Assembly (NCBI GenBank): GCA_017621885.1
Contig: JAGASD010000040.1
Coordinates: 1-64,000 of the forward strand
Direction of reading: 5' to 3'
Source of the DNA: Clostridia bacterium
GTDB taxonomy: Bacteria > Bacillota > Clostridia > Oscillospirales > Acutalibacteraceae
Length of the DNA: 64,000 nucleotides
Shown: positions 1 to 64,000 of the stretch, in pieces
How the letters are laid out: the number at the start of each line of letters is the position of its first letter
Position numbering within the stretch: position 1 is the first letter of the stretch
Made by a program: the position numbers and the translations under genes
The notes under the pieces: model-generated
Database searches by the model: none
Told to the model about the DNA's origin: nothing
What the model saw: only the letters and a program-made list of their open reading frames with translations

Positions 1-385
1 ATGTCACATATATAATAAACAACGTTTGTGATGCTCGTCAAAGAGACTTGACTATTGCTCCCGAATATCGTTGATTGATAACAGAGAATTTATGTCAATG
101 GAAGCGTTGCTTCCACGATGCGCTTTTATGCGCATCGGGAACTCTCCACCACCCGATAAAACTTGTTTTAATACGAAAGTAGCCACACGCTTGAGAATTA
201 AAATTAAACATCAACTTGACAAAATGGTGGTCCCCCTCTCTTAAACCAGAGAGGTAGAAATAGCAACCGCTTTTTTGTTCTATTAAACAGAAAACTAACC
301 GAAAGTAAACTATTACTTTAATTACGCTTTATAATGCCGACGCAGGTCCCTTAGCTCCTCACTCCTAACTCCTCATTCCTAACTA
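1..385. repeat. Intergenic region with dispersed repeat pieces
   Basis: No gene is visible. Positions 143-255 hold a diverged copy of a cassette also found at about 5095-5248 and, inverted, at 15861-16018: a CTCCACCACCCG end, then about 80 variable bases, then CTTGACAAA and GGTCCCCCTC. A small hairpin (GATGCGC/GCGCATC) lies at about 117-135. Positions 340-385 carry runs such as CTCCTCACTCCTAACTCCTC, which recur near 5341-5370 and, inverted, near 58275-58305. Confidence 0.6.
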
Positions 386-419
386 AAAAAGCCTGTTCGA
401 CCAAGTCGAACAGGCTTTT
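386..419 (-). terminator. Rho-independent terminator of the zapA-dut-mnmE operon
   Basis: Inverted repeat AAGCCTGTTCGA / TCGAACAGGCTT with a 5-base loop and flanking A and T runs, directly after the mnmE stop codon on the minus strand. Confidence 0.85.
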
Positions 420-420
420 A

Positions 421-1788
421 TTATTTGCCAACACAAAAATTCTTGAATACTTCCGTAACTACCGTTTCCGTTGCCTTTTCACCTGTTAAGACGGACAAAT
501 TCTCAATAGCACAATCTATGCATACATTTATTGCATCAGGGGTGATACCGAAAGAAAGACCGTCAAGGGCTTCGCGGATGTTTTCAGATGCTTTCATTAC
601 GCAATTACGCTGTCGCTCTGTTGTAATAAGGGGTGCAGAAGGGTCGAAGCCTGCAGTACCTACAACGTTTTCAACGGCTTTTGTAAGCTCGTCAATACCT
701 GCTCTGTTTTTTGCTGACATTTCCACAATCGGAGCAGCTGTATATTTTTTCAGTTCATCTGCCGAAAGCTTAATGTCACCGTCCGTTTTGTTAATAATCA
801 CAACGGTATTTTTCTTGCTGCACATCAAAAGAAGTGCTTTATCATCTTCGGAAAACTCATTTTGTGCATCAAGAACCATAAGCACAAGACTTGCTCTGTC
901 GAAGCGCTCCTTTGCTCTTTCGACACCGATTTTTTCTATTATATCATCTGTATTTTCTCTTATACCTGCCGTATCTGCAAGGCGGAGGGTAATGTTGCCG
1001 ACTCTTACCGTTTCCTCAAGGACGTCACGGGTTGTTCCTGCAACAGATGTTACAATTGCTCTTTCGCTACCTGCAAGGGCATTAAGAAGCGTTGATTTTC
1101 CTACGTTAGGCTTACCTACAATTGCGGTATCAATACCCTCAAGCACAGCCTTACCTGCATCAAATCCCGAAAGGAGCTTTTCTAATCTTTCGCTGACATC
1201 CGTAAGAGTTCTGTTCATTTCGTCATCCGAAAGCTCGGGAATTTCATCGTCAGGGTAATCTACCCAAGCTGCCATAAAAGCGGCTGTAAGAGCAAGCTTG
1301 TCACGGCACTCGGCAATTTCACGGCTCAACGCACCGTCAAGAGCATTAAGAGTTGCAGCTCGTGCCTCTTCACCCGATGCAGAAATCAAGGACATAACCG
1401 CTTCTGCCTCAGATAAATCCATTTTCCCGTTGAGGAACGCTCTTTTTGTGAATTCACCGCCCTCTGCAGGCTCTGCACCTGCATTAAGCACCGCACGAAG
1501 AACTCTTTTTAATATAAAAAGACCTCCGTGACAGCTTATTTCAACAACATCCTCACCCGTGTAGCTTCTGGGTGCTCTGAAAACGAGCACGACTGCATCA
1601 TCAAGGACGGTTTCTCCGTCGTGCACTTTGCCGTAAAGGGCTCTGTAGCCGGGTGTATCATAAACTTTTTTACCCGAAACAGCAGAAAAAACGCTGTCCG
1701 CAACGGCCAGCGCATTTTCACCGGATATTTTAATTGTTCCTAAACCTGCCGCCGCCTGAGCGGTGGCAATAGCAGCAATAGTTGACAA
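421..1788 (-). CDS. mnmE: tRNA uridine-5-carboxymethylaminomethyl modification GTPase MnmE
   Basis: MnmE works with MnmG to put the carboxymethylaminomethyl group on uridine 34 of tRNAs that read NNA/NNG codons. The 455-residue length is normal. The N-terminal folate-binding domain is followed by a helical domain with an inserted Ras-like G domain: P-loop GKPNVGKS (225-232), DTAG (272-275) and NKTD near 337. The C-terminal CVGK matches the family's conserved CxGK end with its catalytic cysteine. The start is TTG, preceded by AGGTGA about five bases upstream. It is the last gene of a zapA-dut-mnmE operon. Its partner mnmG lies at 12047-13915, unlike the many genomes where the two are adjacent. 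Confidence 0.97.
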   Translation of the reverse strand: MSTIAAIATAQAAAGLGTIKISGENALAVADSVFSAVSGKKVYDTPGYRALYGKVHDGETVLDDAVVLVFRAPRSYTGEDVVEISCHGGLFILKRVLRAVLNAGAEPAEGGEFTKRAFLNGKMDLSEAEAVMSLISASGEEARAATLNALDGALSREIAECRDKLALTAAFMAAWVDYPDDEIPELSDDEMNRTLTDVSERLEKLLSGFDAGKAVLEGIDTAIVGKPNVGKSTLLNALAGSERAIVTSVAGTTRDVLEETVRVGNITLRLADTAGIRENTDDIIEKIGVERAKERFDRASLVLMVLDAQNEFSEDDKALLLMCSKKNTVVIINKTDGDIKLSADELKKYTAAPIVEMSAKNRAGIDELTKAVENVVGTAGFDPSAPLITTERQRNCVMKASENIREALDGLSFGITPDAINVCIDCAIENLSVLTGEKATETVVTEVFKNFCVGK

Positions 1789-1811
1789 AAAATCACCTGT
1801 AATTTCAAAAA

Positions 1812-2255
1812 TTATTTTTTACCCGTTGAACCGAAGCCGCCTGCTCCGCGCTCGGTTTCATCAAGCTCTGAAACCTCTTCTGTGGGCATCATTGACACGG
1901 GCATAATAACCATTTGTGCCACTCTTTCCCCCGGTTGAATGGTGTAAGGTATGCTTATCTGATTTATAACACCAACCATAACCTCACCGCGGTAGTCGCT
2001 GTCCACAACTCCTACGGAGTTAAGAAGACCTATACCGTGCTTTACGGCAATTCCGCTGCGAGGAAATACAAACGCACCGTATTCTGCAGAAGGAAGAGCT
2101 ATCGCAATACCGGTAGGAATCACGGCAGTTTCACCGCCCTCAAGGGTTATAGGCTCGTCAATACAAGCGCAAAGGTCAAGACCTGCACTTCCGCCCGTTG
2201 CTCTGTTGGGTACTTTTGCGTTTTCACGCAGTTTTTTTATCTTTAAAGCTTCCAT
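1812..2255 (-). CDS. dut: dUTP diphosphatase
   Basis: Hydrolyses dUTP to dUMP and pyrophosphate, keeping uracil out of DNA and supplying dUMP for thymidylate synthesis. All trimeric dUTPase motifs are visible in 147 residues: SAGLDL near the N-terminus, PRSGIA, GVVDSDYRG, and the glycine-rich C-terminal arm GAGGFGSTG that closes over the active site. The start has GGTGAG four bases upstream. The gene begins four bases after the zapA stop and is followed after a short gap by mnmE, so the three are probably one transcript. Confidence 0.97.
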   Translation of the reverse strand: MEALKIKKLRENAKVPNRATGGSAGLDLCACIDEPITLEGGETAVIPTGIAIALPSAEYGAFVFPRSGIAVKHGIGLLNSVGVVDSDYRGEVMVGVINQISIPYTIQPGERVAQMVIMPVSMMPTEEVSELDETERGAGGFGSTGKK

Positions 2256-2259
2256 TTTC

Positions 2260-2610
2260 TCACCAAAGTCTGCCGGCGTTGTTATCGTCAGCTGCAGCTG
2301 TCATCTTCAATCTTTCAAGCTCACGCTTATAGAAATCGCGCTCACTCTTTGCCTGAGCAGCATCCTCAAGATATGCTTTAAGCTGTGAACGAAGGCTGTC
2401 TGCACTGCCGCTGTTTTTCATTGCATCATCTGCATACTGCAAAGCAACAAGTATCGCAGCCTGTGTTGTAGAAACGTGACTTCCTTTGAGGATGCTTGTC
2501 ATTTTAGCATCAACCTCATGAGCTAAATCCTGCATATATTCTGCAGACTCATCTGACACAATGCGGTATTCTTCACCGGCAATATTTAATTTATGTACTC
2601 TTTTATCCAT
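2260..2610 (-). CDS. zapA: Cell division protein ZapA
   Basis: ZapA is a small FtsZ-binding protein that bundles protofilaments at the division site. The N-terminal part (VHKLNIAGEEYRI) is the typical ZapA beta hairpin, followed by the helix with DLAHEVDAKM and a long C-terminal coiled coil ending in KRELERLK. I chose the second ATG (complement of 2610) because AAGGAT lies about seven bases before it; the first ATG, three codons upstream, overlaps that site. It is the first gene of the zapA-dut-mnmE operon and diverges from the CPBP protease gene. Confidence 0.9.
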   Translation of the reverse strand: MDKRVHKLNIAGEEYRIVSDESAEYMQDLAHEVDAKMTSILKGSHVSTTQAAILVALQYADDAMKNSGSADSLRSQLKAYLEDAAQAKSERDFYKRELERLKMTAAADDNNAGRLW

Positions 2611-2714
2611 GGTAACCATCCTTAAATTTATTTACAGAGAAATTATACATTGTTTTTGCCTTTTTCGCAACACTACATATTGTAAAAATTCATTTTGTGT
2701 ACACAATTTATCTG

Positions 2715-2743
2715 TTGATATTTATTCCTCATACTGATATAAT
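2715..2743 (+). promoter_or_regulatory. Sigma-A type promoter for the CPBP protease gene
   Basis: TTGATA at 2715-2720 and TATAAT at 2738-2743 with a 17-base spacer, about 30 bases upstream of the start at 2775. A GAAAGG ribosome site follows. Confidence 0.8.
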
Positions 2744-2774
2744 TTATTTTATAAAACGATGAAAGGCAGTTATT

Positions 2775-4001
2775 ATGGAATTCAACCCTAACCCTAACAT
2801 TAATCCTGACACTAATCCCATAAATACGCAGACCCATTCAAACGGATACCCTGTGCCGGATAATACTCAACCTCAGTATTCACAGCCACAGTATGCTCCC
2901 CCGTCTGTTGTTTATCAGAATACATATAACAACGGCTCTGCTCCCCAATATCATTACGGCAACCCTATGCCCTTTGTTATTGACCAACGCTATTATCAGG
3001 AGCAACAGCAAAAGCTCTTAAAACGCAATGCAGAAAAACAAAAAATCAGCAAAATCGGCAATCTGATGGGCGCATCTTTAGTCGTTTGCCTTCTTATGGC
3101 ATCGGTTTTCTCTGTTTTTCTTGTATTTTTGCCGAATTCTTATGTTTATGGCAGTAATTTCGCATTAGATGCGCTTATTAATATTTTTTACTCTGTGGTT
3201 GTTGTTGGTTTAACCTTCTTTGTTTTCGGCACTATTCTCAAAAAAATAAAGGATCCTTCAACCCAAAATAAGCCTTACTCTTTTGATATCAGCTATTCAG
3301 GTGCGAAAAACCCTAAAAAAACCGCCCTTCTTATTTTTATGGGCTTTGGCGGATGTATGGCGGCAAATTACATTACCTCTATCCTGATTATGTTCATGGA
3401 GGCGCTCGGCTTTGATTCGGGTTACACCTCTATGCAGGACCCGTCAAACATTTACGACATAATCATAATGTTCATTGGCACAGCCATTATCCCGCCCTTT
3501 GTTGAAGAATACGCTATGCGCGGTGTTGTGCTTTCCGCATTAACAAAGCACTCAAAAGCCCTTGCGATATTCGGCTCTGCCTTTATGTTCGGTTTATTCC
3601 ACGGTAATTTCACACAGATTCCCTTCGCCTTTATGTGCGGTCTTGTTTTTGCATATATCACAATTATAACAAACAGCATCTGGCCTGCTGTTATTGTTCA
3701 TGCGTTCAATAACTCCCTGTCCTGCATAGACGCTGTACTTCGCCTTTATTTTGACAGCGGTGTTGCTGATATTTTCTACTATGCAGTTTCAATAGGTGCT
3801 CTGGTTATCGGTTTAATTGCATTTATAATTTATTTTAACAAATTCAAGTCTGAAGACAAATCGCTTTTCAAAGAGGATAACACAATCCTCACTGCTAAAG
3901 AAAAAACCTCAAAATTCTTATTAAGCCCCATAATGATTGTTGCAACCGTATTGTATGTTATTGAAGCTGCGGCGACTGCATTAACCGCATCAATGCTATG
4001 A
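2775..4001 (+). CDS. CPBP family intramembrane metalloprotease
   Basis: Membrane protein of the CPBP (CAAX protease/bacteriocin-processing) family, the ABI superfamily. Residues 1-90 are a cytoplasmic Asn/Pro/Gln-rich tail, then about eight membrane helices. Family motifs are intact: EEYAMR (244-249, the EExxxR motif), FGLFHG with His276, and HAFNN (309-313, HxxxN), which together form the glutamate/histidine active site in the membrane. Its substrate cannot be told from sequence; members process bacteriocins, peptides or prenylated proteins, or have no known target. The stop overlaps the start of tadA by four bases, so translation is probably coupled. Confidence 0.9.
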   Translation: MEFNPNPNINPDTNPINTQTHSNGYPVPDNTQPQYSQPQYAPPSVVYQNTYNNGSAPQYHYGNPMPFVIDQRYYQEQQQKLLKRNAEKQKISKIGNLMGASLVVCLLMASVFSVFLVFLPNSYVYGSNFALDALINIFYSVVVVGLTFFVFGTILKKIKDPSTQNKPYSFDISYSGAKNPKKTALLIFMGFGGCMAANYITSILIMFMEALGFDSGYTSMQDPSNIYDIIIMFIGTAIIPPFVEEYAMRGVVLSALTKHSKALAIFGSAFMFGLFHGNFTQIPFAFMCGLVFAYITIITNSIWPAVIVHAFNNSLSCIDAVLRLYFDSGVADIFYYAVSIGALVIGLIAFIIYFNKFKSEDKSLFKEDNTILTAKEKTSKFLLSPIMIVATVLYVIEAAATALTASML

Positions 4002-4930
4002 AAAACGCTTTTATGAATGAGGCTCTGCGCCTTGCGGAAATCTCTGCCGAAGCAGGTGAAGTCCCGGTAGGAGCAGTTGTTACAATAGGGAATAAAATAA
4101 TCGGCAGAGGTCGTAATTACAGAGAAAAAGGCAAAAACGCTTTGCACCACGCTGAAATTGAAGCCATAAATGAGGCTTGCAGGCGTCTTGGCGGCTGGCG
4201 GTTGTGGGAATGCGAAATGTACGTAACCCTTGAACCCTGCCCTATGTGTGCAGGGGCGATTATCAATTCCCGTATTAAAAAAGTTACTTTTGGTGCTTTT
4301 GACAAAAAGAACGGTGCTTGCGGCTCTGTTACAAATTTATTTGAATGCGCTTTCAGCCACAAACCATCGTATGAGGGTGGTTTTATGGGAACGGAATGTG
4401 CCGCCCTTCTTTCTGATTTTTTTAAAAAACTACGCAACAACAAAACCACTGAAAATTGTTGCAGTAAGGAGCATAATATGGAAAAAATTGCAAGCTTTAC
4501 AGTTGACCATACAAAATTATTAAGGGGTATGTACATATCCCGTATTGACGGCGGCGTTGTTACCTATGACATAAGGACAAGACGTCCTAACGTTGAAGAG
4601 GTTATGGAAAACGGTGCTATCCACACACTTGAGCATCTTTTTGCAACCTTCGTAAGAAACAGCAAATTTAAGGATAACATTATTTACTTCGGACCTATGG
4701 GCTGCAGAACGGGTTTTTATTTCCTTACAACGGGGATGACACACGCTGAGGCATTGAAGCTTACTCAGGATGCTCTCCGGTTTATTTCAGTTTTTGAAGG
4801 TGACGTGCCCGGTGTAAGCGCCGTTGAATGCGGAAACTACCTTGACCACAACCTCGAAGGTGCAAAAAAAGAAGCCGCCGACCAGGAAGAGGTTCTTAAA
4901 AACTGGACAACAGCAGATATGATATACTAA
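3998..4930 (+). CDS. tadA: TadA-like tRNA adenosine deaminase, reading frame continuous with LuxS
   Basis: TadA deaminates adenosine 34 of tRNA-Arg(ACG) to inosine. Residues 1-140 are a complete cytidine-deaminase-fold domain with the zinc motifs HAEIEAI (His51, Glu53) and PCPMCAG (Cys81, Cys84). TadA proteins normally end near residue 150-165, but here no in-frame stop occurs and the frame runs into luxS at codon 161. The tail just before that point merely translates the luxS ribosome-binding region, which argues against a designed fusion. A T7A6 run at 4417-4429 lies at the end of the TadA domain; a one-base shift there meets TAA at 4423 or TGA at 4450. The frame may be a real fusion, a stop-loss, a slippage site or an indel error. 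Confidence 0.85.
   Translation: MKNAFMNEALRLAEISAEAGEVPVGAVVTIGNKIIGRGRNYREKGKNALHHAEIEAINEACRRLGGWRLWECEMYVTLEPCPMCAGAIINSRIKKVTFGAFDKKNGACGSVTNLFECAFSHKPSYEGGFMGTECAALLSDFFKKLRNNKTTENCCSKEHNMEKIASFTVDHTKLLRGMYISRIDGGVVTYDIRTRRPNVEEVMENGAIHTLEHLFATFVRNSKFKDNIIYFGPMGCRTGFYFLTTGMTHAEALKLTQDALRFISVFEGDVPGVSAVECGNYLDHNLEGAKKEAADQEEVLKNWTTADMIY
4478..4930 (+). CDS. luxS: S-ribosylhomocysteine lyase
   Basis: LuxS splits S-ribosylhomocysteine into homocysteine and DPD, the precursor of autoinducer-2, in the activated methyl cycle. From Met at 4478 the product is 150 residues, the normal LuxS length, and begins in the usual way (FTVDHTKL). The zinc motif HTLEH (residues 49-53) and the catalytic cysteine in GCRTGF (Cys76) are present. 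A good ribosome site, AAGGAG, lies at 4466-4471, seven bases before this ATG, so LuxS can be made separately even though the frame is open from tadA. A terminator follows immediately. No Pfs/MTA nucleosidase gene is nearby. Confidence 0.95.
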   Translation: MEKIASFTVDHTKLLRGMYISRIDGGVVTYDIRTRRPNVEEVMENGAIHTLEHLFATFVRNSKFKDNIIYFGPMGCRTGFYFLTTGMTHAEALKLTQDALRFISVFEGDVPGVSAVECGNYLDHNLEGAKKEAADQEEVLKNWTTADMIY

Positions 4931-4960
4931 AAAGAAGGCTCGTCGGAGCCTTCTTTTTTA
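4931..4960 (+). terminator. Terminator after luxS
   Basis: AGAAGGCTC-GTCG-GAGCCTTCT followed by a T run, directly after the luxS stop. Confidence 0.9.
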
Positions 4961-5372
4961 ATGCAAAATTCAAAATGCAAAATGCAAAATTTCGGAACGC
5001 TGACGCGTTGATTATATAAAATGCGAAATTCAGAGTTTTATCATCTCTGTCCGCGTTACGGAATGAGAAGAAAAGTCAATTATCGTTGAGCACAACGAAA
5101 CAATGGTACCTTCCACCATTCCGCCCAAACATTACTTTTATAAAAAAGTTTATCACCCGTCGTAAATACACTATAACAACACTTTTATCGAAGAATGGTC
5201 CCCCTCCCTCCGAGCTGAAGCTCGCAAGGAGGATAGGCTTCGCTTCACCGAAAATCAATTTATAATCGCAACGCAGTTCCGAAAATTACGCATTACGCAT
5301 TACGAATTACGCATTATAATCGGCGCAACGCGCCCCTAAATTCCTAATTCCTCATTCCTAATTCCTCATTAT
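4961..5372. repeat. Intergenic mosaic of dispersed repeats
   Basis: No gene is seen. The stretch starts with alternating TGCAAAATTCAAAA units and TTTCGGAACGCTGACGCG, which recurs inverted at 27781-27804. Positions 5095-5248 hold a cassette whose right end (5197-5243) is identical over 47 bases to the inverted copy at 15861-15907, and whose left end GGTACCTTCCACC also recurs there. Positions 5285-5370 repeat ATTACGCATTACGAATTACG and CTAATTCCTCATT units. Confidence 0.75.
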
Positions 5373-5403
5373 AAAACTCCCCCTCAGCCGAGGGGGAGTT
5401 TTT
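5373..5403 (-). terminator. Terminator of the PHP gene
   Basis: AAACTCCCCCTC-AGCC-GAGGGGGAGTTT hairpin immediately 3' of the minus-strand PHP gene, with T residues after it on that strand. Confidence 0.85.
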
Positions 5404-6281
5404 CACTTTACTTCTTGTGCTTTCTTTCGTTCGAGCTTTTTCTTTCTTGCTTTATAGGTGTTCATTTCATGAACACATTCGTCGGGAAGGTCGCAATCGC
5501 CGACAGAAAGGATGTGCTTATTGTAAAGGCCCTTGAAATTTGAGCCGCCTGTTGTAAGAATTTTATTTTTCTTTGCATATTTTATGAAACGGGCCTTATC
5601 CTCCTCACTCATTTCGGGAGTGTAAACCTCAATACCGTCAAGACCTGCGGCAACCAGCTCGTCCAGAAGCTTTTCGTTCCTGCAGCGCTGAGGATTAGCG
5701 AGCACAGCTATACCGCCTGCCTCGTGAATTTGCTTGAGAATATCAAAAACATCCTCATAATCCGGAAAGTGGTTAATATTACCTTCAACGTCAGATGAGA
5801 AAAGCTCTTTATACAAGTCGCCGTAAATTCTATCTGCAAAACCGTTCTCAATAAGCGCCTGCATAATGTGCACCTTAAAAATGTTTGTTGAGCCCGAAGC
5901 ACATTTTACAACAAATTCGGGTGTAATGGGATAACGCTGAGCAGTTTTGAGCATCATAACGTGTGATGATTTTTTTCTGATTATTGAACTGCGGCGGCAA
6001 AGACCTTCAAGTCTGTCGGGGAAATCGGGCTTATAGCAAAGCATATGAATTTCCTGGCCGTTGGTTTTATCTGTACCTGAAAGCTCAACACCGGGTATAA
6101 CCGTAACCCCGTGTCTTTCACCGATTACCTTACCTCTGACTGTTCCTGCGATGCAGTCGTGATCGGTAATTGCTATTGTTGTAACGCCGCGTTTTTTAGC
6201 AAGTAAGATTAAATCTTCGATCCCGAGAGAACCGTTTGACAATCGTGTGTGGCAATGTAAATCCGCTGACAAAATAATCAT
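5403..6281 (-). CDS. PHP domain phosphoesterase
   Basis: Cytoplasmic protein of the PHP (polymerase and histidinol phosphatase) superfamily. Metal-binding motifs DLHCHT near the N-terminus and ITDHD about 35 residues later are clear, with GVELSG and a C-terminal GGSNFKG element in the usual order. Relatives include nucleoside 3',5'-bisphosphate phosphatases and RNase AM-type exonucleases; the sequence alone does not choose. I used the ATG at complement 6281. A TTG four codons downstream has AAAGGA at better spacing and would give a product starting just before ADLHCHT, so the start is uncertain. It is a single gene between repeat-rich DNA and the divergent mnmA promoter. Confidence 0.85.
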   Translation of the reverse strand: MIILSADLHCHTRLSNGSLGIEDLILLAKKRGVTTIAITDHDCIAGTVRGKVIGERHGVTVIPGVELSGTDKTNGQEIHMLCYKPDFPDRLEGLCRRSSIIRKKSSHVMMLKTAQRYPITPEFVVKCASGSTNIFKVHIMQALIENGFADRIYGDLYKELFSSDVEGNINHFPDYEDVFDILKQIHEAGGIAVLANPQRCRNEKLLDELVAAGLDGIEVYTPEMSEEDKARFIKYAKKNKILTTGGSNFKGLYNKHILSVGDCDLPDECVHEMNTYKARKKKLERKKAQEVK

Positions 6282-6520
6282 TCCTTTCCCAATCCCCAAA
6301 AGGGGAAACTTTCCGGTTAAAATTCCTTAAATCCATATTTTTATCGAAATATTACGGCTTTCTATTTTCTTTAAAAGAAATTCTGAAGATAAGCACACAT
6401 ACCCCGAATATATTATATTAACAATATTTTACTATCTTTTTTAGAAAAAATCAAGCAAAAATTTGTATTTTACACCGAAAAAACGACAAGAAAATTGTAA
6501 AAATATACAAAGGGGAATAT

Positions 6521-6549
6521 TTGCTTTTTTTGTTATATTATGATATGAT
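6521..6549 (+). promoter_or_regulatory. Promoter upstream of mnmA
   Basis: TTGCTT at 6521-6526 and TATGAT at 6544-6549, spacer 17 bases. The 250-base gap to the divergent PHP gene is otherwise A+T-rich without further recognisable structure. Confidence 0.6.
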
Positions 6550-6584
6550 TTAAAATGCTATATTGTGTTAACATCAGGTGCGTT

Positions 6585-7616
6585 ATGAGTAACTTAATTT
6601 ATGTAGCGTTAAGTGGCGGAGTTGACTCTGCCGCCGCCGCAATAATCTTAAAAGACCGTGGCTACGAGGTCCGCGGTGTTACTCTGCGTCTGAAACCCGG
6701 AAATCTTGCAGACAGTGATATTGCCGATGCACAAAAAGTTGCAGATACATTAGGAATCCCTCTTGAAATTCTTGATGAAAGAGAATCCTTCAAAACCGTT
6801 ACTGATTATTTTTGTCAATCTTACATCGACGGGCTGACACCAAACCCCTGTGTCCTTTGCAACCCTGCAATCAAATTCGGGAAGCTCGTTGAACACGCGC
6901 TTAAAAACGGCGCACAATACCTTGCAACGGGACATTATTCAAATATTGTTGAAAAAGACGGTGTTTTTTATATAAAGCGCAACCCATCAAGCAAGGACCA
7001 AAGTTATTTTCTTTGCGGACTCAATCAGCACATTTTATCCCACGTAATTTTCCCTTTGAGCGACCTTACTAAGGAAGAAATACGCAACCTTGCCCAAAGC
7101 AGGAACATTGAGGTTGCCCATAAAAAGGACAGCCAGGAGGTCTGCTTCATTCCCGATAACGACTACATTGCATTTATTGAAAAGGAATTTTCTCCACCTG
7201 CTGTCAGTGGTGATTTTCTTTCGGTTGACGGCAAAAAATTAGGCACACACTCGGGGATTTATAAATATACCATAGGTCAGAGAAAGGGTCTTGGCTCTTT
7301 TGGTAAGCCTATGTACGTTTTATCAATTGACAAAGAAAAAAACGCAGTTATAATCGGTGACAATATTGACCTTTTCAAAAGCTCGGTAAATATAAAAAAC
7401 TTGAATTTTATTACGGGCACTGCCCCATCGGATGAATTCCTTTGTCAGGTTAAAATCCGTTGTGCCGCACGTCCCGCACAGGCAAAAATAAAGATTACAG
7501 AAGACGGGGCAACCATATTTTTTGACGAGCCCCAACGCGCCGCGGCACCGGGTCAGACTGCGGCGATATACATTGACGATATTCTTTTAGGCGGTGGAAC
7601 AATATGCAATCCTTAA
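6585..7616 (+). CDS. mnmA: tRNA-specific 2-thiouridylase MnmA
   Basis: MnmA thiolates uridine 34 of tRNA-Lys, -Glu and -Gln using ATP and a persulfide sulfur donor. The PP-loop SGGVDS sits close to the N-terminus, followed by NPCVLCN, which carries the first active cysteine, GHYSN, DQSYFL, and the second catalytic cysteine in EVCFIPD. The C-terminal part has the family's beta-barrel with YTIGQRKGLG. I chose ATG 6585, ten codons inside the longest frame, since AGGTG precedes it and the product then starts right before the PP-loop strand. Its last 13 bases overlap the next gene, so the two are probably coupled. MnmA acts on the same uridine as MnmE and MnmG, also encoded in this window. Confidence 0.95.
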   Translation: MSNLIYVALSGGVDSAAAAIILKDRGYEVRGVTLRLKPGNLADSDIADAQKVADTLGIPLEILDERESFKTVTDYFCQSYIDGLTPNPCVLCNPAIKFGKLVEHALKNGAQYLATGHYSNIVEKDGVFYIKRNPSSKDQSYFLCGLNQHILSHVIFPLSDLTKEEIRNLAQSRNIEVAHKKDSQEVCFIPDNDYIAFIEKEFSPPAVSGDFLSVDGKKLGTHSGIYKYTIGQRKGLGSFGKPMYVLSIDKEKNAVIIGDNIDLFKSSVNIKNLNFITGTAPSDEFLCQVKIRCAARPAQAKIKITEDGATIFFDEPQRAAAPGQTAAIYIDDILLGGGTICNP

Positions 7617-8809
7617 AAACACTTTACAAGGTGGGTATCGGCCCCTCAAGCTCACACACAATGGGTCCTCAGTATGCCGCAGAATATATAAACGAGAAAT
7701 TTCCCGATGCGGCTAAGGTAAGGGTTATTCTTTACGGCTCACTTGCTCTTACGGGTGAGGGTCACGGCACACAGCTTGCCCTGGCTGAAACCTTGAATGC
7801 AGAAAATGAAATTATATTTAACACAGAAGAAAAAAATCTTCCCCATCCCAATACTCTTGATTTTGTTATTTATAATGCAGACGGTAATGAAATTGCAAAG
7901 GTACGCGCAATGAGTATAGGCGGCGGTGAAATACGAATTGAAGGTGAGCCCTCCGTATGCAACCCCGAAATATATCCCCAGAAAAACTTTGAGGAAATTA
8001 AAGATTACTGCCTTCTGCATCACCTGCGTTTAAGCGATTACGTTGCAAAATTTGAGGGCGAAGAAATTTTTGTTTTCCTTAAAACTATTTGGGAACGAAT
8101 GAAGCTTACCGTAAGAGAGGGCCTTTCAAAGGAGGGCATTCTCCCCGGCGGTCTTGAGGTTGAAAGGAAGGCAAAATATCTTTATGCACAACGTCACATG
8201 GACGAAACGCCCGAAACACGCGAAAACAGACTTGTTTGCGCTTATGCTTTTGCAGCAAGTGAGCAGAATGCAGGCGGCGGTATGATAACCACTGCACCTA
8301 CCTGCGGTGCATCGGGTGTGCTTCCCGCAGTGCTTTACTATATGCAGGAAAAAAAGGGCTTCACCGACTTTGAAATAGCAAAAGCTCTTGCTGCAGGCGG
8401 TATTGTCGGTAACGTTGTTAAGCAAAATGCATCTATAAGCGGTGCAGAAGCCGGCTGTCAGGCAGAAATCGGCACAGCTTGCTCCATGGCTGCAGCTGCC
8501 CTTGCAGAGCTTCATTTTATGGACCTTGACCAGATTGAATATGCGGCAGAAAACGCTATGGAGCATTATCTCGGTCTTACCTGCGACCCTGTTTGCGGTC
8601 TTGTGCAGATTCCTTGTATTGAACGCAATGCTGTTGCGGCAATGCGCGCAATAAACGCTCTTTCTCTGGCAAACTTTTTAACATCAACAAGAAAGGTTAA
8701 ATTTGACACGGTTGTAGATACGATGTACCAGACAGGAAAGGATTTACAGCATAAATACAGAGAAACAAGCGAAGGCGGTCTTGCCGTCAACTATGAAGCA
8801 TTAGATTAG
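7604..8809 (+). CDS. sdaA: L-serine ammonia-lyase (single-chain, iron-sulfur)
   Basis: Converts L-serine to pyruvate and ammonia with a [4Fe-4S] cluster and no pyridoxal phosphate. The 401 residues contain both family parts in one chain: the N-terminal beta domain with GPSSSHTMGP and the C-terminal alpha domain with TAPTCGASGV, ISGAEAGCQAEIG and CDPVCGLVQIPC, which supply the cluster cysteines. Many Clostridia split the enzyme into two subunits, so the fused form is worth noting; it is shorter than E. coli SdaA. The start lies inside the end of mnmA, and the GPH transporter follows 12 bases after its stop. Confidence 0.95.
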   Translation: MQSLKTLYKVGIGPSSSHTMGPQYAAEYINEKFPDAAKVRVILYGSLALTGEGHGTQLALAETLNAENEIIFNTEEKNLPHPNTLDFVIYNADGNEIAKVRAMSIGGGEIRIEGEPSVCNPEIYPQKNFEEIKDYCLLHHLRLSDYVAKFEGEEIFVFLKTIWERMKLTVREGLSKEGILPGGLEVERKAKYLYAQRHMDETPETRENRLVCAYAFAASEQNAGGGMITTAPTCGASGVLPAVLYYMQEKKGFTDFEIAKALAAGGIVGNVVKQNASISGAEAGCQAEIGTACSMAAAALAELHFMDLDQIEYAAENAMEHYLGLTCDPVCGLVQIPCIERNAVAAMRAINALSLANFLTSTRKVKFDTVVDTMYQTGKDLQHKYRETSEGGLAVNYEALD

Positions 8810-8821
8810 GAGGTAATTTAA

Positions 8822-10348
8822 TTGGCAAAGGAAAAAAAGCAAAAAGAAATTAATAATCATCCCAATAAAATAGGTGTAAAGGATGTTGCCGGCTATACTA
8901 TTGCAGAAGCCGCCAATATGTTTAACCTTACTTATATCACGAGCTTTCTCAAGGTTTTTATGACCGACGTTTTAAAAATCGCGCCTAAGCGCGTTGGTAT
9001 CATGTTTATTATCACAAGACTCTGGGACGTTGTTAACGACCCCCTGTGGGGTGTTGTTGTAGCAAAGAGAAAACCCGGTAAGGACGGTAAATTCCTTCAA
9101 TATTTAAGGCTTGTTGCCGTACCTCTCGGTATTTCAACAATTATTTGCTTCTTACCTTATTCAGATCCGAACTCAATTTTCTATAATGCATACCTTGCAA
9201 ATAACCCGACACTTCTTTTTGCGGTTTGTATTTTTACTTACCTTATTTACTGCACAATGTATACAGCAATGAACATACCCTTCGGTTCACTTGCTTCCGT
9301 TATTACAGATGACCCTAAGGGCAGAACACTTCTTTCTACCTCACGTTCATTAGGCTCAGGTGTTGGCGGTGCAGTAGTTTCCCTTATTGCACCCTTCATT
9401 ATTTACGTAGGAACGGGCGTTATCGACCCCGTTACGGGAAAAGAGCAAGAGATTGCAGACGGCAACCGTATGTTTATTTACGCTCTTTTAATGGGTGTAA
9501 TGTCAATCGCATTCTACCTTATAGGTCACAGAAACCTTAAAGAACGTGTACCTGCAGTTGACGAAGAAAAGATTGATTTCAAGAAGACGTATCTTGGCCT
9601 TTTCGAATCCCGTCCGTTTGTAATGATTGCAATTTCAGGTGTTCTTATCAGCGGTCAGCTACAGTTCAACTCATTCAATGCCTATCTTTACAAAAACTAT
9701 TTCACCGAAACAAGTCTCGGTGTTTTAGGCACAGTCTGTACATACCTTCCTATGGCGGCGCTTATGCTGTTCACACCTAAATTGGCTGCTAAATTCGGTA
9801 AAAAAGAGCTTTGCGGAAATATGGCAATAATTTCTGCCGCTGCTTCAATTTTCCTTGCAGTAACAGCTAACAGCCCCGGATTCATTCATTGGATAAATCC
9901 TCAGCAGGGTATTTATCCTTGGTGGTTATTTATGCTCTGCCTTCTTCTTATCGGCTTCGGCTACACCTTTGTAAGTCTTACCTGCTGGGCAGTTGTTATG
10001 GACGTTATTGACTACCAGGAATGGAAAACCGGTATCAGAAACGAAAGCGCAGTTTATTCTGCATACACCTTCGGCAGACAGTTAGGTCAGGCTATTGCTG
10101 ATGCAGGCGGACTTTTCCTCTTGCAGTGGGCAAAGTATGACAGCGAAACAGCCGGTATGGGCTTTATCACCGCAAACGATACCAGTAACAAGATTATGTT
10201 TATCTGCACCATTATCCCCGCTATTGTTTACACAGGCGTATGGCTCATATTCAAGTTCGGCTATCCCCTCACAAAAGAAAAATTAGAACCCATTTACGCT
10301 GACCTTCAGGCAAAGCACGAAATGGAGCAAAAGGCAATCAGCAACTGA
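8822..10348 (+). CDS. GPH-family sugar:cation symporter
   Basis: Membrane transporter of the glycoside-pentoside-hexuronide:cation symporter branch of the MFS, about 12 helices in 508 residues. Typical features are the N-terminal amphipathic region, RLWDVVNDPLWG in the first loop, a GRTLLSTSR-like loop after helix 4, and DVIDYQEWKTG before the C-terminal helices. The cytoplasmic C-terminus is charged. The start is TTG, supported by a perfect AGGAGG (8808-8813) eight bases upstream. It may import the glycosides or sugars released by the GH2 enzyme encoded at 13949, but they are not co-transcribed. It follows the serine dehydratase gene closely and is ended by a terminator. Confidence 0.92.
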   Translation: MAKEKKQKEINNHPNKIGVKDVAGYTIAEAANMFNLTYITSFLKVFMTDVLKIAPKRVGIMFIITRLWDVVNDPLWGVVVAKRKPGKDGKFLQYLRLVAVPLGISTIICFLPYSDPNSIFYNAYLANNPTLLFAVCIFTYLIYCTMYTAMNIPFGSLASVITDDPKGRTLLSTSRSLGSGVGGAVVSLIAPFIIYVGTGVIDPVTGKEQEIADGNRMFIYALLMGVMSIAFYLIGHRNLKERVPAVDEEKIDFKKTYLGLFESRPFVMIAISGVLISGQLQFNSFNAYLYKNYFTETSLGVLGTVCTYLPMAALMLFTPKLAAKFGKKELCGNMAIISAAASIFLAVTANSPGFIHWINPQQGIYPWWLFMLCLLLIGFGYTFVSLTCWAVVMDVIDYQEWKTGIRNESAVYSAYTFGRQLGQAIADAGGLFLLQWAKYDSETAGMGFITANDTSNKIMFICTIIPAIVYTGVWLIFKFGYPLTKEKLEPIYADLQAKHEMEQKAISN

Positions 10349-10357
10349 TTTTATACT

Positions 10358-10391
10358 CCACTGCAATTTATTTTGCGGTGGTGTTTTTTAT
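10358..10391 (+). terminator. Terminator after the GPH transporter
   Basis: CCACTGCAA / TTGCGGTGG stem with one wobble pair and a 6-base loop, followed by a T run. Confidence 0.85.
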
Positions 10392-10413
10392 ACTTAAAAT
10401 GTTTTGTTTTTAC

Positions 10414-10442
10414 TTGTTTTAAACCTTTGTTTCTGCTATACT
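10414..10442 (+). promoter_or_regulatory. Promoter of the lipoprotein-nitroreductase-mnmG group
   Basis: TTGTTT (10414-10419), 17-base spacer, TATACT (10437-10442), 46 bases before the start at 10489. Confidence 0.65.
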
Positions 10443-10488
10443 GTGTTATGTATATTTATATGATATTTTTAATTTTGGAAGTGCAGAT

Positions 10489-11496
10489 ATGTTCAATAAC
10501 TCAAACACCGCAACGAAAAGAATAATACCATTTATTACAGCAATTTGTTGCGTATTTTCAGTATTCATTTTTTCATCCTGCGATATAAGCAAAAAACCCT
10601 CGGCGCTGACAATCAACGGCACTGAAATCAGCGATGACGTGCTTGCTTATTTTATTGATTGCGCAATCAATGATTTAGGCGAAAACGCAGTTTATGATGC
10701 TGTGTCCGAAAGAGCCTGCGCCCTTGCAGGAAAATATTATAAAACAAACTCTCTTGCTCACGGCTACGGACTCGCCCTTTCAACGGCACAAAAGGTTGCT
10801 GTTTCCGAAAAGGTTAACGCCTACTGGAACATTTATTCCGAATATTACTCAACAATAGGTATCACCAAAGAAACGCTCACAAAGGTTTTCAGCGCCGATG
10901 CTTACCGCGACCTGCTTTTAAATTATTATTACGGTGAGGGCGGTGTAAATGAAATCCCTCTTTCAAGAATTTACGCAAACTTCCGTACTAATTACATCGT
11001 TTTCCAGGCAATTACGGGATATTTTACACAAACAGATACCGCAGGCAACAACGTAAGAATCAGTCAGAATGAAATTGAAACACTTGTTTTAAAATTTCAG
11101 AATATGTCCCAGATGGTAAACTCAGGCGAGCAGACCATGGAGGAGGCTTGTCAGTATCTTTCCGAAAGCGGGTACCCAAGCTCCGTGCAGACGGTTATTC
11201 TCCACAAGGACGACACCTCGTATCCACCCGGATTCTTTGAAAAGGTTCAGACAATCGAAACGCATAAGGTTTCAATTATCGGCTCTAACGATTACATCTT
11301 CCTTGTTTTACGCGGTGAAATTGACTCGAACAGCTCATACTTTCTTGACAAGAAAACCGATATTATAAGAGAAATTGTAGGCACGGATATTGATAAGCTC
11401 ATTGAAGACGCTTATGAATTGAACTATAACCTTGATAACACAGCCGCAAGCAGTTATTATTCGGTAATCATACAGGAAAAAGGTGGTTTAAAATGA
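10489..11496 (+). CDS. PrsA/SurA-like lipoprotein
   Basis: The first 30 residues are a lipoprotein signal peptide ending in the lipobox FSSC (Cys31), so the mature protein should be anchored on the outer face of the membrane. The mature N-terminus (ALTINGTEISDDVLAYFID) resembles the start of SurA/PrsA-type foldases, in which an N-terminal helical chaperone part wraps a parvulin domain. I do not see a convincing parvulin domain in the middle, so it may be a chaperone-only member. The C-terminal helix (DIIREIVGTDIDKLIEDAYEL) also fits that fold. Its last four bases overlap the nitroreductase start. Confidence 0.7.
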   Translation: MFNNSNTATKRIIPFITAICCVFSVFIFSSCDISKKPSALTINGTEISDDVLAYFIDCAINDLGENAVYDAVSERACALAGKYYKTNSLAHGYGLALSTAQKVAVSEKVNAYWNIYSEYYSTIGITKETLTKVFSADAYRDLLLNYYYGEGGVNEIPLSRIYANFRTNYIVFQAITGYFTQTDTAGNNVRISQNEIETLVLKFQNMSQMVNSGEQTMEEACQYLSESGYPSSVQTVILHKDDTSYPPGFFEKVQTIETHKVSIIGSNDYIFLVLRGEIDSNSSYFLDKKTDIIREIVGTDIDKLIEDAYELNYNLDNTAASSYYSVIIQEKGGLK

Positions 11497-12032
11497 ACGC
11501 TGTAGTTGAAAATATTTTATCAAGACAAACCATAAGAGAATACACAAACGAACAAGTGCCCGGTGAATTGCTTGACGTTATCCTTCAATGTGCCGTCAGA
11601 GCACCCAGCGGAAGGAACACTCAGCCCTGCCACCTGAGAGTTTTACAGAATCGCGAAAAGCTTCAAGAAATGAACAGTGATTTCAAGGATATTGTGGGTT
11701 GGGATACACCTGCTTACACAGGCTGGGATATTCGTCCGGTTTACCACAATGCACCCACGTTTATTTTTATTTTTGCAAAAGACAAATCCGATATGGCAGC
11801 AGGTCTTATGGCTGAAAACATTGCCCTTGCTGCACACGCTTTGGGTCTCGGCTCTTGCATGATAGGCTCTTTGGGCGGTCTTTTTGACAACCCCGATGGT
11901 GCAAAAAAGTGGAAAAAGATTTTGGATATTCCCGAAGATTGGCATTTCCTTTTGGGAATGACTTTAGGATATCCCAACGAAAAACCGCCTTTTAAAGACA
12001 GAGAAGACGGACACATTAAATTTATTGATTAG
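11493..12032 (+). CDS. Nitroreductase family protein
   Basis: FMN-dependent oxidoreductase of the nitroreductase family (179 residues). RQTIREYTNEQVP followed by AVRAPSGRNTQPCHL is the conserved FMN-phosphate-binding start, and AHALGLGSCMIGSL plus LGMTLGYPNEKP are the typical C-terminal motifs. The natural substrate cannot be predicted; members reduce quinones, flavins or nitro compounds with NAD(P)H. Translation is probably coupled to the upstream lipoprotein gene through a 4-base overlap, and mnmG starts within 15 bases of its stop. Confidence 0.92.
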   Translation: MNAVVENILSRQTIREYTNEQVPGELLDVILQCAVRAPSGRNTQPCHLRVLQNREKLQEMNSDFKDIVGWDTPAYTGWDIRPVYHNAPTFIFIFAKDKSDMAAGLMAENIALAAHALGLGSCMIGSLGGLFDNPDGAKKWKKILDIPEDWHFLLGMTLGYPNEKPPFKDREDGHIKFID

Positions 12033-12046
12033 AAGTGACAATTAAT

Positions 12047-13915
12047 ATGAATTATTTTGCAGGTAATTACGACGTTGCCGTTATCGGTGCCGGTCACGCA
12101 GGCATTGAAGCTGCTTTAGCCAGCGCAAGGCTCGGGGCTTCAACAGTTGTTTTCACAGTTAACCTTGACTGGATCGGCAATATGGCGTGTAATCCCTCCA
12201 TCGGCGGCACGTCAAAGGGTCACCTTGTTCGTGAAATAGACGCGTTGGGTGGCGAAATGGGTAAAGCGGCAGACAAAACGCTTATTCAAAGCCGTATTCT
12301 GAATTTAGGTAAGGGTCCCGCTGTGCATTCCTTACGCGCACAGATTGACAGAAGAGAATACACACAGTATATGAAGCACTGCCTTGAAATGCAGAAAAAC
12401 CTTGATATGAAGCAGGCGGAAATTGTTTCTTTAAGAAAGAACGATGATGGCTTGTGGGAATTTACAACAAAGCTCGAGGCGACCTATACCGCAACCTGCG
12501 TTATTATTGCAACAGGTACCTTTCTTAAAGGCAAGGTTTTTGTGGGTGACGTTTCTTATGACAGCGGACCCGACGGAATGTTCCCCTCCAACGAGCTTTC
12601 AGAGTCTCTTAGTGAGCTTTGTGTACCGTTAAGAAGATTTAAAACCGGAACGCCCCCGAGAGTAAACAAACGAAGCGTGGATTACACAGGTCTTGAAGAG
12701 CAGGTTGGTGATGAGGAAATAACTCCGTTTTCTTTTGAAACCCCGGAGGGTGTTCTTGAAAACAAGGCTATATGCCACATTACGTACACTAACGCAGACA
12801 CAAAGCAGGTTATTCTTGACAACCTTCACCGCTCTCCTCTTTATTCCAAGAAGATTGAAGGTGTGGGGCCCCGTTACTGCCCCAGCATTGAAGATAAAAT
12901 TGTGCGATTTGCAGAAAAAGGCAGACATCAGGTTTTCATTGAGCCTTGCGGACTTGACACGGAGGAGCTTTATTTACAAGGCCTTTCATCATCACTCCCT
13001 GAGGACGTTCAGCTGAAAATTCTTAAAAGCATAAAAGGTCTGGAAAACGTAAAGGTTATGCGTAACGCATACGCTATTGAATATGATTGCGTTGACCCCC
13101 TTTCACTTAAATCCACCCTTGAATTTGCAGATTTGCCCGGTCTTTACGGTGCGGGTCAGTTCAATGGCTCTTCAGGTTATGAGGAAGCCGCCGCCCAGGG
13201 TCTTATTGCAGGTATAAATGCAGCAAGAAAGGTTCAGGGAAAAGAACCCTTCACCCTTGACAGAAGCACGTCATACATAGGCACACTTATTGATGATCTT
13301 GTTACAAAGGGCTGCAAGGACCCTTACAGAATGATGACCTCTAGAAGCGAATACAGACTGATTCTCAGAGAGGATAACGCAGATTTAAGACTTACCGAAA
13401 AGGGCTATGAATTGGGTCTTATAAATGAAGAAAGATACCAAAAGCTTCAGGAAAAAATAAGACTTATTGAAGAGGAAACCGCAAGAGTAAACAAAATCAC
13501 AATCCCTCCCTCAGCTGAGCTTTCAAGGGTATTGGAGGCCGCAGGTACGGCACCAACGGTTACGGGGTGCAGACTTTCAGAGCTCCTTAAACGGCCTCAG
13601 CTTTCATACAAGCTCCTTACCCCCTTTGACAAAAAGCGGCCCGATTTACCCCGCGAGGTCTTTGAGCAGGTTGAAATCAACCTTAAATACGCAGGCTATA
13701 TCAAACGTCAGTTAGCTCAGGTTGAAGAGCAAAAAAGACTTGAGGTTAAAAAAATACCCCAAGACATAGATTATGATAAAATTACAAATCTGCGCCTTGA
13801 AGCTATTGAGAAGCTGAAAAAAATACGTCCTGAAACAATCGGTCAGGCATCAAGAATAAGCGGTGTTTCACCTGCGGACATTGCAGTTCTTCTTATATAT
13901 TTAAGGTCAAAATAA
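12047..13915 (+). CDS. mnmG: tRNA uridine-5-carboxymethylaminomethyl modification enzyme MnmG
   Basis: FAD-dependent partner of MnmE in wobble uridine modification (GidA). The dinucleotide-binding motif VIGAGHAGIEAA is at the N-terminus, followed by ACNPSIGGTSKGHLVREIDALGG in pieces typical of the family, PPRVNKRSVDY, the GQFNGSSGYEEAAAQG FAD motif, and the C-terminal MnmE/tRNA-binding helical domain. I chose ATG 12047 because the family starts just before this glycine-rich strand; a GTG at 12035 in frame is the alternative and neither has a strong ribosome site. It is about 10 kb from mnmE and on the other strand. No rsmG follows; a GH2 gene comes next. Confidence 0.96.
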   Translation: MNYFAGNYDVAVIGAGHAGIEAALASARLGASTVVFTVNLDWIGNMACNPSIGGTSKGHLVREIDALGGEMGKAADKTLIQSRILNLGKGPAVHSLRAQIDRREYTQYMKHCLEMQKNLDMKQAEIVSLRKNDDGLWEFTTKLEATYTATCVIIATGTFLKGKVFVGDVSYDSGPDGMFPSNELSESLSELCVPLRRFKTGTPPRVNKRSVDYTGLEEQVGDEEITPFSFETPEGVLENKAICHITYTNADTKQVILDNLHRSPLYSKKIEGVGPRYCPSIEDKIVRFAEKGRHQVFIEPCGLDTEELYLQGLSSSLPEDVQLKILKSIKGLENVKVMRNAYAIEYDCVDPLSLKSTLEFADLPGLYGAGQFNGSSGYEEAAAQGLIAGINAARKVQGKEPFTLDRSTSYIGTLIDDLVTKGCKDPYRMMTSRSEYRLILREDNADLRLTEKGYELGLINEERYQKLQEKIRLIEEETARVNKITIPPSAELSRVLEAAGTAPTVTGCRLSELLKRPQLSYKLLTPFDKKRPDLPREVFEQVEINLKYAGYIKRQLAQVEEQKRLEVKKIPQDIDYDKITNLRLEAIEKLKKIRPETIGQASRISGVSPADIAVLLIYLRSK

Positions 13916-13948
13916 TTAACACTAATCAACCCGAAAGGAATGTTTTTT

Positions 13949-15673
13949 ATGATACCAAGAAATGAGCACCCGAATCCCGGATTCTACCGCGAAAATTACC
14001 GTATTCTTAACGGCGAATGGGATTTTGATTTCGATTTCGGCAATTCAGGCGAAGAGCAGAAATGGAACAAAAATGAGCACAAGCTTTCAAAAAAGATTAT
14101 TGTGCCCTTCTGCCCCGAAAGTGAGCTTTCAGGCATAGGCTACAAGGATTTTATACCTGCAGTATGGTACAAAAAGACTGTCAACATTACAAAGGAACAG
14201 TTAGAGGGCAAGGCATTTATTGTTTTCGGTGCCGTTGACTTCCACTCAAGAGTTTTTGTAAACGGTGAGTTTGCAGGTGAGCATTTCGGCGGTTACACCT
14301 CCTTCAGAATTGATGCAACACCCTTCCTTACAGAAGGAGAAAACACAATCGCTCTTTACGCGCAGGATGACACACGTTCACCCTTACAGGCACGCGGTAA
14401 ACAAAGTGAGCTTCTTTATTCACACGACTGCGACTACACAAGAACAACCGGTATCTGGCAGACTGTTTATATGGAATTCTGCCCCGTAAACTACATTAAA
14501 AGCTTCAGAGTTTATCCCAACATTGACACAGCAACAGTTACAATCTCTGCTGAAATCGTTGGTGACGGCGAATTTTCCGCTACTGCTTACTGGGATGAAA
14601 AAGAGGTTGGCAAAATTTCAACTCCCACCACAGGTCAGACGGTTACGGTTACACTCCCCCTTTCCGAAAAGCATCTGTGGGAGGTTGGCAAGGGCGGTCT
14701 TTACAGCCTTCAGCTCAACTTTGGCGATGATAAGGTTACAAGCTACTTCGGTCTTCGTGAGGTTAAGCTCACACCCGACAAGGGTATTACAATCAACGGC
14801 AAGGCTGTTTTCCAAAGACTTATTCTTGACCAGGGCTTCTATCCCGACGGAATTTACACAGCACCCTCAAAGGAAGCTCTTAAAAATGATATAATTCTTT
14901 CAATGAGGGCAGGCTTCAACGGTGCAAGACTTCATCAGAAGATTTTTGAACCCCTTTTCTTACACTATTGTGACGAGTTAGGTTACATTGTATGGGGTGA
15001 GCACGGCAACTGGGGTGCTGATCATTCAAACTTTGAATCGCTCCGCTACTACCTCCTAGAAATTGAAGAAGAAGTGGAAAGAGATTTCAATCATCCCTCT
15101 TTAATCGGCTGGTGCCCTTACAATGAAACCTGGGATGTAAACGGCAGAAAGCAGGATGATGACATTATCCGCATTGTTTACCGCACAATTAAAAATCTTG
15201 ACAAAACACGTCCTTGCATTGACACAAGCGGTAACTACCATGTTGAAACAGATATTTTTGATGTTCACGATTATGAGCAGAATTACAAGCTTTTCAAGGA
15301 GCATTATGATATGCTCGTAACCGACAACATTTTATTCGACAACCACAAGCACCGCCAGACCCCCAACGGCGAGCCTGTATTTATGAGTGAATACGGCGGC
15401 ATAAGAGTTGAACTGAAAAATGTTGAAGAAAACGACAGAGAAAAGGCCTGGGGCTACGGCATTGCCGCCACATCACTTGAAGAATTCTACGAGAGATACG
15501 ACGGACTTACCACCGCACTTATTGATAATCCTAAAATGATTGGCTTCTGCTACACCCAGCTTACTGACGTTGAGCAAGAGCTTAACGGTATTTACCGCTA
15601 CGACAGAAGCGAAAAATTCGATTCCGAAATTCTTTACAAAATCAACACAAAGAAAGCGGCAATTGAAGAATAA
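13949..15673 (+). CDS. Glycoside hydrolase family 2 protein
   Basis: GH2 glycosidase, probably intracellular because no signal peptide is seen. The order is a jelly-roll sugar-binding domain (WYKKTVNI, GAVDFHSRVFVNG), an immunoglobulin-like domain and a TIM barrel. The acid/base glutamate is in PYNETWD (about residue 393) and the nucleophile in MSEYGG (about 481). At 574 residues it is shorter than LacZ and close to beta-glucuronidase/beta-galactosidase short forms; the natural linkage cannot be told. ATG 13949 is preferred over ATG 13940 because GAAAGGA then lies at normal spacing. A strong terminator follows. Confidence 0.93.
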   Translation: MIPRNEHPNPGFYRENYRILNGEWDFDFDFGNSGEEQKWNKNEHKLSKKIIVPFCPESELSGIGYKDFIPAVWYKKTVNITKEQLEGKAFIVFGAVDFHSRVFVNGEFAGEHFGGYTSFRIDATPFLTEGENTIALYAQDDTRSPLQARGKQSELLYSHDCDYTRTTGIWQTVYMEFCPVNYIKSFRVYPNIDTATVTISAEIVGDGEFSATAYWDEKEVGKISTPTTGQTVTVTLPLSEKHLWEVGKGGLYSLQLNFGDDKVTSYFGLREVKLTPDKGITINGKAVFQRLILDQGFYPDGIYTAPSKEALKNDIILSMRAGFNGARLHQKIFEPLFLHYCDELGYIVWGEHGNWGADHSNFESLRYYLLEIEEEVERDFNHPSLIGWCPYNETWDVNGRKQDDDIIRIVYRTIKNLDKTRPCIDTSGNYHVETDIFDVHDYEQNYKLFKEHYDMLVTDNILFDNHKHRQTPNGEPVFMSEYGGIRVELKNVEENDREKAWGYGIAATSLEEFYERYDGLTTALIDNPKMIGFCYTQLTDVEQELNGIYRYDRSEKFDSEILYKINTKKAAIEE

Positions 15674-15675
15674 GT

Positions 15676-15706
15676 AAAAAAGGTGATGCGAAAGCATCGC
15701 CTTTTT
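15676..15706 (+). terminator. Terminator after the GH2 gene
   Basis: AAAAAGGTGATGC-GAAA-GCATCGCCTTTTT, a GNRA-loop hairpin with a T run. Confidence 0.9.
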
Positions 15707-16500
15707 AAATGCAAAATGCAAAATTCAAAATTCAAAATTTCGGGGCGCAAAGCGCCGATTATAATTAAATTGCAAGTGGCAAGGTTCGGAACGCTACGCG
15801 TTGATTGTAATGCGAAATTAAGGAGCCGGTTGTCAGGTGCCAGGATACAGTTTCAGTGGTGCGAAGCCTATCCTCCTTGCGAGCTTCAGCTCGGAGGGAG
15901 GGGGACCGCTCTTTGTCAAGTTTTTTGAAAGAAAATAGTATCAAGCGAGGCAACAACTTAAAGGAATAATACAGTTAGTCGGAGTGGTGGAAGGTACCAT
16001 CGTTTCGCTTGCGAAACATATCTAATTTTTGTCTAACAAAAATATATCGAGTGCAACGCACATATCGAACACTTTAGCGTATATCGATGGATAATTCTGC
16101 GACCTGGGCAAGACACAGCCCCTACGATAGGGTGTTGTTCTAACTGACAGAAGACAAACAACAACCAGAACTACCCACCACCGCTCCGCGGTCAACCTCT
16201 TGTGGTACCCAAAATTGTTTGCTCGTTATTCACTTCGCACAATTTTGACCACTGCGCCAACTCACACTCCCTGCATCGCCCACAGGGCGCGGTCGTGTTC
16301 CTTTCCCTCCCTATTTGCCAAAGCAAACAGGGATGATAAAGCTTCGCACAACTTCAACTCAATTGTGCGGTACGCATGGATGCGTACCCTACGGTAGTTA
16401 GCTTTCTACGCAAGTAAAAAATGGCGGTGAATTCCGAAGAAAACACCGCTAAGAGGGTTGCATTCAACCAAAAAAACATTTTCGTAACTACAAAAATACA
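15707..16500. repeat. Long intergenic region of dispersed repeats
   Basis: Nearly 800 bases without a supportable gene. It opens with ATGCAAAATTCAAAATT units and a GGGGCGCAAAGCGCC palindrome. Positions 15861-16018 are the inverted copy of the 5095-5248 cassette, with 47 identical bases at 15861-15907 and GGTGGAAGGTACC near 15986. Positions 16020-16430 hold short palindromic pieces (CGCTTGCGAAAC, GTACGCATGGATGCGTACCC) and no coding pattern; the short open frames there show no ribosome sites or recognisable protein. Confidence 0.75.
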
Positions 16501-16533
16501 ACACCTGACACTCAAAAAATGACTGTCAGGTGT
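16501..16533 (-). terminator. Terminator of the acyltransferase-like gene
   Basis: ACACCTGACA / TGTCAGGTGT stem just 3' of the minus-strand gene ending at 16543, with T-rich sequence on either side, so it may act in both directions. Confidence 0.7.
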
Positions 16534-16542
16534 GTTCAATTT

Positions 16543-17463
16543 TTATCTTACTATTTTTTCGCCGTCAAATACGATAATACCGTGACCGTGACCTGTTTTA
16601 CCGCCGCTTAAAACGTGCTTTTTAAATGCACGGCGCATTGATGTGTCTTCGGGCCATTTTTTAGGTGATTTGAAGCCGTATTTGTCAAAAATACGCCAAG
16701 CATCATCAAATTCATCCTTAGGCTCGCTTGAAACAATTTCAAAGTCATTAATAAATTTAATTGTGTTTGAGTTTTCGGGAAGGAAATTTTTATATTCTTC
16801 AAAAATGAGCCAGGAGCCGCACTCAAAAATCATAAGTCCGTCCTCACGGCGATATTCCGGGAAGAATTCATAAGCCTTTTTAAAGGAATCAAGGCGAACC
16901 TCGTCGGTAAGGGGAACACCTGATGAAGGAATGTGGAAGCCGAGTGTTTTATCCCCCTTTTTGATTGTTATACCTGCGGAGGATGTGAAATCATCACCGC
17001 CGTATGTAGACATATCAAACTGATATCTGCCTAAGCAGTAACGAGTCAACGCAAAGAAACCTGTGTTCCAGGATGCAACGAACGTACCGTGAACCTCTTT
17101 GCATTTAACACATTCATCATACTTATATTTCAAGTCCATAATCGTGTTATTGAAAAGCTCGTCGCTGAGTCCTCTTTCTTTATAGAGATCGTGCATAACC
17201 TCTGCGGCACGAAGAAGAAAAACAAAATCCAAGGTATATTCTTTAATGCCGTAAATGATTGAAAGAGGTTTTAATTTATCAAAGCAAGTACCGAAATCGC
17301 GTGCTTCGGGGAAAAGGAACTCGTTAAAAACCGCCTCAAATTTTTTGTTAAGACTTTTTACATTGTCAATTTTAGTTGCAGTTTTCTCAAAAACCTCAAC
17401 CGCCTCCTCGGGAAGACCGAGAATTTTTTCAACCTCTTTAAAATGCTCGTTAAGTATTACCAT
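16543..17463 (-). CDS. Acyltransferase-domain protein (GNAT-like, two-domain family)
   Basis: Soluble 306-residue protein. It resembles a Firmicutes family annotated as acyltransferase-domain proteins, with an N-terminal helical domain and a C-terminal GNAT-like domain. The stretch GITIKKGDKTLGFHIPSSG and the following LTDEVRLDSFKKAYEFFPEY are what I recognise; the C-terminal acidic FECGSWLIF and a basic KKHVLSGGKTGHGHG complete it. The donor and acceptor are unknown. The start was moved to the ATG at complement 17463 because AGGGAG lies eight bases before it; the longer frame begins nine codons earlier. It follows the UPF0210 gene within 30 bases and may share its transcript. Confidence 0.65.
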   Translation of the reverse strand: MVILNEHFKEVEKILGLPEEAVEVFEKTATKIDNVKSLNKKFEAVFNEFLFPEARDFGTCFDKLKPLSIIYGIKEYTLDFVFLLRAAEVMHDLYKERGLSDELFNNTIMDLKYKYDECVKCKEVHGTFVASWNTGFFALTRYCLGRYQFDMSTYGGDDFTSSAGITIKKGDKTLGFHIPSSGVPLTDEVRLDSFKKAYEFFPEYRREDGLMIFECGSWLIFEEYKNFLPENSNTIKFINDFEIVSSEPKDEFDDAWRIFDKYGFKSPKKWPEDTSMRRAFKKHVLSGGKTGHGHGIIVFDGEKIVR

Positions 17464-17492
17464 ATTCAACTCTCCCTTAAAGTGTATCAACT

Positions 17493-18851
17493 TTAGTTTC
17501 TTAAGCTATGAAGCGGTGCAGGAATTCTGCCGCCTCTGTTTACAAAATCAACACTACCCTCATTGTGAACGGGCATAACGGGTGCAGTACCCAAAAGGCC
17601 TCCCATCTCTATTGAATCACCAACGGTTTTACCGGGTGCGGGTATAATTCTTACTGCTGTCGTTTTGTTATTCACCATACCGATTGCAGCTTCATCGGCA
17701 ATAATTGCTGAAATTGTTTCTGCACTTGTGTCACCGGGCACGGCAATCATATCAAGACCAACCGAGCAAACGCAGGTCATTGCTTCAAGCTTATCAAGAG
17801 TAAGCACACCCTTTTCTGCGGCGGCAATCATACCCTCATCTTCCGAAACCGGAATAAACGCACCGGAAAGACCGCCAACGCTTGAAGAAGCCATAACACC
17901 GCCCTTTTTAACAGCATCGTTAAGCATTGCAAGTGCCGCTGTTGTGCCGTGAGTACCGCAAACGTCAACACCGATTTCTTCAAGAATACGCGCAACGGAG
18001 TCACCGATTGCAGGTGTGGGCGCAAGGCTCAAATCCACAATACCGAACTCTGCTCCGAGTCTTTTTGAAGCCTCGCAAGCAATAAGCTGACCCATACGGG
18101 TAATTTTAAATGCGGTTTTTTTGATTGTTTCTGCCACAATATCAAAGGGCTGACCCTTGACACCTTTAAGCGCATTGTAAACAACACCGGGACCCGAGAC
18201 ACCTACGTTTATCGCACATTCCGGCTCACCTACACCGTGAAAAGCGCCTGCCATAAAGGGATTATCCTCAACGGCATTACAGAAAACAACAAGCTTTGCA
18301 CAGCCGAAGCCGTCCCTGTCCGCTGTACGCAACGCGGTATTTTTAATGGTCTGACCCATAAGCTTTACCGCATCCATATTTATTCCGGCCTTTGTTGAAC
18401 CAACGTTAACGGATGAACAAACAAAGTCTGTTGTTGCAAGAGCTTCGGGAATTGAATTTATAAGTCTGCGGTCACCTATGGTAAAGCCCTTCTGCACAAG
18501 AGCAGAAAAACCGCCGATAAAGTTAACACCGCAGGTCTTTGCCGCATCGTCCATAGCCTTTGCAAAAATTGTGTAATCCTCCGTTTCACAGCTTTCTGCC
18601 GCAATGGCAATGGGCGTTACGGAAATTCTTTTATTTATAATGGGAATGCCCATCTCACGCTCGATATCCTCACCTGTTTTCACAAGGTTTTCAGCGTATT
18701 TTGTTATTTTATCATACATCTTCGTTGCGCAGATTTTTGCATCGGGATGAGCACAGCTACGCAAGGAGATACCCATAGTAATTGTACGGATATCAAGATG
18801 CTGATTATCTATCATATTAAGTGTTTCAATAATTTCGTGCTGATTAAGCAT
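17493..18851 (-). CDS. UPF0210 (DUF711) family protein
   Basis: 452-residue cytoplasmic protein of the UPF0210/DUF711 family, whose fold is related to glycyl-radical (PFL-like) barrels but which lacks a glycyl-radical loop. Family signatures visible are [15 protein letters not shown] near the N-terminus, [29 protein letters not shown] and the C-terminal [13 protein letters not shown]. The biochemical role is not known. It is encoded directly after a small ACT-domain protein, the usual pairing for this family, which suggests that the ACT protein senses a ligand, perhaps an amino acid, for it. Confidence 0.92.
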
Positions 18852-18859
18852 ATTCCACC

Positions 18860-19129
18860 TCAGATTCTGTGCATTGCATCAAAAATATCTTCGCGCTGAA
18901 TACGGATGCTGACACCCAGACGCTCGCCCTCTTCGTTAAGAGCATCAACAATTGCAGGGTATTCAACATTTGCATCCTTAACATCAACAAGCATATTCAT
19001 TGTAAACATATTCTGCATAACAGTCTGACTGATATCGAGAATATTAACGTTGATTTTCTGAAGCACTACGCATACACCTGCCATAATGCCTACCTTATCC
19101 TTACCGACAACGGTTATAATAGCATTCAT
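18860..19129 (-). CDS. ACT domain protein (UPF0237)
   Basis: 89-residue protein made almost entirely of ACT domain: an N-terminal strand [19 protein letters not shown] with the glycine at the turn, and a second half for a second beta-alpha-beta unit. It belongs to UPF0237, small regulators related to GcvR. The UPF0210 gene begins eight bases downstream, so the two form an operon. The likely role is binding an amino acid or similar ligand and modulating the partner protein; this is inferred from the family and the pairing. Confidence 0.9.
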
Positions 19130-19209
19130 AAAATAATCCTCTCTACCGATATTTAATACATTTTATCACACAAAAAATAATAATACAACAGAAAATAATA
19201 AAAAATACA

Positions 19210-19243
19210 GCTTCGGCATATTTAATTAAAATATGCCGAAGCC
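19210..19243 (-). terminator. Terminator of the secreted PHP gene
   Basis: GCTTCGGCATATTT / AAATATGCCGAAGC hairpin with flanking A and T runs just 3' of the gene ending at 19261. Confidence 0.85.
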
Positions 19244-19260
19244 TCTTATTTTATAAAATA

Positions 19261-20751
19261 TCAGCCACCGATTTCTGCCCAGAGATATTTGAAAATATCA
19301 AGTGAAGCAAGGAATCTTACAAGTGTATCGGGAATAATGCTTGCAAGCCAACCGAAATCGTTTGCATCCTCTTTGTATTCGTGCTCGGGAGCACCTTCAT
19401 ATTCAAGGAGCATAGCCTGCGTATAAACAATACCGCCTTCACCGAAGATTTCTGCACGGATATAGCTGCCGATTTCTGCACTGTAATCATCAAGATCAAT
19501 TTCATCGCCGTATGCAACAGTTTTGCCGTTTGAAATCCAACGGATGCAAAGAGCATCGTCAACATCAATTGCAATTGTATCTTCAGCGTCATCAACCAAA
19601 ATTTCATTTACAACGGGAGCATCCACATCAAGGGGTGCTTCGTATTTTGCGTTATAATCCTCTGCCTGACGGCTGAGAATATCTGCACCGATTTCAGATG
19701 CCGCTTCATCACCGTTCGCAATAAGATATGTTGCAATTTCCTGAAGCTCCTCGTGGTTACCGAGGCATTTGCTTGCAGCGAAAAACTCACCTGCATCCAT
19801 ACAATTGTAAAGATTTTCTACAGTATTGTCAGGCATAATCATCATTGTGTAGCCTGTGTAAGCAGCAGAAACTCTGTGAGCGTCACTTGTTGCAATTGCA
19901 GAAACATTTACGCCTTGAGGAGCAAGGTCCATAAGCATAATATCCCAGAGCTTTCTGTCAAACCGTGTTCTGGAGTCACCCTTGCTGTTGATGTCAATAC
20001 CGATGCAAGAGGGGTATTTGAGAAGAAGGCTTTCAAATTTATCAATGTAATATGAATAGCTTTCATCGTAAGCATCAGCAGTGTAATCCTCATCACGTGC
20101 ATTTGTATATTCACCGGGATGGTTGATTACGGAAAGACCGCCAAGCTCGTCAACAGCTTTAATGGGTGTTTCGTAATCACTTGTACCGCCAACAACACCG
20201 TGACCGTAATTAACAAACCATGTATTAACATGAGCGTTGTTAAGTGATGTGGGATTCTGCTCATTTGCGTAAGGTACGCGAAGCATTTTCTGACCCACGG
20301 TGCCGTCCTCGTATGTCTGATAGTAATAATCTCCGCCGTTTTCGGTAAGAATATCATATCTGTCGCCGTCAAAGGTAAGACCGCCCTCAGCGTCAAGAGT
20401 AACAATCTGAGCATCGGGATTTTTAATCTGAAGGAATGTTTTGAGAGCGGGGATAACATCCTGATATGTATAGCTATAGTTTACTGTACCGTGGTCGGAA
20501 ATTGCATAAATATCAAATCCGTAATCATAGTTTGTTTCAACCATAGCCTTGAGGCTGTCATCACCGTCAGAAGCCGTTGTATGAGTGTGAAGGTCTGCCT
20601 TATACTGATTCCATGACCAGTCAACGTTTTCATAAGGGTTGGTAATCTCATAATCCAACCCGGTATCTGCGGCAAGACCAATTGTTGAAAGAACGCTTGC
20701 AAGCATTGCTGCAACGCAAACAACAGCAATTAATTTTTTTGCTTTTTTCAT
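19261..20751 (-). CDS. Secreted PHP domain protein
   Basis: 496 residues with a Sec signal peptide (MKKAKK, hydrophobic core, cleavage near LAADT). The mature part begins with a PHP metallo-phosphoesterase domain: KADLHTHTTASDG, AISDHGTVNY, INHPGEYT and TSDAHRVSAAY supply the metal ligands. A C-terminal region from about 390 is a beta-sandwich-like part (IRWISNGKTVAYGDEIDL), perhaps an Ig-like domain, and there is no LPXTG or membrane anchor. Exported PHP proteins of this kind are probably phosphatases or phosphodiesterases acting outside the cell; the substrate is unknown. It lies next to another exported hydrolase-like protein on the same strand. Confidence 0.85.
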   Translation of the reverse strand: MKKAKKLIAVVCVAAMLASVLSTIGLAADTGLDYEITNPYENVDWSWNQYKADLHTHTTASDGDDSLKAMVETNYDYGFDIYAISDHGTVNYSYTYQDVIPALKTFLQIKNPDAQIVTLDAEGGLTFDGDRYDILTENGGDYYYQTYEDGTVGQKMLRVPYANEQNPTSLNNAHVNTWFVNYGHGVVGGTSDYETPIKAVDELGGLSVINHPGEYTNARDEDYTADAYDESYSYYIDKFESLLLKYPSCIGIDINSKGDSRTRFDRKLWDIMLMDLAPQGVNVSAIATSDAHRVSAAYTGYTMMIMPDNTVENLYNCMDAGEFFAASKCLGNHEELQEIATYLIANGDEAASEIGADILSRQAEDYNAKYEAPLDVDAPVVNEILVDDAEDTIAIDVDDALCIRWISNGKTVAYGDEIDLDDYSAEIGSYIRAEIFGEGGIVYTQAMLLEYEGAPEHEYKEDANDFGWLASIIPDTLVRFLASLDIFKYLWAEIGG

Positions 20752-20898
20752 ATTTATCCGCCTTTCATTTTCGGTACGAAGACCAAATATAATAAGTTAT
20801 ATTATATTTTAATACATTGTTTTACAATATTCAATCATCAACTTGAATAAAAAACTGAAACAAATTATGTACAATATTAAGCTTTTAAAAGAAAAACG

Positions 20899-20938
20899 GG
20901 TGCTGTGAAAAACCGTTAGTTTTTCACAGCACCAAAAA
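20899..20938 (-). terminator. Terminator of the ceramidase-like gene
   Basis: GGTGCTGTGAAAAAC / TTTTTCACAGCACC long stem just 3' of the gene ending at 20951. Confidence 0.85.
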
Positions 20939-20950
20939 ATCAATTTTTAA

Positions 20951-22687
20951 TTAAGCCGCATCATTAACGTCTGCAATAAGATTCATAAATTCAGCAACGA
21001 ATGTAGAAGCTGCTGTTCTGCTGATAACGTTAACTTCTTCGTTTTCGCTCAACAATGAGTGATACTCGTTATCTCTGAGAACGTAACCTGCCTGGTCATT
21101 GCAAAGACCGATTACCATAATGTTCTCACAGTCTGTGTTATCCTTAAGAGCGGGCATTGACCACTCTTCACCCGTCCAGGACTCTTCACCGGATTCGGGA
21201 CCGCCGAATACAAGGATGGGGTCAAACTCACCGGGGCAAAGGAATGCAGCAACAGAGTTGCCAAGCTCCATATAACCGATTTCAGTAATCATATTGTATT
21301 TGTCGCCGTTTTTAACGATAACTGCATTAAGAACGTCTTCACGTGCCGCAAGGGTAAGAATACCGTTGTCAACGTCAAGAACAACTTCCTTCATTGCAAT
21401 ATTAAGAACGGGATCAAGCTTTTCTTCAGCGTTAATGCCGATAACCTTTTTACCGAGAATGTAGCCGTAATCCTTCATTCTTACAATACCGTCTTTAGCT
21501 TCGTTCTCGTTAGCCTGATTCCAGAGATCAGCAGCAGTGTTGTAATCTTTACCTACAACGCTTTCAATACAACCGTTGGGACAGCTGATTTCAACAGCAA
21601 GGTCTTTTTCAACTGTTGCAATAGCGCCGCATTCTTCACAAAGATAAATATTTCTTGAAGTAATGGCAAGCTCTGCACCCTGAATGAATACTACGTTTGC
21701 GCCAACTTCCTCACGGATAGTTTTTTCAATGTAGTAGGGGTAGTCTGCAGTGAGCTCATCAGGACCCGCGCCAATGCTTGTGCAATGGATACCTGCTTCA
21801 AGAATCCAGGTTTCGCTTGTGCCGTCATCGGGAACAAAACGGAGTCTCTGGATTTCTGTATCTGCAGTCTGGGGATCACGCTTATCCTTTACATACTCTG
21901 AAATATCAGCAGCGCCGTAGTAAAGCTCGCCGTCTTTCATATTCTTAACCGCACGTTTCATAGCATAGGCAGTTTTATTGAAAACGTTTTCCATAAACTG
22001 CTGATTCTTCTGAACCTTGTGCTCATCAAGAAGACCGCCGATAGCTGCGTTGCCGGTGTTCATAATAAGAGCCTGTGCAAGGGGCACGTTCATACCGAGT
22101 GTATCGATACAAGAGTGCTGATGAAGAACAGAAACGTTAATTGCAATAACGTTGTTTGCAGCTGCAAAGTCAGCCATAAGCGCACGGATTTTCTGAACGT
22201 CACCGCGTGACATACCGAAACCGTCAATAACTGCGTGAACAACAACGCCGCTCACACCGTCGCTGATTGCATATACGCGAACTCTCTGATCATCAAGAAC
22301 CTTTGTGGGAACACGGCCCATAACGGGTTCAAGAGAGCCCGCAAGGAAATAGTCACCGTCCATGGGGTTGATACCCTCAAGAAGTGATACACCTGCATAG
22401 CCCACCTTCCACTGTGCGCCTTCTGCAACCTCTTTATCAAAGGATTCTTCACCGGGGTAGAAGTTTTCTGCTTCGTAATTCTCTGAATCACTCCACTTAT
22501 CCTCATAACCGGGCCAGTATTTGTTCAGATAGGAAAGAACAAATGACAAAAGCTGTTCAATAAACATTTCAAATACGTTTTCAACACTTGTAGCAGGGAG
22601 CTTTATGTCTGCTGCGCTCGCCGGAACTGCAAATGCTGAGAAAGTAAGTATAACAGATAAAATAACTGCTAATACCTTTTTAGACAT
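20951..22687 (-). CDS. Secreted neutral/alkaline ceramidase-like protein
   Basis: 578 residues with a clear signal peptide (cleavage near ASAAD). The mature N-terminal half resembles the neutral/alkaline non-lysosomal ceramidase fold: AGVSLLEGINPM...FLAG in the position of the usual GxxDITP start, a region on enzyme activity under user-independent control (AISDGVSGVVVHAVIDGFG), and VSVLHQHS in place of the zinc-binding THTHSGP. A second cysteine pair group, CEECGAIATVEK..ISCPNGC, looks like an inserted zinc ribbon. No anchor is seen. The substrate is unproven and the similarity is read by eye; other amidases or esterases with this fold are possible. Confidence 0.6.
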   Translation of the reverse strand: MSKKVLAVILSVILTFSAFAVPASAADIKLPATSVENVFEMFIEQLLSFVLSYLNKYWPGYEDKWSDSENYEAENFYPGEESFDKEVAEGAQWKVGYAGVSLLEGINPMDGDYFLAGSLEPVMGRVPTKVLDDQRVRVYAISDGVSGVVVHAVIDGFGMSRGDVQKIRALMADFAAANNVIAINVSVLHQHSCIDTLGMNVPLAQALIMNTGNAAIGGLLDEHKVQKNQQFMENVFNKTAYAMKRAVKNMKDGELYYGAADISEYVKDKRDPQTADTEIQRLRFVPDDGTSETWILEAGIHCTSIGAGPDELTADYPYYIEKTIREEVGANVVFIQGAELAITSRNIYLCEECGAIATVEKDLAVEISCPNGCIESVVGKDYNTAADLWNQANENEAKDGIVRMKDYGYILGKKVIGINAEEKLDPVLNIAMKEVVLDVDNGILTLAAREDVLNAVIVKNGDKYNMITEIGYMELGNSVAAFLCPGEFDPILVFGGPESGEESWTGEEWSMPALKDNTDCENIMVIGLCNDQAGYVLRDNEYHSLLSENEEVNVISRTAASTFVAEFMNLIADVNDAA

Positions 22688-22754
22688 AGGAACGCCTCCT
22701 TTTAATTATACACATTAGATTATATATCTTTTTCCTGCAATAATCAATATGAAT

Positions 22755-23528
22755 TTATCTCTCACAGGCTTCTTTGGCATTTTTGCCCAATTCTTCCTCT
22801 ATGATTTTGTTGATATTGTTCACACCTTTGTGACGATAAGGTTTAATTTTCAAGAAAATATACATCACAACGGCTCCGATCGTGTTACAAATGGCATCTT
22901 CCATTGTATCCATAAGGGCAAAACGGGCTTCCAGACGCTCCGGCTCAAGAGGAATAAGCATAAACACCTTATCCACTCCGCCTGCCTCTTGCGCTGCTTT
23001 TTGCAAATCCCAATGCTGAGCATCGCCGCCAAACCACTGGTCAAAGCTGAACTCAAAAATTTCCCATCCGCATGCATAAGCAAAGGCAAGTCCCATTGCC
23101 GCAATTGCCGCAATACCGGAAGGGCAAATCTTTTTGTCGCGCAGCTGCATTGCACAAATGCATTCATAACCCACGTAAACTCCGACACCGCAACCAAAAG
23201 CGTGTAAAACCTTGTCGTAGCCGGGAATTGAATAATAAAAATTCAAGAATGCACCGCCGAAGGATGCGAGGAAAAAGGACAGTATTGACAAATTCTGGAA
23301 TTTGTGTGAGAAAAATCTGAGAAAGGTTTTTTCCGGGAACATCTGACAAATCTCGTAAGCAAACATACCAACAAGGTTTGCCGCCATCTGTGCCGGCTGA
23401 TATGAATCCATGGTTTTATCAAAAATGCTGTATATCATACCCACAATCATAAGAATACGCAAAACCCACCAATAAATAAGCTCGGGCTTGCTCACGTTTT
23501 TGTATACGCGTTTAAAATAATTTTTCAT
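22755..23528 (-). CDS. DUF2238/YjdF-like membrane protein
   Basis: Polytopic membrane protein with about six hydrophobic helices in 257 residues. The pattern YDKVLHAFGCGVGVYVGYE followed by WEIFEFSFDQ and DTMEDAICNTIGA is characteristic of the DUF2238 (YjdF) family, where conserved acidic residues and a histidine lie within or near the membrane. The function of the family is unknown. The ATG at complement 23528 was chosen because AGGTG lies six bases upstream; the longer frame starts with TTG seven codons earlier. It is monocistronic, divergent from the dCMP deaminase gene. Confidence 0.75.
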   Translation of the reverse strand: MKNYFKRVYKNVSKPELIYWWVLRILMIVGMIYSIFDKTMDSYQPAQMAANLVGMFAYEICQMFPEKTFLRFFSHKFQNLSILSFFLASFGGAFLNFYYSIPGYDKVLHAFGCGVGVYVGYECICAMQLRDKKICPSGIAAIAAMGLAFAYACGWEIFEFSFDQWFGGDAQHWDLQKAAQEAGGVDKVFMLIPLEPERLEARFALMDTMEDAICNTIGAVVMYIFLKIKPYRHKGVNNINKIIEEELGKNAKEACER

Positions 23529-23641
23529 TGTTACACCTGACTCCCACAAAAGTAGTTTTATATTTCTGCCGCTTTAAAACGGAATTAAGGCTATTATACA
23601 CTATATCGGCACTCAAATGCTACCATTTTTTAAAATTTATA

Positions 23642-23670
23642 TTGAAAAAACTACACAATATATGTATAAT
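23642..23670 (+). promoter_or_regulatory. Promoter of the dCMP deaminase gene
   Basis: TTGAAA (23642-23647) and TATAAT (23665-23670), spacer 17 bases. AGGAGG precedes the start at 23725. Confidence 0.8.
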
Positions 23671-23724
23671 GTAAAAGGTTAAGGAGTTTTCTTTAACACT
23701 TCTTACGCACAGGAGGTTTTCGTT

Positions 23725-24225
23725 ATGGCTAAAAGAGAGGGCTATATCTCTTGGGATGAGTTTTTTATGGGGGCGGCTGTGCTTTGCGCAAAACGCAGCA
23801 AAGACCCAAACACACAGGTTGGCGCCTGCATCGTAAATAACGAAAACAGAATTTTATCTGTTGGTTACAACGGCTTCCCTTCAGGCTGTGATGACGACAA
23901 CTTCCCTTGGGAGAGAAGTGCCGACGATTCCTATGACACAAAATACCCCTATGTTTGTCACGCTGAGCTTAATGCAATTCTCAACTGCCGCGGCAGAAGT
24001 CTTGCAGGCAGCAGAATTTACGTTGCATTATTCCCCTGCAATGAATGTGCAAAGGCAATTATACAGAGCGGTATTACAGAGGTTGTTTATCTTTCGGATA
24101 AATATGCCGAAACCTCTTCAACAAGAGCATCCAAGCGTATGTTTGATGCCGCAGGTGTCAGATACAAACAGCTTGTGCCCGAAAGCAAGGAGATTGTTCT
24201 TGATTTGAGGGAAGAAAACGTTTAA
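23725..24225 (+). CDS. dCMP deaminase (ComEB-like)
   Basis: Zinc-dependent deaminase converting dCMP to dUMP for dTTP synthesis. The 166-residue protein has the cytidine/deoxycytidylate deaminase fold with HAELNAI as the zinc/catalytic glutamate motif and PCNECAKA as the cysteine pair; the SKDPNTQVGACIVN start and YNGFPSGC loop are typical of deoxycytidylate deaminases rather than tRNA deaminases. Its product feeds the same pool as the dUTPase encoded at 1812. It has its own promoter, and the aldolase gene follows after about 40 bases. Confidence 0.92.
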   Translation: MAKREGYISWDEFFMGAAVLCAKRSKDPNTQVGACIVNNENRILSVGYNGFPSGCDDDNFPWERSADDSYDTKYPYVCHAELNAILNCRGRSLAGSRIYVALFPCNECAKAIIQSGITEVVYLSDKYAETSSTRASKRMFDAAGVRYKQLVPESKEIVLDLREENV

Positions 24226-24264
24226 TTTGTTTTTAAAAATTTTTAAATATTAGGAGTGTTTTAA

Positions 24265-25131
24265 ATGGCTTTAGTTAACGCAAAAGACATGCTCACAAAA
24301 GCAAAGGCAGGCCACTATGCAGTTGGTCAGTTCAACATCAACAACCTTGAATGGACAAAGTCTATTCTTCTTACAGCTCAGGAAATGAACTCACCCGTTA
24401 TTCTTGGTGTTTCTGAAGGCGCAGGTAAGTATATGTGCGGCTTCAAAACTGTTGCTGATATGGTTAAAGCTATGATTGACGAGCTTAAAATCACAGTTCC
24501 CGTTGCGCTTCACCTTGACCACGGTTCATACGACGGCGCAAAGGCTTGTATTGAAGCCGGCTTCTCATCAATTATGTTCGACGGCTCTCACTACCCCATC
24601 GACGAAAATATTGCAAAAACAAAAGAGCTTATCGACATCTGCGAAGAAAAGGGTCTTTCTCTTGAAGCTGAGGTTGGTTCAATCGGCGGTGAAGAAGACG
24701 GTGTTATCGGCGCAGGCGAATGTGCTGACCCCGACGAATGCAAAATGATTGCTGACCTCGGTGTTACAATGCTTGCTGCAGGTATCGGCAACATCCACGG
24801 CAAATATCCCGAAAATTGGGCAGGTCTTTCTTTTGAAACTCTTGCTGCAATCCAGGAAAAAACAGGCACAATGCCCCTCGTTCTTCACGGCGGTACAGGC
24901 ATCCCCGCTGATATGATCAAAAAGGCAATTGACCTCGGTGTTTCAAAAATCAACGTTAACACAGAATGCCAGCTTGCTTTCCAGGAAGCAACAAGAAAAT
25001 ACATCGAAGCAGACAAAGACCTTGAAGGCAAGGGCTTTGATCCCAGAAAGCTTCTTGCTCCCGGTTGCGAAGCTATTAAAGAAACAGTTCGCGAAAAAAT
25101 TGAGCTCTTCGGTTCTAAGGACAAGGCTTAA
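24265..25131 (+). CDS. fba: Class II fructose-bisphosphate aldolase
   Basis: Zinc-dependent aldolase that splits fructose 1,6-bisphosphate into glyceraldehyde 3-phosphate and dihydroxyacetone phosphate. The 288-residue protein has the usual start (GQFNINNLEWTKSIL), HLDHGS with catalytic and zinc-binding residues, EAEVGSIGG with the following acidic loop, GNIHGKYP, VLHGGTGIP and KINVNTE. Related enzymes act on tagatose or ketose bisphosphates, but this length and motif set fit the glycolytic type. Strong codon bias, such as frequent CTT and GAA, is in keeping with high expression. A terminator follows. Confidence 0.95.
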   Translation: MALVNAKDMLTKAKAGHYAVGQFNINNLEWTKSILLTAQEMNSPVILGVSEGAGKYMCGFKTVADMVKAMIDELKITVPVALHLDHGSYDGAKACIEAGFSSIMFDGSHYPIDENIAKTKELIDICEEKGLSLEAEVGSIGGEEDGVIGAGECADPDECKMIADLGVTMLAAGIGNIHGKYPENWAGLSFETLAAIQEKTGTMPLVLHGGTGIPADMIKKAIDLGVSKINVNTECQLAFQEATRKYIEADKDLEGKGFDPRKLLAPGCEAIKETVREKIELFGSKDKA

Positions 25132-25143
25132 TCACAAAAAATC

Positions 25144-25173
25144 AAGCCCTACTGCTCAGGTAGGGCTTTTTTA
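25144..25173 (+). terminator. Terminator after fba
   Basis: AAGCCCTAC / GTAGGGCTT hairpin plus a T run. The next gene begins only 16 bases later, so its transcription could come from read-through or a hidden promoter. Confidence 0.85.
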
Positions 25174-25188
25174 CAGGAGTGCTTAAAA

Positions 25189-25851
25189 ATGGCAGAAACG
25201 AAAAAACCTTCAAACGATAAAACAAGGCGCATTCTGAATATTCTTTTTGCGTGTATTGCTATCGGGGCATTAATTGCAACGGTGCTTTTGTCTCCCTTCG
25301 GCAAAAGGCTTCTAAAAAAAGAAGAAACCACCGTACGGACCGAAACACAGACCGAAAGTGCAGAAAGCACCGCAAAACCGGTAATTCCCGAAAAAAGCTC
25401 ACAGAATACCGACGCTTCTTCGGTTTCTTCTGCCAAGCCCTCCGTATCGGTTCCGCCCTCAACAGATCCCGCGCCGGATATTTATAAAAACTATTCAATA
25501 TTCATTGACAAGCGCACCTTTGACTATACTGAAAACGAAGGTGTGACCACACTTGTTGCAAAAAACAACAAGCAGGTTACGGTTACGGTTACACCTCACA
25601 AGGATATAAGCTACACTCAGCTTTGTACAGAGGTTAAGAAAAGCCATGCTCAGCTCCCTGCCGATAAAAATCTGAAAATCGAAAATCTTAACACCGCATT
25701 TTCTTCAGAAAACGGTAACATTACAACCACCGTTTACTGCATTGACGACGGCAAGGGCGGAAGCATTGAGCTGAAAACCCAACTCCCCGTCGGTGATAAA
25801 GAATACCGATATGACATTAACCTTATCCTTTCAATGTTTACGGTGAAATAA
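25189..25851 (+). CDS. Single-pass membrane protein of unknown function
   Basis: 220 residues: short basic cytoplasmic tail, one membrane helix at about 14-33, a Ser/Thr/Pro/Glu-rich linker (35-95) and an extracellular domain of about 120 residues rich in beta-forming sequence (VTVTVTPHKDISYTQLC). I do not recognise the family. It follows the fba terminator closely and is separated from the convergent transglutaminase-like gene by a bidirectional hairpin. A role at the cell envelope is inferred only from topology. Confidence 0.7.
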   Translation: MAETKKPSNDKTRRILNILFACIAIGALIATVLLSPFGKRLLKKEETTVRTETQTESAESTAKPVIPEKSSQNTDASSVSSAKPSVSVPPSTDPAPDIYKNYSIFIDKRTFDYTENEGVTTLVAKNNKQVTVTVTPHKDISYTQLCTEVKKSHAQLPADKNLKIENLNTAFSSENGNITTTVYCIDDGKGGSIELKTQLPVGDKEYRYDINLILSMFTVK

Positions 25852-25880
25852 GTTTTTTATATTTAAATTTAATAATTGTT

Positions 25881-25922
25881 AACCACCCTTGCAGTTCAAT
25901 TGAACTACAAGGGTGGTTGTTC
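25881..25922. terminator. Bidirectional terminator between convergent genes
   Basis: AACCACCCTTG / CAAGGGTGGTT stem with an internally palindromic loop (AGTTCAATTGAACT), with T residues following. Confidence 0.8.
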
Positions 25923-25982
25923 TAAATGACTCTGCTCTTCTACACGCAATAAACCAAAAAACATTTCAATATTACAAATAGT

Positions 25983-27170
25983 TTATTTCTCAAAAATAAT
26001 ATATAAATGTAAATCAGAATTACTAACAATCCATTTAATATCGCTGTCGGTAAGAACAATATCGTAAATTTTTCCTTCTTTCAGAAGTTCCTGCTCAGCA
26101 TCATATAATTCTCCGTAACTATCAAAACGCAAAGCAACATAGTTATGATGTGACTGCTTATTTATTACCTCTTTTACTGCATCTAAACTATATTCAGGAA
26201 TATTATAGCCTTTATAAACAAAGTAATTATATTTTGTACCATTACACAACGGCGTAGGAGCATCATCTGATACCAAAAGATGAGAGCGTTCCAACTCCTC
26301 CTTGGTTATGCCGAAATACATATGTGTATAATCAAAATATTTTTCATAATAGCTTGCATTTATCCCGGTATCAAAGCCATCATCCCACGTTAAATCAAAA
26401 TAATAATATTCATCTTCAATTTTGCAATAGTTCCAAACATGACCTTCAAAGAGAGAGAAAGTACTATAACTATTAAATTCCGCACCACATTCGTAACCCA
26501 ATCTCTTCATAATTACATCAAATGCAAGAGTATAACCACTGCAAACGGTTTTCCCATCCACTAAACAACCATATGCATTTATAGCAGTAGTATCATAATT
26601 CTTTTTTTCATAAACATCATAATCATATGAACAATTATCTAAAATATAATCATATACATAAAGAATCTCGTCAAATGTAGACCTCTGTCGTTGAGCCTTA
26701 CTAACAATCATTTCAACTGTTTCATCAAACTGTTCTTTTTGAGAAAGTGCAGTTTCCTTATCTAAAAGATAGTTTAGTTCAACAGAAACTCTAATTTCTT
26801 CGTCATATTCAATTAACTTGAAGTCATAATTATATGGGTCAATCCAAAATAATTCTGACTGTTCATATATTATTTCTCTATATAAAATCGCAAACTTTTC
26901 TTGAAAATCTCTTGCGTCGCTAAGCGAATTACAAGTATAAAGTATAGGTGTAGACGAATCAAAATCACTAATAGCTGCACAAATCTTAATATACATATCC
27001 CTTTCATCAGCAGAGAGCCTGTTGTAAACAGGATAAATAGAAGAATTTTCTTCAATTTTTTGTAAAATAACCGATTCAGTCGAGTCAGCCTCAATATCAT
27101 CTTTAAAAATCCAAGAATAAAGTAACGCTATACCCAATACTATTGCTAAAAAAGCTAAAAACTTTTTCAT
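25983..27170 (-). CDS. Membrane-anchored transglutaminase-like protein
   Basis: 395 residues with an N-terminal membrane helix (about 4-20) or uncleaved signal, then an extracellular region. The transglutaminase-like catalytic triad is visible: cysteine in GKTVCSGYTLAF, histidine in EGHVWNYC, and aspartate in FDLTWDD. The preceding YDYILDNCSYDY is the usual helix before the core. Bacterial proteins of this type act as cysteine proteases or peptide cross-linkers at the envelope; the activity here is unknown. The gene is visibly A+T-richer than its leftward neighbours and may have been acquired, together with the adjacent XRE regulator. Confidence 0.8.
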   Translation of the reverse strand: MKKFLAFLAIVLGIALLYSWIFKDDIEADSTESVILQKIEENSSIYPVYNRLSADERDMYIKICAAISDFDSSTPILYTCNSLSDARDFQEKFAILYREIIYEQSELFWIDPYNYDFKLIEYDEEIRVSVELNYLLDKETALSQKEQFDETVEMIVSKAQRQRSTFDEILYVYDYILDNCSYDYDVYEKKNYDTTAINAYGCLVDGKTVCSGYTLAFDVIMKRLGYECGAEFNSYSTFSLFEGHVWNYCKIEDEYYYFDLTWDDGFDTGINASYYEKYFDYTHMYFGITKEELERSHLLVSDDAPTPLCNGTKYNYFVYKGYNIPEYSLDAVKEVINKQSHHNYVALRFDSYGELYDAEQELLKEGKIYDIVLTDSDIKWIVSNSDLHLYIIFEK

Positions 27171-27267
27171 TTTAATACCTCTTTCTTTTTTTCTGTGAAT
27201 TTATTATATCTGTCATTTTAATATATTTTTGAAGGGGGCAAATCAAAAGCTTTATTCCTATTATTAA

Positions 27268-27285
27268 TATAACCAAACGGTTATA
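27268..27285. promoter_or_regulatory. Operator-like inverted repeat 1
   Basis: TATAACC-AAAC-GGTTATA perfect dyad between the transglutaminase-like gene and the XRE regulator. Its core matches the second repeat at 27325-27340 in 14 of 16 positions (reverse complement), as expected for two sites for one dimeric repressor. Confidence 0.6.
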
Positions 27286-27324
27286 ATATGTATATAATCT
27301 ATCACTTTGGGGGGTATATTGTCA

Positions 27325-27340
27325 ATAGCCGATTGGTTAT
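27325..27340. promoter_or_regulatory. Operator-like inverted repeat 2
   Basis: ATAGCC-GATT-GGTTAT, one mismatch in the dyad, 57 bases from repeat 1. Likely binding site for the XRE protein encoded at 27432; inferred from position and symmetry. Confidence 0.55.
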
Positions 27341-27431
27341 GAGCAATTATTGAAAACCTGTTATTTTTCATTGTTGCAACCGCATTTTCCGGACAAAAAT
27401 TTCAAAAACTTTTGCGGCGGTGAGGTGTAAT

Positions 27432-27659
27432 ATGAGCGATAATTATTACCCACGCATTGGTGAACTGCGTGAAGACAACGATTTAACACAAACTGCCATT
27501 GCTGAAAGGTTGGGAATGAAACAGACCCAATATTTCCGTTATGAGCACGGCTACCGCGATATTCCTACCGATATACTGATTAAATTATCAAAAATCTACG
27601 GAGTTACCACCGACTACATTCTCGGTCTTTCCGATATAAAAAATTATGACGACAAATAA
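27432..27659 (+). CDS. XRE family helix-turn-helix regulator
   Basis: 75-residue protein that is essentially one Cro/CI-type DNA-binding domain: RIGELREDNDLTQTAIAERLGM is helices 1-3 and KQTQYFRYEHGYRDIPTDIL the recognition helix region, ending in the usual TDYILGLSD. The start is ATG 27432, seven bases after GAGGTG; a GTG four codons upstream is less likely. Two operator-like repeats lie upstream, pointing to autoregulation and possible control of the divergent transglutaminase-like gene. A terminator follows. Confidence 0.88.
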   Translation: MSDNYYPRIGELREDNDLTQTAIAERLGMKQTQYFRYEHGYRDIPTDILIKLSKIYGVTTDYILGLSDIKNYDDK

Positions 27660-27660
27660 A

Positions 27661-27694
27661 CCCCGCACCCGAAAAAATCGGATGTGGGGTTTTG
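27661..27694 (+). terminator. Terminator of the XRE gene
   Basis: CCCCGCACCCGA / TCGGATGTGGGG with an A-rich loop and T run, directly after the stop. Confidence 0.85.
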
Positions 27695-27780
27695 ATATAA
27701 ACAAGAATACATATGCCTACTGTGCGATATATACTTGCGTATGTGATAATAAGCTCCGCACCACCGAAACCTCATTTTAA

Positions 27781-27822
27781 AATCAACGCGTCAGCGTTCC
27801 GAAATTTTGAATTTTGCATTTA
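27781..27822. repeat. Dispersed repeat piece
   Basis: AATCAACGCGTCAGCG, TTCCGAAA and TTTTGAATTTTGCATTT, the inverted form of the sequence at about 4962-5010, with 24 shared bases (27781-27804). Confidence 0.75.
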
Positions 27823-27823
27823 A

Positions 27824-27860
27824 AAATTCCCCACCGACTCAACGAGCCGATGGGGAATTT
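27824..27860 (-). terminator. Terminator of the large surface protein gene
   Basis: AAATTCCCCA / TGGGGAATTT stem with an inner hairpin, 3' of the minus-strand gene ending at 27896. Confidence 0.75.
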
Positions 27861-27895
27861 GTTAATTAATATTATTTTTTAACTTTTTACAACAC

Positions 27896-30892
27896 TCAAT
27901 AAACATCCTTACAGGGTGTACCTGCAATATATGAGCTTGTTGTATTACCTGAACGAGCTTTTACGGTGTATGTATAAGTAACACCCTTAGAAGCTGATTT
28001 ATCGAGGTAAGACGTACCTGTTACGTATCCTAAGTAGGTCCAGCTTGAGCTTCCTGTTTTGCGGTATACATAATAACCCTGAGCACCTGAAACACCCAGC
28101 CACTTAACGGTTATACCCGAGCTTGAGCTCTTTGTGCTTGTAATAACAGGACTCGCAAGGCGTTTGATGTAAAGACCGTTTGCATCAAAACCGCTGAAGG
28201 TATTGTAGGAAACAGCTCTTACAGTGTATCTGTAATAATTACCGCTTGCATTCTTAACCGCTGTATCTGTGAAATAAAGGTTTTTGGTTGTGCCGAGGTA
28301 TGTCCACGTGCTCTGACCTGCACCTCTTCTGTAAACTCTGTAGCCGGTTGCACCTGAAATAGCATTCCACTTGATATAGATACCGTTTGTTGCGTTGGAA
28401 ATACCCGTAAGCTTAGGTGTTGCAACGCACTTGATAAGCGCTGTCTGATCAATACCGCTGTAGTATGCGCCCTTGTAAGCAACAACAGCGTATCTGTAAT
28501 ATTTACCGTTAGCTACACCGGCGTCTGCAACATAGTATCCCGAGCCTTTAGCATTTGCAACGTACTCCCATTCGGAAGCTCCTGCAGCAAGACGAAGAAC
28601 CATACAATTTGCATTGGGATAACTATCCCACGTAATGTGAATACCGTCAACAGCATTAGTTGCTTTTACGCCCGTAACGGGTGCAATATATCTGATAACG
28701 GCACCATTCGTATCAAAGCTGCCGAAACCGTGGGAGTTCACACTGCGAACAGTATATCTGTAATATGCATCTGCCTTGATAGCACTGCTTTCGTCATAGA
28801 AATAATTATCATCGGTTGTGCCGAGATATGTCCAGTAGGTCTGACCTGCGCCGCGTCTGTAAACTCTGTATTCAGCCGCACCGGGAAGGTAATCCCATTC
28901 AACGTAGATTCTGCCAACATCGTTATAAACGCCCGTTATTTGGGGAGTACCGGGAAGGCCGTTTTCAATGTTAACCCATACATAAGTATTTCGTCCCATA
29001 AACTCAACGATAATATAATTGTAGGGACTCTCCTCTGACCAGGGCTCATAATCCTGAACATCCCAATAAATAACGTCATAGGCTTTTGTTAACTGCTGAC
29101 CTCTTGAGTTAACAAAGTTACCGATTTCTTCATCATAAATGAAGGTATCGCTTGTACCCCTTGTGTAATTTACAACAAGCTTGTTGCCTTCGGTGTAAGG
29201 TGAATAATTGTAGATATCATAATAGAAAAATTCAACTATATCACCATTTTCATCGTAATACCAATCCCACCAGCCATCTTCAAAAGCCTGGAAGGTAAGA
29301 ACCTCTGCAGGAGTGAATTCAATGCTTTCGATGGGGTTTGCAATAACGTTCACCGTAACGGTATATTCATAACCGAGAGCCGCAACAACTACATCGTGCG
29401 CACCAACACCCCAGGGTTCATCATACTGATTATCCTCATCAGTTTCAATTACCGCCTGTAAATAGCTGCCGTCCTCTGAAACAAACCATTCCTCATAGAT
29501 GTCGTAATAATAAACCTTTTCACTGCCGTCTGCAAATGAGAATATTAATTCAGTACCGTCAGCAAAAACGGGACACTCATAGAAGAAGAATTCCTCGTCG
29601 TTATAGTCGACATCATAATAGCCGTCAGTTTCTTCATAAATACTTGACTTACCCAAGCTTACTTCAAAACCGACAAGAGGATTATCTATAACCTCAACAG
29701 GGATTGCCGCACTGTGGCCTGCATACCAGAAATACATCTGATTGTAGCCGATATCCCAGTGTTCCTTTATCTGTTCATCATAGATACCCGCATCGTAAAG
29801 CAACTCGTTGCCGTCTTCATCATAGAACCAATCGTATTCAGCTGAATACGCATAATCAACGGATTCTCCGTCATTATATGTAACGGTTACAACGTCGCCC
29901 TCGCAGGGGAAGCCTGAGCTCCACACGTCATATAAAAAGAACTCTTCATCATTTTCAACGCATTCGTCACAGAAGCAGTAAGAATATTCACCGTCGAAGC
30001 CTGCAATAAGGCTGAAATCTGTTGCGGGAGTATAGCTGACATTTGCTATATCCGACTCAACAAGAGTAACGTTAAGTTCAAAGGGACAACCCATATAATA
30101 CAGGTTAAAGGAATAGTCGCCTGATTCGGTCCAAGGATAATATTCCTGGAAATCAAGCACATCAAAATAATCCCAATCTATGCATTCACCGTTTTCATCG
30201 AAGAAATCGCTGAAATAGTAATCTCCCTCTTCGTCATATTCCTCGGCATATTCATAGACCTTTTCCGTGCCGTCCTTAAAGCTGACAACGAATTTTGTTC
30301 CTTCGGTAAAAATTGTATCGCAGTCGTAGCAGAAAACCATTTCTCCTGCATAAGGACCGTCAGCGGGCCAATACATATCACCGTCTACACCCTTAATTAA
30401 GGTAACGGGCTCTTCAGTGATAAACTGAGCAGATTCAACGGGCGATTCAATAATCTCTACGGGGATATCGCAGCAAACACCCTCGTATTCCATAGTGATA
30501 TAGTTTGTGCCTTTATCCCACTCATCTTCAGAATAAAAATACAACGGATCTTCATCAAGGATTTCGCCGTATTCATTATAATACCACCCGTCCTCACACA
30601 CATATTCAACAGATGTGCCGTCGCTGTAATTGAGTGTGATTACGTTTCCGTCAAGCCAAAGAGGTATATCCTCATCATAATCATACCAACAGACAACGTC
30701 CTCAATTTCGTCATCATAATAATAATCCCAATAGCCGCCGGTATATTCATAAAACTCATAAGCCTCAACGGGCTCAAAAGAGACTGAATCAAGCTGAACC
30801 TCATCATCAAACGCAAACGTTGTTACCCCAAGACAGGAAAAGAGCGATAACACCATAAGCACTGATAAGAATAAGCTTATACCTTTTTTCAT
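27896..30892 (-). CDS. Large secreted protein with acidic repeats and four FnIII domains
   Basis: 998 residues with a signal peptide (cleavage near TTFAFDD). Residues about 35-640 are five imperfect repeats of about 120 residues, each starting with a VxFxP-like strand, passing through a Tyr/Asp/Glu-rich loop and a GT/GN..V.F.DGT..VY strand, and ending with an I-x-V-x-V-I-E strand; they look like Ig-like surface modules. Residues about 640-998 are four fibronectin type III domains with the YRVYRRG and YRYTVRAV strands. No LPXTG, SLH or hydrophobic anchor is seen, so the protein is free or held by binding. The N-terminal half is extremely acidic and aromatic. It may bind calcium, carbohydrate or host surfaces; that is inference. 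Confidence 0.85.
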   Translation of the reverse strand: MKKGISLFLSVLMVLSLFSCLGVTTFAFDDEVQLDSVSFEPVEAYEFYEYTGGYWDYYYDDEIEDVVCWYDYDEDIPLWLDGNVITLNYSDGTSVEYVCEDGWYYNEYGEILDEDPLYFYSEDEWDKGTNYITMEYEGVCCDIPVEIIESPVESAQFITEEPVTLIKGVDGDMYWPADGPYAGEMVFCYDCDTIFTEGTKFVVSFKDGTEKVYEYAEEYDEEGDYYFSDFFDENGECIDWDYFDVLDFQEYYPWTESGDYSFNLYYMGCPFELNVTLVESDIANVSYTPATDFSLIAGFDGEYSYCFCDECVENDEEFFLYDVWSSGFPCEGDVVTVTYNDGESVDYAYSAEYDWFYDEDGNELLYDAGIYDEQIKEHWDIGYNQMYFWYAGHSAAIPVEVIDNPLVGFEVSLGKSSIYEETDGYYDVDYNDEEFFFYECPVFADGTELIFSFADGSEKVYYYDIYEEWFVSEDGSYLQAVIETDEDNQYDEPWGVGAHDVVVAALGYEYTVTVNVIANPIESIEFTPAEVLTFQAFEDGWWDWYYDENGDIVEFFYYDIYNYSPYTEGNKLVVNYTRGTSDTFIYDEEIGNFVNSRGQQLTKAYDVIYWDVQDYEPWSEESPYNYIIVEFMGRNTYVWVNIENGLPGTPQITGVYNDVGRIYVEWDYLPGAAEYRVYRRGAGQTYWTYLGTTDDNYFYDESSAIKADAYYRYTVRSVNSHGFGSFDTNGAVIRYIAPVTGVKATNAVDGIHITWDSYPNANCMVLRLAAGASEWEYVANAKGSGYYVADAGVANGKYYRYAVVAYKGAYYSGIDQTALIKCVATPKLTGISNATNGIYIKWNAISGATGYRVYRRGAGQSTWTYLGTTKNLYFTDTAVKNASGNYYRYTVRAVSYNTFSGFDANGLYIKRLASPVITSTKSSSSGITVKWLGVSGAQGYYVYRKTGSSSWTYLGYVTGTSYLDKSASKGVTYTYTVKARSGNTTSSYIAGTPCKDVY

Positions 30893-31082
30893 AAAAAAAC
30901 CTCCTTCGTTTTTATATAGCTTTATTTTACACCATACAGCTTTATTTTTTCAATATGAAAAAACCATAATTTTTATCTGTATTTTTCTACATATAGAGCA
31001 TTTTCGATTTCATTCCTGTTACAATTTGTCTTTCTTTGTCATTTTCAACATATTCATTGCCTATTTTTTTACTTATAATCAA

Positions 31083-31110
31083 TTGAAAATGGGATTTTTT
31101 ATGTTATACT
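31083..31110 (+). promoter_or_regulatory. Promoter of fucI
   Basis: TTGAAA (31083-31088), 16-base spacer, TATACT (31105-31110). The 268-base gap upstream, to the start of the divergent surface-protein gene, shows nothing else. Confidence 0.7.
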
Positions 31111-31125
31111 ATTAAATGAAATATT

Positions 31126-31141
31126 TTGTACAGTTGTACAA
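31126..31141. promoter_or_regulatory. Operator-like palindrome in the fucI leader
   Basis: TTGTAC-AGTT-GTACAA perfect dyad, just downstream of the -10 element and upstream of the AAAGGA ribosome site, placed where a repressor would block transcription. The half-site resembles those of GntR-type sugar regulators; no regulator gene is adjacent. Confidence 0.55.
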
Positions 31142-31160
31142 TTGAAAGGATGATAAAATT

Positions 31161-32957
31161 ATGGCAGAGAACAGATTTCTCGGCGATTATCCGGTAATCG
31201 GTATTCGTCCCATTATTGACGGCAGACGCGGTCCTCTTAAAGTAAGAGAGTCTCTCGAAGAGCAGACTATGAACATGGCTAAAGCTGCGTCAGAGCTTTT
31301 TACAAAAAACCTTAAATATTCCAACGGCGAGCCCGTAAAGGTTGTTATTGCTGACACAACCATCGGCAGAGTTGCAGAAGCAGCTGCTTGTGCTGACAAA
31401 TTCCGCAAGGAAGGCGTTTCAATTACACTTTCAGTTACTCCCTGCTGGTGCTACGGCTCCGAAACAATGGATATGGATCCCACAACAATCAAGGGCGTTT
31501 GGGGCTTTAACGGCACAGAGCGTCCCGGTGCTGTTTACCTTGCAGCAGTTCTTGCGGCTCACGCACAGAAAGGTCTTCCCGCATTCGGCATTTACGGCCA
31601 CGACGTTCAGGATGCTGACGAAACAGCTATCCCCGCTGACGTTGAAGAAAAGCTTCTCCGTTTCGGCAGAGCCGCTGTTGCAGCCGCTACAATGAAGGGT
31701 AAATCCTACCTTCAGATCGGTTCAATCTGTATGGGTATTGCAGGTTCTTCAATTGATACAGATTTCTTTGAAGACTATCTTGGTATGCGCGTTGAATCTG
31801 TTGACGAGGTGGAAATCATCCGTCGAATGTCCGAGGGCATTTATGACGAAGCTGAATACCAGAAGGCTTACAAATGGGTTAAAGAAAACTGCAAGGAAGG
31901 CTTCGACAAGAACCCCGACTTTGTAAAGAAGAGCGACGAGCAGAAGGAAAAAGACTGGGAATTCACAGTTAAGATGATGTGCATCATCAAAGACCTTATG
32001 AACGGTAACAAAAACCTTCCCGAAGGCTGCGAAGAGGAAATGGTTGGTCACAACGCTATTGCTGCAGGCTTCCAGGGTCAGAGACAGTGGACAGACTTCT
32101 ATCCCAATGCTGACTTTGCTGAAGCAATGCTCAACACAAGCTTTGACTGGAACGGCGCTCGTGAGCCCTATATTCTTGCTACTGAAAATGACACACTTAA
32201 CGGTGTAAGCATGCTCTTTATGAAGCTTCTTACAAACAGACCCCAGATGTTTGCTGACGTTCGTACCTATTGGAGCCCCGAAGCACTCAAGAAGGCTACA
32301 GGCTACGAGCTTGAAGGCAAGGCAAAGGAAAGCAAGGGCTTTATTCACCTTATTAACTCAGGTGCCTGCTGTCTTGATGCTTGCGGTGAGGTTAAGGATG
32401 AAAACGGCAACGGTATCATCAAAGAGTGGTATGACGTAACTGATGAAGACATCAGTAAAATCAACGCCGCAACAGAATGGTGCGCAGCTGACAACGGTTA
32501 CTTCCGCGGCGGCGGATATTCAAGCCGTTTCCTTACACGTGCAGAAATGCCCGCAACAATGATTCGTTTGAACCTTGTTAAAGGTCTTGGACCCACAGTT
32601 CAGATTTGCGAAGGCTACACAGTTGCTCTTCCCGATGATATTTCACACAAAATCTGGGCAAGAACAGACTACACCTGGCCCTGCACATGGTTTGCTCCCA
32701 CACTTACAGGCAAAGGCCCCTTCACCTCTGCTTACGAGGTAATGAATCACTGGGGTGCTAACCACGGCGCAATCTCCTACGGCCACATCGGTGCTGATAT
32801 TATCACACTTTGCTCAATGCTCAGAATCCCCGTTTCAATGCACAACGTTGCTGAAGACAAGATCTTCCGTCCCGCTGTTTGGAACGCATTCGGCACTCAG
32901 GAGCTTGAAGGTGCTGATTTCAGAGCTTGCGAAGCTTTCGGCGCACTTTATAAATAA
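31161..32957 (+). CDS. fucI: L-fucose isomerase
   Basis: Converts L-fucose to L-fuculose (and often D-arabinose to D-ribulose), first step of fucose use after release from mucin or milk glycans. The 598-residue length is normal. Clear family segments are [15 protein letters not shown] at the start, [32 protein letters not shown], the metal-binding region NDTLNGVSM, and [14 protein letters not shown] near the C-terminus. No fuculokinase or fuculose-phosphate aldolase gene is in the window, so the pathway's other steps are encoded elsewhere. The gene stands alone with its own promoter, operator-like palindrome and terminator. Confidence 0.96.
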
Positions 32958-32970
32958 GTATATTAAAAGA

Positions 32971-33009
32971 ACTCTTCTATGGTTCACCGCCATAGAAGAG
33001 TCTTTTTTT
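32971..33009 (+). terminator. Terminator after fucI
   Basis: ACTCTTCTATGG / CCATAGAAGAGT hairpin followed by a T run. Confidence 0.9.
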
Positions 33010-33020
33010 GTTATCATTAA

Positions 33021-33194
33021 TTATCTGTTTTTGTAATAAACGCAGTTCTCATGTGCATCACATTTGCATGTGTACTCTACCTGTTTAGAGTACAAGTCCA
33101 TTGTCTGACCTGATGCAGTACACAAATAGTCATCTGAGGTAGAATCAAAAAGGCCCTTTCCAGAACCTATGTATTTTAAACAAGGACATTCCAT
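33021..33194 (-). CDS. Small cysteine-rich protein
   Basis: 57 residues from the ATG at complement 33194, with six cysteines in pairs (ECPCLKY, YLCTASG, YTCKCDAH, NCVYYK). This looks like a small zinc- or iron-sulfur-binding protein, and the regular spacing suggests a real product. No good ribosome site precedes the ATG, and the frame continues upstream to 33356 inside the recombinase 3' end, where the translation is not protein-like. It may therefore be the 3' part of a chromosomal gene cut by the mobile element or an element gene read from upstream. Function unknown. Confidence 0.5.
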   Translation of the reverse strand: MECPCLKYIGSGKGLFDSTSDDYLCTASGQTMDLYSKQVEYTCKCDAHENCVYYKNR

Positions 33195-33233
33195 AAAGGG
33201 CACGCCCCATAAGGATGTTTTTTTTGAGAGATA

Positions 33234-33267
33234 CGGTGTAACCCCGTTTAGGGGTTGCACCGTTTTT
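33234..33267. terminator. Hairpin next to the recombinase 3' end
   Basis: CGGTGTAACCCC-GTTTA-GGGGTTGCACCG, followed by a T run on the plus strand and by A's on the minus strand. It lies just past the recombinase stop. It may end transcripts entering the element from the chromosome, or mark the element end. Confidence 0.6.
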
Positions 33268-33274
33268 CTCTTTG

Positions 33275-35011
33275 TTAAGCTACAATGCGGTATTCTTGAG
33301 GATTTCTTCTTGCTTCTTCCATCATAGCAATAACTTCTTCCTCTGTCGGAATACAAATCATTCCGACACCTGTGAAATAAATATCTACTTTCACAAAACA
33401 GTGACCGCTTGATTTATCATTGTTATGAACCTCAATACGCTCAATAAGTGAATTGACAAGTGTCGGTGTAAGCTCCTGTATATCCGTCATTTCTCTGAAA
33501 GTACGAAGAAGCAACCTTAAGTCAACAGATTTCTGCTCAGCAGATTTCAATGTTTCCTGACCCTCCGAAACAGTTACGGTAAGCTCTTTTTGCTCTCGTT
33601 CATATTTTGACATCAGCTTTCTGTATCTGTCATCATCTATCCTGCCAAGAGCATTGTCTTCGTAAACCTTTTCAATAAGGCGGTCTAACTCTTTCATACG
33701 GATTTCACCGTCAGCAACTGTCTTTTTCAGCTTCTCGTATTCTGCTTTTCTCATTGCATCATTCTGCTTTGCAATCATATACAAAAAGACCTTTTCATTG
33801 TAGCGAATGAATTCTGCTAAATTTCGTATAGCTTCAAGTACAATTTTCTCAAGCACAACATTACGGATATAATGAATTTTGCAAGTACCGCCTCTGCCGT
33901 CCTTGTAGTTTGCACACCTGAAAAACTCCTGATTCTTACTCAGACTTTTAGCTGCACAGAAGTGTAATTTCGCACCGCAATCATAGCAATAAACCAAGCC
34001 CGAGAATAAACTTGTTCTACCTGTGGCAGTAGGTCTGCGACGGTTTTCACGGAGCTCCTGAACTCTTAACCACTTTTCTTCACTGATAATAGGTTCTTGC
34101 ATATCAGGGATTATCTGATAATCTTCTTTGGAATTATGAATTACCTTATGAACCTTGTAACTGACAGTAGTTGATTTAAAGTTTACAGCACAACCTGTGT
34201 ACTGTCTGTTCTCAAGAATGTGAACAACTGTCTTTTGGTCCCATCTGTAAGGATTAGCAGGAACAGGATTTGAATGTTTTCTGCCGACAGATTCATAATA
34301 CGCTGACGGAAGTAATATTTTTTCAGCTTCCAATATGCGAGCAATTTGCAAAGGACCTCGACCTGCAAGACACAAATCATATATTTTTCGTACAACCTCT
34401 GCCGCAGGTTCATCAATAAGCCATTTCTCTTTATCGGTTACGTCTTTTACATAACCAAAAGGTACAGTAGAAGATACTCGTTTACCGTTGTTAGCCTTTG
34501 ACTGCCATACAGCACGGATTTTCTTAGAGGTTTGTGCGGCATACCATTCATTAAAGATGTTATAGAACGGTAGCATCTCCATACCGTCACCTGTGGAACT
34601 GTTTACATTTTCCTGAATGGAAATGAATGTTACACCAAGCGACGGATATACAATTTGTGTTAATCTGCCAGCTTCGACCTGCTCACGACCAAAACGTGAC
34701 AGGTCTTTTACTATGATTCTGCAAATCTTACCTTCTTCGACCATTTGTTGCATTTGGTTAAATCCGCTTCTGTCAAAACTTGTACCCGAAATACCGTCAT
34801 CAATGAAAAACATTGTATTTTTGTATCCGTGTTTTTTACAGTAATCAAGTAAAATCTGTTTCTGATTGGATATACTGTTTGACTCATCTTCTCTGCCGTT
34901 CTTCTTTTTGGATTTGTCATCCTTTATATCTTCAACTGAAAGACGGCAGTAGAGAGCCGTAATTAATTCATCATTTATTGTTTGTCCTAAAATATTTGTT
35001 GCAGTTGTCAT
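33275..35011 (-). CDS. Large serine recombinase (TnpX-like)
   Basis: Site-specific recombinase that excises and integrates elements. The catalytic domain starts at ITALYCRLS (Ser25) and has the usual DDGISGTSFDR, RIIVKDLSRFGR and YPSLGVTFISIQENVNS motifs. It continues with the recombinase domain (PFGYVKD, ILENRQYTGCAVNF), a zinc ribbon (SGLVYCYDCGAKL, FRCANYK), a long coiled coil, and a C-terminal segment (LIERIEVHNNDKSS) like the DUF4368 tail. This architecture matches Tn4451 TnpX and relatives. The start is the ATG at complement 35011, after AAGGAG; the longer frame starts 15 codons earlier. TnpW, ParB-like and MobV genes lie upstream on the same strand. Confidence 0.93.
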   Translation of the reverse strand: MTTATNILGQTINDELITALYCRLSVEDIKDDKSKKKNGREDESNSISNQKQILLDYCKKHGYKNTMFFIDDGISGTSFDRSGFNQMQQMVEEGKICRIIVKDLSRFGREQVEAGRLTQIVYPSLGVTFISIQENVNSSTGDGMEMLPFYNIFNEWYAAQTSKKIRAVWQSKANNGKRVSSTVPFGYVKDVTDKEKWLIDEPAAEVVRKIYDLCLAGRGPLQIARILEAEKILLPSAYYESVGRKHSNPVPANPYRWDQKTVVHILENRQYTGCAVNFKSTTVSYKVHKVIHNSKEDYQIIPDMQEPIISEEKWLRVQELRENRRRPTATGRTSLFSGLVYCYDCGAKLHFCAAKSLSKNQEFFRCANYKDGRGGTCKIHYIRNVVLEKIVLEAIRNLAEFIRYNEKVFLYMIAKQNDAMRKAEYEKLKKTVADGEIRMKELDRLIEKVYEDNALGRIDDDRYRKLMSKYEREQKELTVTVSEGQETLKSAEQKSVDLRLLLRTFREMTDIQELTPTLVNSLIERIEVHNNDKSSGHCFVKVDIYFTGVGMICIPTEEEVIAMMEEARRNPQEYRIVA

Positions 35012-35096
35012 TAAATATTCTCCTTTCCGACAACCGGACATCGCAAGGATATTCACATTTTACAATGTCCGATTGTCTTTTTTCAAATGTGTGATA

Positions 35097-35378
35097 TTAC
35101 AATAATTTTTCTGATAAAATCAGTTCCTTGAACTGTTCAAAGATACACTGTCTGCCTTTGGGATTAAAGTGCGTAGAAACCTCATAGGTTGTACCGCCGA
35201 TCTTCATTTGGAAGGTTTCTTCACCGAAACGGCGTATTTTGCTACGATCAACAACAGCTTCATCACTGCGGGATGCCATAATATCTGAAATGCTTGAAAG
35301 CTCGTTTTCATCAATCGGCTCAGGCGGTACAACAAATATGGTTTTGTTATCGGGAAATATCTCTTTCAATTTTCTCAC
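35097..35378 (-). CDS. tnpW: Transposon-encoded protein TnpW
   Basis: 93-residue protein. The C-terminal half, with IGGTTYEVSTHFNPKGRQ and EQFKELILSE, is the conserved signature of TnpW proteins of Tn4451-type elements. Its role is not known; the genes travel with serine recombinase and Mob genes. Its start overlaps the end of the ParB-like gene by four bases, so both are probably translated from one transcript, and the recombinase gene follows downstream. Confidence 0.88.
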   Translation of the reverse strand: MRKLKEIFPDNKTIFVVPPEPIDENELSSISDIMASRSDEAVVDRSKIRRFGEETFQMKIGGTTYEVSTHFNPKGRQCIFEQFKELILSEKLL

Positions 35379-36316
35379 CTCGCATCCCTATCCTTATTTC
35401 TCTGTCGCTGAAGATATTTGTGATAATATTCCAAGGCTTTTAAGATATGCTCTTCTTTCTGTTGCTTGGTATAATTTTTACCGAAGAACTTATTGATACG
35501 TTCTTCAGGTATTTTTATAGCCTCTGCCTGATTAGGTTTAGGTGCAGTTAAAATTGCTAAAACCGTATCAGCATTAAGCTGTTTCTCTTCGGAAAGCTTT
35601 CGCATTTTCTGTGCCTGTGCAAGTGAGGGGGTTACCTCATCACTCTCATAGGCTTCAAAAATCATCTTCTGTTCCTCGGGAGTAAGATATGAAAGTTCAA
35701 CCGCAGGGCGCATTGCGATTCTGCCTTCATCCACAAGGTTAAGAATTGATTTTTCAAGATTAGTCAAACGGATATACCTTTTGATTTGGGTTGCACTGTC
35801 TTCGCTATCCTTTGAGATTTTTTCAGCAGAACTCAACTTTGGACCCACCGGGTCCGAAGTTAAATCCGTGCGTTTACCTTGCTTCTTCAGAGCATCCATT
35901 TTCATCTTGTAAGCAAAGGCTTTCTCGCTTGGCAGAATATGCTCTCGGTGCAGATTACTGTCAACGAGAATGATGTCTGCTTCTTCTTTGCTTATGTCCA
36001 AGACGACAACAGGAACCTCTGTCATTTCAAGCCTTGTTGCTGCAAGGTATCTTCTGTGTCCTGATACGATTTCAAATACATCTGCATTATCATCCTTTCG
36101 TACCATAAGAGGCTGTATAATACCGTTCTCACGGATACTGTCCTCCAACGGCTTCATATCTTCTTCACGACACTTGTACGGATTCTTGAAATTCGGTACA
36201 ATGCTTTGGGTTGACATTCTTACTATTTCTGTTGTTTGAGGCTTTACCGCCTCTGTTTCTTTGCTTTCTTCTGTTTTCTCAAACAGGGTGTTAATAAAAT
36301 TTTCTTCTTTATTCAT
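35375..36316 (-). CDS. ParB/Spo0J-like protein of the mobile element
   Basis: 313-residue ParB-type protein: an N-terminal ParB/Srx domain (NPYKCREEDMKPLEDSIRENGIIQPLMVR, split here only for reading, with GHRRYLAA and HREHILPSEKA), then a helix-turn-helix segment (TQIKRYIRLTNL). ParB domains bind CTP and load onto centromere-like sites. In mobile elements with no parA they probably serve in regulation or stabilisation rather than chromosome partition. No ParA is encoded here. It overlaps both neighbours (tnpW by 4 bases and the relaxase gene by 8), forming a compact operon. Confidence 0.88.
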   Translation of the reverse strand: MNKEENFINTLFEKTEESKETEAVKPQTTEIVRMSTQSIVPNFKNPYKCREEDMKPLEDSIRENGIIQPLMVRKDDNADVFEIVSGHRRYLAATRLEMTEVPVVVLDISKEEADIILVDSNLHREHILPSEKAFAYKMKMDALKKQGKRTDLTSDPVGPKLSSAEKISKDSEDSATQIKRYIRLTNLEKSILNLVDEGRIAMRPAVELSYLTPEEQKMIFEAYESDEVTPSLAQAQKMRKLSEEKQLNADTVLAILTAPKPNQAEAIKIPEERINKFFGKNYTKQQKEEHILKALEYYHKYLQRQRNKDRDAR

Positions 36317-37520
36317 TTAATTGCCTCTCTTTTCTGATATCAATATTTTTGTTAGGTTTCTCTTTTCGGACAGTTTTCAGCACATCCAATATAAATGCTT
36401 TTACTTTTTCAGGCATAAGCCTCAAAGCCTCAAGATACGGAGCACAGACTTGTTCGAGCTCATGAAGTCTTTCACTCAGTCTGTTTATACTGCTTTGCAA
36501 CTCCCAATTTCTTTTTCGGAGTCTTTCGTTTTCTCCCTCAAGGTCATAAATCTTGCTCCTTGCTGCAACGGATTGCTTTGCCATATTACTCAGGTCATTG
36601 AAATCTTCACTTGAAATTGTCACTTTGCCCGTAAGAGTTTTCTTGCCCATACTGTCTATCTCGTTGAATGTTTTATGCACGGTCTGAATTTCATCGTATC
36701 TGATTTCTTCTGTCTGTAAGCGTTCTTTGATTTCTTCAAGGCGTCTCTTATCCTGTTGTATTTCATATTGCAGACAAGACAGATGCTCAGCCGTACTGCC
36801 TTTTTCACCACGAATGAAATCATTGAAACCGGCTCTTTGCATATGATTGAAGAAGTCGTCCTGCAGGATACTGTAAGACAGAATCAGCACAGGCTTACCT
36901 TTTTCGTTGAAGATGACATTACCGTTTTCATCCACAGCCTGAGGTGACTTCCATTTCTTTGAGTGACTTATCTGATTGACGGTTTCTTTAACAGTACCCA
37001 CAAGTGATTTGTCCTTGCATCGCTTTGTCCATAGAATCTGTTTCTCCACAACAGGCAGAGCTACAAGGTGCATATGATAGTGATACACAGATTTCCCGTA
37101 CTGTTCCGTGAGAGCTACATTCAGTTCATCAGCGTGCATTACGGCAGAGATGATATTCTGTTCACCATACAAGGCAACTGCAAATTTGTAAGCTTCCTCA
37201 TAAAACTCTTTTGCATACTCATAACCGCCGTGTGTTTCAAAGTAGTCTGTGTTAACATCGAATATGACTTCATCAAAGACCTTTGCATCAGCTTTCAGAC
37301 CTCGCATACAGACTCTCTTTTCGGCTATGAGCTTATTTAGTTGTTCGTTATAGGTCAGTTCACTGCAACCTTTGAAATGCACATTCATATCACACCGAGC
37401 TGTATCAACATTCATATTGGTGTAAGACTCATTCTTTCTCTCGTTGTGCCTTTCACATTTACCGATTGTGCTTTGTGTATGAGTGACAACTCTTGCTACA
37501 CTGTAGTTTTTCTTAGACAT
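36309..37520 (-). CDS. MobV/Pre-type relaxase (TnpZ-like)
   Basis: Mobilisation protein that nicks oriT so that the element can be transferred by a helper conjugation system. The N-terminal half has the MobV motifs: SVARV at the start, the early HNERKN motif, and the metal-binding HYHMHLVALP in motif III, preceded by MHADE. The C-terminal half is a coiled coil (LEGENERLRKRNWELQ). At 403 residues it is typical. A perfect AAGGAGGT precedes the start. A candidate nic region lies about 55 bases upstream (37573-37603). No conjugation (type IV secretion) genes are in the window, so the element is mobilisable rather than self-transmissible. Confidence 0.92.
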   Translation of the reverse strand: MSKKNYSVARVVTHTQSTIGKCERHNERKNESYTNMNVDTARCDMNVHFKGCSELTYNEQLNKLIAEKRVCMRGLKADAKVFDEVIFDVNTDYFETHGGYEYAKEFYEEAYKFAVALYGEQNIISAVMHADELNVALTEQYGKSVYHYHMHLVALPVVEKQILWTKRCKDKSLVGTVKETVNQISHSKKWKSPQAVDENGNVIFNEKGKPVLILSYSILQDDFFNHMQRAGFNDFIRGEKGSTAEHLSCLQYEIQQDKRRLEEIKERLQTEEIRYDEIQTVHKTFNEIDSMGKKTLTGKVTISSEDFNDLSNMAKQSVAARSKIYDLEGENERLRKRNWELQSSINRLSERLHELEQVCAPYLEALRLMPEKVKAFILDVLKTVRKEKPNKNIDIRKERQLNE

Positions 37521-37572
37521 AGGTTTTACCTCCTTTCTGCAGTACTGCTTTATTTGTTCCGCTGACTTTCTT

Positions 37573-37603
37573 CGAAAGTGCGTAACCCACTATGACACTT
37601 TCA
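37573..37603 (-). other. oriT (MobV recombination site) of the element
   Basis: On the minus strand it reads AAAGTGTCATAGTGGGTTA followed by CGCACTTT: the ATAGTGnGTTA core of RSA/oriT sites of MobV plasmids, flanked by the AAAGTG / CACTTT inverted repeat. It lies just upstream of the relaxase gene, the normal position. Confidence 0.82.
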
Positions 37604-38496
37604 CGCCTTCACCGTGCAAAGATGTCCGTGGGCTCTGCGAGGCTCATAAACTAAACTTTCTCGCTTATCAAGGGAGCGATAAACTTTAGTTGCGGTATAT
37701 ACCGCAGACGAGCTTCGCTATGTAAGGGTGGTTGTAGTAATATTTATAACAAGATGCTTTAGTGGGGGCAGTTATTATATAAGGAAATTGCATCTAAAGG
37801 TAATGGGAATAAGCCACATGAATTCGTCCCTGATTTTCATAAATACTTTTCAGAAAGCAAAAAAGCCGTCACATAGACAGCACAAATAGCGGGAGGACAT
37901 TTCATCCTCTCGCACAGTTTGCACTGAAACTATGTAACGGCTTAAATTTTAAGCACTGATTGTCCGTATGTTACTGACCGAGTATCGGACTATACTTTTT
38001 CGGTCAGATAATATGTGTGGCATAAAGCCAATAAGTAAAAAAATATGTGTTTCAGTTAGTATTAAGTTTTATGGCAAATACATTATTTACCAATTTAACA
38101 TTATAAAGAACATTTGTTCTTTTGTCAATATTTTTCTACAAACTTCTTGCCGTTTTATCTGAAATAGTTCCTGCCCCGGAATCTCACCGCAGCGTTGTCT
38201 TGCTCGTATCATCGCAAAGTCTATCACTTTCAGTCGGTCATTAAATTTTCAAGGTGCATAAAAGTAAAAAAAGTCCTCACCTCCGATGAATAGAGGAAAG
38301 GACTTTTACCGTCGGTATCGCATAAAAGGAAACAAAAAAACACCGCAGAAATAAGTACAGATTGCCTCTGTTCTTATCTTCATACGGTGCTTGGGTTGAC
38401 AATATATTGATTAACCTATTCTATTAAATATGATATATTTAATTTATAATTTTATAATATAAAACTATTTATCGTACCCGTTATTTATTATATGAA
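37604..38496. other. Long non-coding region beside oriT with strong dyads
   Basis: No gene is supported in about 890 bases. It contains a 16-bp perfect palindrome TGCGGTATATACCGCA (37692-37707), a two-part stem-loop at 37863-37943, an inverted repeat CTGACCGA / TCGGTCAG (37974-38007), and two terminator-like hairpins: about 38267-38308 (AAAGTCCT / AGGACTTTT, with the loop) and 38333-38393 (ACACCG / CGGTGC outer arms, AGAAATAAG / CTTATCTTC inner). The rest is A+T-rich. The region separates the mobilisation module from the cargo. Confidence 0.65.
37863..37943. other. Two-part stem-loop element
   Basis: Outer arms AAGCCGTCACATAG (37863-37876) and CTATGTAACGGCTT (37930-37943), one mismatch; inner arms GCGGGAGGA (37889-37897) and TCCTCTCGC (37905-37913), one wobble pair. 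It may be a structured RNA, an attenuator, or a DNA structure for transfer; strand unknown. Confidence 0.6.
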
Positions 38497-38982
38497 TTAT
38501 TTTTTGATTCCGTAAATTGTTCCTTTACCTTTAATTGTGTCAGTATTTCTTGGATTCAATTTTGAGAATGTAAGACGATATTTTCTTCCTTTTGTTACAT
38601 TAAAAGTTTTACTATCTGCCTTATTGGAATCATCTTTTGATTGTGTCATTGTTTTGAAAGTTGGATCTGTAGGATCATCCGTAACATCATATAAAGCAAT
38701 ATAATAATACGCTTTTGTATTTGTGCTTGTAATGAAACTTAGAGATATTGTATCAGATGTCGCGGTAAAATGGTCTGAATGCAATCTGGTTGAAAATGAA
38801 TATGTAAAAGAGCCATCTGCATTGATTCTAGGTTGAACAATGTTGCCTTCATCATCAAACCATACCAACTCAAACACTTGTTCATCTTCTTGTATGGTAT
38901 CACTTGCAAAAGCTAAATTTGTAGTATTCGCCATAAGAAAAATGGTTGCTAACAATAAAGTTATTATTCTTTTTAATTTCAT
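38497..38982 (-). CDS. Secreted protein of unknown function (cargo)
   Basis: 161 residues with a signal peptide (cleavage near FASDT). The mature part is a single beta-rich domain of about 125 residues with no cysteines; FSTRLHSDHFTATSDTISLSF and FNVTKGRKYRLTFSKLN suggest a jelly-roll or immunoglobulin-like sandwich. I do not recognise the family. It starts 20 bases after the VanZ-like gene and should be transcribed with it from the candidate ECF promoter at 39617-39645. Similar beta-rich secreted proteins occur elsewhere in this cluster. Confidence 0.75.
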   Translation of the reverse strand: MKLKRIITLLLATIFLMANTTNLAFASDTIQEDEQVFELVWFDDEGNIVQPRINADGSFTYSFSTRLHSDHFTATSDTISLSFITSTNTKAYYYIALYDVTDDPTDPTFKTMTQSKDDSNKADSKTFNVTKGRKYRLTFSKLNPRNTDTIKGKGTIYGIKK

Positions 38983-39002
38983 TTGTTTTTCAGCTCCTTA
39001 TA

Positions 39003-39566
39003 TTATAATGATAAAGAAAAATTAATTATGGCAATTATGCCAATAATACATAAAAGTATTTTGTTTGCTTTTTCTTTCTTTTTTTGAAAAAATGTATTAA
39101 ATAACAGGTACGATAAACATCCTAAAACAGCTCCTAAGGTATCACTTATTACATCGGTTATATCGGTAACACCTAAATAAAACACATATTGCATAACTTC
39201 AATAAAAATACTAACAAACAATGGAATCACAAATGAATAAACACATATTTTATTTTTTTTAGATATCATTTGTAATAAAAAACCAAAAGGAAAAAATAAG
39301 ATTGCGTTTAATATAACATCACGAAACATTCCGCTTCGATCAACATACCAATCAGAAAAGGGGATATAATTAATTGCTTGGGAGCGAAAACGATCTTGTA
39401 AAAAAATATCAGATAATGGAACATATTTAAACAAGGTTACATCAAAAACCAAATCGATATATGAGAGAAAAGAAAGTACAAATATCATTATAAATATTAT
39501 ATTCTTCCGATTTTTAGATAGATGAAACTTGAATTTTTTAGGATTTTCATTATTTTTTTGTAACAT
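39003..39566 (-). CDS. VanZ family membrane protein (cargo)
   Basis: 187 residues with about five hydrophobic segments. NAILFFPFGFLLQMIS, then FIEVMQYVFYLGVTDITDVISDTLGAVLGCLSY is the conserved VanZ core. VanZ-like proteins in Firmicutes alter the envelope and in some cases raise resistance to teicoplanin or lipoglycopeptides; there are no vanHAX genes here, so a glycopeptide role is not implied. A candidate ECF promoter (P2) ends about 50 bases upstream, and a secreted protein gene follows on the same transcript. Confidence 0.88.
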   Translation of the reverse strand: MLQKNNENPKKFKFHLSKNRKNIIFIMIFVLSFLSYIDLVFDVTLFKYVPLSDIFLQDRFRSQAINYIPFSDWYVDRSGMFRDVILNAILFFPFGFLLQMISKKNKICVYSFVIPLFVSIFIEVMQYVFYLGVTDITDVISDTLGAVLGCLSYLLFNTFFQKKKEKANKILLCIIGIIAIINFSLSL

Positions 39567-39616
39567 TATTAGGCTCCTTTTCTTCCTACAATAATATTCA
39601 ATGTTGCTTCTAAAAA

Positions 39617-39645
39617 TATAGTCTTGAAATTTTATGATTCTTACA
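39617..39645 (-). promoter_or_regulatory. Candidate ECF sigma promoter P2
   Basis: On the minus strand TGTAAGA, 15 bases, GACTATA. The same two heptamers with the same spacing occur at 42759-42787 and 44282-44310, all upstream of cargo genes. Confidence 0.72.
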
Positions 39646-39715
39646 AAAAATGTTACATAAAAAATTCATTTAAATTTTGTGTGTTTTTATATATCTTTAG
39701 TTGTCAGTAAAAAAC

Positions 39716-39748
39716 GAGGTGATACATAATCGTACCACCTCAAAAAAA
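39716..39748 (-). terminator. Terminator of the 41.1-39.9 kb cargo genes
   Basis: GAGGTG / CACCTC stem with flanking A/T runs, 3' of the gene ending at 39862. Confidence 0.7.
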
Positions 39749-39861
39749 TGAATCATAGGTCTAAATCTAACTAATTTTATTTGCTTTAATTTATTAGTTT
39801 GAATTTTTATGATATCAATTATCTTTTGCTTTTTATCTTAGCATTGGCATCTCGCTTTTTA

Positions 39862-40308
39862 TTATTGTGTTTCTTGAACAACATACAATTTTTCGCTTGA
39901 CTTACAAAAAATAATTGTATCATTGTTTTTCTCTAAAACACACAACTGGAAATCTTCGGCAGTATCAATTTTCATAGACTCTTCTACTTCAATTTTGGTT
40001 AGTAATGAGTCTATTTTCTCTTTAACTTCTGATTTGTTTTTCAAAACAAACTCAACATTTTCAATAGGTTCTCCGTTATACTCATAAATGCTGTACCTAA
40101 TGCCATCACCTGTAAAACCTATATCACTTTTAGCAGAATAGATTTCTTTAAAACCATTTGGAATATCTATTTTCCACATTTTTTCATAAACATAAGTATT
40201 TGAGTTTACTCTGGAAGTACCGACAAAAATCAACACAACTACTATAAGAAAACCAAGTAATATTACTATCAACTTTTTATAATTTATTCTCATATTATTT
40301 ACCGACAT
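39862..40308 (-). CDS. Membrane-anchored protein of unknown function (cargo)
   Basis: 148 residues: short cytoplasmic tail, one membrane helix (about 12-30) and an extracellular domain of about 115 residues with mixed alpha/beta pattern (WKIDIPNGFKEIYSA, YSIYEYNGEPIENVEF). The end is strand-rich (DTIIFCKSSEKLYVVQ). I do not recognise the family. It begins 13 bases after the preceding secreted protein gene, so the two should be co-expressed and may act together at the cell surface. Confidence 0.7.
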   Translation of the reverse strand: MSVNNMRINYKKLIVILLGFLIVVVLIFVGTSRVNSNTYVYEKMWKIDIPNGFKEIYSAKSDIGFTGDGIRYSIYEYNGEPIENVEFVLKNKSEVKEKIDSLLTKIEVEESMKIDTAEDFQLCVLEKNNDTIIFCKSSEKLYVVQETQ

Positions 40309-40321
40309 TTTGCATTAAAAC

Positions 40322-41077
40322 TTAAATGTAAACTCCCATTTCAATTTTAAAAGGAACAATAACTCCTGCTTCTTGTGCCTTGTACATTGTATTCACGGCA
40401 ACTCCCTGAATGCTTGAGTAATCAGCTACTGCATAATCATATCTGTCATATATCAAGAACATATGATGGTTTGTATCGCGATAATAAGTAAAACAGTGAA
40501 TTGCATAGTAAAAATCATCATCTACCGTTTTTCCTGTTTTCTCGAAGCTTGAACTGCCACTTCTGCTACCACTCTCATACAACCTTTTATATTCTGTCGT
40601 TTTAGAAATAAGAGTTTTATATACCGGATTATAAAATGAATCCAGTACTTCATTTTCTTTAGCGTGAGTTAACAATTCTGCTGACAAATAATAGTCTTTG
40701 GAATTAAAATAGGCAATTACTGCGGAAACTGCAGGAGAATAAAGCAAATGAAAATTACCATATGGAATCAATAATGTTCCGTTCTGATAACTTTGATACT
40801 CTTCTATCATATCCTCCACGGAAGATATCTGATTTATAATCTGTTCTCTTTCCACTAAATTTGATGTCTCTGCCAAAAGTCTAACCAAACGCAATTTCAT
40901 TTCGTTGAGTTCAGCAATAACGTTTGTTCCATTAGCAACAAGTTCACTTTCGATTGATGATACAGACTGATTTACAGACATAATTTCATTGTTGAGTGCC
41001 GTCTCTTCAGCATATACGCTTAACGGAAGGCTCAACAACATAATAACAACTAAAAGAACACTAACTATTTTTTTCAT
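40322..41077 (-). CDS. Secreted protein with coiled coil (cargo)
   Basis: 251 residues with a signal peptide (cleavage near VYAEE). Residues about 25-95 are a coiled coil (SVSSIESELVANGTNV, LLAETSNLVEREQIIN), and residues about 100-250 form a compact domain with aromatic segments (DDDFYYAIHCFTYYRDTN, HHMFLIYDRYDY). The family is not recognised. The gene has AGGAGG before its start. A 19-base sequence in its leader (41137-41155) is nearly identical to one upstream of the damaged gene at 41619 (42696-42714), hinting at shared control. Confidence 0.72.
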   Translation of the reverse strand: MKKIVSVLLVVIMLLSLPLSVYAEETALNNEIMSVNQSVSSIESELVANGTNVIAELNEMKLRLVRLLAETSNLVEREQIINQISSVEDMIEEYQSYQNGTLLIPYGNFHLLYSPAVSAVIAYFNSKDYYLSAELLTHAKENEVLDSFYNPVYKTLISKTTEYKRLYESGSRSGSSSFEKTGKTVDDDFYYAIHCFTYYRDTNHHMFLIYDRYDYAVADYSSIQGVAVNTMYKAQEAGVIVPFKIEMGVYI

Positions 41078-41136
41078 ATTATGGACCTCCTTTTGATATT
41101 TTCAATTAGAAATTTTAACTTGTAGGAATCTTAATT

Positions 41137-41155
41137 CCACATTGGAATCACCTTA
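41137..41155 (-). promoter_or_regulatory. Leader motif copy 1
   Basis: CCACATTGGAATCACCTTA (plus-strand reading); 17 of 19 bases match the copy at 42696-42714. Both lie 60-100 bases before cargo genes on the minus strand. Function unknown. Confidence 0.45.
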
Positions 41156-41178
41156 GCTTTTTATTATATTTCTTGAAA

Positions 41179-41601
41179 TTAAAATTTTCTTTTTTTATAA
41201 ATGTCTGATAATAAGTAAGTTATAATTAACAATGCAGCAAAAATTGATGAATAAATTATCCAACTTTGAATATCAATGCGATTTAACCAAATTCCATCAA
41301 CGCATCTAATATTACCTAAAAAAGGAAGAACAACACCAAACGGAAGAATAAGTGCTAAAGACACTAAATTTATCAAAAAAGTACATTTCTTCTGCAATGA
41401 ACATCTTTTTGAATTCTCTTCATTATATGTTTTTGCGATTGTGAAAATAGATATAGAAACAAGCCATAATGCGATGCCAAGAAAAAATGCTTGTAAACTT
41501 CGTTCTTTTTCTATACCAATATAATAGGAAACAAGTGATGCGACAATACTAACAGATATAGAAAGCATTTGCAAAACTTTTCTCATTATATCATTCAACA
41601 T
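41179..41601 (-). CDS. Four-helix membrane protein (cargo)
   Basis: 140 residues with four hydrophobic helices: LQMLSISVSIVASLVSYYIG, LQAFFLGIALWLVSISIFTI, FLINLVSLALILPFGVVLPF and WIIYSSIFAALLIITYLL. The tail is basic. I do not recognise a family; in size and topology it resembles small immunity-like or accessory membrane proteins in bacteriocin and lantibiotic loci, but nothing more specific is visible. The start is the ATG at complement 41601, right after AGGAGGGG. Its 5' end overlaps or abuts the 3' end of the damaged gene at 41619. Confidence 0.65.
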   Translation of the reverse strand: MLNDIMRKVLQMLSISVSIVASLVSYYIGIEKERSLQAFFLGIALWLVSISIFTIAKTYNEENSKRCSLQKKCTFLINLVSLALILPFGVVLPFLGNIRCVDGIWLNRIDIQSWIIYSSIFAALLIITYLLSDIYKKRKF

Positions 41602-41618
41602 AATTCCCCTCCTAAAAA

Positions 41619-42659
41619 TCAACTGTGATTTTTAAAACTTAAAGTTACAGCTGCTTCATTATTGATAGTGTAAATTCTTGCTCCGCCACTTACTCTAAAT
41701 GAACTAACATATAACTTAACAGTCGTGTTAGTAGTTGTTCCTGAACTATTAACAACCAAAATAGATGGATGTATTTTCCATGATTCGTTTTCTATAGAAG
41801 AATTGGGAGTGGATTTCCATGTTTTAATATATCTTTCACCAAATTGATTATTAATTGTCTGACCTTTTGGATTATACGAATATGATGTGGTTGTAGTAAT
41901 CGTGCTCTTTCCGTCAGAAGAAATACCAGTTCCTATAGATGTGGTCACTGTGCTATTAGAATCTCCTGTTAGAAATGTTTCATCAAGAATATCTGTATTG
42001 CCGCTTGTTACTTCCATATTATATGTATAGTATTTAACATATTTATTGTTTAATCCACTCGCTGTAACTATGGAATATACATTATCATATGTTTTGGTTC
42101 CTACTGTTTTAACCTTAATTGCATAGCCTAATATTTTAATTGAACCTAGTTTTGACCAATCTGTGAGACCATTTGAACTGCTATATTTATAAGTTATTCC
42201 CGTTCCGCCAGCAATTCCTTTTTTATAAAAGTATGTAAAAAGACTTGCATCTTTAAAAGATGAACCAATTGCGGTTGATGTTTGCAACTTTATTTTCTGT
42301 TCATCAGAAATGCTACCAAGAAATTCTAAATCCGAAATATCATTCTGGATATCGTTATACATATCATGCATATCAAGATTTTCGTTAAGCACCGTTGGTT
42401 CAATCTCAACATCTTCTAAATCTATAATATCTGCTACAACAGGAGTAATCATATAATCATCACCATATGATTGAATATATGTTCCAAGATAAACATCTGC
42501 ATCTTCAAAATTTGATGTATTTCCATCAAAAATTTCTAGTATTTCCTCGGGATTATCATCAGTAACATAGAGGGATGTGCCGTTGTCTAACAGTTCCTTT
42601 GCAGGTTCCAAAATATTACTAGAAATGTACAGGCTATTTTTTTAAATATCATTACTCAT
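41619..42659 (-). pseudogene. Damaged beta-rich secreted-protein gene (cargo)
   Basis: An open frame of about 340 codons lacks a sound start. The only in-frame ATG upstream (complement 42659) is cut by TAA at its sixth codon; the next possible start is a TTG at complement 42611 with no ribosome site. In another frame an ATG at complement 42652 encodes a signal-peptide-like start (MIFKKIACTFLVIF), but stops soon after. So the gene probably once encoded an exported protein and lost its N-terminus by a small indel. The body is Ser/Thr-rich and beta-like (STVTTSIGTGISSDG, TTTNTTVKLYVSSF). A candidate ECF promoter (P3) lies upstream. Confidence 0.6.
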
Positions 42660-42695
42660 CACATCTTTATAATATTTGTTTAAAAATCAATTTAA

Positions 42696-42714
42696 CCACA
42701 TTGGTATCACCGTA
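42696..42714 (-). promoter_or_regulatory. Leader motif copy 2
   Basis: CCACATTGGTATCACCGTA (plus-strand reading), matching copy 1 (41137-41155) at 17 of 19 bases. It lies between P3 and the damaged gene. Confidence 0.45.
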
Positions 42715-42758
42715 TCCTTTACATGGTACAATATATATTAGAATTTGCTTTTCAATAA

Positions 42759-42787
42759 TATAGTCTTAAAAATTTGAAAATCTTACA
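42759..42787 (-). promoter_or_regulatory. Candidate ECF sigma promoter P3
   Basis: TGTAAGA-N15-GACTATA on the minus strand, identical in both elements and spacing to P1 and P2. It stands upstream of the damaged gene and the membrane and secreted genes that follow. Confidence 0.72.
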
Positions 42788-42845
42788 AAGTCAAATTTAC
42801 TAAATATTTCATCTTTTCTTTGTTGACATTGCTATACATCATATC

Positions 42846-42890
42846 AAAAAAGTCCCGTGCAATTCTAAAAAGAAGAGTACGAGACTTTTT
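42846..42890 (-). terminator. Terminator of the sigma/anti-sigma unit
   Basis: AAAAAGTCCCGTGC / GTACGAGACTTTTT stem, one mismatch, 3' of the gene ending at 42938. Between it and 42612 lie P3 and leader motif copy 2; no gene is seen. Confidence 0.75.
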
Positions 42891-42937
42891 CATTAATATT
42901 ATTTATTCAATAATATAATAATTGTTTTTTAAATTAA

Positions 42938-43450
42938 TTAAAAGGCCAATGATGATGTAACATTATAACTCGTTTCTGTATCCTTAAAAACTAAAAGTTT
43001 GGGTTTTTCAGCATAGTGTTCACAAATAACACGATATGTATAACCTTTTGGTGCGGATATGGATTTTTCAAAAGTTTTTGAATTAGATTCATTATATTGG
43101 TCGTAATAGCAATAGGAAGAATAATCTGTCCATGTGCCGTTAATCAATCTCTGCAATTTGATATAAGTAAAGCCACATTTTGTTATATCAGTTGAACCCG
43201 AAGTTTTTGCAGTAATTATTAACTTATCTGTGGTTTTGGCTAATTTCAAAGATTTACTTGTTATTAGACCTGTTGCCAACAAACTAACATCGGCGTTGTT
43301 ATTCGTATTGTATAGTCCATATACTTCTTCGATAATATCATCTTTAATTATAAGTGTATCCTCACCAACTGAATCTAATGCAAAAGCATTAATTGATATC
43401 ATACTGAGAATTGATAATAAAGCTAAACATATTGATATAATTTTTTTCAT
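42938..43450 (-). CDS. Secreted protein of unknown function (cargo)
   Basis: 170 residues with a signal peptide (cleavage near NAFALD). A short acidic pro-like segment (about 25-55) is followed by a beta-sandwich-like domain (ITAKTSGSTDITKCGFTYIKLQ, RLINGTWTDYSSY, GYTYRVICEHY) with a few cysteines. The pattern is like small secreted beta-rich proteins of gut Firmicutes whose role is not known. It starts 12 bases after the anti-sigma gene, so it is under the same promoter (P1). It is probably the output of the sigma system closest to the regulator. Confidence 0.75.
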   Translation of the reverse strand: MKKIISICLALLSILSMISINAFALDSVGEDTLIIKDDIIEEVYGLYNTNNNADVSLLATGLITSKSLKLAKTTDKLIITAKTSGSTDITKCGFTYIKLQRLINGTWTDYSSYCYYDQYNESNSKTFEKSISAPKGYTYRVICEHYAEKPKLLVFKDTETSYNVTSSLAF

Positions 43451-43462
43451 TATAAACGCTCC

Positions 43463-44260
43463 TTATTTTATGGTTTTTGCAAACTCTATAGCTTCATCTA
43501 AGTTCATTGGAATCTGAATAAAATAAATAGATAAACCATCTCTATATGTAATCGCCGCTGATTTGTTTTGCATAAAACAATATACAGTTATATTTCCGAT
43601 TTCTATTTCTTCAATATTACTTGTAACATTAAGAAATTCTACATCAGGCACTATTTCTTCTATTGCATATTCACTTATTTGAATATTGCCAAGTTTGTTT
43701 TTGTACTCAAACATAATATTAACAGAGTTAATATATTCAAATGTTTCATACTCCATCTTTGTAATATTATATTTATCAGAGAAAAATGCTTCTGGTAATA
43801 AAACTTCACTAAATCCATTATCAGCAAGTTCCTTGGCAAGTTCTGTGCCGAGAAGCTGGTATTCATCAGCTTTGTCATCGGTTTTGTCAAAATTAATACG
43901 AATATAATCATTATAAAGTTCAACAATACCATCAAACAAATTACCATCAAACACAACTGCAGATACAGATAATGTGCCAACGAGTAATACTGAAATTGCT
44001 GCAGCAATAGCGATAAACTTTTTGAATTTGAGTTTTATGTGTTTACCATGGGGATCACCATTACCTTTCTTTTCTTCTGTAGCAGGTGTTTCAACTTCGA
44101 GATTGCTTAATTTGTCTAAACAATACTCAATAAGCTCTGTATCCATTTCTTCTTCGGACTTCTCCATCTCTTCATCAATTATTTTGTTAAGGTTTTCTTC
44201 TAATGAACCGTTAAGTGATTTGTCGTTGATGAAGGATAAAAACTCTTTATCTGTAAGCAT
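43463..44260 (-). CDS. Membrane anti-sigma factor-like protein (cargo)
   Basis: 265 residues: an acidic N-terminal cytoplasmic domain (1-70: DKEFLSFINDKSLNGSLEENLN), a linker, one membrane helix (about 82-100: FIAIAAAISVLLVGTLSVSAVV) and an extracellular domain of about 160 residues ending in IYFIQIPMNLDEAIEFAKTI, like the DUF4367 domains found on Clostridial anti-sigma factors. It lies right after the ECF sigma gene, and its own start is 20-odd bases from candidate promoter P1. It probably holds the sigma factor at the membrane until an outside signal releases it; this is inferred from position and topology. Confidence 0.82.
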   Translation of the reverse strand: MLTDKEFLSFINDKSLNGSLEENLNKIIDEEMEKSEEEMDTELIEYCLDKLSNLEVETPATEEKKGNGDPHGKHIKLKFKKFIAIAAAISVLLVGTLSVSAVVFDGNLFDGIVELYNDYIRINFDKTDDKADEYQLLGTELAKELADNGFSEVLLPEAFFSDKYNITKMEYETFEYINSVNIMFEYKNKLGNIQISEYAIEEIVPDVEFLNVTSNIEEIEIGNITVYCFMQNKSAAITYRDGLSIYFIQIPMNLDEAIEFAKTIK

Positions 44261-44281
44261 TATTTATTCTACCTCCAACTA

Positions 44282-44310
44282 TATAGTCTGACATATTTAG
44301 ATTTCTTACA
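44282..44310 (-). promoter_or_regulatory. Candidate ECF sigma promoter P1
   Basis: TGTAAGA-N15-GACTATA on the minus strand, in the gap between the sigma gene and the anti-sigma gene. Only about 20 bases separate the -10 element from the start, leaving room for a short leader with GGAGG. Confidence 0.72.
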
Positions 44311-44325
44311 AAAATTTATAAATTT

Positions 44326-44856
44326 TTATTCGTTTAATACTTTTTCAATTAACATTTTTGTTTTCTGTTTTAATCTAAATAGTTTCTGATAAATGTTATT
44401 CTCTGTAGTATTATGTTCTTTAGCAATTACGGAAATGGATTTGTTTAATGTATATCTGTCATATAGTAATTGCTGTTCTTTATCATCAAGCATATTAATA
44501 ACTTTTTCTTTAAGAACCGGAATTTGCTCATCTTCAATTGTGAAATATTCATCATTGACTACACCATAATATGAGCTATCAAAATTTTCAGATTCCAAAG
44601 GGACTATTTTTTCTGATTCTTTTTTTGCTTGTGTATAGATGTCTTTTATTTTATTGTTTACTACTTTTGTTAACCATGCTTTTGGATATTCTATTGTTTT
44701 TCCTTTATCCAAAGCATCAGACAAATCAAGAAAAACATCCTGAACGCAATCATCAACATAATCAGGTAAACTTTTAAGTTTATATGTACATAGTTTACGA
44801 ATATACGGCTCATGCTCTTGCCATAACTCGTTTACTATTTTTTTATTATAATCCAT
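44326..44856 (-). CDS. ECF-type RNA polymerase sigma factor (cargo)
   Basis: 176-residue sigma-70 family protein with regions 2 and 4 only. Region 2 is visible in CVQDVFLDLSDALD and YPKAWLTKVVNNKIKDIY; region 4 in LDDKEQQLLYDRYTLNKSISVIAKEHNTTENNIYQKLFRLKQK, whose helix-turn-helix reads the -35 element. It is unlikely to be a house-keeping sigma. The anti-sigma gene follows. Three matching candidate promoters lie within the same cargo, so the sigma factor probably controls the local secreted and membrane genes. Its own promoter is not clear; a TATAAT sits about 110 bases upstream. Confidence 0.9.
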   Translation of the reverse strand: MDYNKKIVNELWQEHEPYIRKLCTYKLKSLPDYVDDCVQDVFLDLSDALDKGKTIEYPKAWLTKVVNNKIKDIYTQAKKESEKIVPLESENFDSSYYGVVNDEYFTIEDEQIPVLKEKVINMLDDKEQQLLYDRYTLNKSISVIAKEHNTTENNIYQKLFRLKQKTKMLIEKVLNE

Positions 44857-45098
44857 TTTCTCTATATCCTCTTTTCAAATTATTCCCATATAATAGTAAT
44901 CGTTTTAATTGTCATAATGTGATAAGAAAATTTAAATTTATCTTTAATTTGACTGTATTTATATAATTATAACATATTATTTGTGCTATTTGTTATGCAA
45001 TTTTGACTTAATTTGCTACTTTTTTGCAGTTTTATGTATTAAACTAAAAATATAAACATTTTTAGGCTTTTATTTTTTTGCAAAAAACTATAATAAAA
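44857..45098. other. A+T-rich leader of the sigma gene
   Basis: No gene seen. Very A+T-rich; a TATAAT (minus strand) near 44963-44968 may be a -10 element of the sigma gene. No copy of the TGTAAGA-N15-GACTATA pattern is found here, so the sigma gene itself seems not to be self-activated. Confidence 0.5.
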
Positions 45099-45134
45099 AG
45101 TCACGAAAAATTTTATAAAAAACATTTCGTGACT
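45099..45134 (-). terminator. Terminator of the tnpV transcript
   Basis: AGTCACGAAA / TTTCGTGACT hairpin, followed on the minus strand by T's, downstream of the small gene ending at 45162. Confidence 0.85.
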
Positions 45135-45161
45135 ACATACTTTAGAATTATGTTTAATCTT

Positions 45162-45317
45162 TTATTTTGGTTCGATAATCTTCAATTCTACATATAAAAC
45201 TTCACAATTAGGAGAGTGTTGCCTCTTCATAAGAATAACATTGAAATTATCAGTTAATAACTTCCAAAAGTCAGCTGAGTATTCATTAGGCATTTCAATA
45301 GTATAGTTTATATTCAT
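45162..45317 (-). CDS. 51-residue protein coupled to tnpV
   Basis: A short open frame of 51 codons begins with an ATG overlapping the tnpV stop (ATGA overlap), a usual sign of translational coupling. The product (MNINYTIEMPNEYSADFWKL at the start, ending VLYVELKIIEPK) is soluble and slightly acidic. The family is not recognised. A terminator follows 28 bases later, so the tnpV transcript fits exactly these two genes. The overlap and the terminator support a real gene. Confidence 0.65.
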   Translation of the reverse strand: MNINYTIEMPNEYSADFWKLLTDNFNVILMKRQHSPNCEVLYVELKIIEPK

Positions 45318-45679
45318 ACATATATCAGCTCGTTACATATTATCTCATTTGCTCTTGACTCAATGTTTTGCATACTACATACCCACTCCATCTGATTATC
45401 TTCTTTCAGTTGCTCGGTTACGCCTTCAGCCACTTTTATCTGCTCTACGAGAGTATCAAACATATCTCGTGCCTGATTTTCCACCTCGGCACAGTGCTGA
45501 TAAAGTTTTCCTTGAGTAAGTAGTGTTGTAAACATCACTTTCTTGTGTTTTTCAAGAAAATCTTTATATATCGTTCCCCATTTACCCAGAGAAATATTTG
45601 CTTCTTCGGGCGGCAAGATAAGGTTTGGAATGTTAAAATCTCCAACACGGCGATAACTGATAGAATTTCTGTTTGACAT
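45314..45679 (-). CDS. tnpV: Transposon-encoded protein TnpV
   Basis: 121-residue TnpV-family protein from the ATG at complement 45679, with AAAGGAGG upstream. Conserved parts are SYRRVGDFNIPNLILP near the start, GKWGTIYKDFLEKHK, TTLLTQGKLYQHCAEVE and the C-terminal VTEQLKEDNQMEWVCSMQN. TnpV proteins travel with Tn4451-type elements and have been suspected to act as excision or regulatory factors; the true role is unproven. Its presence 8 kb from the relaxase shows that the cargo in between belongs to this type of element. Confidence 0.9.
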   Translation of the reverse strand: MSNRNSISYRRVGDFNIPNLILPPEEANISLGKWGTIYKDFLEKHKKVMFTTLLTQGKLYQHCAEVENQARDMFDTLVEQIKVAEGVTEQLKEDNQMEWVCSMQNIESRANEIICNELIYV

Positions 45680-45757
45680 AAAAAGTCCTCCTTTAAATTT
45701 TGTGCTTTCATTGTACAGAATTAAAGAGACTTTGTCGAATGTGCAAATATAAGAAAA

Positions 45758-45781
45758 AGAGAGAAGCCGAAACTTCTCTCT
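45758..45781 (-). terminator. Terminator of the 47.9-45.9 kb genes
   Basis: AGAGAGAAG / CTTCTCTCT hairpin with T's after it on the minus strand, about 110 bases 3' of the gene ending at 45887. Confidence 0.75.
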
Positions 45782-45886
45782 AATTTGCTTTCCTTGCAAC
45801 GTCCATAAATTAGTATTTTAAAATTACTGCCTTATGTGGCGTCAGCAAACGGCACCCCCTTTTAATTTTTTCAAGAATGAATTTTA

Positions 45887-46576
45887 TCATCTGTTCCTTA
45901 ACTTTAACAAAACATTGTCAATTTCTTGTTTCTTTCCTGTTAAAGAAGCTAATGTCTCTTTATATTCTTTTGATTTCCTTTGTCTTGCAGTATGAAGACT
46001 TCTGAATATAAACTCTAACAAAACTGCACCAAAATAAAATACAAAGCCGTTCAACAAGGTAACGATACCAATTATAATAATGATTGTACTGTATTTATCC
46101 CACAATTTTAAAAGCTTAGGGCGACTATCATATCTTTCGTAAAATTCTGCATATTCTTTTTCGTAATATTGCCACTGCCTTGCTACAGAATCACATTTGT
46201 TGCCAAGCTCAACACAGTCCGGCAACTCTAATTTTTTATAGCCTCGAGAAATATAAAAAAGCTCGTCAGGATTAGAGAAAGACAGCTTATCTAAACAAAG
46301 CTTACATTTCTCTTCTGAATCCTTGTATTTTTCGGGAGACAAAAAACCCTCATATACAGTTATAAAATCATTATTTGTTTTTGCTCGAGTAAGCTTTTCT
46401 GAAAGATCTGTATACGCCATTTCAATATTAGTGTCGCTATGTTCGATAACACTATCAATATTGATGCCATACTGATACTCCAGAATATCTTTTCCTGTTT
46501 CTTTTGAATTTTTAATTGCTTTATTTGCAATACTGTTCAAATCAATACCATCGGGATTAAATATATCCTTTTCCAT
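45887..46576 (-). CDS. Membrane protein of unknown function
   Basis: 229 residues. The N-terminal 160 residues are soluble and mostly helical with a few cysteines (EKCKLCLDK), followed by a hydrophobic stretch at about 168-192 (IIIIIGIVTLLNGFVFYFG) that may form one or two membrane helices, and a basic C-terminal tail. No family is recognised. It begins 11 bases after the gene at 46588, so the two and the DUF4234-like gene appear to form one operon. Its cytoplasmic domain may work with the neighbouring protein at the membrane. Confidence 0.65.
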   Translation of the reverse strand: MEKDIFNPDGIDLNSIANKAIKNSKETGKDILEYQYGINIDSVIEHSDTNIEMAYTDLSEKLTRAKTNNDFITVYEGFLSPEKYKDSEEKCKLCLDKLSFSNPDELFYISRGYKKLELPDCVELGNKCDSVARQWQYYEKEYAEFYERYDSRPKLLKLWDKYSTIIIIIGIVTLLNGFVFYFGAVLLEFIFRSLHTARQRKSKEYKETLASLTGKKQEIDNVLLKLRNR

Positions 46577-46587
46577 TTTATAACCCT

Positions 46588-47532
46588 TTATGTTGTAAAT
46601 ATTATTTTAGGTGCGATATTGCTCATAAAACTGTCTTTATTTTCAGCTTTTTCGTTTTTTCGCTCTTTTCGTGCTTTAAGCTTTGTGATAATTCCGCCGG
46701 GTTGCTTGATGAAAACAGGTAAATCCCCGGTAACAACACTTTTAACGCCACCAAAAATGCCTGTGGAATCACTTGCCTGATTGTGTGCGGCAATATTTAC
46801 CGTATAAGGAACACCGTTATATGTAAAAGTAAAATCATAATAAGGGAAAAAGAATAATCCCATACTACACGAGCTTTCGATTATTTCATATTGTGTATCT
46901 TTTACAGAATAAGAGCATTTCTCGTAACGCGATTTTAAGTCATATTCTATATTGCGATTAACTGCAACATCTATCTTTCCTGTGGGCGGTTCAGAAGCAT
47001 CTGTATTTAAGTTATCAACACATTTATCAATTGCTCTTGCCACAAGCTCATTGTTTCGTACTCTAAAATCAGAAATGTCTTTTATAAGAATACCCACATC
47101 TATGCTTTCATCAGGCCATAATTTTTCATCTGTATAATCAGAGCCGGATGAACCAAAAACTATGAAACAGCCCGTTCCGTTTGTTCTGTCCATAAATTTA
47201 TTGGTCACTTGAGTGTTGGTATACCTTGTATCTCCGTAATCCTCGTACATAGATTCAAAAAATCCGCTGCTTGTGTTTCTCTTATTATCTCTGTATGCCG
47301 TTGTATCCGCACCCAAAGATGAGGTTGAATTATATTCACTTTGAGTTGTTATTTCCACAAGTGCAGTATAATTATAATCAGCATAATAAGTTAAGAGAGG
47401 GCAGTATTTCAATTTTGCCACAGGTATGTTTCCGTCAAAATTAAATATATCTGCCGGTGTTGAATTTTGAGAACAATATTTAGCAAAAATATCAATTGCT
47501 TCCCGTTGTGTTACTTCAGGTAACAACAGCAT
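46588..47532 (-). CDS. Soluble protein of unknown function
   Basis: 314 residues, no signal peptide or membrane segment. The start LPEVTQREAIDIFAKY and the run TPADIFNFDGNIPVAKLKYCPLLTYYADYNYT give the look of a family of zinc-ribbon-linked proteins that often follow membrane genes, but no zinc ribbon is present here. The middle (residues 60-200) is a polar, Thr/Ser/Asp-rich region; the C-terminus is basic (KLKARKERKNEK). Function unknown. It sits between the DUF4234-like gene and another membrane protein on the same strand. Confidence 0.6.
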   Translation of the reverse strand: MLLLPEVTQREAIDIFAKYCSQNSTPADIFNFDGNIPVAKLKYCPLLTYYADYNYTALVEITTQSEYNSTSSLGADTTAYRDNKRNTSSGFFESMYEDYGDTRYTNTQVTNKFMDRTNGTGCFIVFGSSGSDYTDEKLWPDESIDVGILIKDISDFRVRNNELVARAIDKCVDNLNTDASEPPTGKIDVAVNRNIEYDLKSRYEKCSYSVKDTQYEIIESSCSMGLFFFPYYDFTFTYNGVPYTVNIAAHNQASDSTGIFGGVKSVVTGDLPVFIKQPGGIITKLKARKERKNEKAENKDSFMSNIAPKIIFTT

Positions 47533-47547
47533 AAAAACACTTCCAAA

Positions 47548-47928
47548 TTAATTATTTTTATACGCATAGCTTGTTTCGTATCCCTCAATAAGCTTGTTGT
47601 GATTTTTAATGGGAATCATATAAGAAATAATCGGAAGATACATTGCCACAAGAGCAAAAATAACCGGTGATTTTATTGAAATTTCAACATTATATGTTTT
47701 TGCTAAAGCCAAAGCCTTTTTATGATATGTGTAGCATACAAAAAACGCAAAAAGCGAACCGGTGCAAACACTTAATAACAAATATAAAACAAAATTCATA
47801 TTGTTATTGTTTGTTTGATTTTCCATTTTTTTGATGTCATTATACATACACCATATAACATACCAGTTATACACACCACCTGTAATGATGCCTAAAATCC
47901 ATATTTTTTTCCAATCTCGTTTTACCAT
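47548..47928 (-). CDS. DUF4234-like membrane protein
   Basis: 126 residues with three hydrophobic segments (about 9-28, 44-66 and 88-107). The start KRDWKKIWILGIITGGVYNWYVIW, with the tryptophan/tyrosine pattern followed by a DIKKM loop, is typical of DUF4234-type small membrane proteins. The function is unknown. It is the first gene of the leftward operon and diverges from the XRE regulator at 48082; a palindrome between them suggests shared control. Confidence 0.7.
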   Translation of the reverse strand: MVKRDWKKIWILGIITGGVYNWYVIWCMYNDIKKMENQTNNNNMNFVLYLLLSVCTGSLFAFFVCYTYHKKALALAKTYNVEISIKSPVIFALVAMYLPIISYMIPIKNHNKLIEGYETSYAYKNN

Positions 47929-48009
47929 AATAAAAACCTCCTTTTATATGCACAAGGATTTCACATCCTGTACAAACACAATAATACATTATTTAATATT
48001 GTATGTCAA

Positions 48010-48034
48010 CAAAATAATAATATTTATTATTTTG
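48010..48034. promoter_or_regulatory. Operator-like palindrome between divergent genes
   Basis: CAAAATAATA-ATATT-TATTATTTTG, 10-base perfect arms, in the gap between the DUF4234-like gene and the XRE regulator; a likely site for the latter. Confidence 0.55.
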
Positions 48035-48081
48035 TATTTCGCCCTTTCACAATATATAATATTGTTAAGGAAGGTGATAAT

Positions 48082-48399
48082 ATGTCTTCAGAATATGAAG
48101 AATGTTTTGTGCAGAAACTTATCGAATTTCGAGAGAAAAAAGGGGTTTCCGCCCGTTCAATGAGCTTGTCCATAGGACAAAACGAAAATTATATTAATCA
48201 AATAGAAAACAAAAAAACTTTTCCTTCAATGCAGAGTTTCTTTTATATCTGCGATTATCTGAATGTAACGCCTTATGATTTTTTTGAGCCTTATAATAAA
48301 CCACAAAAAGAAATGCTTGCGCTTTTAGAAAATTTGCAAAAATTAGATGCAGAAGATTTCAAAAGTATATATACAATAGTTAAAAGTCTTACAAAATAA
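48082..48399 (+). CDS. XRE family helix-turn-helix regulator
   Basis: 105-residue protein with a Cro/CI-type domain in the first 70 residues: KLIEFREKKGVSARSMSLSIGQNENYINQIENKKTFP contains helices 2-4 of the motif, followed by MQSFFYICDYLNVTPYDFF. The C-terminal part (LALLENLQKLDAEDFKSIYT) probably dimerises. A good AAGGAAGG ribosome site precedes it. It diverges from the three-gene operon at 45.9-47.9 kb and probably represses it and itself. Its 3' end overlaps the open tail of the truncated secreted-protein gene on the other strand. Confidence 0.88.
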   Translation: MSSEYEECFVQKLIEFREKKGVSARSMSLSIGQNENYINQIENKKTFPSMQSFFYICDYLNVTPYDFFEPYNKPQKEMLALLENLQKLDAEDFKSIYTIVKSLTK

Positions 48400-48708
48400 A
48401 GTCCTCTCTACACTACAATGCAGAGGGAAATTAAATCTTCCGCAATACGCTTCAATTTCTATTTCAAAGAAGCTTTCGCCTGAGTGCTCAATTTCATAGT
48501 AATAATAATCGGGAGCCTTATCTGAGCCATAATCTTCCTCATAGATATACTCTCCGCTTGAATCCACACCGAGATTTTCCATCGCAAGATCGGATTCAAA
48601 GCTGAAGCCCTTACCCTCATACTTATATTGTCCGGCAAATTCACTTACAGCAAGTAAGCCGCACATAAGCACACTCAATAAAGCTGCCGACACTTTTTTC
48701 ATAAACAT
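48343..48708 (-). pseudogene. Truncated secreted-protein gene, possible junction
   Basis: 121 codons with a signal peptide (cleavage near VSEFA). Residues to about 97 (YYYYEIEHSGES, IEIEAYCGRFNF) match the N-terminal half of the larger protein at 48825-49811 (YYFYEFEYYEGDS, LQIEEYFGRVSL), which continues for 200 residues more. Here the match stops near 48425 and the frame runs on into sequence opposite the XRE gene, with unlike composition. So it is a paralogue broken at about 48420, which may be a junction of the foreign block. The missing 3' part is not found near 33.0 kb. Confidence 0.6.
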
Positions 48709-48824
48709 ATTTCTTCCTTAACCCAATACCGCAGGGAAAACGGTGGGGTTCCGTTTTCTGCCTGCGGTAAATCCCGCTCCTCAAGCAGGTATATTCTATC
48801 GGCAAAGCCGATGGAAACCGTTAA

Positions 48825-49811
48825 TTATTTTTTCTTTTTTGCCGTAACAATACATACAGCAATAAGAGCACCGCCTATAATTACTGCGGCAACAATAATT
48901 GCAACAATAAGACCTGTGTTTGAACCGCTGTTATTCTGTGCCGGTGCTTCAGTTGTTGCCTGAGTTGCCTGATCCACGGCATCTGTTGCAGGTGCTGCTG
49001 TTGTGCTTGCAACCTGTGACGGATTGGTTGTCTGTGCTTTTTCAAGCTTTTCCTGCTGATTGGGAACAGAGGCTTTCTCTGTTACAGGCTTTGAAGCTAC
49101 GGGTTTTGACGTGGTGGGTTCGTTTACGTTGTTGTTAATAACCACGTTGTTTGTTCCGCCGCTTGATGATGCACCGGCACCGCTTGATGATGCTGATGCT
49201 GAACCACCGGCTGATGATGCACTGCCTGAAGCATAATCATCATATTCCTCATAATATTCTTCGTATTCACCTGCATAATAAGAGAAATCGCTGTAGAAAT
49301 CCATTCCCCAGATATTATCATACACTTCATAATAAGCATCTGACACTGCATCGGCACCGTAAAGGCTTATAAAGTAGAAATATTCACCGGCATGCACAAC
49401 TACCTCAAAATACAACATACCGTCATCCTCTTCATCTGATAAAACAACAGCAGGTCTGCCGCCAATCTGAGTCAGATTACCATAATCCTGCGCTATGTCT
49501 TGGAGCATCCATAAATAATCTTCGGATGAATCTGCAGAATATTTACCGCCGTCTAATGACACTCTTCCGAAATACTCTTCAATCTGAAGGTCTACGCCAC
49601 TGTCACCCTCATAATATTCAAATTCATAGAAATAATAGTCATCCTCATAATCATCATAAGCGGACCAAACAGAATAATCGTTCTCGCTACCGTCAAAATA
49701 TTCCGGTACGTACACGTCAAACGTATCGCAATCACGCCAATAAGCAAAACCGCCGACTGTTAATGAAGCACACATTACTATGCTTAACAAAACTGCAAAT
49801 GCTTTTTTCAA
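48825..49811 (-). CDS. Surface protein with C-terminal membrane anchor
   Basis: 328 residues from the TTG at complement 49811 (GGTGGAG lies just upstream); the frame remains open further up. A signal peptide (KKAFAVLLSIVMCASLTVGG) is followed by a very acidic, tyrosine-rich domain of about 170 residues (GRPAVVLSDEED, GEYFYFISLYGAD) that resembles PsbP-like modules, then a Gly/Ser/Ala-rich linker, a Thr/Pro-rich stalk (NEPTTSKPVASKPVTEKA), a membrane helix (TGLIVAIIVAAVIIGGALIA) and a KKKK stop-transfer end. It is therefore displayed on the outer face of the membrane. A shorter broken paralogue lies downstream at 48343. Confidence 0.78.
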   Translation of the reverse strand: MKKAFAVLLSIVMCASLTVGGFAYWRDCDTFDVYVPEYFDGSENDYSVWSAYDDYEDDYYFYEFEYYEGDSGVDLQIEEYFGRVSLDGGKYSADSSEDYLWMLQDIAQDYGNLTQIGGRPAVVLSDEEDDGMLYFEVVVHAGEYFYFISLYGADAVSDAYYEVYDNIWGMDFYSDFSYYAGEYEEYYEEYDDYASGSASSAGGSASASSSGAGASSSGGTNNVVINNNVNEPTTSKPVASKPVTEKASVPNQQEKLEKAQTTNPSQVASTTAAPATDAVDQATQATTEAPAQNNSGSNTGLIVAIIVAAVIIGGALIAVCIVTAKKKK

Positions 49812-50006
49812 AACTATCTCCACCTTGCCATGGCAAAGCTTGCCACAAAGCTTGCCACTCATTAATATATATGCTATTTTACATCATATTTTTACAAATT
49901 TCTATTCTGTGCGACAGTACACTTTGTTGTTTTTTTACATTTTTTTGTGTTTTTTTGCATTTTTATTTATAAAAATTTTTACACCCCAACTTTTTGAGAA
50001 TTTCAC

Positions 50007-50035
50007 TTGACAATAACAAAAAAATCATTTATGGT
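50007..50035 (+). promoter_or_regulatory. Promoter of the LRR protein gene
   Basis: TTGACA (50007-50012), 17-base spacer, TATGGT (50030-50035). Confidence 0.6.
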
Positions 50036-50070
50036 AATTTTAGATTATTATGTCGAAAGAGGGTACTGCA

Positions 50071-51780
50071 ATGGGAAAAATATGTCCGAAATGCGGGAAA
50101 GAGCTTCCTGAAGAATCCTCCTTCTGTCTCAGTTGTTTTCACTCTTTTGACGCTCCCAACGCCCCTATAAAACCGCCACCTTTTTCGGCAAGCGGTATAA
50201 AAAAGCCTAAAAACAACAAAACCAAACGCATAATTTTAATAATTGCATTAATTTTGCTGTTTCTTATAATTATGGGTGTTTTAATATGGGCAATGAAGAG
50301 CAGAAATGCTCCTGAGCCACAGCCGACTACACCTGAAACAACCTTTATAAGTGTTACTGAAACAGTGCCTGTAACACAAGAAAATGGCGAAGCTGTTACT
50401 GACGCAAGCGGTGAACAGGTTTTTCAGGTTATAGAGGTAACAAAGGCGGTTACCCTTCCACCCCCTTCAACCACAGAAAAACGCGGTTTTTTTGAAACAC
50501 TTTTTAACAAAGAGACTGCATCTTCACAAAGCTCCGCTAATACATCGGGCACAAACAACGGTACTTCTGTTTCCTCAGCTTCCGGTACAGCTGAAACTAC
50601 GGAAAAGAAAAGCTGGTGGGAAATTCTTTTTGGCAAAGATGAAGAAACAACTGCAACACCAACCAACGCTCCTACTGTTCCGGTTGCTACCACTCCGACA
50701 ACTCAAATCGGCACAACGGCTACACGCCCCGTAACAACAAGGCCTTCAACAGCCACAACCGTTATTACCACCACAACCACAAGACCCACTACGGCAACCA
50801 CAAGGGCTACAACAATTCAGACTACTGCAGTACAGACAACTTCAAGCGGCTCATATTATTTTGAATATGCACCCCAATACGCAAGTCAGCCTGACGGAAA
50901 CATTGCTCTGACTAAATACATTGGTAACGCAAGTGTTGTTACCATTCCGTCTTATGTAAACGGCAAAACGGTTGCGGCAATAAAGTCTGACTGTTTCATA
51001 AACGACTCGCGCATACAGCAGATAAATTTTGATGACAGCTTAACCTATACAATAAGCCTTAACAAGCATTGCTTTAATAATCTCAGCGCCCTTACAAAAA
51101 TTGTTCATAACAATAAAGGTATTCATCTTGACCCACAGTTTTCAATAAACTGTCCCATAACATATATCGGTAAAGATGGTATCAACGATAACAAACTGAT
51201 TAACGGCGCGTACTACAAAGGCTCTGCCTTCTATTGGTTTACTGCACATCCGTCATACACTACACTGACTCTTCCCGATTGGTGTAACAAAATAGACAAT
51301 GGTCACAATCTTTTTGAGGTTGCAAATCTCAAGGTTATAAACATCCATAAGGATGTTACAAATGTACCCTTCTTATGCGTTTCTTACAATGCAGGTCTGA
51401 CTGCAATAAATGTTGAAAATGGTCACCCAATTTGTTTTTCTTATAACGGAGTGATGTTTTCAAAGGGTACAAGCAGTAGTGCAACAAGCTATTCTTACTG
51501 CGTTTATCCGAACAGTAAAACTGACAAGGTTTACAAAATCCCTGCCGGAAAAAGAGTTACCTTTAAATTCGGAAGCGGGGGTCCGACTTACAATGGTATA
51601 ACTAACACATACTTAGAGGAATTATGGTTGCCTTCCGATGCTTTCTTGCAAAATGATTGCTCCCAACAATTCCAGAACAATTATCCCAATTTAAAAAGGA
51701 TTTATATAGCACCCAATCACCCGCAATACGAAAAAATCAATAAAAATTTTTGCGGCACAATAACAGTTACAGATTTTTAA
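50071..51780 (+). CDS. Zinc-ribbon membrane protein with BspA-like leucine-rich repeats
   Basis: 569 residues from ATG 50071 (GAGGG upstream; an in-frame ATG at 50050 is less likely). The N-terminal zinc ribbon CPKCGKELPEESSFCLSC is cytoplasmic, followed by a membrane helix (about 52-75: RIILIIALILLFLIIMGVLIW), a long Thr/Ser/Pro stalk (TTTTTRPTTATTRATT), and an extracellular C-terminal half with irregular BspA-type leucine-rich repeats (VVTIPSYVNGKTVAAIKSDCF, LTYTISLNKHCFNNLS). Such proteins bind host or neighbour-cell ligands in relatives. The HTH-like and kinase genes follow 22 bases later, so this could be the sensor of a signalling module. Topology is inferred. Confidence 0.82.
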   Translation: MGKICPKCGKELPEESSFCLSCFHSFDAPNAPIKPPPFSASGIKKPKNNKTKRIILIIALILLFLIIMGVLIWAMKSRNAPEPQPTTPETTFISVTETVPVTQENGEAVTDASGEQVFQVIEVTKAVTLPPPSTTEKRGFFETLFNKETASSQSSANTSGTNNGTSVSSASGTAETTEKKSWWEILFGKDEETTATPTNAPTVPVATTPTTQIGTTATRPVTTRPSTATTVITTTTTRPTTATTRATTIQTTAVQTTSSGSYYFEYAPQYASQPDGNIALTKYIGNASVVTIPSYVNGKTVAAIKSDCFINDSRIQQINFDDSLTYTISLNKHCFNNLSALTKIVHNNKGIHLDPQFSINCPITYIGKDGINDNKLINGAYYKGSAFYWFTAHPSYTTLTLPDWCNKIDNGHNLFEVANLKVINIHKDVTNVPFLCVSYNAGLTAINVENGHPICFSYNGVMFSKGTSSSATSYSYCVYPNSKTDKVYKIPAGKRVTFKFGSGGPTYNGITNTYLEELWLPSDAFLQNDCSQQFQNNYPNLKRIYIAPNHPQYEKINKNFCGTITVTDF

Positions 51781-51802
51781 ATTTTATACTTGAGGAGGAA
51801 AA

Positions 51803-52234
51803 ATGAAATACATAAGAACAGAGGAATTATTGGAACAATTAAAGCTAAAAAACATAAGCTATGAACAATATCTTGCAGAAAACGAAGATTCTTTCATATG
51901 CGAGGATTTAAAAAATTTCTGGAAAGAAAAGATTGCAAAATGCGGTATGTCAAAGGTTGATATTATCAACAAAGCGGACATTGGCTATACCTATTTTTAC
52001 AGTGTTATAGGCGGCAAAAACTACCCTTCAAGAGATACAATAATTAAAATTTTTATTGCAATGGGGTTACCTCTTGAGGACTGTCAGGATACTTTAAGGT
52101 TATATAACTGGGCTCAGCTTTCCCCTAAAATCAAGCGTGACAGCATTGTTATTTTTGCCTTAAATCACAGTTTGAGCCTTTACAAGCTTGAAGAAATGCT
52201 TGAAGATCATATGGAAAAGAGTTTTAAAAGCTGA
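51803..52234 (+). CDS. Small helix-turn-helix-like protein coupled to kinase
   Basis: 143 residues, soluble. The middle, ADIGYTYFYSVIGGKNYPSRDTIIKIFIAMGLPLEDCQ, has the shape of an XRE-type helix-turn-helix with a modified recognition helix (TYFYSVIGG) and a long C-terminal helical region (WAQLSPKIKRDSIVIFALNH). A paralogue with the same core is encoded at 55429. The kinase gene starts on its last stop base (TGATG overlap), so the two are translationally coupled and probably interact, for example as regulator and kinase. DNA binding is not certain. Confidence 0.65.
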   Translation: MKYIRTEELLEQLKLKNISYEQYLAENEDSFICEDLKNFWKEKIAKCGMSKVDIINKADIGYTYFYSVIGGKNYPSRDTIIKIFIAMGLPLEDCQDTLRLYNWAQLSPKIKRDSIVIFALNHSLSLYKLEEMLEDHMEKSFKS

Positions 52235-52968
52235 TGAGTACGTACGGTAACTATATTGAAACAACCTTAAAAGAAGATTTCAGACTTATAAAAGCTTTTA
52301 AAAATGATGAGCATTCCTGCGTTGAGCTTTTTCAGAACAAAGAAAATAATAACAAGCTTGTTCTTATTAAATCCAAAAACAGGAACGATCACATTTTCAG
52401 AGCTTTAAGGGGCCATGCGCATCCCAATCTCCCGGTTATTTTTGATGCCTGCTCCTGTGATGATCACCTTATTGTTCTTGAGAGCTACATTGACGGTCTG
52501 CCGTTGTCTGAAAAAATCAAAAGGGATACACCAAAAAAGAAAAAAGCAATAAAATATATTCTTGATATATGCGAGGGCTTAAAATTCCTTCATTCTCTGG
52601 GGATTATCCACCGCGACATCAAGCCTGCAAACATAATCATTGATAAAAGCGACACAGCCGTGCTTATTGATCTTAATTCTGCACGGCACGTTTCTGACAA
52701 GCAGGAATGCGACACAATTAATTTAGGCACCGTAGGCTATGCCGCTCCTGAGCAATACGGAATCCATCAGTCAATCCCCGCAACGGATATTTATGCCTTG
52801 GGCGTGCTCTTAAACGAGCTTACAATAAACACACATCCTACTATACAGACCCCTTCCGGCAAATTAGGCAAAATAATAAAAAAATGCACCGAAACACAGA
52901 TTTACAACAGGTATCAAACCATTGACGAGCTGATTTCGGAGCTGAAAAGATATTTAATATGGCATTGA
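52234..52968 (+). CDS. Serine/threonine protein kinase
   Basis: 244 residues forming a single Hanks-type kinase domain with no membrane segment, so it is cytoplasmic. The invariant lysine is in LVLIKS, the catalytic loop is the canonical HRDIKPANI, and the P+1 region GTVGYAAPEQYG is intact. The DFG motif is replaced by DLN and the glycine-rich loop is poorly kept, but the metal-binding Asp is present, so activity is likely. It follows an HTH-like gene with a one-base overlap and an LRR membrane protein gene. A plausible role is to transmit an envelope signal by phosphorylating the HTH-like protein; this is inference. Confidence 0.92.
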   Translation: MSTYGNYIETTLKEDFRLIKAFKNDEHSCVELFQNKENNNKLVLIKSKNRNDHIFRALRGHAHPNLPVIFDACSCDDHLIVLESYIDGLPLSEKIKRDTPKKKKAIKYILDICEGLKFLHSLGIIHRDIKPANIIIDKSDTAVLIDLNSARHVSDKQECDTINLGTVGYAAPEQYGIHQSIPATDIYALGVLLNELTINTHPTIQTPSGKLGKIIKKCTETQIYNRYQTIDELISELKRYLIWH

Positions 52969-53007
52969 AAAAAGGCATCAGAGAGCAAATTCTCTAATGC
53001 CTTTTTT
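52968..53007. terminator. Bidirectional terminator
   Basis: AAAAAAGGCATCAGAGA / TCTCTAATGCCTTTTTT hairpin between the convergent kinase gene and the gene ending at 53009. Confidence 0.85.
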
Positions 53008-53008
53008 A

Positions 53009-54538
53009 TTATTCTTCTGTTACATCGTAAGCAGCAAGTATATATTTTACGGTTTTATCGTCTTTATCAACGTCAATAGTAATGCTAAATTTATCTTTTT
53101 TAAAGACGTATTCATTAAAGTGAGTTGAATCAAAGTCATACGTTGTACCTTTGATTGCTTCAAGATAATCAGCCTCAGACATACCCGGCTTGATATTTTT
53201 AGGAAGAACAACCTTATAATCCAAATCAACGGATGCTTCCATACTTATAACGTAACAATTTCTGATAAGGCAATCTGTGCTTTCAAGGTTGTAAACCTCA
53301 ACACCCGCAATTTCGATATCGCCTTTTTTAAGTGTACCGAAAAGTGTTTCATTGCCGAAAAGAATTGCGCGGTCCTCTTTGAAGGTCAGCTCCCAACCGT
53401 TGTCAAGAAGCTCGGATACAAGAATAGGAAGCTTGTAAAGGTCGCCTTCAATCTGAATTGCGCCCGACAATATGTCATTGCCCAGTGCTTCGGGCTTAAC
53501 GTATTCATCTGTTTTTTCGGATTCTTCGTCCTCTTTTTCTTCAGGCGCCTCATACGACTCGGGCACTGCATTGTTATAGTAAGTTACAGACTCTAATTTT
53601 GATGCCTTGTTATCAAAAACAAATGAAGCGTATTTTTTATCGGATTTTGTGTAAGTAAGCGTTGTACCCTTATTTTCCTGAACAACGTCATCACACTCAC
53701 CGAAAACCTCTTCAACCGCTTTTCTTAAAGAACCGACAGTAAGGCTTTTTACAAGTGTTGCCTTTTCACCGGCAAGGTATTCAGAATCAACGGTAAGACC
53801 GATAAGACAGCAATCCTTTATGTCTGAATCTTCTTTGGCAATATTGGTTACAGTTACAAATATAACCGCACCCTTTGAAGAAACAAGGTATGTTTCAACA
53901 GTCGCGCCTGCTGCAACAGGCCCTTCACAGACCGCTTTATCACCAAAGGACCAGCCGCTTGACAACACCTCGCTTACCATCATAGGAAGCTGATATACAG
54001 ACTGCCCTATTTTCATCTGAAAATCGAAGGGCTCTTCTGTCATAACATAGGATGTGTTTTTAATAACAGGCTGTGTTGATTCCTCAACTATATCCGCAGG
54101 TGTGTCAACCTTTGCGTTTTTGTAATGTCTGTTTGTTCCTGAAAAAACACCCGTGAGCGCAAGGATAACGATAACTGCAATAATAACAACAGGTACGCCT
54201 ATAATAATGCCTATCTGCCGGGGCTTGAGCTTTTTAAAAGCAGCAAGCTTTTCGGCAACGGGCTTTTTTGACGTTTCATCGTCAGCTTCTGTTGCTTCAC
54301 TTTCATCCTCTGCAGCCTCAACACTTTCGGCAGACTCTTTAACTGCTTCTGCCGTCTCCCCTTCAGCCTTTACGGCATCCATAACTATTGTTGCAGCTTC
54401 AGCTGCCCCGGTTTCTGTAGCCTTTTCAACCGCTTGTGTGTTTTTTTGTTCCTCTGTTTCAAAGGACTCACAGCCGCATTCGGGACAGGAAGTATGCATA
54501 TCATCCAAATGTGTTTTACAGTCTTTGCAAATTTTCAT
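53009..54538 (-). CDS. Zinc-ribbon membrane protein with repeated ectodomain
   Basis: 509 residues. N-terminal zinc ribbon CKDCKTHLDDMHTSCPECGC is followed by an acidic, Ala/Glu-rich cytoplasmic linker (about 30-105), one membrane helix (IGIIIGVPVVIIAVIVILAL) and an extracellular part with two copies of a domain: FQMKIGQSVYQLPMMVSEVL near 175 and IQIEGDLYKLPILVSELLDN near 365, each running on to a YxA-type strand. The domain family is not known to me. The same layout (zinc ribbon inside, helix, sensor outside) is used by the neighbours at 50071 and 54610. It converges with the kinase gene. Confidence 0.75.
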   Translation of the reverse strand: MKICKDCKTHLDDMHTSCPECGCESFETEEQKNTQAVEKATETGAAEAATIVMDAVKAEGETAEAVKESAESVEAAEDESEATEADDETSKKPVAEKLAAFKKLKPRQIGIIIGVPVVIIAVIVILALTGVFSGTNRHYKNAKVDTPADIVEESTQPVIKNTSYVMTEEPFDFQMKIGQSVYQLPMMVSEVLSSGWSFGDKAVCEGPVAAGATVETYLVSSKGAVIFVTVTNIAKEDSDIKDCCLIGLTVDSEYLAGEKATLVKSLTVGSLRKAVEEVFGECDDVVQENKGTTLTYTKSDKKYASFVFDNKASKLESVTYYNNAVPESYEAPEEKEDEESEKTDEYVKPEALGNDILSGAIQIEGDLYKLPILVSELLDNGWELTFKEDRAILFGNETLFGTLKKGDIEIAGVEVYNLESTDCLIRNCYVISMEASVDLDYKVVLPKNIKPGMSEADYLEAIKGTTYDFDSTHFNEYVFKKDKFSITIDVDKDDKTVKYILAAYDVTEE

Positions 54539-54567
54539 TTTGCCACCTCGTACAAACCAACAGTAAA

Positions 54568-54597
54568 ATTATACCGGATGTTACCATCCGGCATAAT
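54568..54597 (-). terminator. Terminator of the zinc-ribbon gene at 54610
   Basis: ATTATACCGGATG-TTAC-CATCCGGCATAAT hairpin, T-rich on the minus strand after it. Confidence 0.75.
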
Positions 54598-54609
54598 AAA
54601 TAATTTTAA

Positions 54610-55167
54610 TTATTTAAGAAAGTCAAGACTTTTAATGATTGCAGGTTCTTTTGATAAGCCCTTTGCTACGTTGAAGAAGCAGATGATTCTGACAACCAAC
54701 AAGATGATTATAATTATGGGCAAAGCAATCGCAGGAAGAACAAGACAGCTTAAAAGAGCACAAAGTGTACTTGCGAGCACCTCTGTAAGATAAATTTTAA
54801 CTGCCTGACGGATATGGAAATCAAGGTATGCAGACTCTTTTTTAAGGAAAAGAGCAATAAGAAGCCCCACAATACCGCCTATGTAAACAAGCATTGCAAA
54901 GGGCTTGTTTGCCGAAACATCCTCGGGAGCGAACTCTGCTGTATGATCTGTGGGATCGGCAACAAAATTTGCACCGGGAGCAGGTGTAAAGGGTGCAGGA
55001 TTGCCCTGAGGAGCATAGCCGGGATCACCGTTTACGGGAGGCTGATATGCAGGAGCAGGATTAACGGGAGCCTGCTGTGCAGGTGCAGCATCTATTTTTG
55101 TACCGCAGGAGGTGCAGAACAATGTGCTGTCATCCATAACCGCATTACAAGAAGGACAAGTTTTCAT
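54610..55167 (-). CDS. Zinc-ribbon membrane protein, DUF4870-like
   Basis: 185 residues. Zinc ribbon CPSCNAVMDDSTLFCTSCG at the N-terminus, a Pro/Ala/Gly-rich linker (30-85), then two to three hydrophobic helices (AMLVYIGGIVGLLIALF, LASTLCALLSCLVLPAIALP, IIIIILLVVRIICFFNV). The FHIRQAVKIYLTE motif between helices is typical of DUF4870-like membrane proteins. No extracellular domain is present, so this may be the partner that holds or signals to the other two zinc-ribbon proteins. It lies between the gene at 53009 and the divergent HTH-like paralogue at 55429. Confidence 0.72.
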   Translation of the reverse strand: MKTCPSCNAVMDDSTLFCTSCGTKIDAAPAQQAPVNPAPAYQPPVNGDPGYAPQGNPAPFTPAPGANFVADPTDHTAEFAPEDVSANKPFAMLVYIGGIVGLLIALFLKKESAYLDFHIRQAVKIYLTEVLASTLCALLSCLVLPAIALPIIIIILLVVRIICFFNVAKGLSKEPAIIKSLDFLK

Positions 55168-55368
55168 AAAATCACCTTTCTTAAACTCAAAGCTATGAGT
55201 TGATTTTTAATGTATATTCGTTTCACTGCAAAATTATTATAAATAATAATACAGTAACACATATTCATATTATAATACCCTGCACCGTTTTTTCCTATAC
55301 TCTGCCAGCGTACTTTTTGGCTTTTTTCTGTATTTTTTTCGGTTTTTCGCAAGCAACCAAGTTTTTTC

Positions 55369-55397
55369 TTGACATTGAAATTAAAAAGCTTTATTTT
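55369..55397 (+). promoter_or_regulatory. Promoter of the HTH-like paralogue
   Basis: TTGACA (55369-55374), 17-base spacer, TATTTT (55392-55397); the -35 element is perfect, the -10 weak. Confidence 0.5.
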
Positions 55398-55428
55398 TAA
55401 TATACAGTATTTTTAAAAGGTGTTTTAT

Positions 55429-55851
55429 ATGAATGATATATACGAAGCTCTTTTGTCAGACTTAAAAAACAGAAATTTCTCGTACAACGATTTTTACAAA
55501 AAAAATCGTGATAAGCTGACGAATATTAAAGTTAGCGAGTATTGGGCGGATATTTTCAGAATATATAAAGTTAAAAAGACTGATATTATAAATAAATCCG
55601 ACATCGGCTACACGTATTTTTATGATATTTTAAGGGGCAAAAAGCACCCCTCCAGAGACGTTCTTTTAAAAATATTTTTAGCAATGGATTTACCCTTAGA
55701 GGAGTGTCAGAAATGCCTTGCAATATATAGCTGGGCAAATCTTAACCCCTTCATAAAACGCGACAGCATTGTTATCTACGGCCTTTTTCACAAGCTGACG
55801 CTTACACAATTGCAATCACTGCTTGAAGAAAACGGTGAAAATACACTTTAA
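55429..55851 (+). CDS. Small helix-turn-helix-like protein (paralogue)
   Basis: 140 residues from ATG 55429, with AAAGGTG upstream; a GTG three codons earlier is the longer alternative. It is a paralogue of the protein at 51803: the cores DIINKSDIGYTYFYDILRG and DIINKADIGYTYFYSVIGG are nearly the same, and FIKRDSIVIYGLFHKLTLTQL aligns with KIKRDSIVIFALNHSLSLYKL. Unlike the first, it has no kinase gene after it, but ends at a shared terminator with glnA. One kinase may serve both proteins. Confidence 0.65.
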   Translation: MNDIYEALLSDLKNRNFSYNDFYKKNRDKLTNIKVSEYWADIFRIYKVKKTDIINKSDIGYTYFYDILRGKKHPSRDVLLKIFLAMDLPLEECQKCLAIYSWANLNPFIKRDSIVIYGLFHKLTLTQLQSLLEENGENTL

Positions 55852-55854
55852 AGC

Positions 55855-55889
55855 AAAAGCTTGTTGCTCTCACGGGCAACAAGCTTTTT
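55855..55889. terminator. Bidirectional terminator between HTH-like gene and glnA
   Basis: AAAAGCTTGTTGC / GCAACAAGCTTTTT hairpin with T's on both strands. Confidence 0.88.
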
Positions 55890-55892
55890 ATT

Positions 55893-57317
55893 TTAAAGAT
55901 TATAATATTTTTCGAACTCAACGGGGTGAGGAACCTTTGAAATTTCACTGCATTCTGCCCTTTTGGCTTTGATGAAATTCTTAATAAGAACTTCGGGGAA
56001 TACACCGCCTGCAGTAAGGTATTCATAATCTGCTTCAAGAGCATCAAGAGCAGCATCAAGTGATGTGGGAAGACCCTGAAGCTTTGCTTTTTCCTCTTCG
56101 GGAAGATTGAAAAGATTGAAATCGTAAGGACCCCAACCGTTTGCACGGGGATCGATTTTATTTTTGATACCGTCAAGACCTGCCATAAGAATTGCTGCAT
56201 AGCAGAAATAGGGGTTGCAGGTAGCATCGGGATTACGAAGCTCAAAACGGCGTTTCTCGGGAGCCTTTGCATAAGCAGGGATACGGATAACCGCACTTCT
56301 GTTTGATGTTGCATAGCCAACAGTTACGGGAGCCTCAAAGCCGGGAATAAGACGTTTGAAGGAGTTTGTGCTGGGGTTTGTAATTGCACAAAGTGAAGAA
56401 ATATGCTTGAGAAGACCACCAATGAAATAGTGTGCTGTTTCACTCAGATTTGAATATCCGTTATCATCAGAGAATACGGGCTGACCATCTTTAAGAAGAA
56501 GCATATGAACGTGCATACCGCTGCCTGCCTCACCATAGATGGGCTTGGGCATAAACGTAGCTGTTTTGCCGTATTTGAGGGCGGTATTACGGATAATGTA
56601 CTTGATCCACATTGTGTTGTCAGCCATTTCTGACATTTTGCCGAGCTGAGGCTCAATTTCAAACTGACCTGACGCAGCAACCTCAGGGTGATGATAGTTG
56701 ATTTCGATACCTGCATCTGCCATATGCATGCACATTTCACTACGGCATTCGTATGTAACGTCAAAGGGCTTTGCTATATGGTAATTCTTCTGCTTGGGAA
56801 CAATAACACCGTTACCTGCAATATCGCTGTTGAAATATGACTGCTGTGCATCAACGTCTGCGCTGATATTGTCGGGAGAAACGTTCCAGCCCACCTGATC
56901 GAAAAGATAAAATTCAAATTCGGGAAGAATGAGCATTGTGTCTGCAATGCCGCTATCCTTCATATACTGCTCAGCGGCACGAACAATGTTTCTGGGATAC
57001 TGAGCAAGGGGTCTGTTGGCAGGTGAATCAATAATCATTGCGTTACCTGTCATAGACAATGTGGGGATTTCACAGAAGGGGTCAACAATAGCTGTGTCGG
57101 GATCGGGAATAAACACCATATCGCTCTTTTCAACAACAGCATAGCCGTAGTTGGAAGCATCAAAACCGATACCGCTTTTCATAGTTTCTTCAGAAAAATT
57201 CTGTGCAGGGATTGTTACATGGCGATACTGACCGTTAATGTCAACCATCTTGAAATCTACCATTTTAATGTTTTTTTCTTTAATAAGTTCGATGACTTTT
57301 TCAATCTTTTTTTGCAT
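55893..57317 (-). CDS. glnA: Type I glutamine synthetase
   Basis: Makes glutamine from glutamate, ammonia and ATP. The 474-residue length and motifs fit GSI: DGSS-type start (SGIGFDASNYGYAVVEKSDMV), PEFEFYLF, NYHHPEVAASGQFEIE, GEAGSGMHVHMLL with the ATP and metal residues, NPSTNSFKRLIPGFEAP, and RRFELRNPDATCNPYF at the C-terminal active site. The adenylylation loop is not of the standard E. coli tyrosine-loop kind, as usual for Firmicutes GSI-alpha enzymes, which are regulated by glutamine and GlnR-type repressors. No glnR is adjacent. Confidence 0.97.
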   Translation of the reverse strand: MQKKIEKVIELIKEKNIKMVDFKMVDINGQYRHVTIPAQNFSEETMKSGIGFDASNYGYAVVEKSDMVFIPDPDTAIVDPFCEIPTLSMTGNAMIIDSPANRPLAQYPRNIVRAAEQYMKDSGIADTMLILPEFEFYLFDQVGWNVSPDNISADVDAQQSYFNSDIAGNGVIVPKQKNYHIAKPFDVTYECRSEMCMHMADAGIEINYHHPEVAASGQFEIEPQLGKMSEMADNTMWIKYIIRNTALKYGKTATFMPKPIYGEAGSGMHVHMLLLKDGQPVFSDDNGYSNLSETAHYFIGGLLKHISSLCAITNPSTNSFKRLIPGFEAPVTVGYATSNRSAVIRIPAYAKAPEKRRFELRNPDATCNPYFCYAAILMAGLDGIKNKIDPRANGWGPYDFNLFNLPEEEKAKLQGLPTSLDAALDALEADYEYLTAGGVFPEVLIKNFIKAKRAECSEISKVPHPVEFEKYYNL

Positions 57318-57380
57318 TTTTTACATCACCTTTCAAGGCTTATTTCACTTTATTTTATCATAAGGGTTTTTATTTTTCAA

Positions 57381-58253
57381 TCATTTGTTAAATGATTTAT
57401 ACGCGTTAAATTGAGAAACAAGATGTTTTCCTGTTTTTGCCATAAGCTTTGCACATTCGGGCAACAAAATATCGGGCTTATTATCCATAAAATTATCTGC
57501 TTCAAAGGTAAGGTCGCCCTTGTAATCAATATCCGCAAGAGCTTTCATAACCTTTTCCCAATTTATTTCACCAAAGAAAGGCAGAGTGTGAGAATCATTG
57601 GTGCCGTCAACGTCGTGCACGTGAAGACATTGAAGCCTTTTATTACCTAATCTCTTTATGAAATCAGCAATATCCTCGCGTACCAATGCTGCGTGACCAA
57701 TATCAAGGCAAGCCACAAAGCAGTCATTATTAAGCTCATCAATATATCTTACAAATTCATCGGGACGTGAGCAGGTTGAATGGTTAATAAACCCTGTGTG
57801 CTGCCACATATTTTCGAGAGCTACGCGAATATCATATTCTTCACAATAAGGAATGAGCCTGCTGTAAAATTCCATATTGTACTCAAAAAGCTTTTCGGGA
57901 TTACCTTCAACATCGTATTTCAGATGCTGACAAGGGTGAACAATAATATTTTTAACACCCAGATATGACGCTCTTTTTATGGCTGTTACAATTTCATCAA
58001 ATCTTTTTGCCGTTTTTTCTTCATCCTCAAAGGACGAGCCGTAAGGGGAATGGGACTGATTAAAGCAAAGGCCTTTATCCTCTGCATATTTTCTTATTTC
58101 AAGAAAATAATCCTTATGGTAGTCAGCCTCATAAACATCTTTATTGAACTGTGAAAAATCAAGGGCATCATAACCTGCATCGGCTAAATAATCAATGGCT
58201 TTCAAAAACCCGAATTTTGTATACAATCTGCCCGTTGTTGTAGAAAGTTTCAT
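57381..58253 (-). CDS. Sugar phosphate isomerase/epimerase-like TIM barrel protein
   Basis: 290 residues of the AP endonuclease 2/xylose isomerase-like TIM-barrel family. Visible metal-binding segments are ALDFSQFNKDVYEADYH near the start, IIVHPCQ, VALENMWQHTG, ACLDIGHAAL and LHVHDVDGTNDSH. This order matches sugar or inositol epimerases and isomerases, which act on a soluble sugar or polyol. The substrate cannot be told. It stands just upstream, on the minus strand, of glnA, with no shared signal, and is bounded on the other side by repeat-rich DNA. Confidence 0.85.
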   Translation of the reverse strand: MKLSTTTGRLYTKFGFLKAIDYLADAGYDALDFSQFNKDVYEADYHKDYFLEIRKYAEDKGLCFNQSHSPYGSSFEDEEKTAKRFDEIVTAIKRASYLGVKNIIVHPCQHLKYDVEGNPEKLFEYNMEFYSRLIPYCEEYDIRVALENMWQHTGFINHSTCSRPDEFVRYIDELNNDCFVACLDIGHAALVREDIADFIKRLGNKRLQCLHVHDVDGTNDSHTLPFFGEINWEKVMKALADIDYKGDLTFEADNFMDNKPDILLPECAKLMAKTGKHLVSQFNAYKSFNK

Positions 58254-58600
58254 AATATCACCAAATTATTTAAAATTAGGAATTAGGAGTGAGGAATGAG
58301 GAATTTCGGGGAAGCTTCGCTTCCGATTATAAATTAAGCTTCGCACCACCGCAGCTTCATTTCGCACTTCGCACTTCGCATTCCGCATTATAATCGGCGC
58401 AAAGCGCCATTAATGATGGAATATTTGTTTATCTTGTGTGAAGTTTTTTGTTTCACAAAAAGTGAAGTTGTGCTGATGCACAGTGAAGTTTTTATCTTTG
58501 ATAAAAGTGAAGTTAAGTTTGCCTTTGAAATTATTTGCGAAGCAAACTTCACTGCTTTGCAACTTCACTACGCAGTAACTTCACTTGCCGTAAGGCAAAC
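58254..58600. repeat. Repeat-rich gap with a GTGAAGTT box array
   Basis: No gene. Positions 58270-58420 hold short runs of ATTAGGAGTGAGGAATGAGG and GCGCACTTCGCAC type plus the palindrome CGGCGCAAAGCGCC. Positions 58438-58584 carry seven GTGAAGTT boxes: four forward at 58438, 58462, 58483 and 58507, three inverted at 58545, 58561 and 58577. Spacers of 13-30 bases are mostly small palindromes (for example TGTGC-TGAT-GCACA). The array ends within 20 bases of the stop codon of the phosphodiesterase gene. Confidence 0.8.
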
Positions 58601-59383
58601 TTAGTTGGCGCAAAGCGCCATACCCTCCCATTCCTTTGCAGGGGGAACCTGGAGAAGCTTTGCGATTGTAACCGCAACATCCTTAATAGATACGTCTCCT
58701 TCAAGCTCTTTTCCTTTTGGGAAGGGCTTACCGCAGAAAAGAATCGGGATTGTCATATCCTCGGGCATATCAGAACCGTGACTGCGGTCGTGACCGCCGT
58801 GGTCTGCAAGAAGAATGATTGTATAATCATCAGAGATACTGTTCTGCAATTTTTCAACACAGGAAAGAGCCTTGCTTACGCTCTTCATATACTGCTCGCT
58901 CATCCAGCCGCAATCGTGACCGCCCACCTCATCGGTTTCACCGAGATACAAGAAAAGAAAATCGGGATTTGCTTCATTGATATATTTAATTGCAGCATCG
59001 GTGATTTTAATATCTGTATCACTCTGCTTGTGCTGATTTATGCAAAGACCAACATCAAGGTGGTCGGGTCTGCCAAGGTCACGAAGCTCTTCCCATGTGT
59101 AGAAGAAAGCGCATTTCTTCTCGTAATCGTCAAAGCGGTCAAACATACCCTTTATGGGGCGCACCTGCGGAACGTAGCCGTTTGTTAAAATACCGTGACG
59201 CTCCGGGTCGACGCTGTGGAAAAGTGACATATGGCAAGGAAGAGTAACAGAGGGCATTACAGTTCTTGCTTTAAGGGAATATGTACTGTTTTCAACCATT
59301 TTCTGTGCAAAGGGGTTACCGCATTGCATCATACCGTCGGGACGCATACCGTCAACGAGTATAAGAATAACTTTTTCAGACAT
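58601..59383 (-). CDS. Type I phosphodiesterase/alkaline phosphatase family protein
   Basis: 260 residues of the nucleotide pyrophosphatase/phosphodiesterase branch of the alkaline phosphatase superfamily, without a signal peptide. The first metal-binding aspartate is in LILVDGMRPDGM, the nucleophile threonine in SVTLPCHMSLFH (Thr of TLPCH), and the second metal group in LADHGGHDRSHG. The C-terminal end ALCAN is encoded by the repeat palindrome GGCGCAAAGCGCC, so the present stop may differ from that of relatives. Its substrate, a phosphodiester or phosphonate, is unknown. It is separated from the lipoprotein gene at 59427 by 43 bases. Confidence 0.85.
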   Translation of the reverse strand: MSEKVILILVDGMRPDGMMQCGNPFAQKMVENSTYSLKARTVMPSVTLPCHMSLFHSVDPERHGILTNGYVPQVRPIKGMFDRFDDYEKKCAFFYTWEELRDLGRPDHLDVGLCINQHKQSDTDIKITDAAIKYINEANPDFLFLYLGETDEVGGHDCGWMSEQYMKSVSKALSCVEKLQNSISDDYTIILLADHGGHDRSHGSDMPEDMTIPILFCGKPFPKGKELEGDVSIKDVAVTIAKLLQVPPAKEWEGMALCAN

Positions 59384-59426
59384 AAATACCTTCCTTTATT
59401 TATCTTTATGTTTTTACATTAATGAC

Positions 59427-60338
59427 TTATTGAGCCAATATATTCTGAGGCAAATCAAAAACCTGTTCGCAATCAACATTGTTTTGATTTTTGTAAACCA
59501 CCTTAATCTGTGCGCCGTCTTCCGTAAAATAAGCAGAAACTATATTCTCAACAAAATCTGCCGGCGGTTCATTAAATTTATCAATAACATAGATTTCTTG
59601 TCCACTGAATATATCGGAAACAACCACTTTACCGGAGCCTGTGTTACAAGTAAGATTTCCGTAACTATCGGTTTGTCCGCTATATGTAGGCGACGCCTCA
59701 CCCGTTGCACGATTATAATATATACTCCATCGAGCGTATATTCCGGTACCCGCCTGTACCCAAAGACAAACCTCATCATCACTTATTTTTGTAATATGAG
59801 GCTGACTCCTTAGTGTATCATTCTTAATTAAGTTATGATTTTTATCATATATCACATATTCATATTGGTTAAATACCGGTGTACTGCCCACCATATAAGC
59901 GAAGTTGCTTTCACTGAATATGGGTTTGAAATACTCCTGCAATGAATCATAAATGCCCTCGCATTTATACACGTTGTCGTAATCGTGATTCAGAATAATC
60001 TGATTTTTTTCATCTATATCCAGGCTGATTGTATCTGAATACGGGTTATTGAATTTAAAATTGATACAGATATGATTATAAGCATCCTCTTTTTCTGTTA
60101 CAACCTCTACTTCATATTGATTTAAAGAGTTGTAAAAATCTTCGGGCACACGGTCGTATTTGTTGCTGAACCGATATATATCTTCGCCGTTGTACACATC
60201 TATTTCGGTGTTTCTTAAGCTGAAGACGCTTTTATCAAGGTTCATCATATCCTGCAAGGTTTGTTTTTCAGTTGCATTCGAGCAACTGCACAAACACAAA
60301 AGAAAACAAAAAACAATTAACGCAGATAATTTTTTCAT
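59427..60338 (-). CDS. Lipoprotein of unknown function
   Basis: 303 residues with a lipoprotein signal peptide; the lipobox lies in LLCLCSC with the modified cysteine at about residue 19. The mature part is about 280 residues of beta-rich sequence with no family I recognise (PHITKISDDEVCLWVQAGTG, GKVVVSDIFSGQEIYVID), which looks like a beta-propeller or lipocalin-like sensor. Three cysteines lie in the mature part. It ends just before the phosphodiesterase gene and is placed 13 bases after the methyltransferase gene; it may be the last gene of that operon. Confidence 0.75.
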   Translation of the reverse strand: MKKLSALIVFCFLLCLCSCSNATEKQTLQDMMNLDKSVFSLRNTEIDVYNGEDIYRFSNKYDRVPEDFYNSLNQYEVEVVTEKEDAYNHICINFKFNNPYSDTISLDIDEKNQIILNHDYDNVYKCEGIYDSLQEYFKPIFSESNFAYMVGSTPVFNQYEYVIYDKNHNLIKNDTLRSQPHITKISDDEVCLWVQAGTGIYARWSIYYNRATGEASPTYSGQTDSYGNLTCNTGSGKVVVSDIFSGQEIYVIDKFNEPPADFVENIVSAYFTEDGAQIKVVYKNQNNVDCEQVFDLPQNILAQ

Positions 60339-60351
60339 TCCATATCAACCC

Positions 60352-60933
60352 TTACAGATTATTTTTTATTCCCGACACCTGATACATCTCATTATCGGAA
60401 ATAATTACATCGACTTTAAAATAGGGTGCAAAGATTTTTGCAAGTTTTTGTGCTTCAGGTAATTCAAGTGAAACCTCTTTTGCTTTTCCCGAATGATGCT
60501 TCTGCAAAGCCTCACGGCTCATTCCGTGGGCAACGGAGAGCCTGCCGCCCTCCCTCAACAGAGCTGAAAGCCTTTCAATAAGCCTTTGGGGATTGGGGAA
60601 ATGGGGAAAAGCGTTATAAATCATTACGGAATCGAATTTTTCTGCAAAATCAATTTCTTCAACATCACCGCAAATAATGTTAATATCGGGGAATTTCTTT
60701 TTTGCGATTTTCACCATTTCGTGCGAAATATCAACAGCCGTAACAACTGCACCGCGTTTTATGTAATCGGGAAACAGAACACCCGTGCCGCAAGCAACGT
60801 CAAGGACACGCACGCCCTTTTCGATTCCGCCGTTATCTAATATTTTATTTATAACCTTATCATTACGGATAAGGTCATTATCCCACCGGGGGGCACACTC
60901 ATCAAAAAAAGAAATAATATCTTGCTTTTTCAT
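60352..60933 (-). CDS. Class I SAM-dependent methyltransferase
   Basis: 193 residues with a Rossmann-type methyltransferase fold. Motif I VLDVACGTGVLFP, the acidic end of strand 2 TAVDISHEM, ICGDVEEIDF, and MIYNAFPHFPNPQ are clear. This arrangement is found in small-molecule methyltransferases, including those of ubiquinone/menaquinone type, but nothing tells the substrate. It begins immediately after the stop of the ACS/CODH-like gene and is followed by the lipoprotein gene, so it belongs to the operon of the 2-hydroxyacyl-CoA dehydratase-like proteins. Confidence 0.9.
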   Translation of the reverse strand: MKKQDIISFFDECAPRWDNDLIRNDKVINKILDNGGIEKGVRVLDVACGTGVLFPDYIKRGAVVTAVDISHEMVKIAKKKFPDINIICGDVEEIDFAEKFDSVMIYNAFPHFPNPQRLIERLSALLREGGRLSVAHGMSREALQKHHSGKAKEVSLELPEAQKLAKIFAPYFKVDVIISDNEMYQVSGIKNNL

Positions 60934-61632
60934 TTAGTCTTCTTTCTTGCCCGAGGTTTTGAAGTGAAGCTCCTTCATACCCTCAACCTCATCGCAAATA
61001 GGCTTTAGCTTGCAGGTATCACAATCAAAATTCACGCTGTTCATAATGTGGTTAAGGGTTTCGGTTATATCGTTGTTTTTACGGGCAATTTCCTCAAAGT
61101 GTTTAAAATCCGCACCTGCATCAGTGACAAATATAACCTTCACGCCCTTTACGGCAGGATTTTCTTTGTATTTTTTTATAAGAAGATTGCCGATTTTTTT
61201 AAAGCTGATACCGTCTTTAACTGCCTTGCCGGAAACACGCACCGCCTCCTTATGAGAGCGCGACGTTGTTCTTATCATATACCCTTTCGGGAAAACGTGA
61301 TACTTTGTATATTCCACTTTTCTGATAAGGTTATATGTTTTTTGTTGGTCCTCTGTCTCTTCCAACTCTATAACACAAACACGTGTAAATTTTCTGTTGC
61401 CGTAAATATGGGATAAATCTTCACCTATAACAACAATTTCGTCATTTACGGGCGCAGTGGTAATAAGGTTAAAGCCCACTCCCTCAAGCTCAAATGCAGT
61501 ATCTCTTTGAAGAATTACTTCATTATATCCTACATCCTGCCAAGCATCTGACATTTCAAAATCGAAGCTTTTTTTATCAAGGCCATCAATGAGAGAATAT
61601 GTTTCGGCAATCAACGAATTAAAAAAATCCAT
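60934..61632 (-). CDS. ACS/CODH-beta-like protein of the dehydratase operon
   Basis: 232 residues, cytoplasmic. The end FDCDTCKLKPICDEVEGMKELHF holds a cysteine cluster like that in acetyl-CoA synthase/CO dehydrogenase beta-type proteins, and the region VIVIGEDLSHIYGNRKF would fit the same group. It is much shorter than a full acetyl-CoA synthase and lacks the rest of the A-cluster region, so it is probably a one-domain relative with an iron-sulfur cluster. Its start overlaps the stop of the 51-residue membrane protein gene (TAATG). It lies between that gene and the methyltransferase. Confidence 0.5.
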   Translation of the reverse strand: MDFFNSLIAETYSLIDGLDKKSFDFEMSDAWQDVGYNEVILQRDTAFELEGVGFNLITTAPVNDEIVVIGEDLSHIYGNRKFTRVCVIELEETEDQQKTYNLIRKVEYTKYHVFPKGYMIRTTSRSHKEAVRVSGKAVKDGISFKKIGNLLIKKYKENPAVKGVKVIFVTDAGADFKHFEEIARKNNDITETLNHIMNSVNFDCDTCKLKPICDEVEGMKELHFKTSGKKED

Positions 61633-61787
61633 TACAGTCTCTTATCCCTTTTCATATTATCATAATGCTTCTGAAGCTTATCGTAAACAAAGCGGATAAG
61701 CTTCATATCAAGATTGAACCAGTAAACAGTGAAGGTTAAAAGGAATAAACCCACTATTACCGCTAAAATTATGAGAAATATTTCCAT
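61632..61787 (-). CDS. 51-residue membrane protein
   Basis: Small open frame with an AAGGAG ribosome site seven bases before its ATG (complement 61787). The product has one hydrophobic helix (MEIFLIILAVIVGLFLLTFT) and a basic cytoplasmic tail (DKLQKHYDNMKRDKRL), so it is a small single-pass membrane protein. It starts 14 bases after the activase stop and overlaps the next start by TAATG, which supports a genuine, coupled gene. A tether that brings the operon's soluble proteins to the membrane is a possible role, inferred only. Confidence 0.7.
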   Translation of the reverse strand: MEIFLIILAVIVGLFLLTFTVYWFNLDMKLIRFVYDKLQKHYDNMKRDKRL

Positions 61788-61801
61788 TTTAATTCTCCTT
61801 A

Positions 61802-62602
61802 TCAGTCCGCTTTTGCAAGACCCTTTTGCCTTGCATATTCAGCTGCACCCATTGCGCCCATAAGCTGAGGGTCAACAGAAAGCTCAACAACCTTAATTTT
61901 AAGAACCTTTTCAATAGCCTTTTTAAGACCGTCATTCTTTGCGCAACCGCCCGTAAGGGTAATGCTGTCTGTGGCACCTGCTTTTTTAGCCATAACAAAG
62001 CATCTTTTTGCAACCGCAAGCTGAATACCTGCGGCAATTTCATCCATGGGCTTACCCTCGCCGACGAGAGAAATAACCTCACTTTCAGCAAAAACAGTAC
62101 ACTGTGCAGTAATGGGAATTGTATTTTTGGCATTAAGTGAAAGCTTTGAAAACTCGGGAAGGGTCATTTCAAAGGCATTTGCCATTGCCTCGTAAAATCT
62201 GCCCGTACCTGCGGCACATTTATCATTCATTGCAAAGTTTTTAACAGTACCGTCGGTATCAATTGAAATACCCTTTACGTCCTGTCCGCCGATGTCAATA
62301 ATAGCCTTAACCTCGGGGTTTGTTACGTGAACACCCATTGCGTGACAGCTGATTTCGGAAATATTTTCATCAGCAAAGGGAACCTTGTTTCTGCCGTAGC
62401 CGGTACCGATAAGATATGAAAGCTCCTCTGCTGAATTCAAGCCGTCAACCTGTGCGATTGCATCATTAAGAGCAATCTCGGCACTTGCAACGGGATTTAT
62501 TTTACTTCTGTTTGTAACGTTGGCAACCATTTTGCCGTTTTCATCAAGAATAACGCATTTTGTATATGTAGAGCCTACGTCGCATCCGCCAAAATATTTC
62601 AT
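61802..62602 (-). CDS. Acyl-CoA dehydratase activase (BadF/HgdC-like ATPase)
   Basis: 266-residue ASKHA-fold ATPase. DVGSTYTKCVILDENG is the phosphate 1 motif, followed by IDIGGQDVKGISID, the iron-sulfur ligand region MNDKCAAGTGRFYE and TLTGGCAKNDGL (adenosine motif), all typical of the activators that inject one electron with ATP hydrolysis into 2-hydroxyacyl-CoA dehydratases or benzoyl-CoA reductases. The single chain homodimerises around one [4Fe-4S] cluster. Its partner gene is directly upstream (15 bases). Family is certain; the substrate of the pair is not. Confidence 0.92.
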   Translation of the reverse strand: MKYFGGCDVGSTYTKCVILDENGKMVANVTNRSKINPVASAEIALNDAIAQVDGLNSAEELSYLIGTGYGRNKVPFADENISEISCHAMGVHVTNPEVKAIIDIGGQDVKGISIDTDGTVKNFAMNDKCAAGTGRFYEAMANAFEMTLPEFSKLSLNAKNTIPITAQCTVFAESEVISLVGEGKPMDEIAAGIQLAVAKRCFVMAKKAGATDSITLTGGCAKNDGLKKAIEKVLKIKVVELSVDPQLMGAMGAAEYARQKGLAKAD

Positions 62603-62617
62603 AATATATCTATCTCC

Positions 62618-64000
62618 TTACCAAGCTAAATCGTCTTCAAAATCAAGAAGTGAAGCATCCAAGGGCTCCTCCTGAAGAACTGTCTGCATATATTTATTAA
62701 CCTGCTCACGCATATCGCGTCTTGAAATGGTGCGTGGGTCCATAAGGTCCTGCTTAACCCAGATAAAGTTTACGTTGCGCTCTCTTGCCTGATCGTCGAA
62801 TATACCCGTAAGACCGTCCATACCCTTGCAGGAAATCTGGTCGTACATAATAACTGTATCAGCATTGTATTCTTCAACAATTCTCCACAGCTCGTCAACA
62901 ACGTTACGGTAACCGCCCTTTGTGTGCTTACGCATAATGGAGCGCTGGTATGTTTTTGCCACATCCTTGAGTGCCTGCTCTTTATCTTCGGTGTCGTATT
63001 TAATATAGGAAATCATAGTTTCCATATCCATAACTACGTTCATACCCCAGCAATTTTCAAGCCAGTTTGCAAAGCTTGTGTAATAGTTTGCAGGACAGCT
63101 CCACACAACCGCGCGATGGCGCATTTCCTTTGAAACGGCTTCTTTCTTTTCATAACCCTTCGTCATAAGCTTGTTGACCTTTTTATCCACCTTCAAAAAG
63201 CGTTCGTCTGCACCGCCCGAAAGGTTAAAATAATATATTCTGTAAAGCCAGAAAGCGGCACCCGTCATCTGGGGATAATTCGTTTTATTGATATCCCATT
63301 TTTCCATTTCGTATTCAAGCTGCTTGTTTGAATTTTTAAGAGCCTTAAAGAAAACATCCCAATCGAATTTTTCTCCGGTTTGTTCTTCAATAAACTTAAT
63401 AAGCTCCTTTACCTCCTCCACGGCATATTCCTGAACGTCTTCGTCATTGTAACGAAGAGGAATGTTGAAAAGGTGAACCGGAAGTTTAAGCCGTCTGTCG
63501 AGGAAGGTTGAGTTCATAACCGAACCGTCGCAGGGCATATTGGTTGCAACCATACAGCAGCCCATTTTAGGATAATCGTCGTCAATAGCCACACCTGCCT
63601 CAGCACTGGGAAGAGGGCAAACGTCTGCAGGCACACCAAAGCTTTCGGTAACCTCAAGGTAAGGCGGTGTAATCTGCTGGTCAACCATTGAGGTTAAGAA
63701 TATGGGAATTGTCTGTAAAGGCACAACCTTGAGATTCGGGAAGCCTGAAAAAATCTCGTTCGGTATAATCTCATCTGTAAGAACAATCTTTTTTGAAAGC
63801 TTGTTGTTGGGATTTATTTTCTCATCCGCAACAAAGGACGTATTTATAAGCCCCGTTGCGTGTTTTACAATCATATTAAAATGAAGGTGAACTATGCGAA
63901 GATGAGTGCCTCTCAGACCCGCTGTATGTCTGTCAATGAATGAAGGAGTTGAAAGATACGAAGCCATCCAGCGGTATTTCCAAAGACCCTTTACCGTGGA
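62618..64000 (-). CDS. 2-hydroxyacyl-CoA dehydratase family protein (5' end outside window)
   Basis: The frame is open to the window edge on the minus strand (at least 460 codons), so the N-terminus is missing. Resembles the HgdB/BcrB-type subunits with the cysteine ligands in VPADVCPLPSAEAG and MGCCMVATNMPCDGS, then a long helical C-terminal domain with RRDMREQVNKYMQ. Such proteins carry a [4Fe-4S] cluster and, driven by the activase, eliminate water from 2-hydroxyacyl-CoA or reduce other hard substrates. A separate larger partner subunit, if any, would lie beyond 64000. It leads the operon with activase, 51-residue membrane protein, ACS/CODH-like protein and methyltransferase. Confidence 0.85.
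   Translation of the reverse strand, partial: STVKGLWKYRWMASYLSTPSFIDRHTAGLRGTHLRIVHLHFNMIVKHATGLINTSFVADEKINPNNKLSKKIVLTDEIIPNEIFSGFPNLKVVPLQTIPIFLTSMVDQQITPPYLEVTESFGVPADVCPLPSAEAGVAIDDDYPKMGCCMVATNMPCDGSVMNSTFLDRRLKLPVHLFNIPLRYNDEDVQEYAVEEVKELIKFIEEQTGEKFDWDVFFKALKNSNKQLEYEMEKWDINKTNYPQMTGAAFWLYRIYYFNLSGGADERFLKVDKKVNKLMTKGYEKKEAVSKEMRHRAVVWSCPANYYTSFANWLENCWGMNVVMDMETMISYIKYDTEDKEQALKDVAKTYQRSIMRKHTKGGYRNVVDELWRIVEEYNADTVIMYDQISCKGMDGLTGIFDDQARERNVNFIWVKQDLMDPRTISRRDMREQVNKYMQTVLQEEPLDASLLDFEDDLAW

Follow-up and report, generated by a model that had tools for sequence, protein, structure and literature searches.

A Tn4451-like mobile locus in a Clostridia bacterium probably carrying exchangeable toxin/immunity-type cassettes under its own ECF sigma factor

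The stretch of DNA analyzed here (the window; 64,000 nucleotides of a Clostridia bacterium, probably a gut bacterium) contains a run of genes on one strand, flanked by genes of a mobile element (Table 1). The run begins with the gene for a sigma factor that has sigma-70 regions 2 and 4 only, as expected of the ECF type (Sigma70_r2, 30 bits, cutoff 24; Sigma70_r4_2, 22.8 bits, 7e-5, under its cutoff of 25.7). The gene that follows encodes a membrane protein with weak outer-domain matches to DUF4179 and DUF4367, both under their cutoffs, and its position suggests that it is the anti-sigma protein. These two genes and the seven downstream lie on the same strand, as called in the first-pass annotation, which described all seven products as secreted, anchored or membrane proteins; their number and strand hold, but c17 has no in-frame signal peptide. 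The c2 protein, which completes the core, has an N-terminal hydrophobic stretch and was modeled with a pLDDT of 77.8.

Table 1. Features of the array and of the neighboring mobile-element genes (positions in the window)
Feature	Positions	Strand	Basis or remark
Large serine recombinase, TnpX type	33275..35056	-	Resolvase, Recombinase, Zn ribbon, DUF4368
TnpW	35097..35378	-	PF14202
ParB-like gene	35375..36316	-	PF02195
Mob_Pre relaxase	36309..37520	-	PF01076, 134.9 bits
c20, small protein, 161 aa	38497..38982	-	Signal-peptide-like start by eye; no clear family
c19, VanZ-like membrane protein	39003..39566	-	PF04892, 70.8 bits (cutoff 30.1)
Promoter site 3, head of cassette 2	39617..39645	-	Exact motif match
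Terminator-like hairpin, between cassettes 1 and 2	39715..39742	-	Weak
c10, 148 aa, anchored	39862..40308	-	Hydropathy; weak Sigma_reg_N under cutoff
c9, 251 aa, secreted type	40322..41077	-	Gene call, hydropathy
Second leader element, no promoter, edge of c9-c10 block	41131..41152	-	
c18, four-span membrane protein	41179..41622	-	Hydropathy
c17, 330 aa, presumed secreted type	41619..42611	-	Signal-peptide part out of frame
Leader element GGTGATACCAATG and 4-codon reading frame	42687..42711	-	
Promoter site 2, head of cassette 1	42759..42787	-	Exact motif match
c2, 170-aa beta-sandwich protein, conserved, secreted type, part of core	42938..43450	-	In 14/19 sequences compared
Membrane anti-sigma-like gene	43463..44260	-	Conserved N-terminus, one hydrophobic span, outer domain; role inferred from position
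Promoter site 1	44282..44310	-	Exact TGTAAGA-N15-GACTATA; same place in 17/17 full-length related loci
ECF sigma factor gene, 176 aa	44326..44856	-	TIGR02937, 65.5 bits (cutoff 42.9)
TnpV	45314..45799	-	PF14198, 134.9 bits

Family-model searches found no match for c17 and none above cutoff for c9; a signal-peptide-like stretch lies just upstream of c17 in another frame (by eye). The neighboring genes suggest candidate pairs: c18 as an immunity protein for c17 (a pairing that we infer), c10 as a partner of c9, and c19 as an immunity protein beside the candidate toxin c20, which a 17-residue hydropathy rule leaves unflagged and a 13-residue window flags. The same searches matched no known toxin among the secreted proteins of the window, in agreement with the first-pass annotation, and recognized neither a bacteriocin gene in its cargo nor a toxin domain in its pairs. 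No integrase was recognized inside the array by gene calls or family models, and the hairpin between the cassettes is weak evidence of a terminator because two hairpins were found in the region against 1.8 expected by chance.

The annotation of a Tn4451-like element is supported by the flanking genes, which include a TnpX-type serine recombinase, TnpV, TnpW and a mobilization gene, the set that we take to define the Tn4451 family; TnpV and TnpW, which match the Pfam names found here, are genes of that family. Comparison with relatives gives a weak estimate of ~33.0-48.4 kb for the foreign stretch and did not locate the exact ends of the element.

The motif TGTAAGA-N15-GACTATA is present exactly at the three sites first reported. 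Promoter site 1 lies 15 nt past the sigma gene and 21 nt ahead of the anti-sigma start codon, so that the claim of a cargo gene behind each site holds for sites 2 and 3 but not for site 1, which heads the anti-sigma gene. The 29-mer of site 3 is identical to the one preceding the VanZ gene of a related locus (L112). As a sequence motif, the consensus promoter stands at several operons of the array. It is missing ahead of the sigma gene, as had been noted (the best match within 400 nt has 4 of 14 positions wrong), and in none of 21 loci is the sigma gene under the consensus (best upstream matches, 3-5 mismatches); the term "self-regulated" therefore fits the anti-sigma gene but not the sigma gene.

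The first-pass annotation had proposed scanning the genome and related elements for the motif. In the 2.63 Mb genome, all three exact matches fall at this locus; allowing one mismatch adds a single match and allowing two adds another 24, but a reversed-pattern control gave 21 + 19 matches at <=2 mismatches, so only exact matches are informative. A scan of 398 genomes from this taxonomic family gave 23 exact matches, spread over 13 of the genomes (reversed-pattern control, 11 matches, counted by hand from the table). Such arrays account for 21 of these matches (19 on the same contig as a sigma gene, one in an array fragment at the edge of a contig, and one, also at a contig edge, consisting of promoter and leader without cassette genes), and the other two fall within unrelated reading frames. 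In 338,881 bases from 22 sequences, some of them near-copies, 39 exact sites lie on the sigma strand, all oriented with the following gene, while the other strand and the reversed pattern gave none.

Among the related loci, of which the named ones are all metagenome bins by title, 17 encode a full-length relative of the sigma factor, at 42-93% identity; the motif lies between the sigma and anti-sigma genes in every one of these 17, and further copies follow downstream in 12. An anti-sigma-related protein adjoins the sigma factor in 18 of 19 sequences, with one hydrophobic span in 13 of the 14 examined and two close ones in L112. Of 14 full-length relatives with E <= 1.9e-46, 13 have the motif directly behind the sigma gene (the exception, G253, has E 1.9e-46), and it is found next to none of the more distant sigma factors scanned (15 of 25 weaker hits).

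The strongest sequence evidence for a pairing of sigma factor and motif comes from a natural region swap. With the column ranges as set by us, the sigma factors of loci L048 and L050 are 90-96% identical to those of L043, L044 and L052 in region 2 (66-70 of 73 positions) and only 29-31% identical in region 4 (17-18 of 58). Both promoter sites of L048 and of L050 retain the -10 element GACTATA, while the -35 element changes from TGTAAGA to TGTAATT. One residue of the recognition helix is Y in all 14 TGTAAGA sigma factors compared, R in 3/3 with (T/C)GTAACA, and Q in 2/2 with TGTAATT; both groups, TGTAAGA and TGTAATT, are represented in a single genome bin (by L044 and L050, respectively). Since the motif is conserved with the sigma clade, is missing beside distant sigma factors, and has a -35 element that co-varies with region 4, the array's own sigma factor most likely reads these promoters, as the first-pass annotation predicted.

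The cargo behind the promoters differs widely among relatives. One cassette of L048 encodes a bacteriocin of the mediterrocin family (NF052268, 57.3 bits, cutoff 40), the only bacteriocin match among those cargo proteins of relatives that were scanned with NCBIfam, adjoined by a DUF1430-like protein (27.4 bits, under the cutoff of 28.2) and an Lcn972-type ABC protein (227.5 bits, under the cutoff of 254.85). In L036, a secreted HNH nuclease (24 bits, cutoff 21.4) is followed by a SUKH-1 protein (SMI1_KNR4, 26.4 bits, cutoff 25.4), both barely over their cutoffs. Other cassettes hold a RiPP-like set (radical SAM, PqqD, small peptide, ABC exporter), enzymes, small secreted proteins adjoining VanZ, and effectors with a ricin-type lectin and metalloprotease, Amidase_6, or weak phospholipase C or C39 matches; a c4-type secreted protein beside a VanZ-like gene was also seen outside any array, in another family of the order. 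Cassettes are swapped and reordered among arrays with breaks near the promoter, presumably through homologous recombination. For example, positions 13971-16112 of L044 match 12051-14194 of L043 at 99.3% in a different array place (cores, 95.2%), and the c9-c10 block of the window matches L036 at 95.0% (core, 86.1%).

Taken together, the sequence data make it likely that the locus is a mobile ECF-sigma-controlled array of exchangeable toxin/immunity-type cassettes, most likely directed against competing bacteria. A role in antagonism and immunity, a guess as long as it came from a window whose own proteins match no toxin, becomes the leading reading through the bacteriocin and the nuclease with SUKH-1 partner in relatives. 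The sigma gene would be transcribed from another promoter, given that the motif is missing ahead of it, and its product would be held by the membrane anti-sigma protein until released by a putative envelope or extracellular signal. The freed sigma factor would read the motif ahead of the anti-sigma gene, giving negative feedback and secreted c2, and likewise the motif heading each cassette. A cassette would comprise promoter, leader, at least one secreted effector and, in most cases, a partner (a membrane protein or another kind) to shield the producer, with killing or inhibition of competitors as the most likely purpose. With breakpoints beside the shared promoter, an incoming cassette would immediately be controlled by the sigma factor already present.

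A mobile regulon for envelope stress or surface remodeling, in which the sigma factor answers wall damage and secreted, lectin-like and VanZ-like proteins guard or modify the cell's own surface, is unlikely. It would accommodate the resemblance of c19 to the VanZ of glycopeptide resistance (E 1.7e-16 with the vanZ-A model, far under its cutoff), the predicted beta-sandwich or jelly-roll folds of c2 and c4, as in many binding domains, and the loci (L040, L046, L049) that, read well past the core, carry the anti-sigma promoter only and no motif-headed cassette, on account of which the ancestral role of the system may not have been antagonism. However, a stress regulon should preserve its cargo, whereas that of close arrays is polymorphic; among its members are a curated bacteriocin family, a nuclease paired with an immunity-type gene, and RiPP-like genes. 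Less probable still is that the arrays serve interaction with an animal host or breakdown of food or mucus polymers: the lectin-metalloprotease, Amidase_6, and weak phospholipase C or C39 effectors could act on such substrates, and 11 of 18 close named loci come from sheep, goat or deer rectum, cecum or colon by their titles (those of the other seven give no source), but the immunity-type partners, bacteriocin family and RiPP-like genes speak against it. That a different regulator binds the sites, or that they serve as operators or housekeeping promoters, with the sigma gene as a passenger, would fit the sigma gene's own lack of a site but is very improbable given the -35/-10 geometry with 15 (16) nt (by eye, a poor fit to the 17 nt of housekeeping promoters), the strand agreement at 39/39 sites, and the co-variation of the -35 with region 4 but of the -10 with region 2.

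In Clostridium perfringens, bacteriocin genes are driven by a plasmid-borne sigma factor of the UviA type, a comparable arrangement that differs from the present arrays in its sigma family and is not known to include a cassette array. The microbisporicin cluster described in PMC4973701, where planosporicin is named as a parallel, likewise pairs an ECF sigma factor with a membrane anti-sigma protein (MibX/MibW) inside a bacteriocin cluster, and several of its promoters share GAACC-N15-GCTAC, with the 15-nt spacing also seen here. Unlike in the present arrays, its sigma gene is under the consensus, and as described it is an actinobacterial system with one product, one cluster and the additional regulator MibR, whereas the clostridial arrays encode many unrelated products as exchangeable units and mostly adjoin genes of mobile elements. 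The pneumococcal blp region (PMC6422914) resembles the arrays in its variable bacteriocin/immunity operons with sites of one local regulator, but the account given there is of a pheromone-driven response regulator (BlpR) and no sigma factor, of small peptides with a dedicated transporter, and apparently of no Tn4451-like element. The mediterrocin cluster of Mediterraneibacter gnavus (PMC12345188), with bacteriocin, DUF1430 protein, ABC protein and mobile genes, is close to the L048 cassette; its "transcription regulator" is of unstated kind, and the word "sigma" does not occur in the main text. Tn4451-type elements described in PMC5704250 share the large serine recombinase and MobV-type mobilization, and carry a chloramphenicol resistance gene where the present element carries a sigma-controlled array.

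Whether the promoter, read only by the array's own sigma factor, is a common header of exchangeable toxin/immunity cassettes, with swaps of region 4 and -35 splitting arrays into orthogonal compatibility groups, seems to us evenly balanced; if so, cassettes would be mobile between arrays yet expressed only with a matching region 4. The natural region swap offers a test of separate -35 and -10 reading by ECF sigma factors. The sigma factor and its promoter provide a sequence handle by which uncultured Clostridia could be searched for undiscovered antibacterial proteins and the matching antidotes, in that any gene behind the promoter becomes a candidate for one or the other. The arrays suggest a simple route to exchangeable, co-regulated sets of secreted proteins on mobile DNA, in which the shared promoter may act both as a recombination arm and as a regulatory key.

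All three window sites claimed in the first-pass annotation (TGTAAGA-N15-GACTATA, the putative -35 and -10 of the neighbouring ECF sigma factor) are exact matches to the motif, and scanning the whole genome yielded no exact copy beyond them. Looser genome matches are uninformative because, at up to 2 mismatches, the reversed pattern used as a control gives more (40 versus 28). Among 398 family genomes, 13 carry the exact motif, with 23 matches in all; the reversed control has 11 (hand count of the table). Nineteen of the 23 lie on contigs with the sigma gene, one belongs to an array fragment at the edge of a contig (genome G342, locus L114), one is a promoter and leader without a cassette gene behind (G018 contig 15), and two fall within unrelated reading frames. 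In 22 sequences (338,881 bases), 39 exact sites are on the sigma strand and none on the other, and the reversed pattern is absent. A relaxed -35 gives 46 sites with 28 distinct 29-mers, indicating variable spacers and constant TGTAA and GACTATA(T).

A sigma-alignment search of named genomes returned 29 loci, 18 of which are 42-93% identical. Setting aside the cut locus L047, the motif lies between the sigma and anti-sigma genes in all 17 of these close loci, where the spacing is 15 and the -35 is TGTAAGA (13 loci), TGTAACA (2), or TGTAATT (2), with near-copies among the loci (L037/L038, L042/L043, window/L034). Additional downstream copies occur in 12 of the 17 (the L041 copy stands at the end of its contig and has no visible gene behind it), sites past contig ends being out of view in L035, L041, and L045. 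Among 19 measured loci, 8-45 nt separate the sigma stop codon from the start of the motif, and the window has 15 nt; in L118, by eye, the two overlap. The claim that no copy precedes the sigma gene holds throughout: in the 400 nt upstream (less near the start of a contig), the closest match differs at 3-5 positions in all 21 loci. The family search found the motif with 13 of the 14 sigma relatives that are full-length and reach E <= 1.9e-46 (exception G253), one further relative being cut (G381), and in none of the 15 scanned among 25 weaker sigma matches. The cut loci L047 and G381 have apparently lost their cargo.

Sigma factors recognise the -10 through region 2 and the -35 through region 4. 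The sigma factors of L048 and L050 are mosaics, identical to those of L043, L044, and L052 at 66-70 of 73 positions in region 2 but at merely 17-18 of 58 in region 4 (column ranges of our choosing). In their DNA, L048 and L044 agree at 93.5% across the first 308 bases compared; from there on, blastn finds nothing before a point within the anti-sigma gene. Both sites of L048 and of L050 carry TGTAATT and retain GACTATA, in accord with a kept region 2 and a changed region 4; their cassette sites have 16 nt spacing. One recognition-helix residue is Y in all 14 TGTAAGA sigmas compared, R in 3/3 with TGTAACA or CGTAACA, and Q in 2/2 with TGTAATT. Mapped onto a 19-sigma tree, the three -35 types can be explained by 2 changes, the fewest possible; none of 200 shuffles equalled this, a result favored by near-copies, and support is poor for 8 of the tree's 16 inner branches. 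L044 and L050 share one genome bin (RGIG4155); provided the bin is correct, two arrays with different -35 types therefore occur in one genome, possibly as mutually insulated regulons.

The core of sigma, motif, and anti-sigma is conserved; a comparison of the window with 18 loci finds the secreted-type protein c2 as well in 14 of these 19 sequences, and 0-3 further motif-headed units follow downstream of the core. Among 15 distinct units, some having near-copies of single genes in common, the first gene has a signal-peptide-like start in 11 (simple hydropathy rule); a twelfth (c11 of L037) adds a second hydrophobic stretch to such a start, and in the remaining three the first gene encodes VanZ (window), a radical SAM protein (L037), or window c17, whose start is broken. 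Proteins c9, c13, c17, c84, c191, and c200 have no above-cutoff family match. Among 295 genomes of the order, a profile of the secreted-type protein c4 matches two, one of them partially; the other (G662, another family) has a secreted-type match with a VanZ-like gene directly downstream (vanZ-F 2e-6, below cutoff), and no sigma gene was recognised in the 3.5 kb read around the pair.

Alignment of 12 cassette leaders revealed the element (A/G)GTGA(G/T)(T/A)CC(A/G)ATG, with a stop within 2-12 codons, in seven, looser forms in three (L036 at 14674, L037, L039), and no such element in L052 at 7029 or L036 at 12062. All 19 strict matches are on the sigma strand: 13 leaders, a second window element, its L034 copy, and four inside anti-sigma genes (one homologous stretch), which may be chance. 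The element is perhaps a translational leader or an exchange point.

Coordinates and family matches (bits/cutoff unless marked E) of array features
Feature	Locus	Position	Score
GGTGANNCCRATG leader element opening 2-12-codon frame	L042	4944	
GGTGANNCCRATG leader element opening 2-12-codon frame	L043	14106	
GGTGANNCCRATG leader element opening 2-12-codon frame	L044	12135/14056/16025	
GGTGANNCCRATG leader element	L048	2291	
GGTGANNCCRATG leader element	L050	6758	
GGTGANNCCRATG leader element	window	42699-42711 and 41140-41152	
Mediterrocin	L048		57.3/40
HNH then SMI1_KNR4	L036		24/21.4 and 26.4/25.4
VanZ	window, L042, L044		70.8, 77.8, 65.1 /30.1
Amidase_6	L044		80.1/23.2
RicinB_lectin_2	L037, L039		52.8, 51.8 /25.6
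Peptidase_M10 with RicinB_lectin_2	L037, L039		20.2, 25.1 /24
Radical SAM + PqqD with ABC exporter	L037		85.3/29.5 and 40.8/23.4
C39 peptidase, below cutoff	L036		20.1/24
Zn phospholipase C, below cutoff	L052		18.1/26.8
DUF1430, below cutoff	L048		27.4/28.2
Block 1 (99.3%), third in L044 array, second in L043 (core first)	L044 = L043	13971-16112 = 12051-14194	
Block 2 (96.9%)	L044, L043	12034-13491, 14004-15464	
Sigma gene ending after residue 68, serine recombinase gene directly behind	L047 (also G381)	10001-11945	
c17 signal-peptide-like start, out of frame with remainder; same 330-aa frame in L034	window	42570-42700	
c18 membrane protein, weak match to PADLOC 4TM effector model	window	41179-41622	E 0.0024
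c20 homologue downstream of VanZ gene, decayed (early stops)	L112	12130-12350	
Promoter and leader element, no cassette gene; chromosomal-type transporter gene at 690 (by eye)	L113 (reverse strand)	279-380	
Three further genes and HTH gene, between TnpV and truncated host-type gene	window	45887-48399	

Cassettes are exchanged between arrays. Block 1 continues beyond the following promoter, downstream of which L044 and L043 have different genes; the cores of L044 and L043 are 95.2% identical, and the exchanged blocks start 18-36 nt upstream of the motif. Because promoter regions of different cassettes have common stretches of 56-194 columns at 79-95%, the sequences suggest homologous recombination at these shared regions. 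Between the window and L036, the c9-c10 block is 95.0% identical and the core 86.1%; the window block starts 8 bases before the second leader element, the one without a promoter.

On one side the window array has TnpV; the other side holds genes for Mob_Pre, a ParB-like protein, TnpW, and a large serine recombinase. The neighbor in L043 and L050 is a MobA/MobL relaxase, so the arrays are carried by more than one kind of element; by eye, no mobile-element gene of such kind was recognised at L039. The flank was read in five genus relatives; in two of them (L130 and L133), the gene after fucose isomerase encodes a secreted protein, whose homologue in the window (35% identical, E 4e-5), adjoined by a paralogue, breaks off at 48427; this break suggests, as a weak estimate, a foreign stretch of about 33.0-48.4 kb. 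The fucose isomerase stretch is found in 19 of 21 genus genomes; that at 45.9-48.4 kb is found in four, its own included (the other three just at its end), with no DNA match in the remaining 17. The loci are metagenome bins, mostly short contigs, and the relatives point to a gut origin of the window bacterium. Two contigs with array pieces carry the bin labels Treponema (L034, which matches 7.9 kb of the window at 97.8% identity) and Alphaproteobacteria (L048); these labels may reflect binning errors or distant transfer.

The nearest studied case is MibX/MibW, in which the lantibiotic or wall stress is thought to free the sigma factor (PMC4973701). By analogy, the sigma factor of the array may be released in such a way, the candidate signal being c2 or the effectors. 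With the anti-sigma gene under the sigma factor's promoter and the sigma gene outside it, cassette expression would come as a short pulse after the signal.
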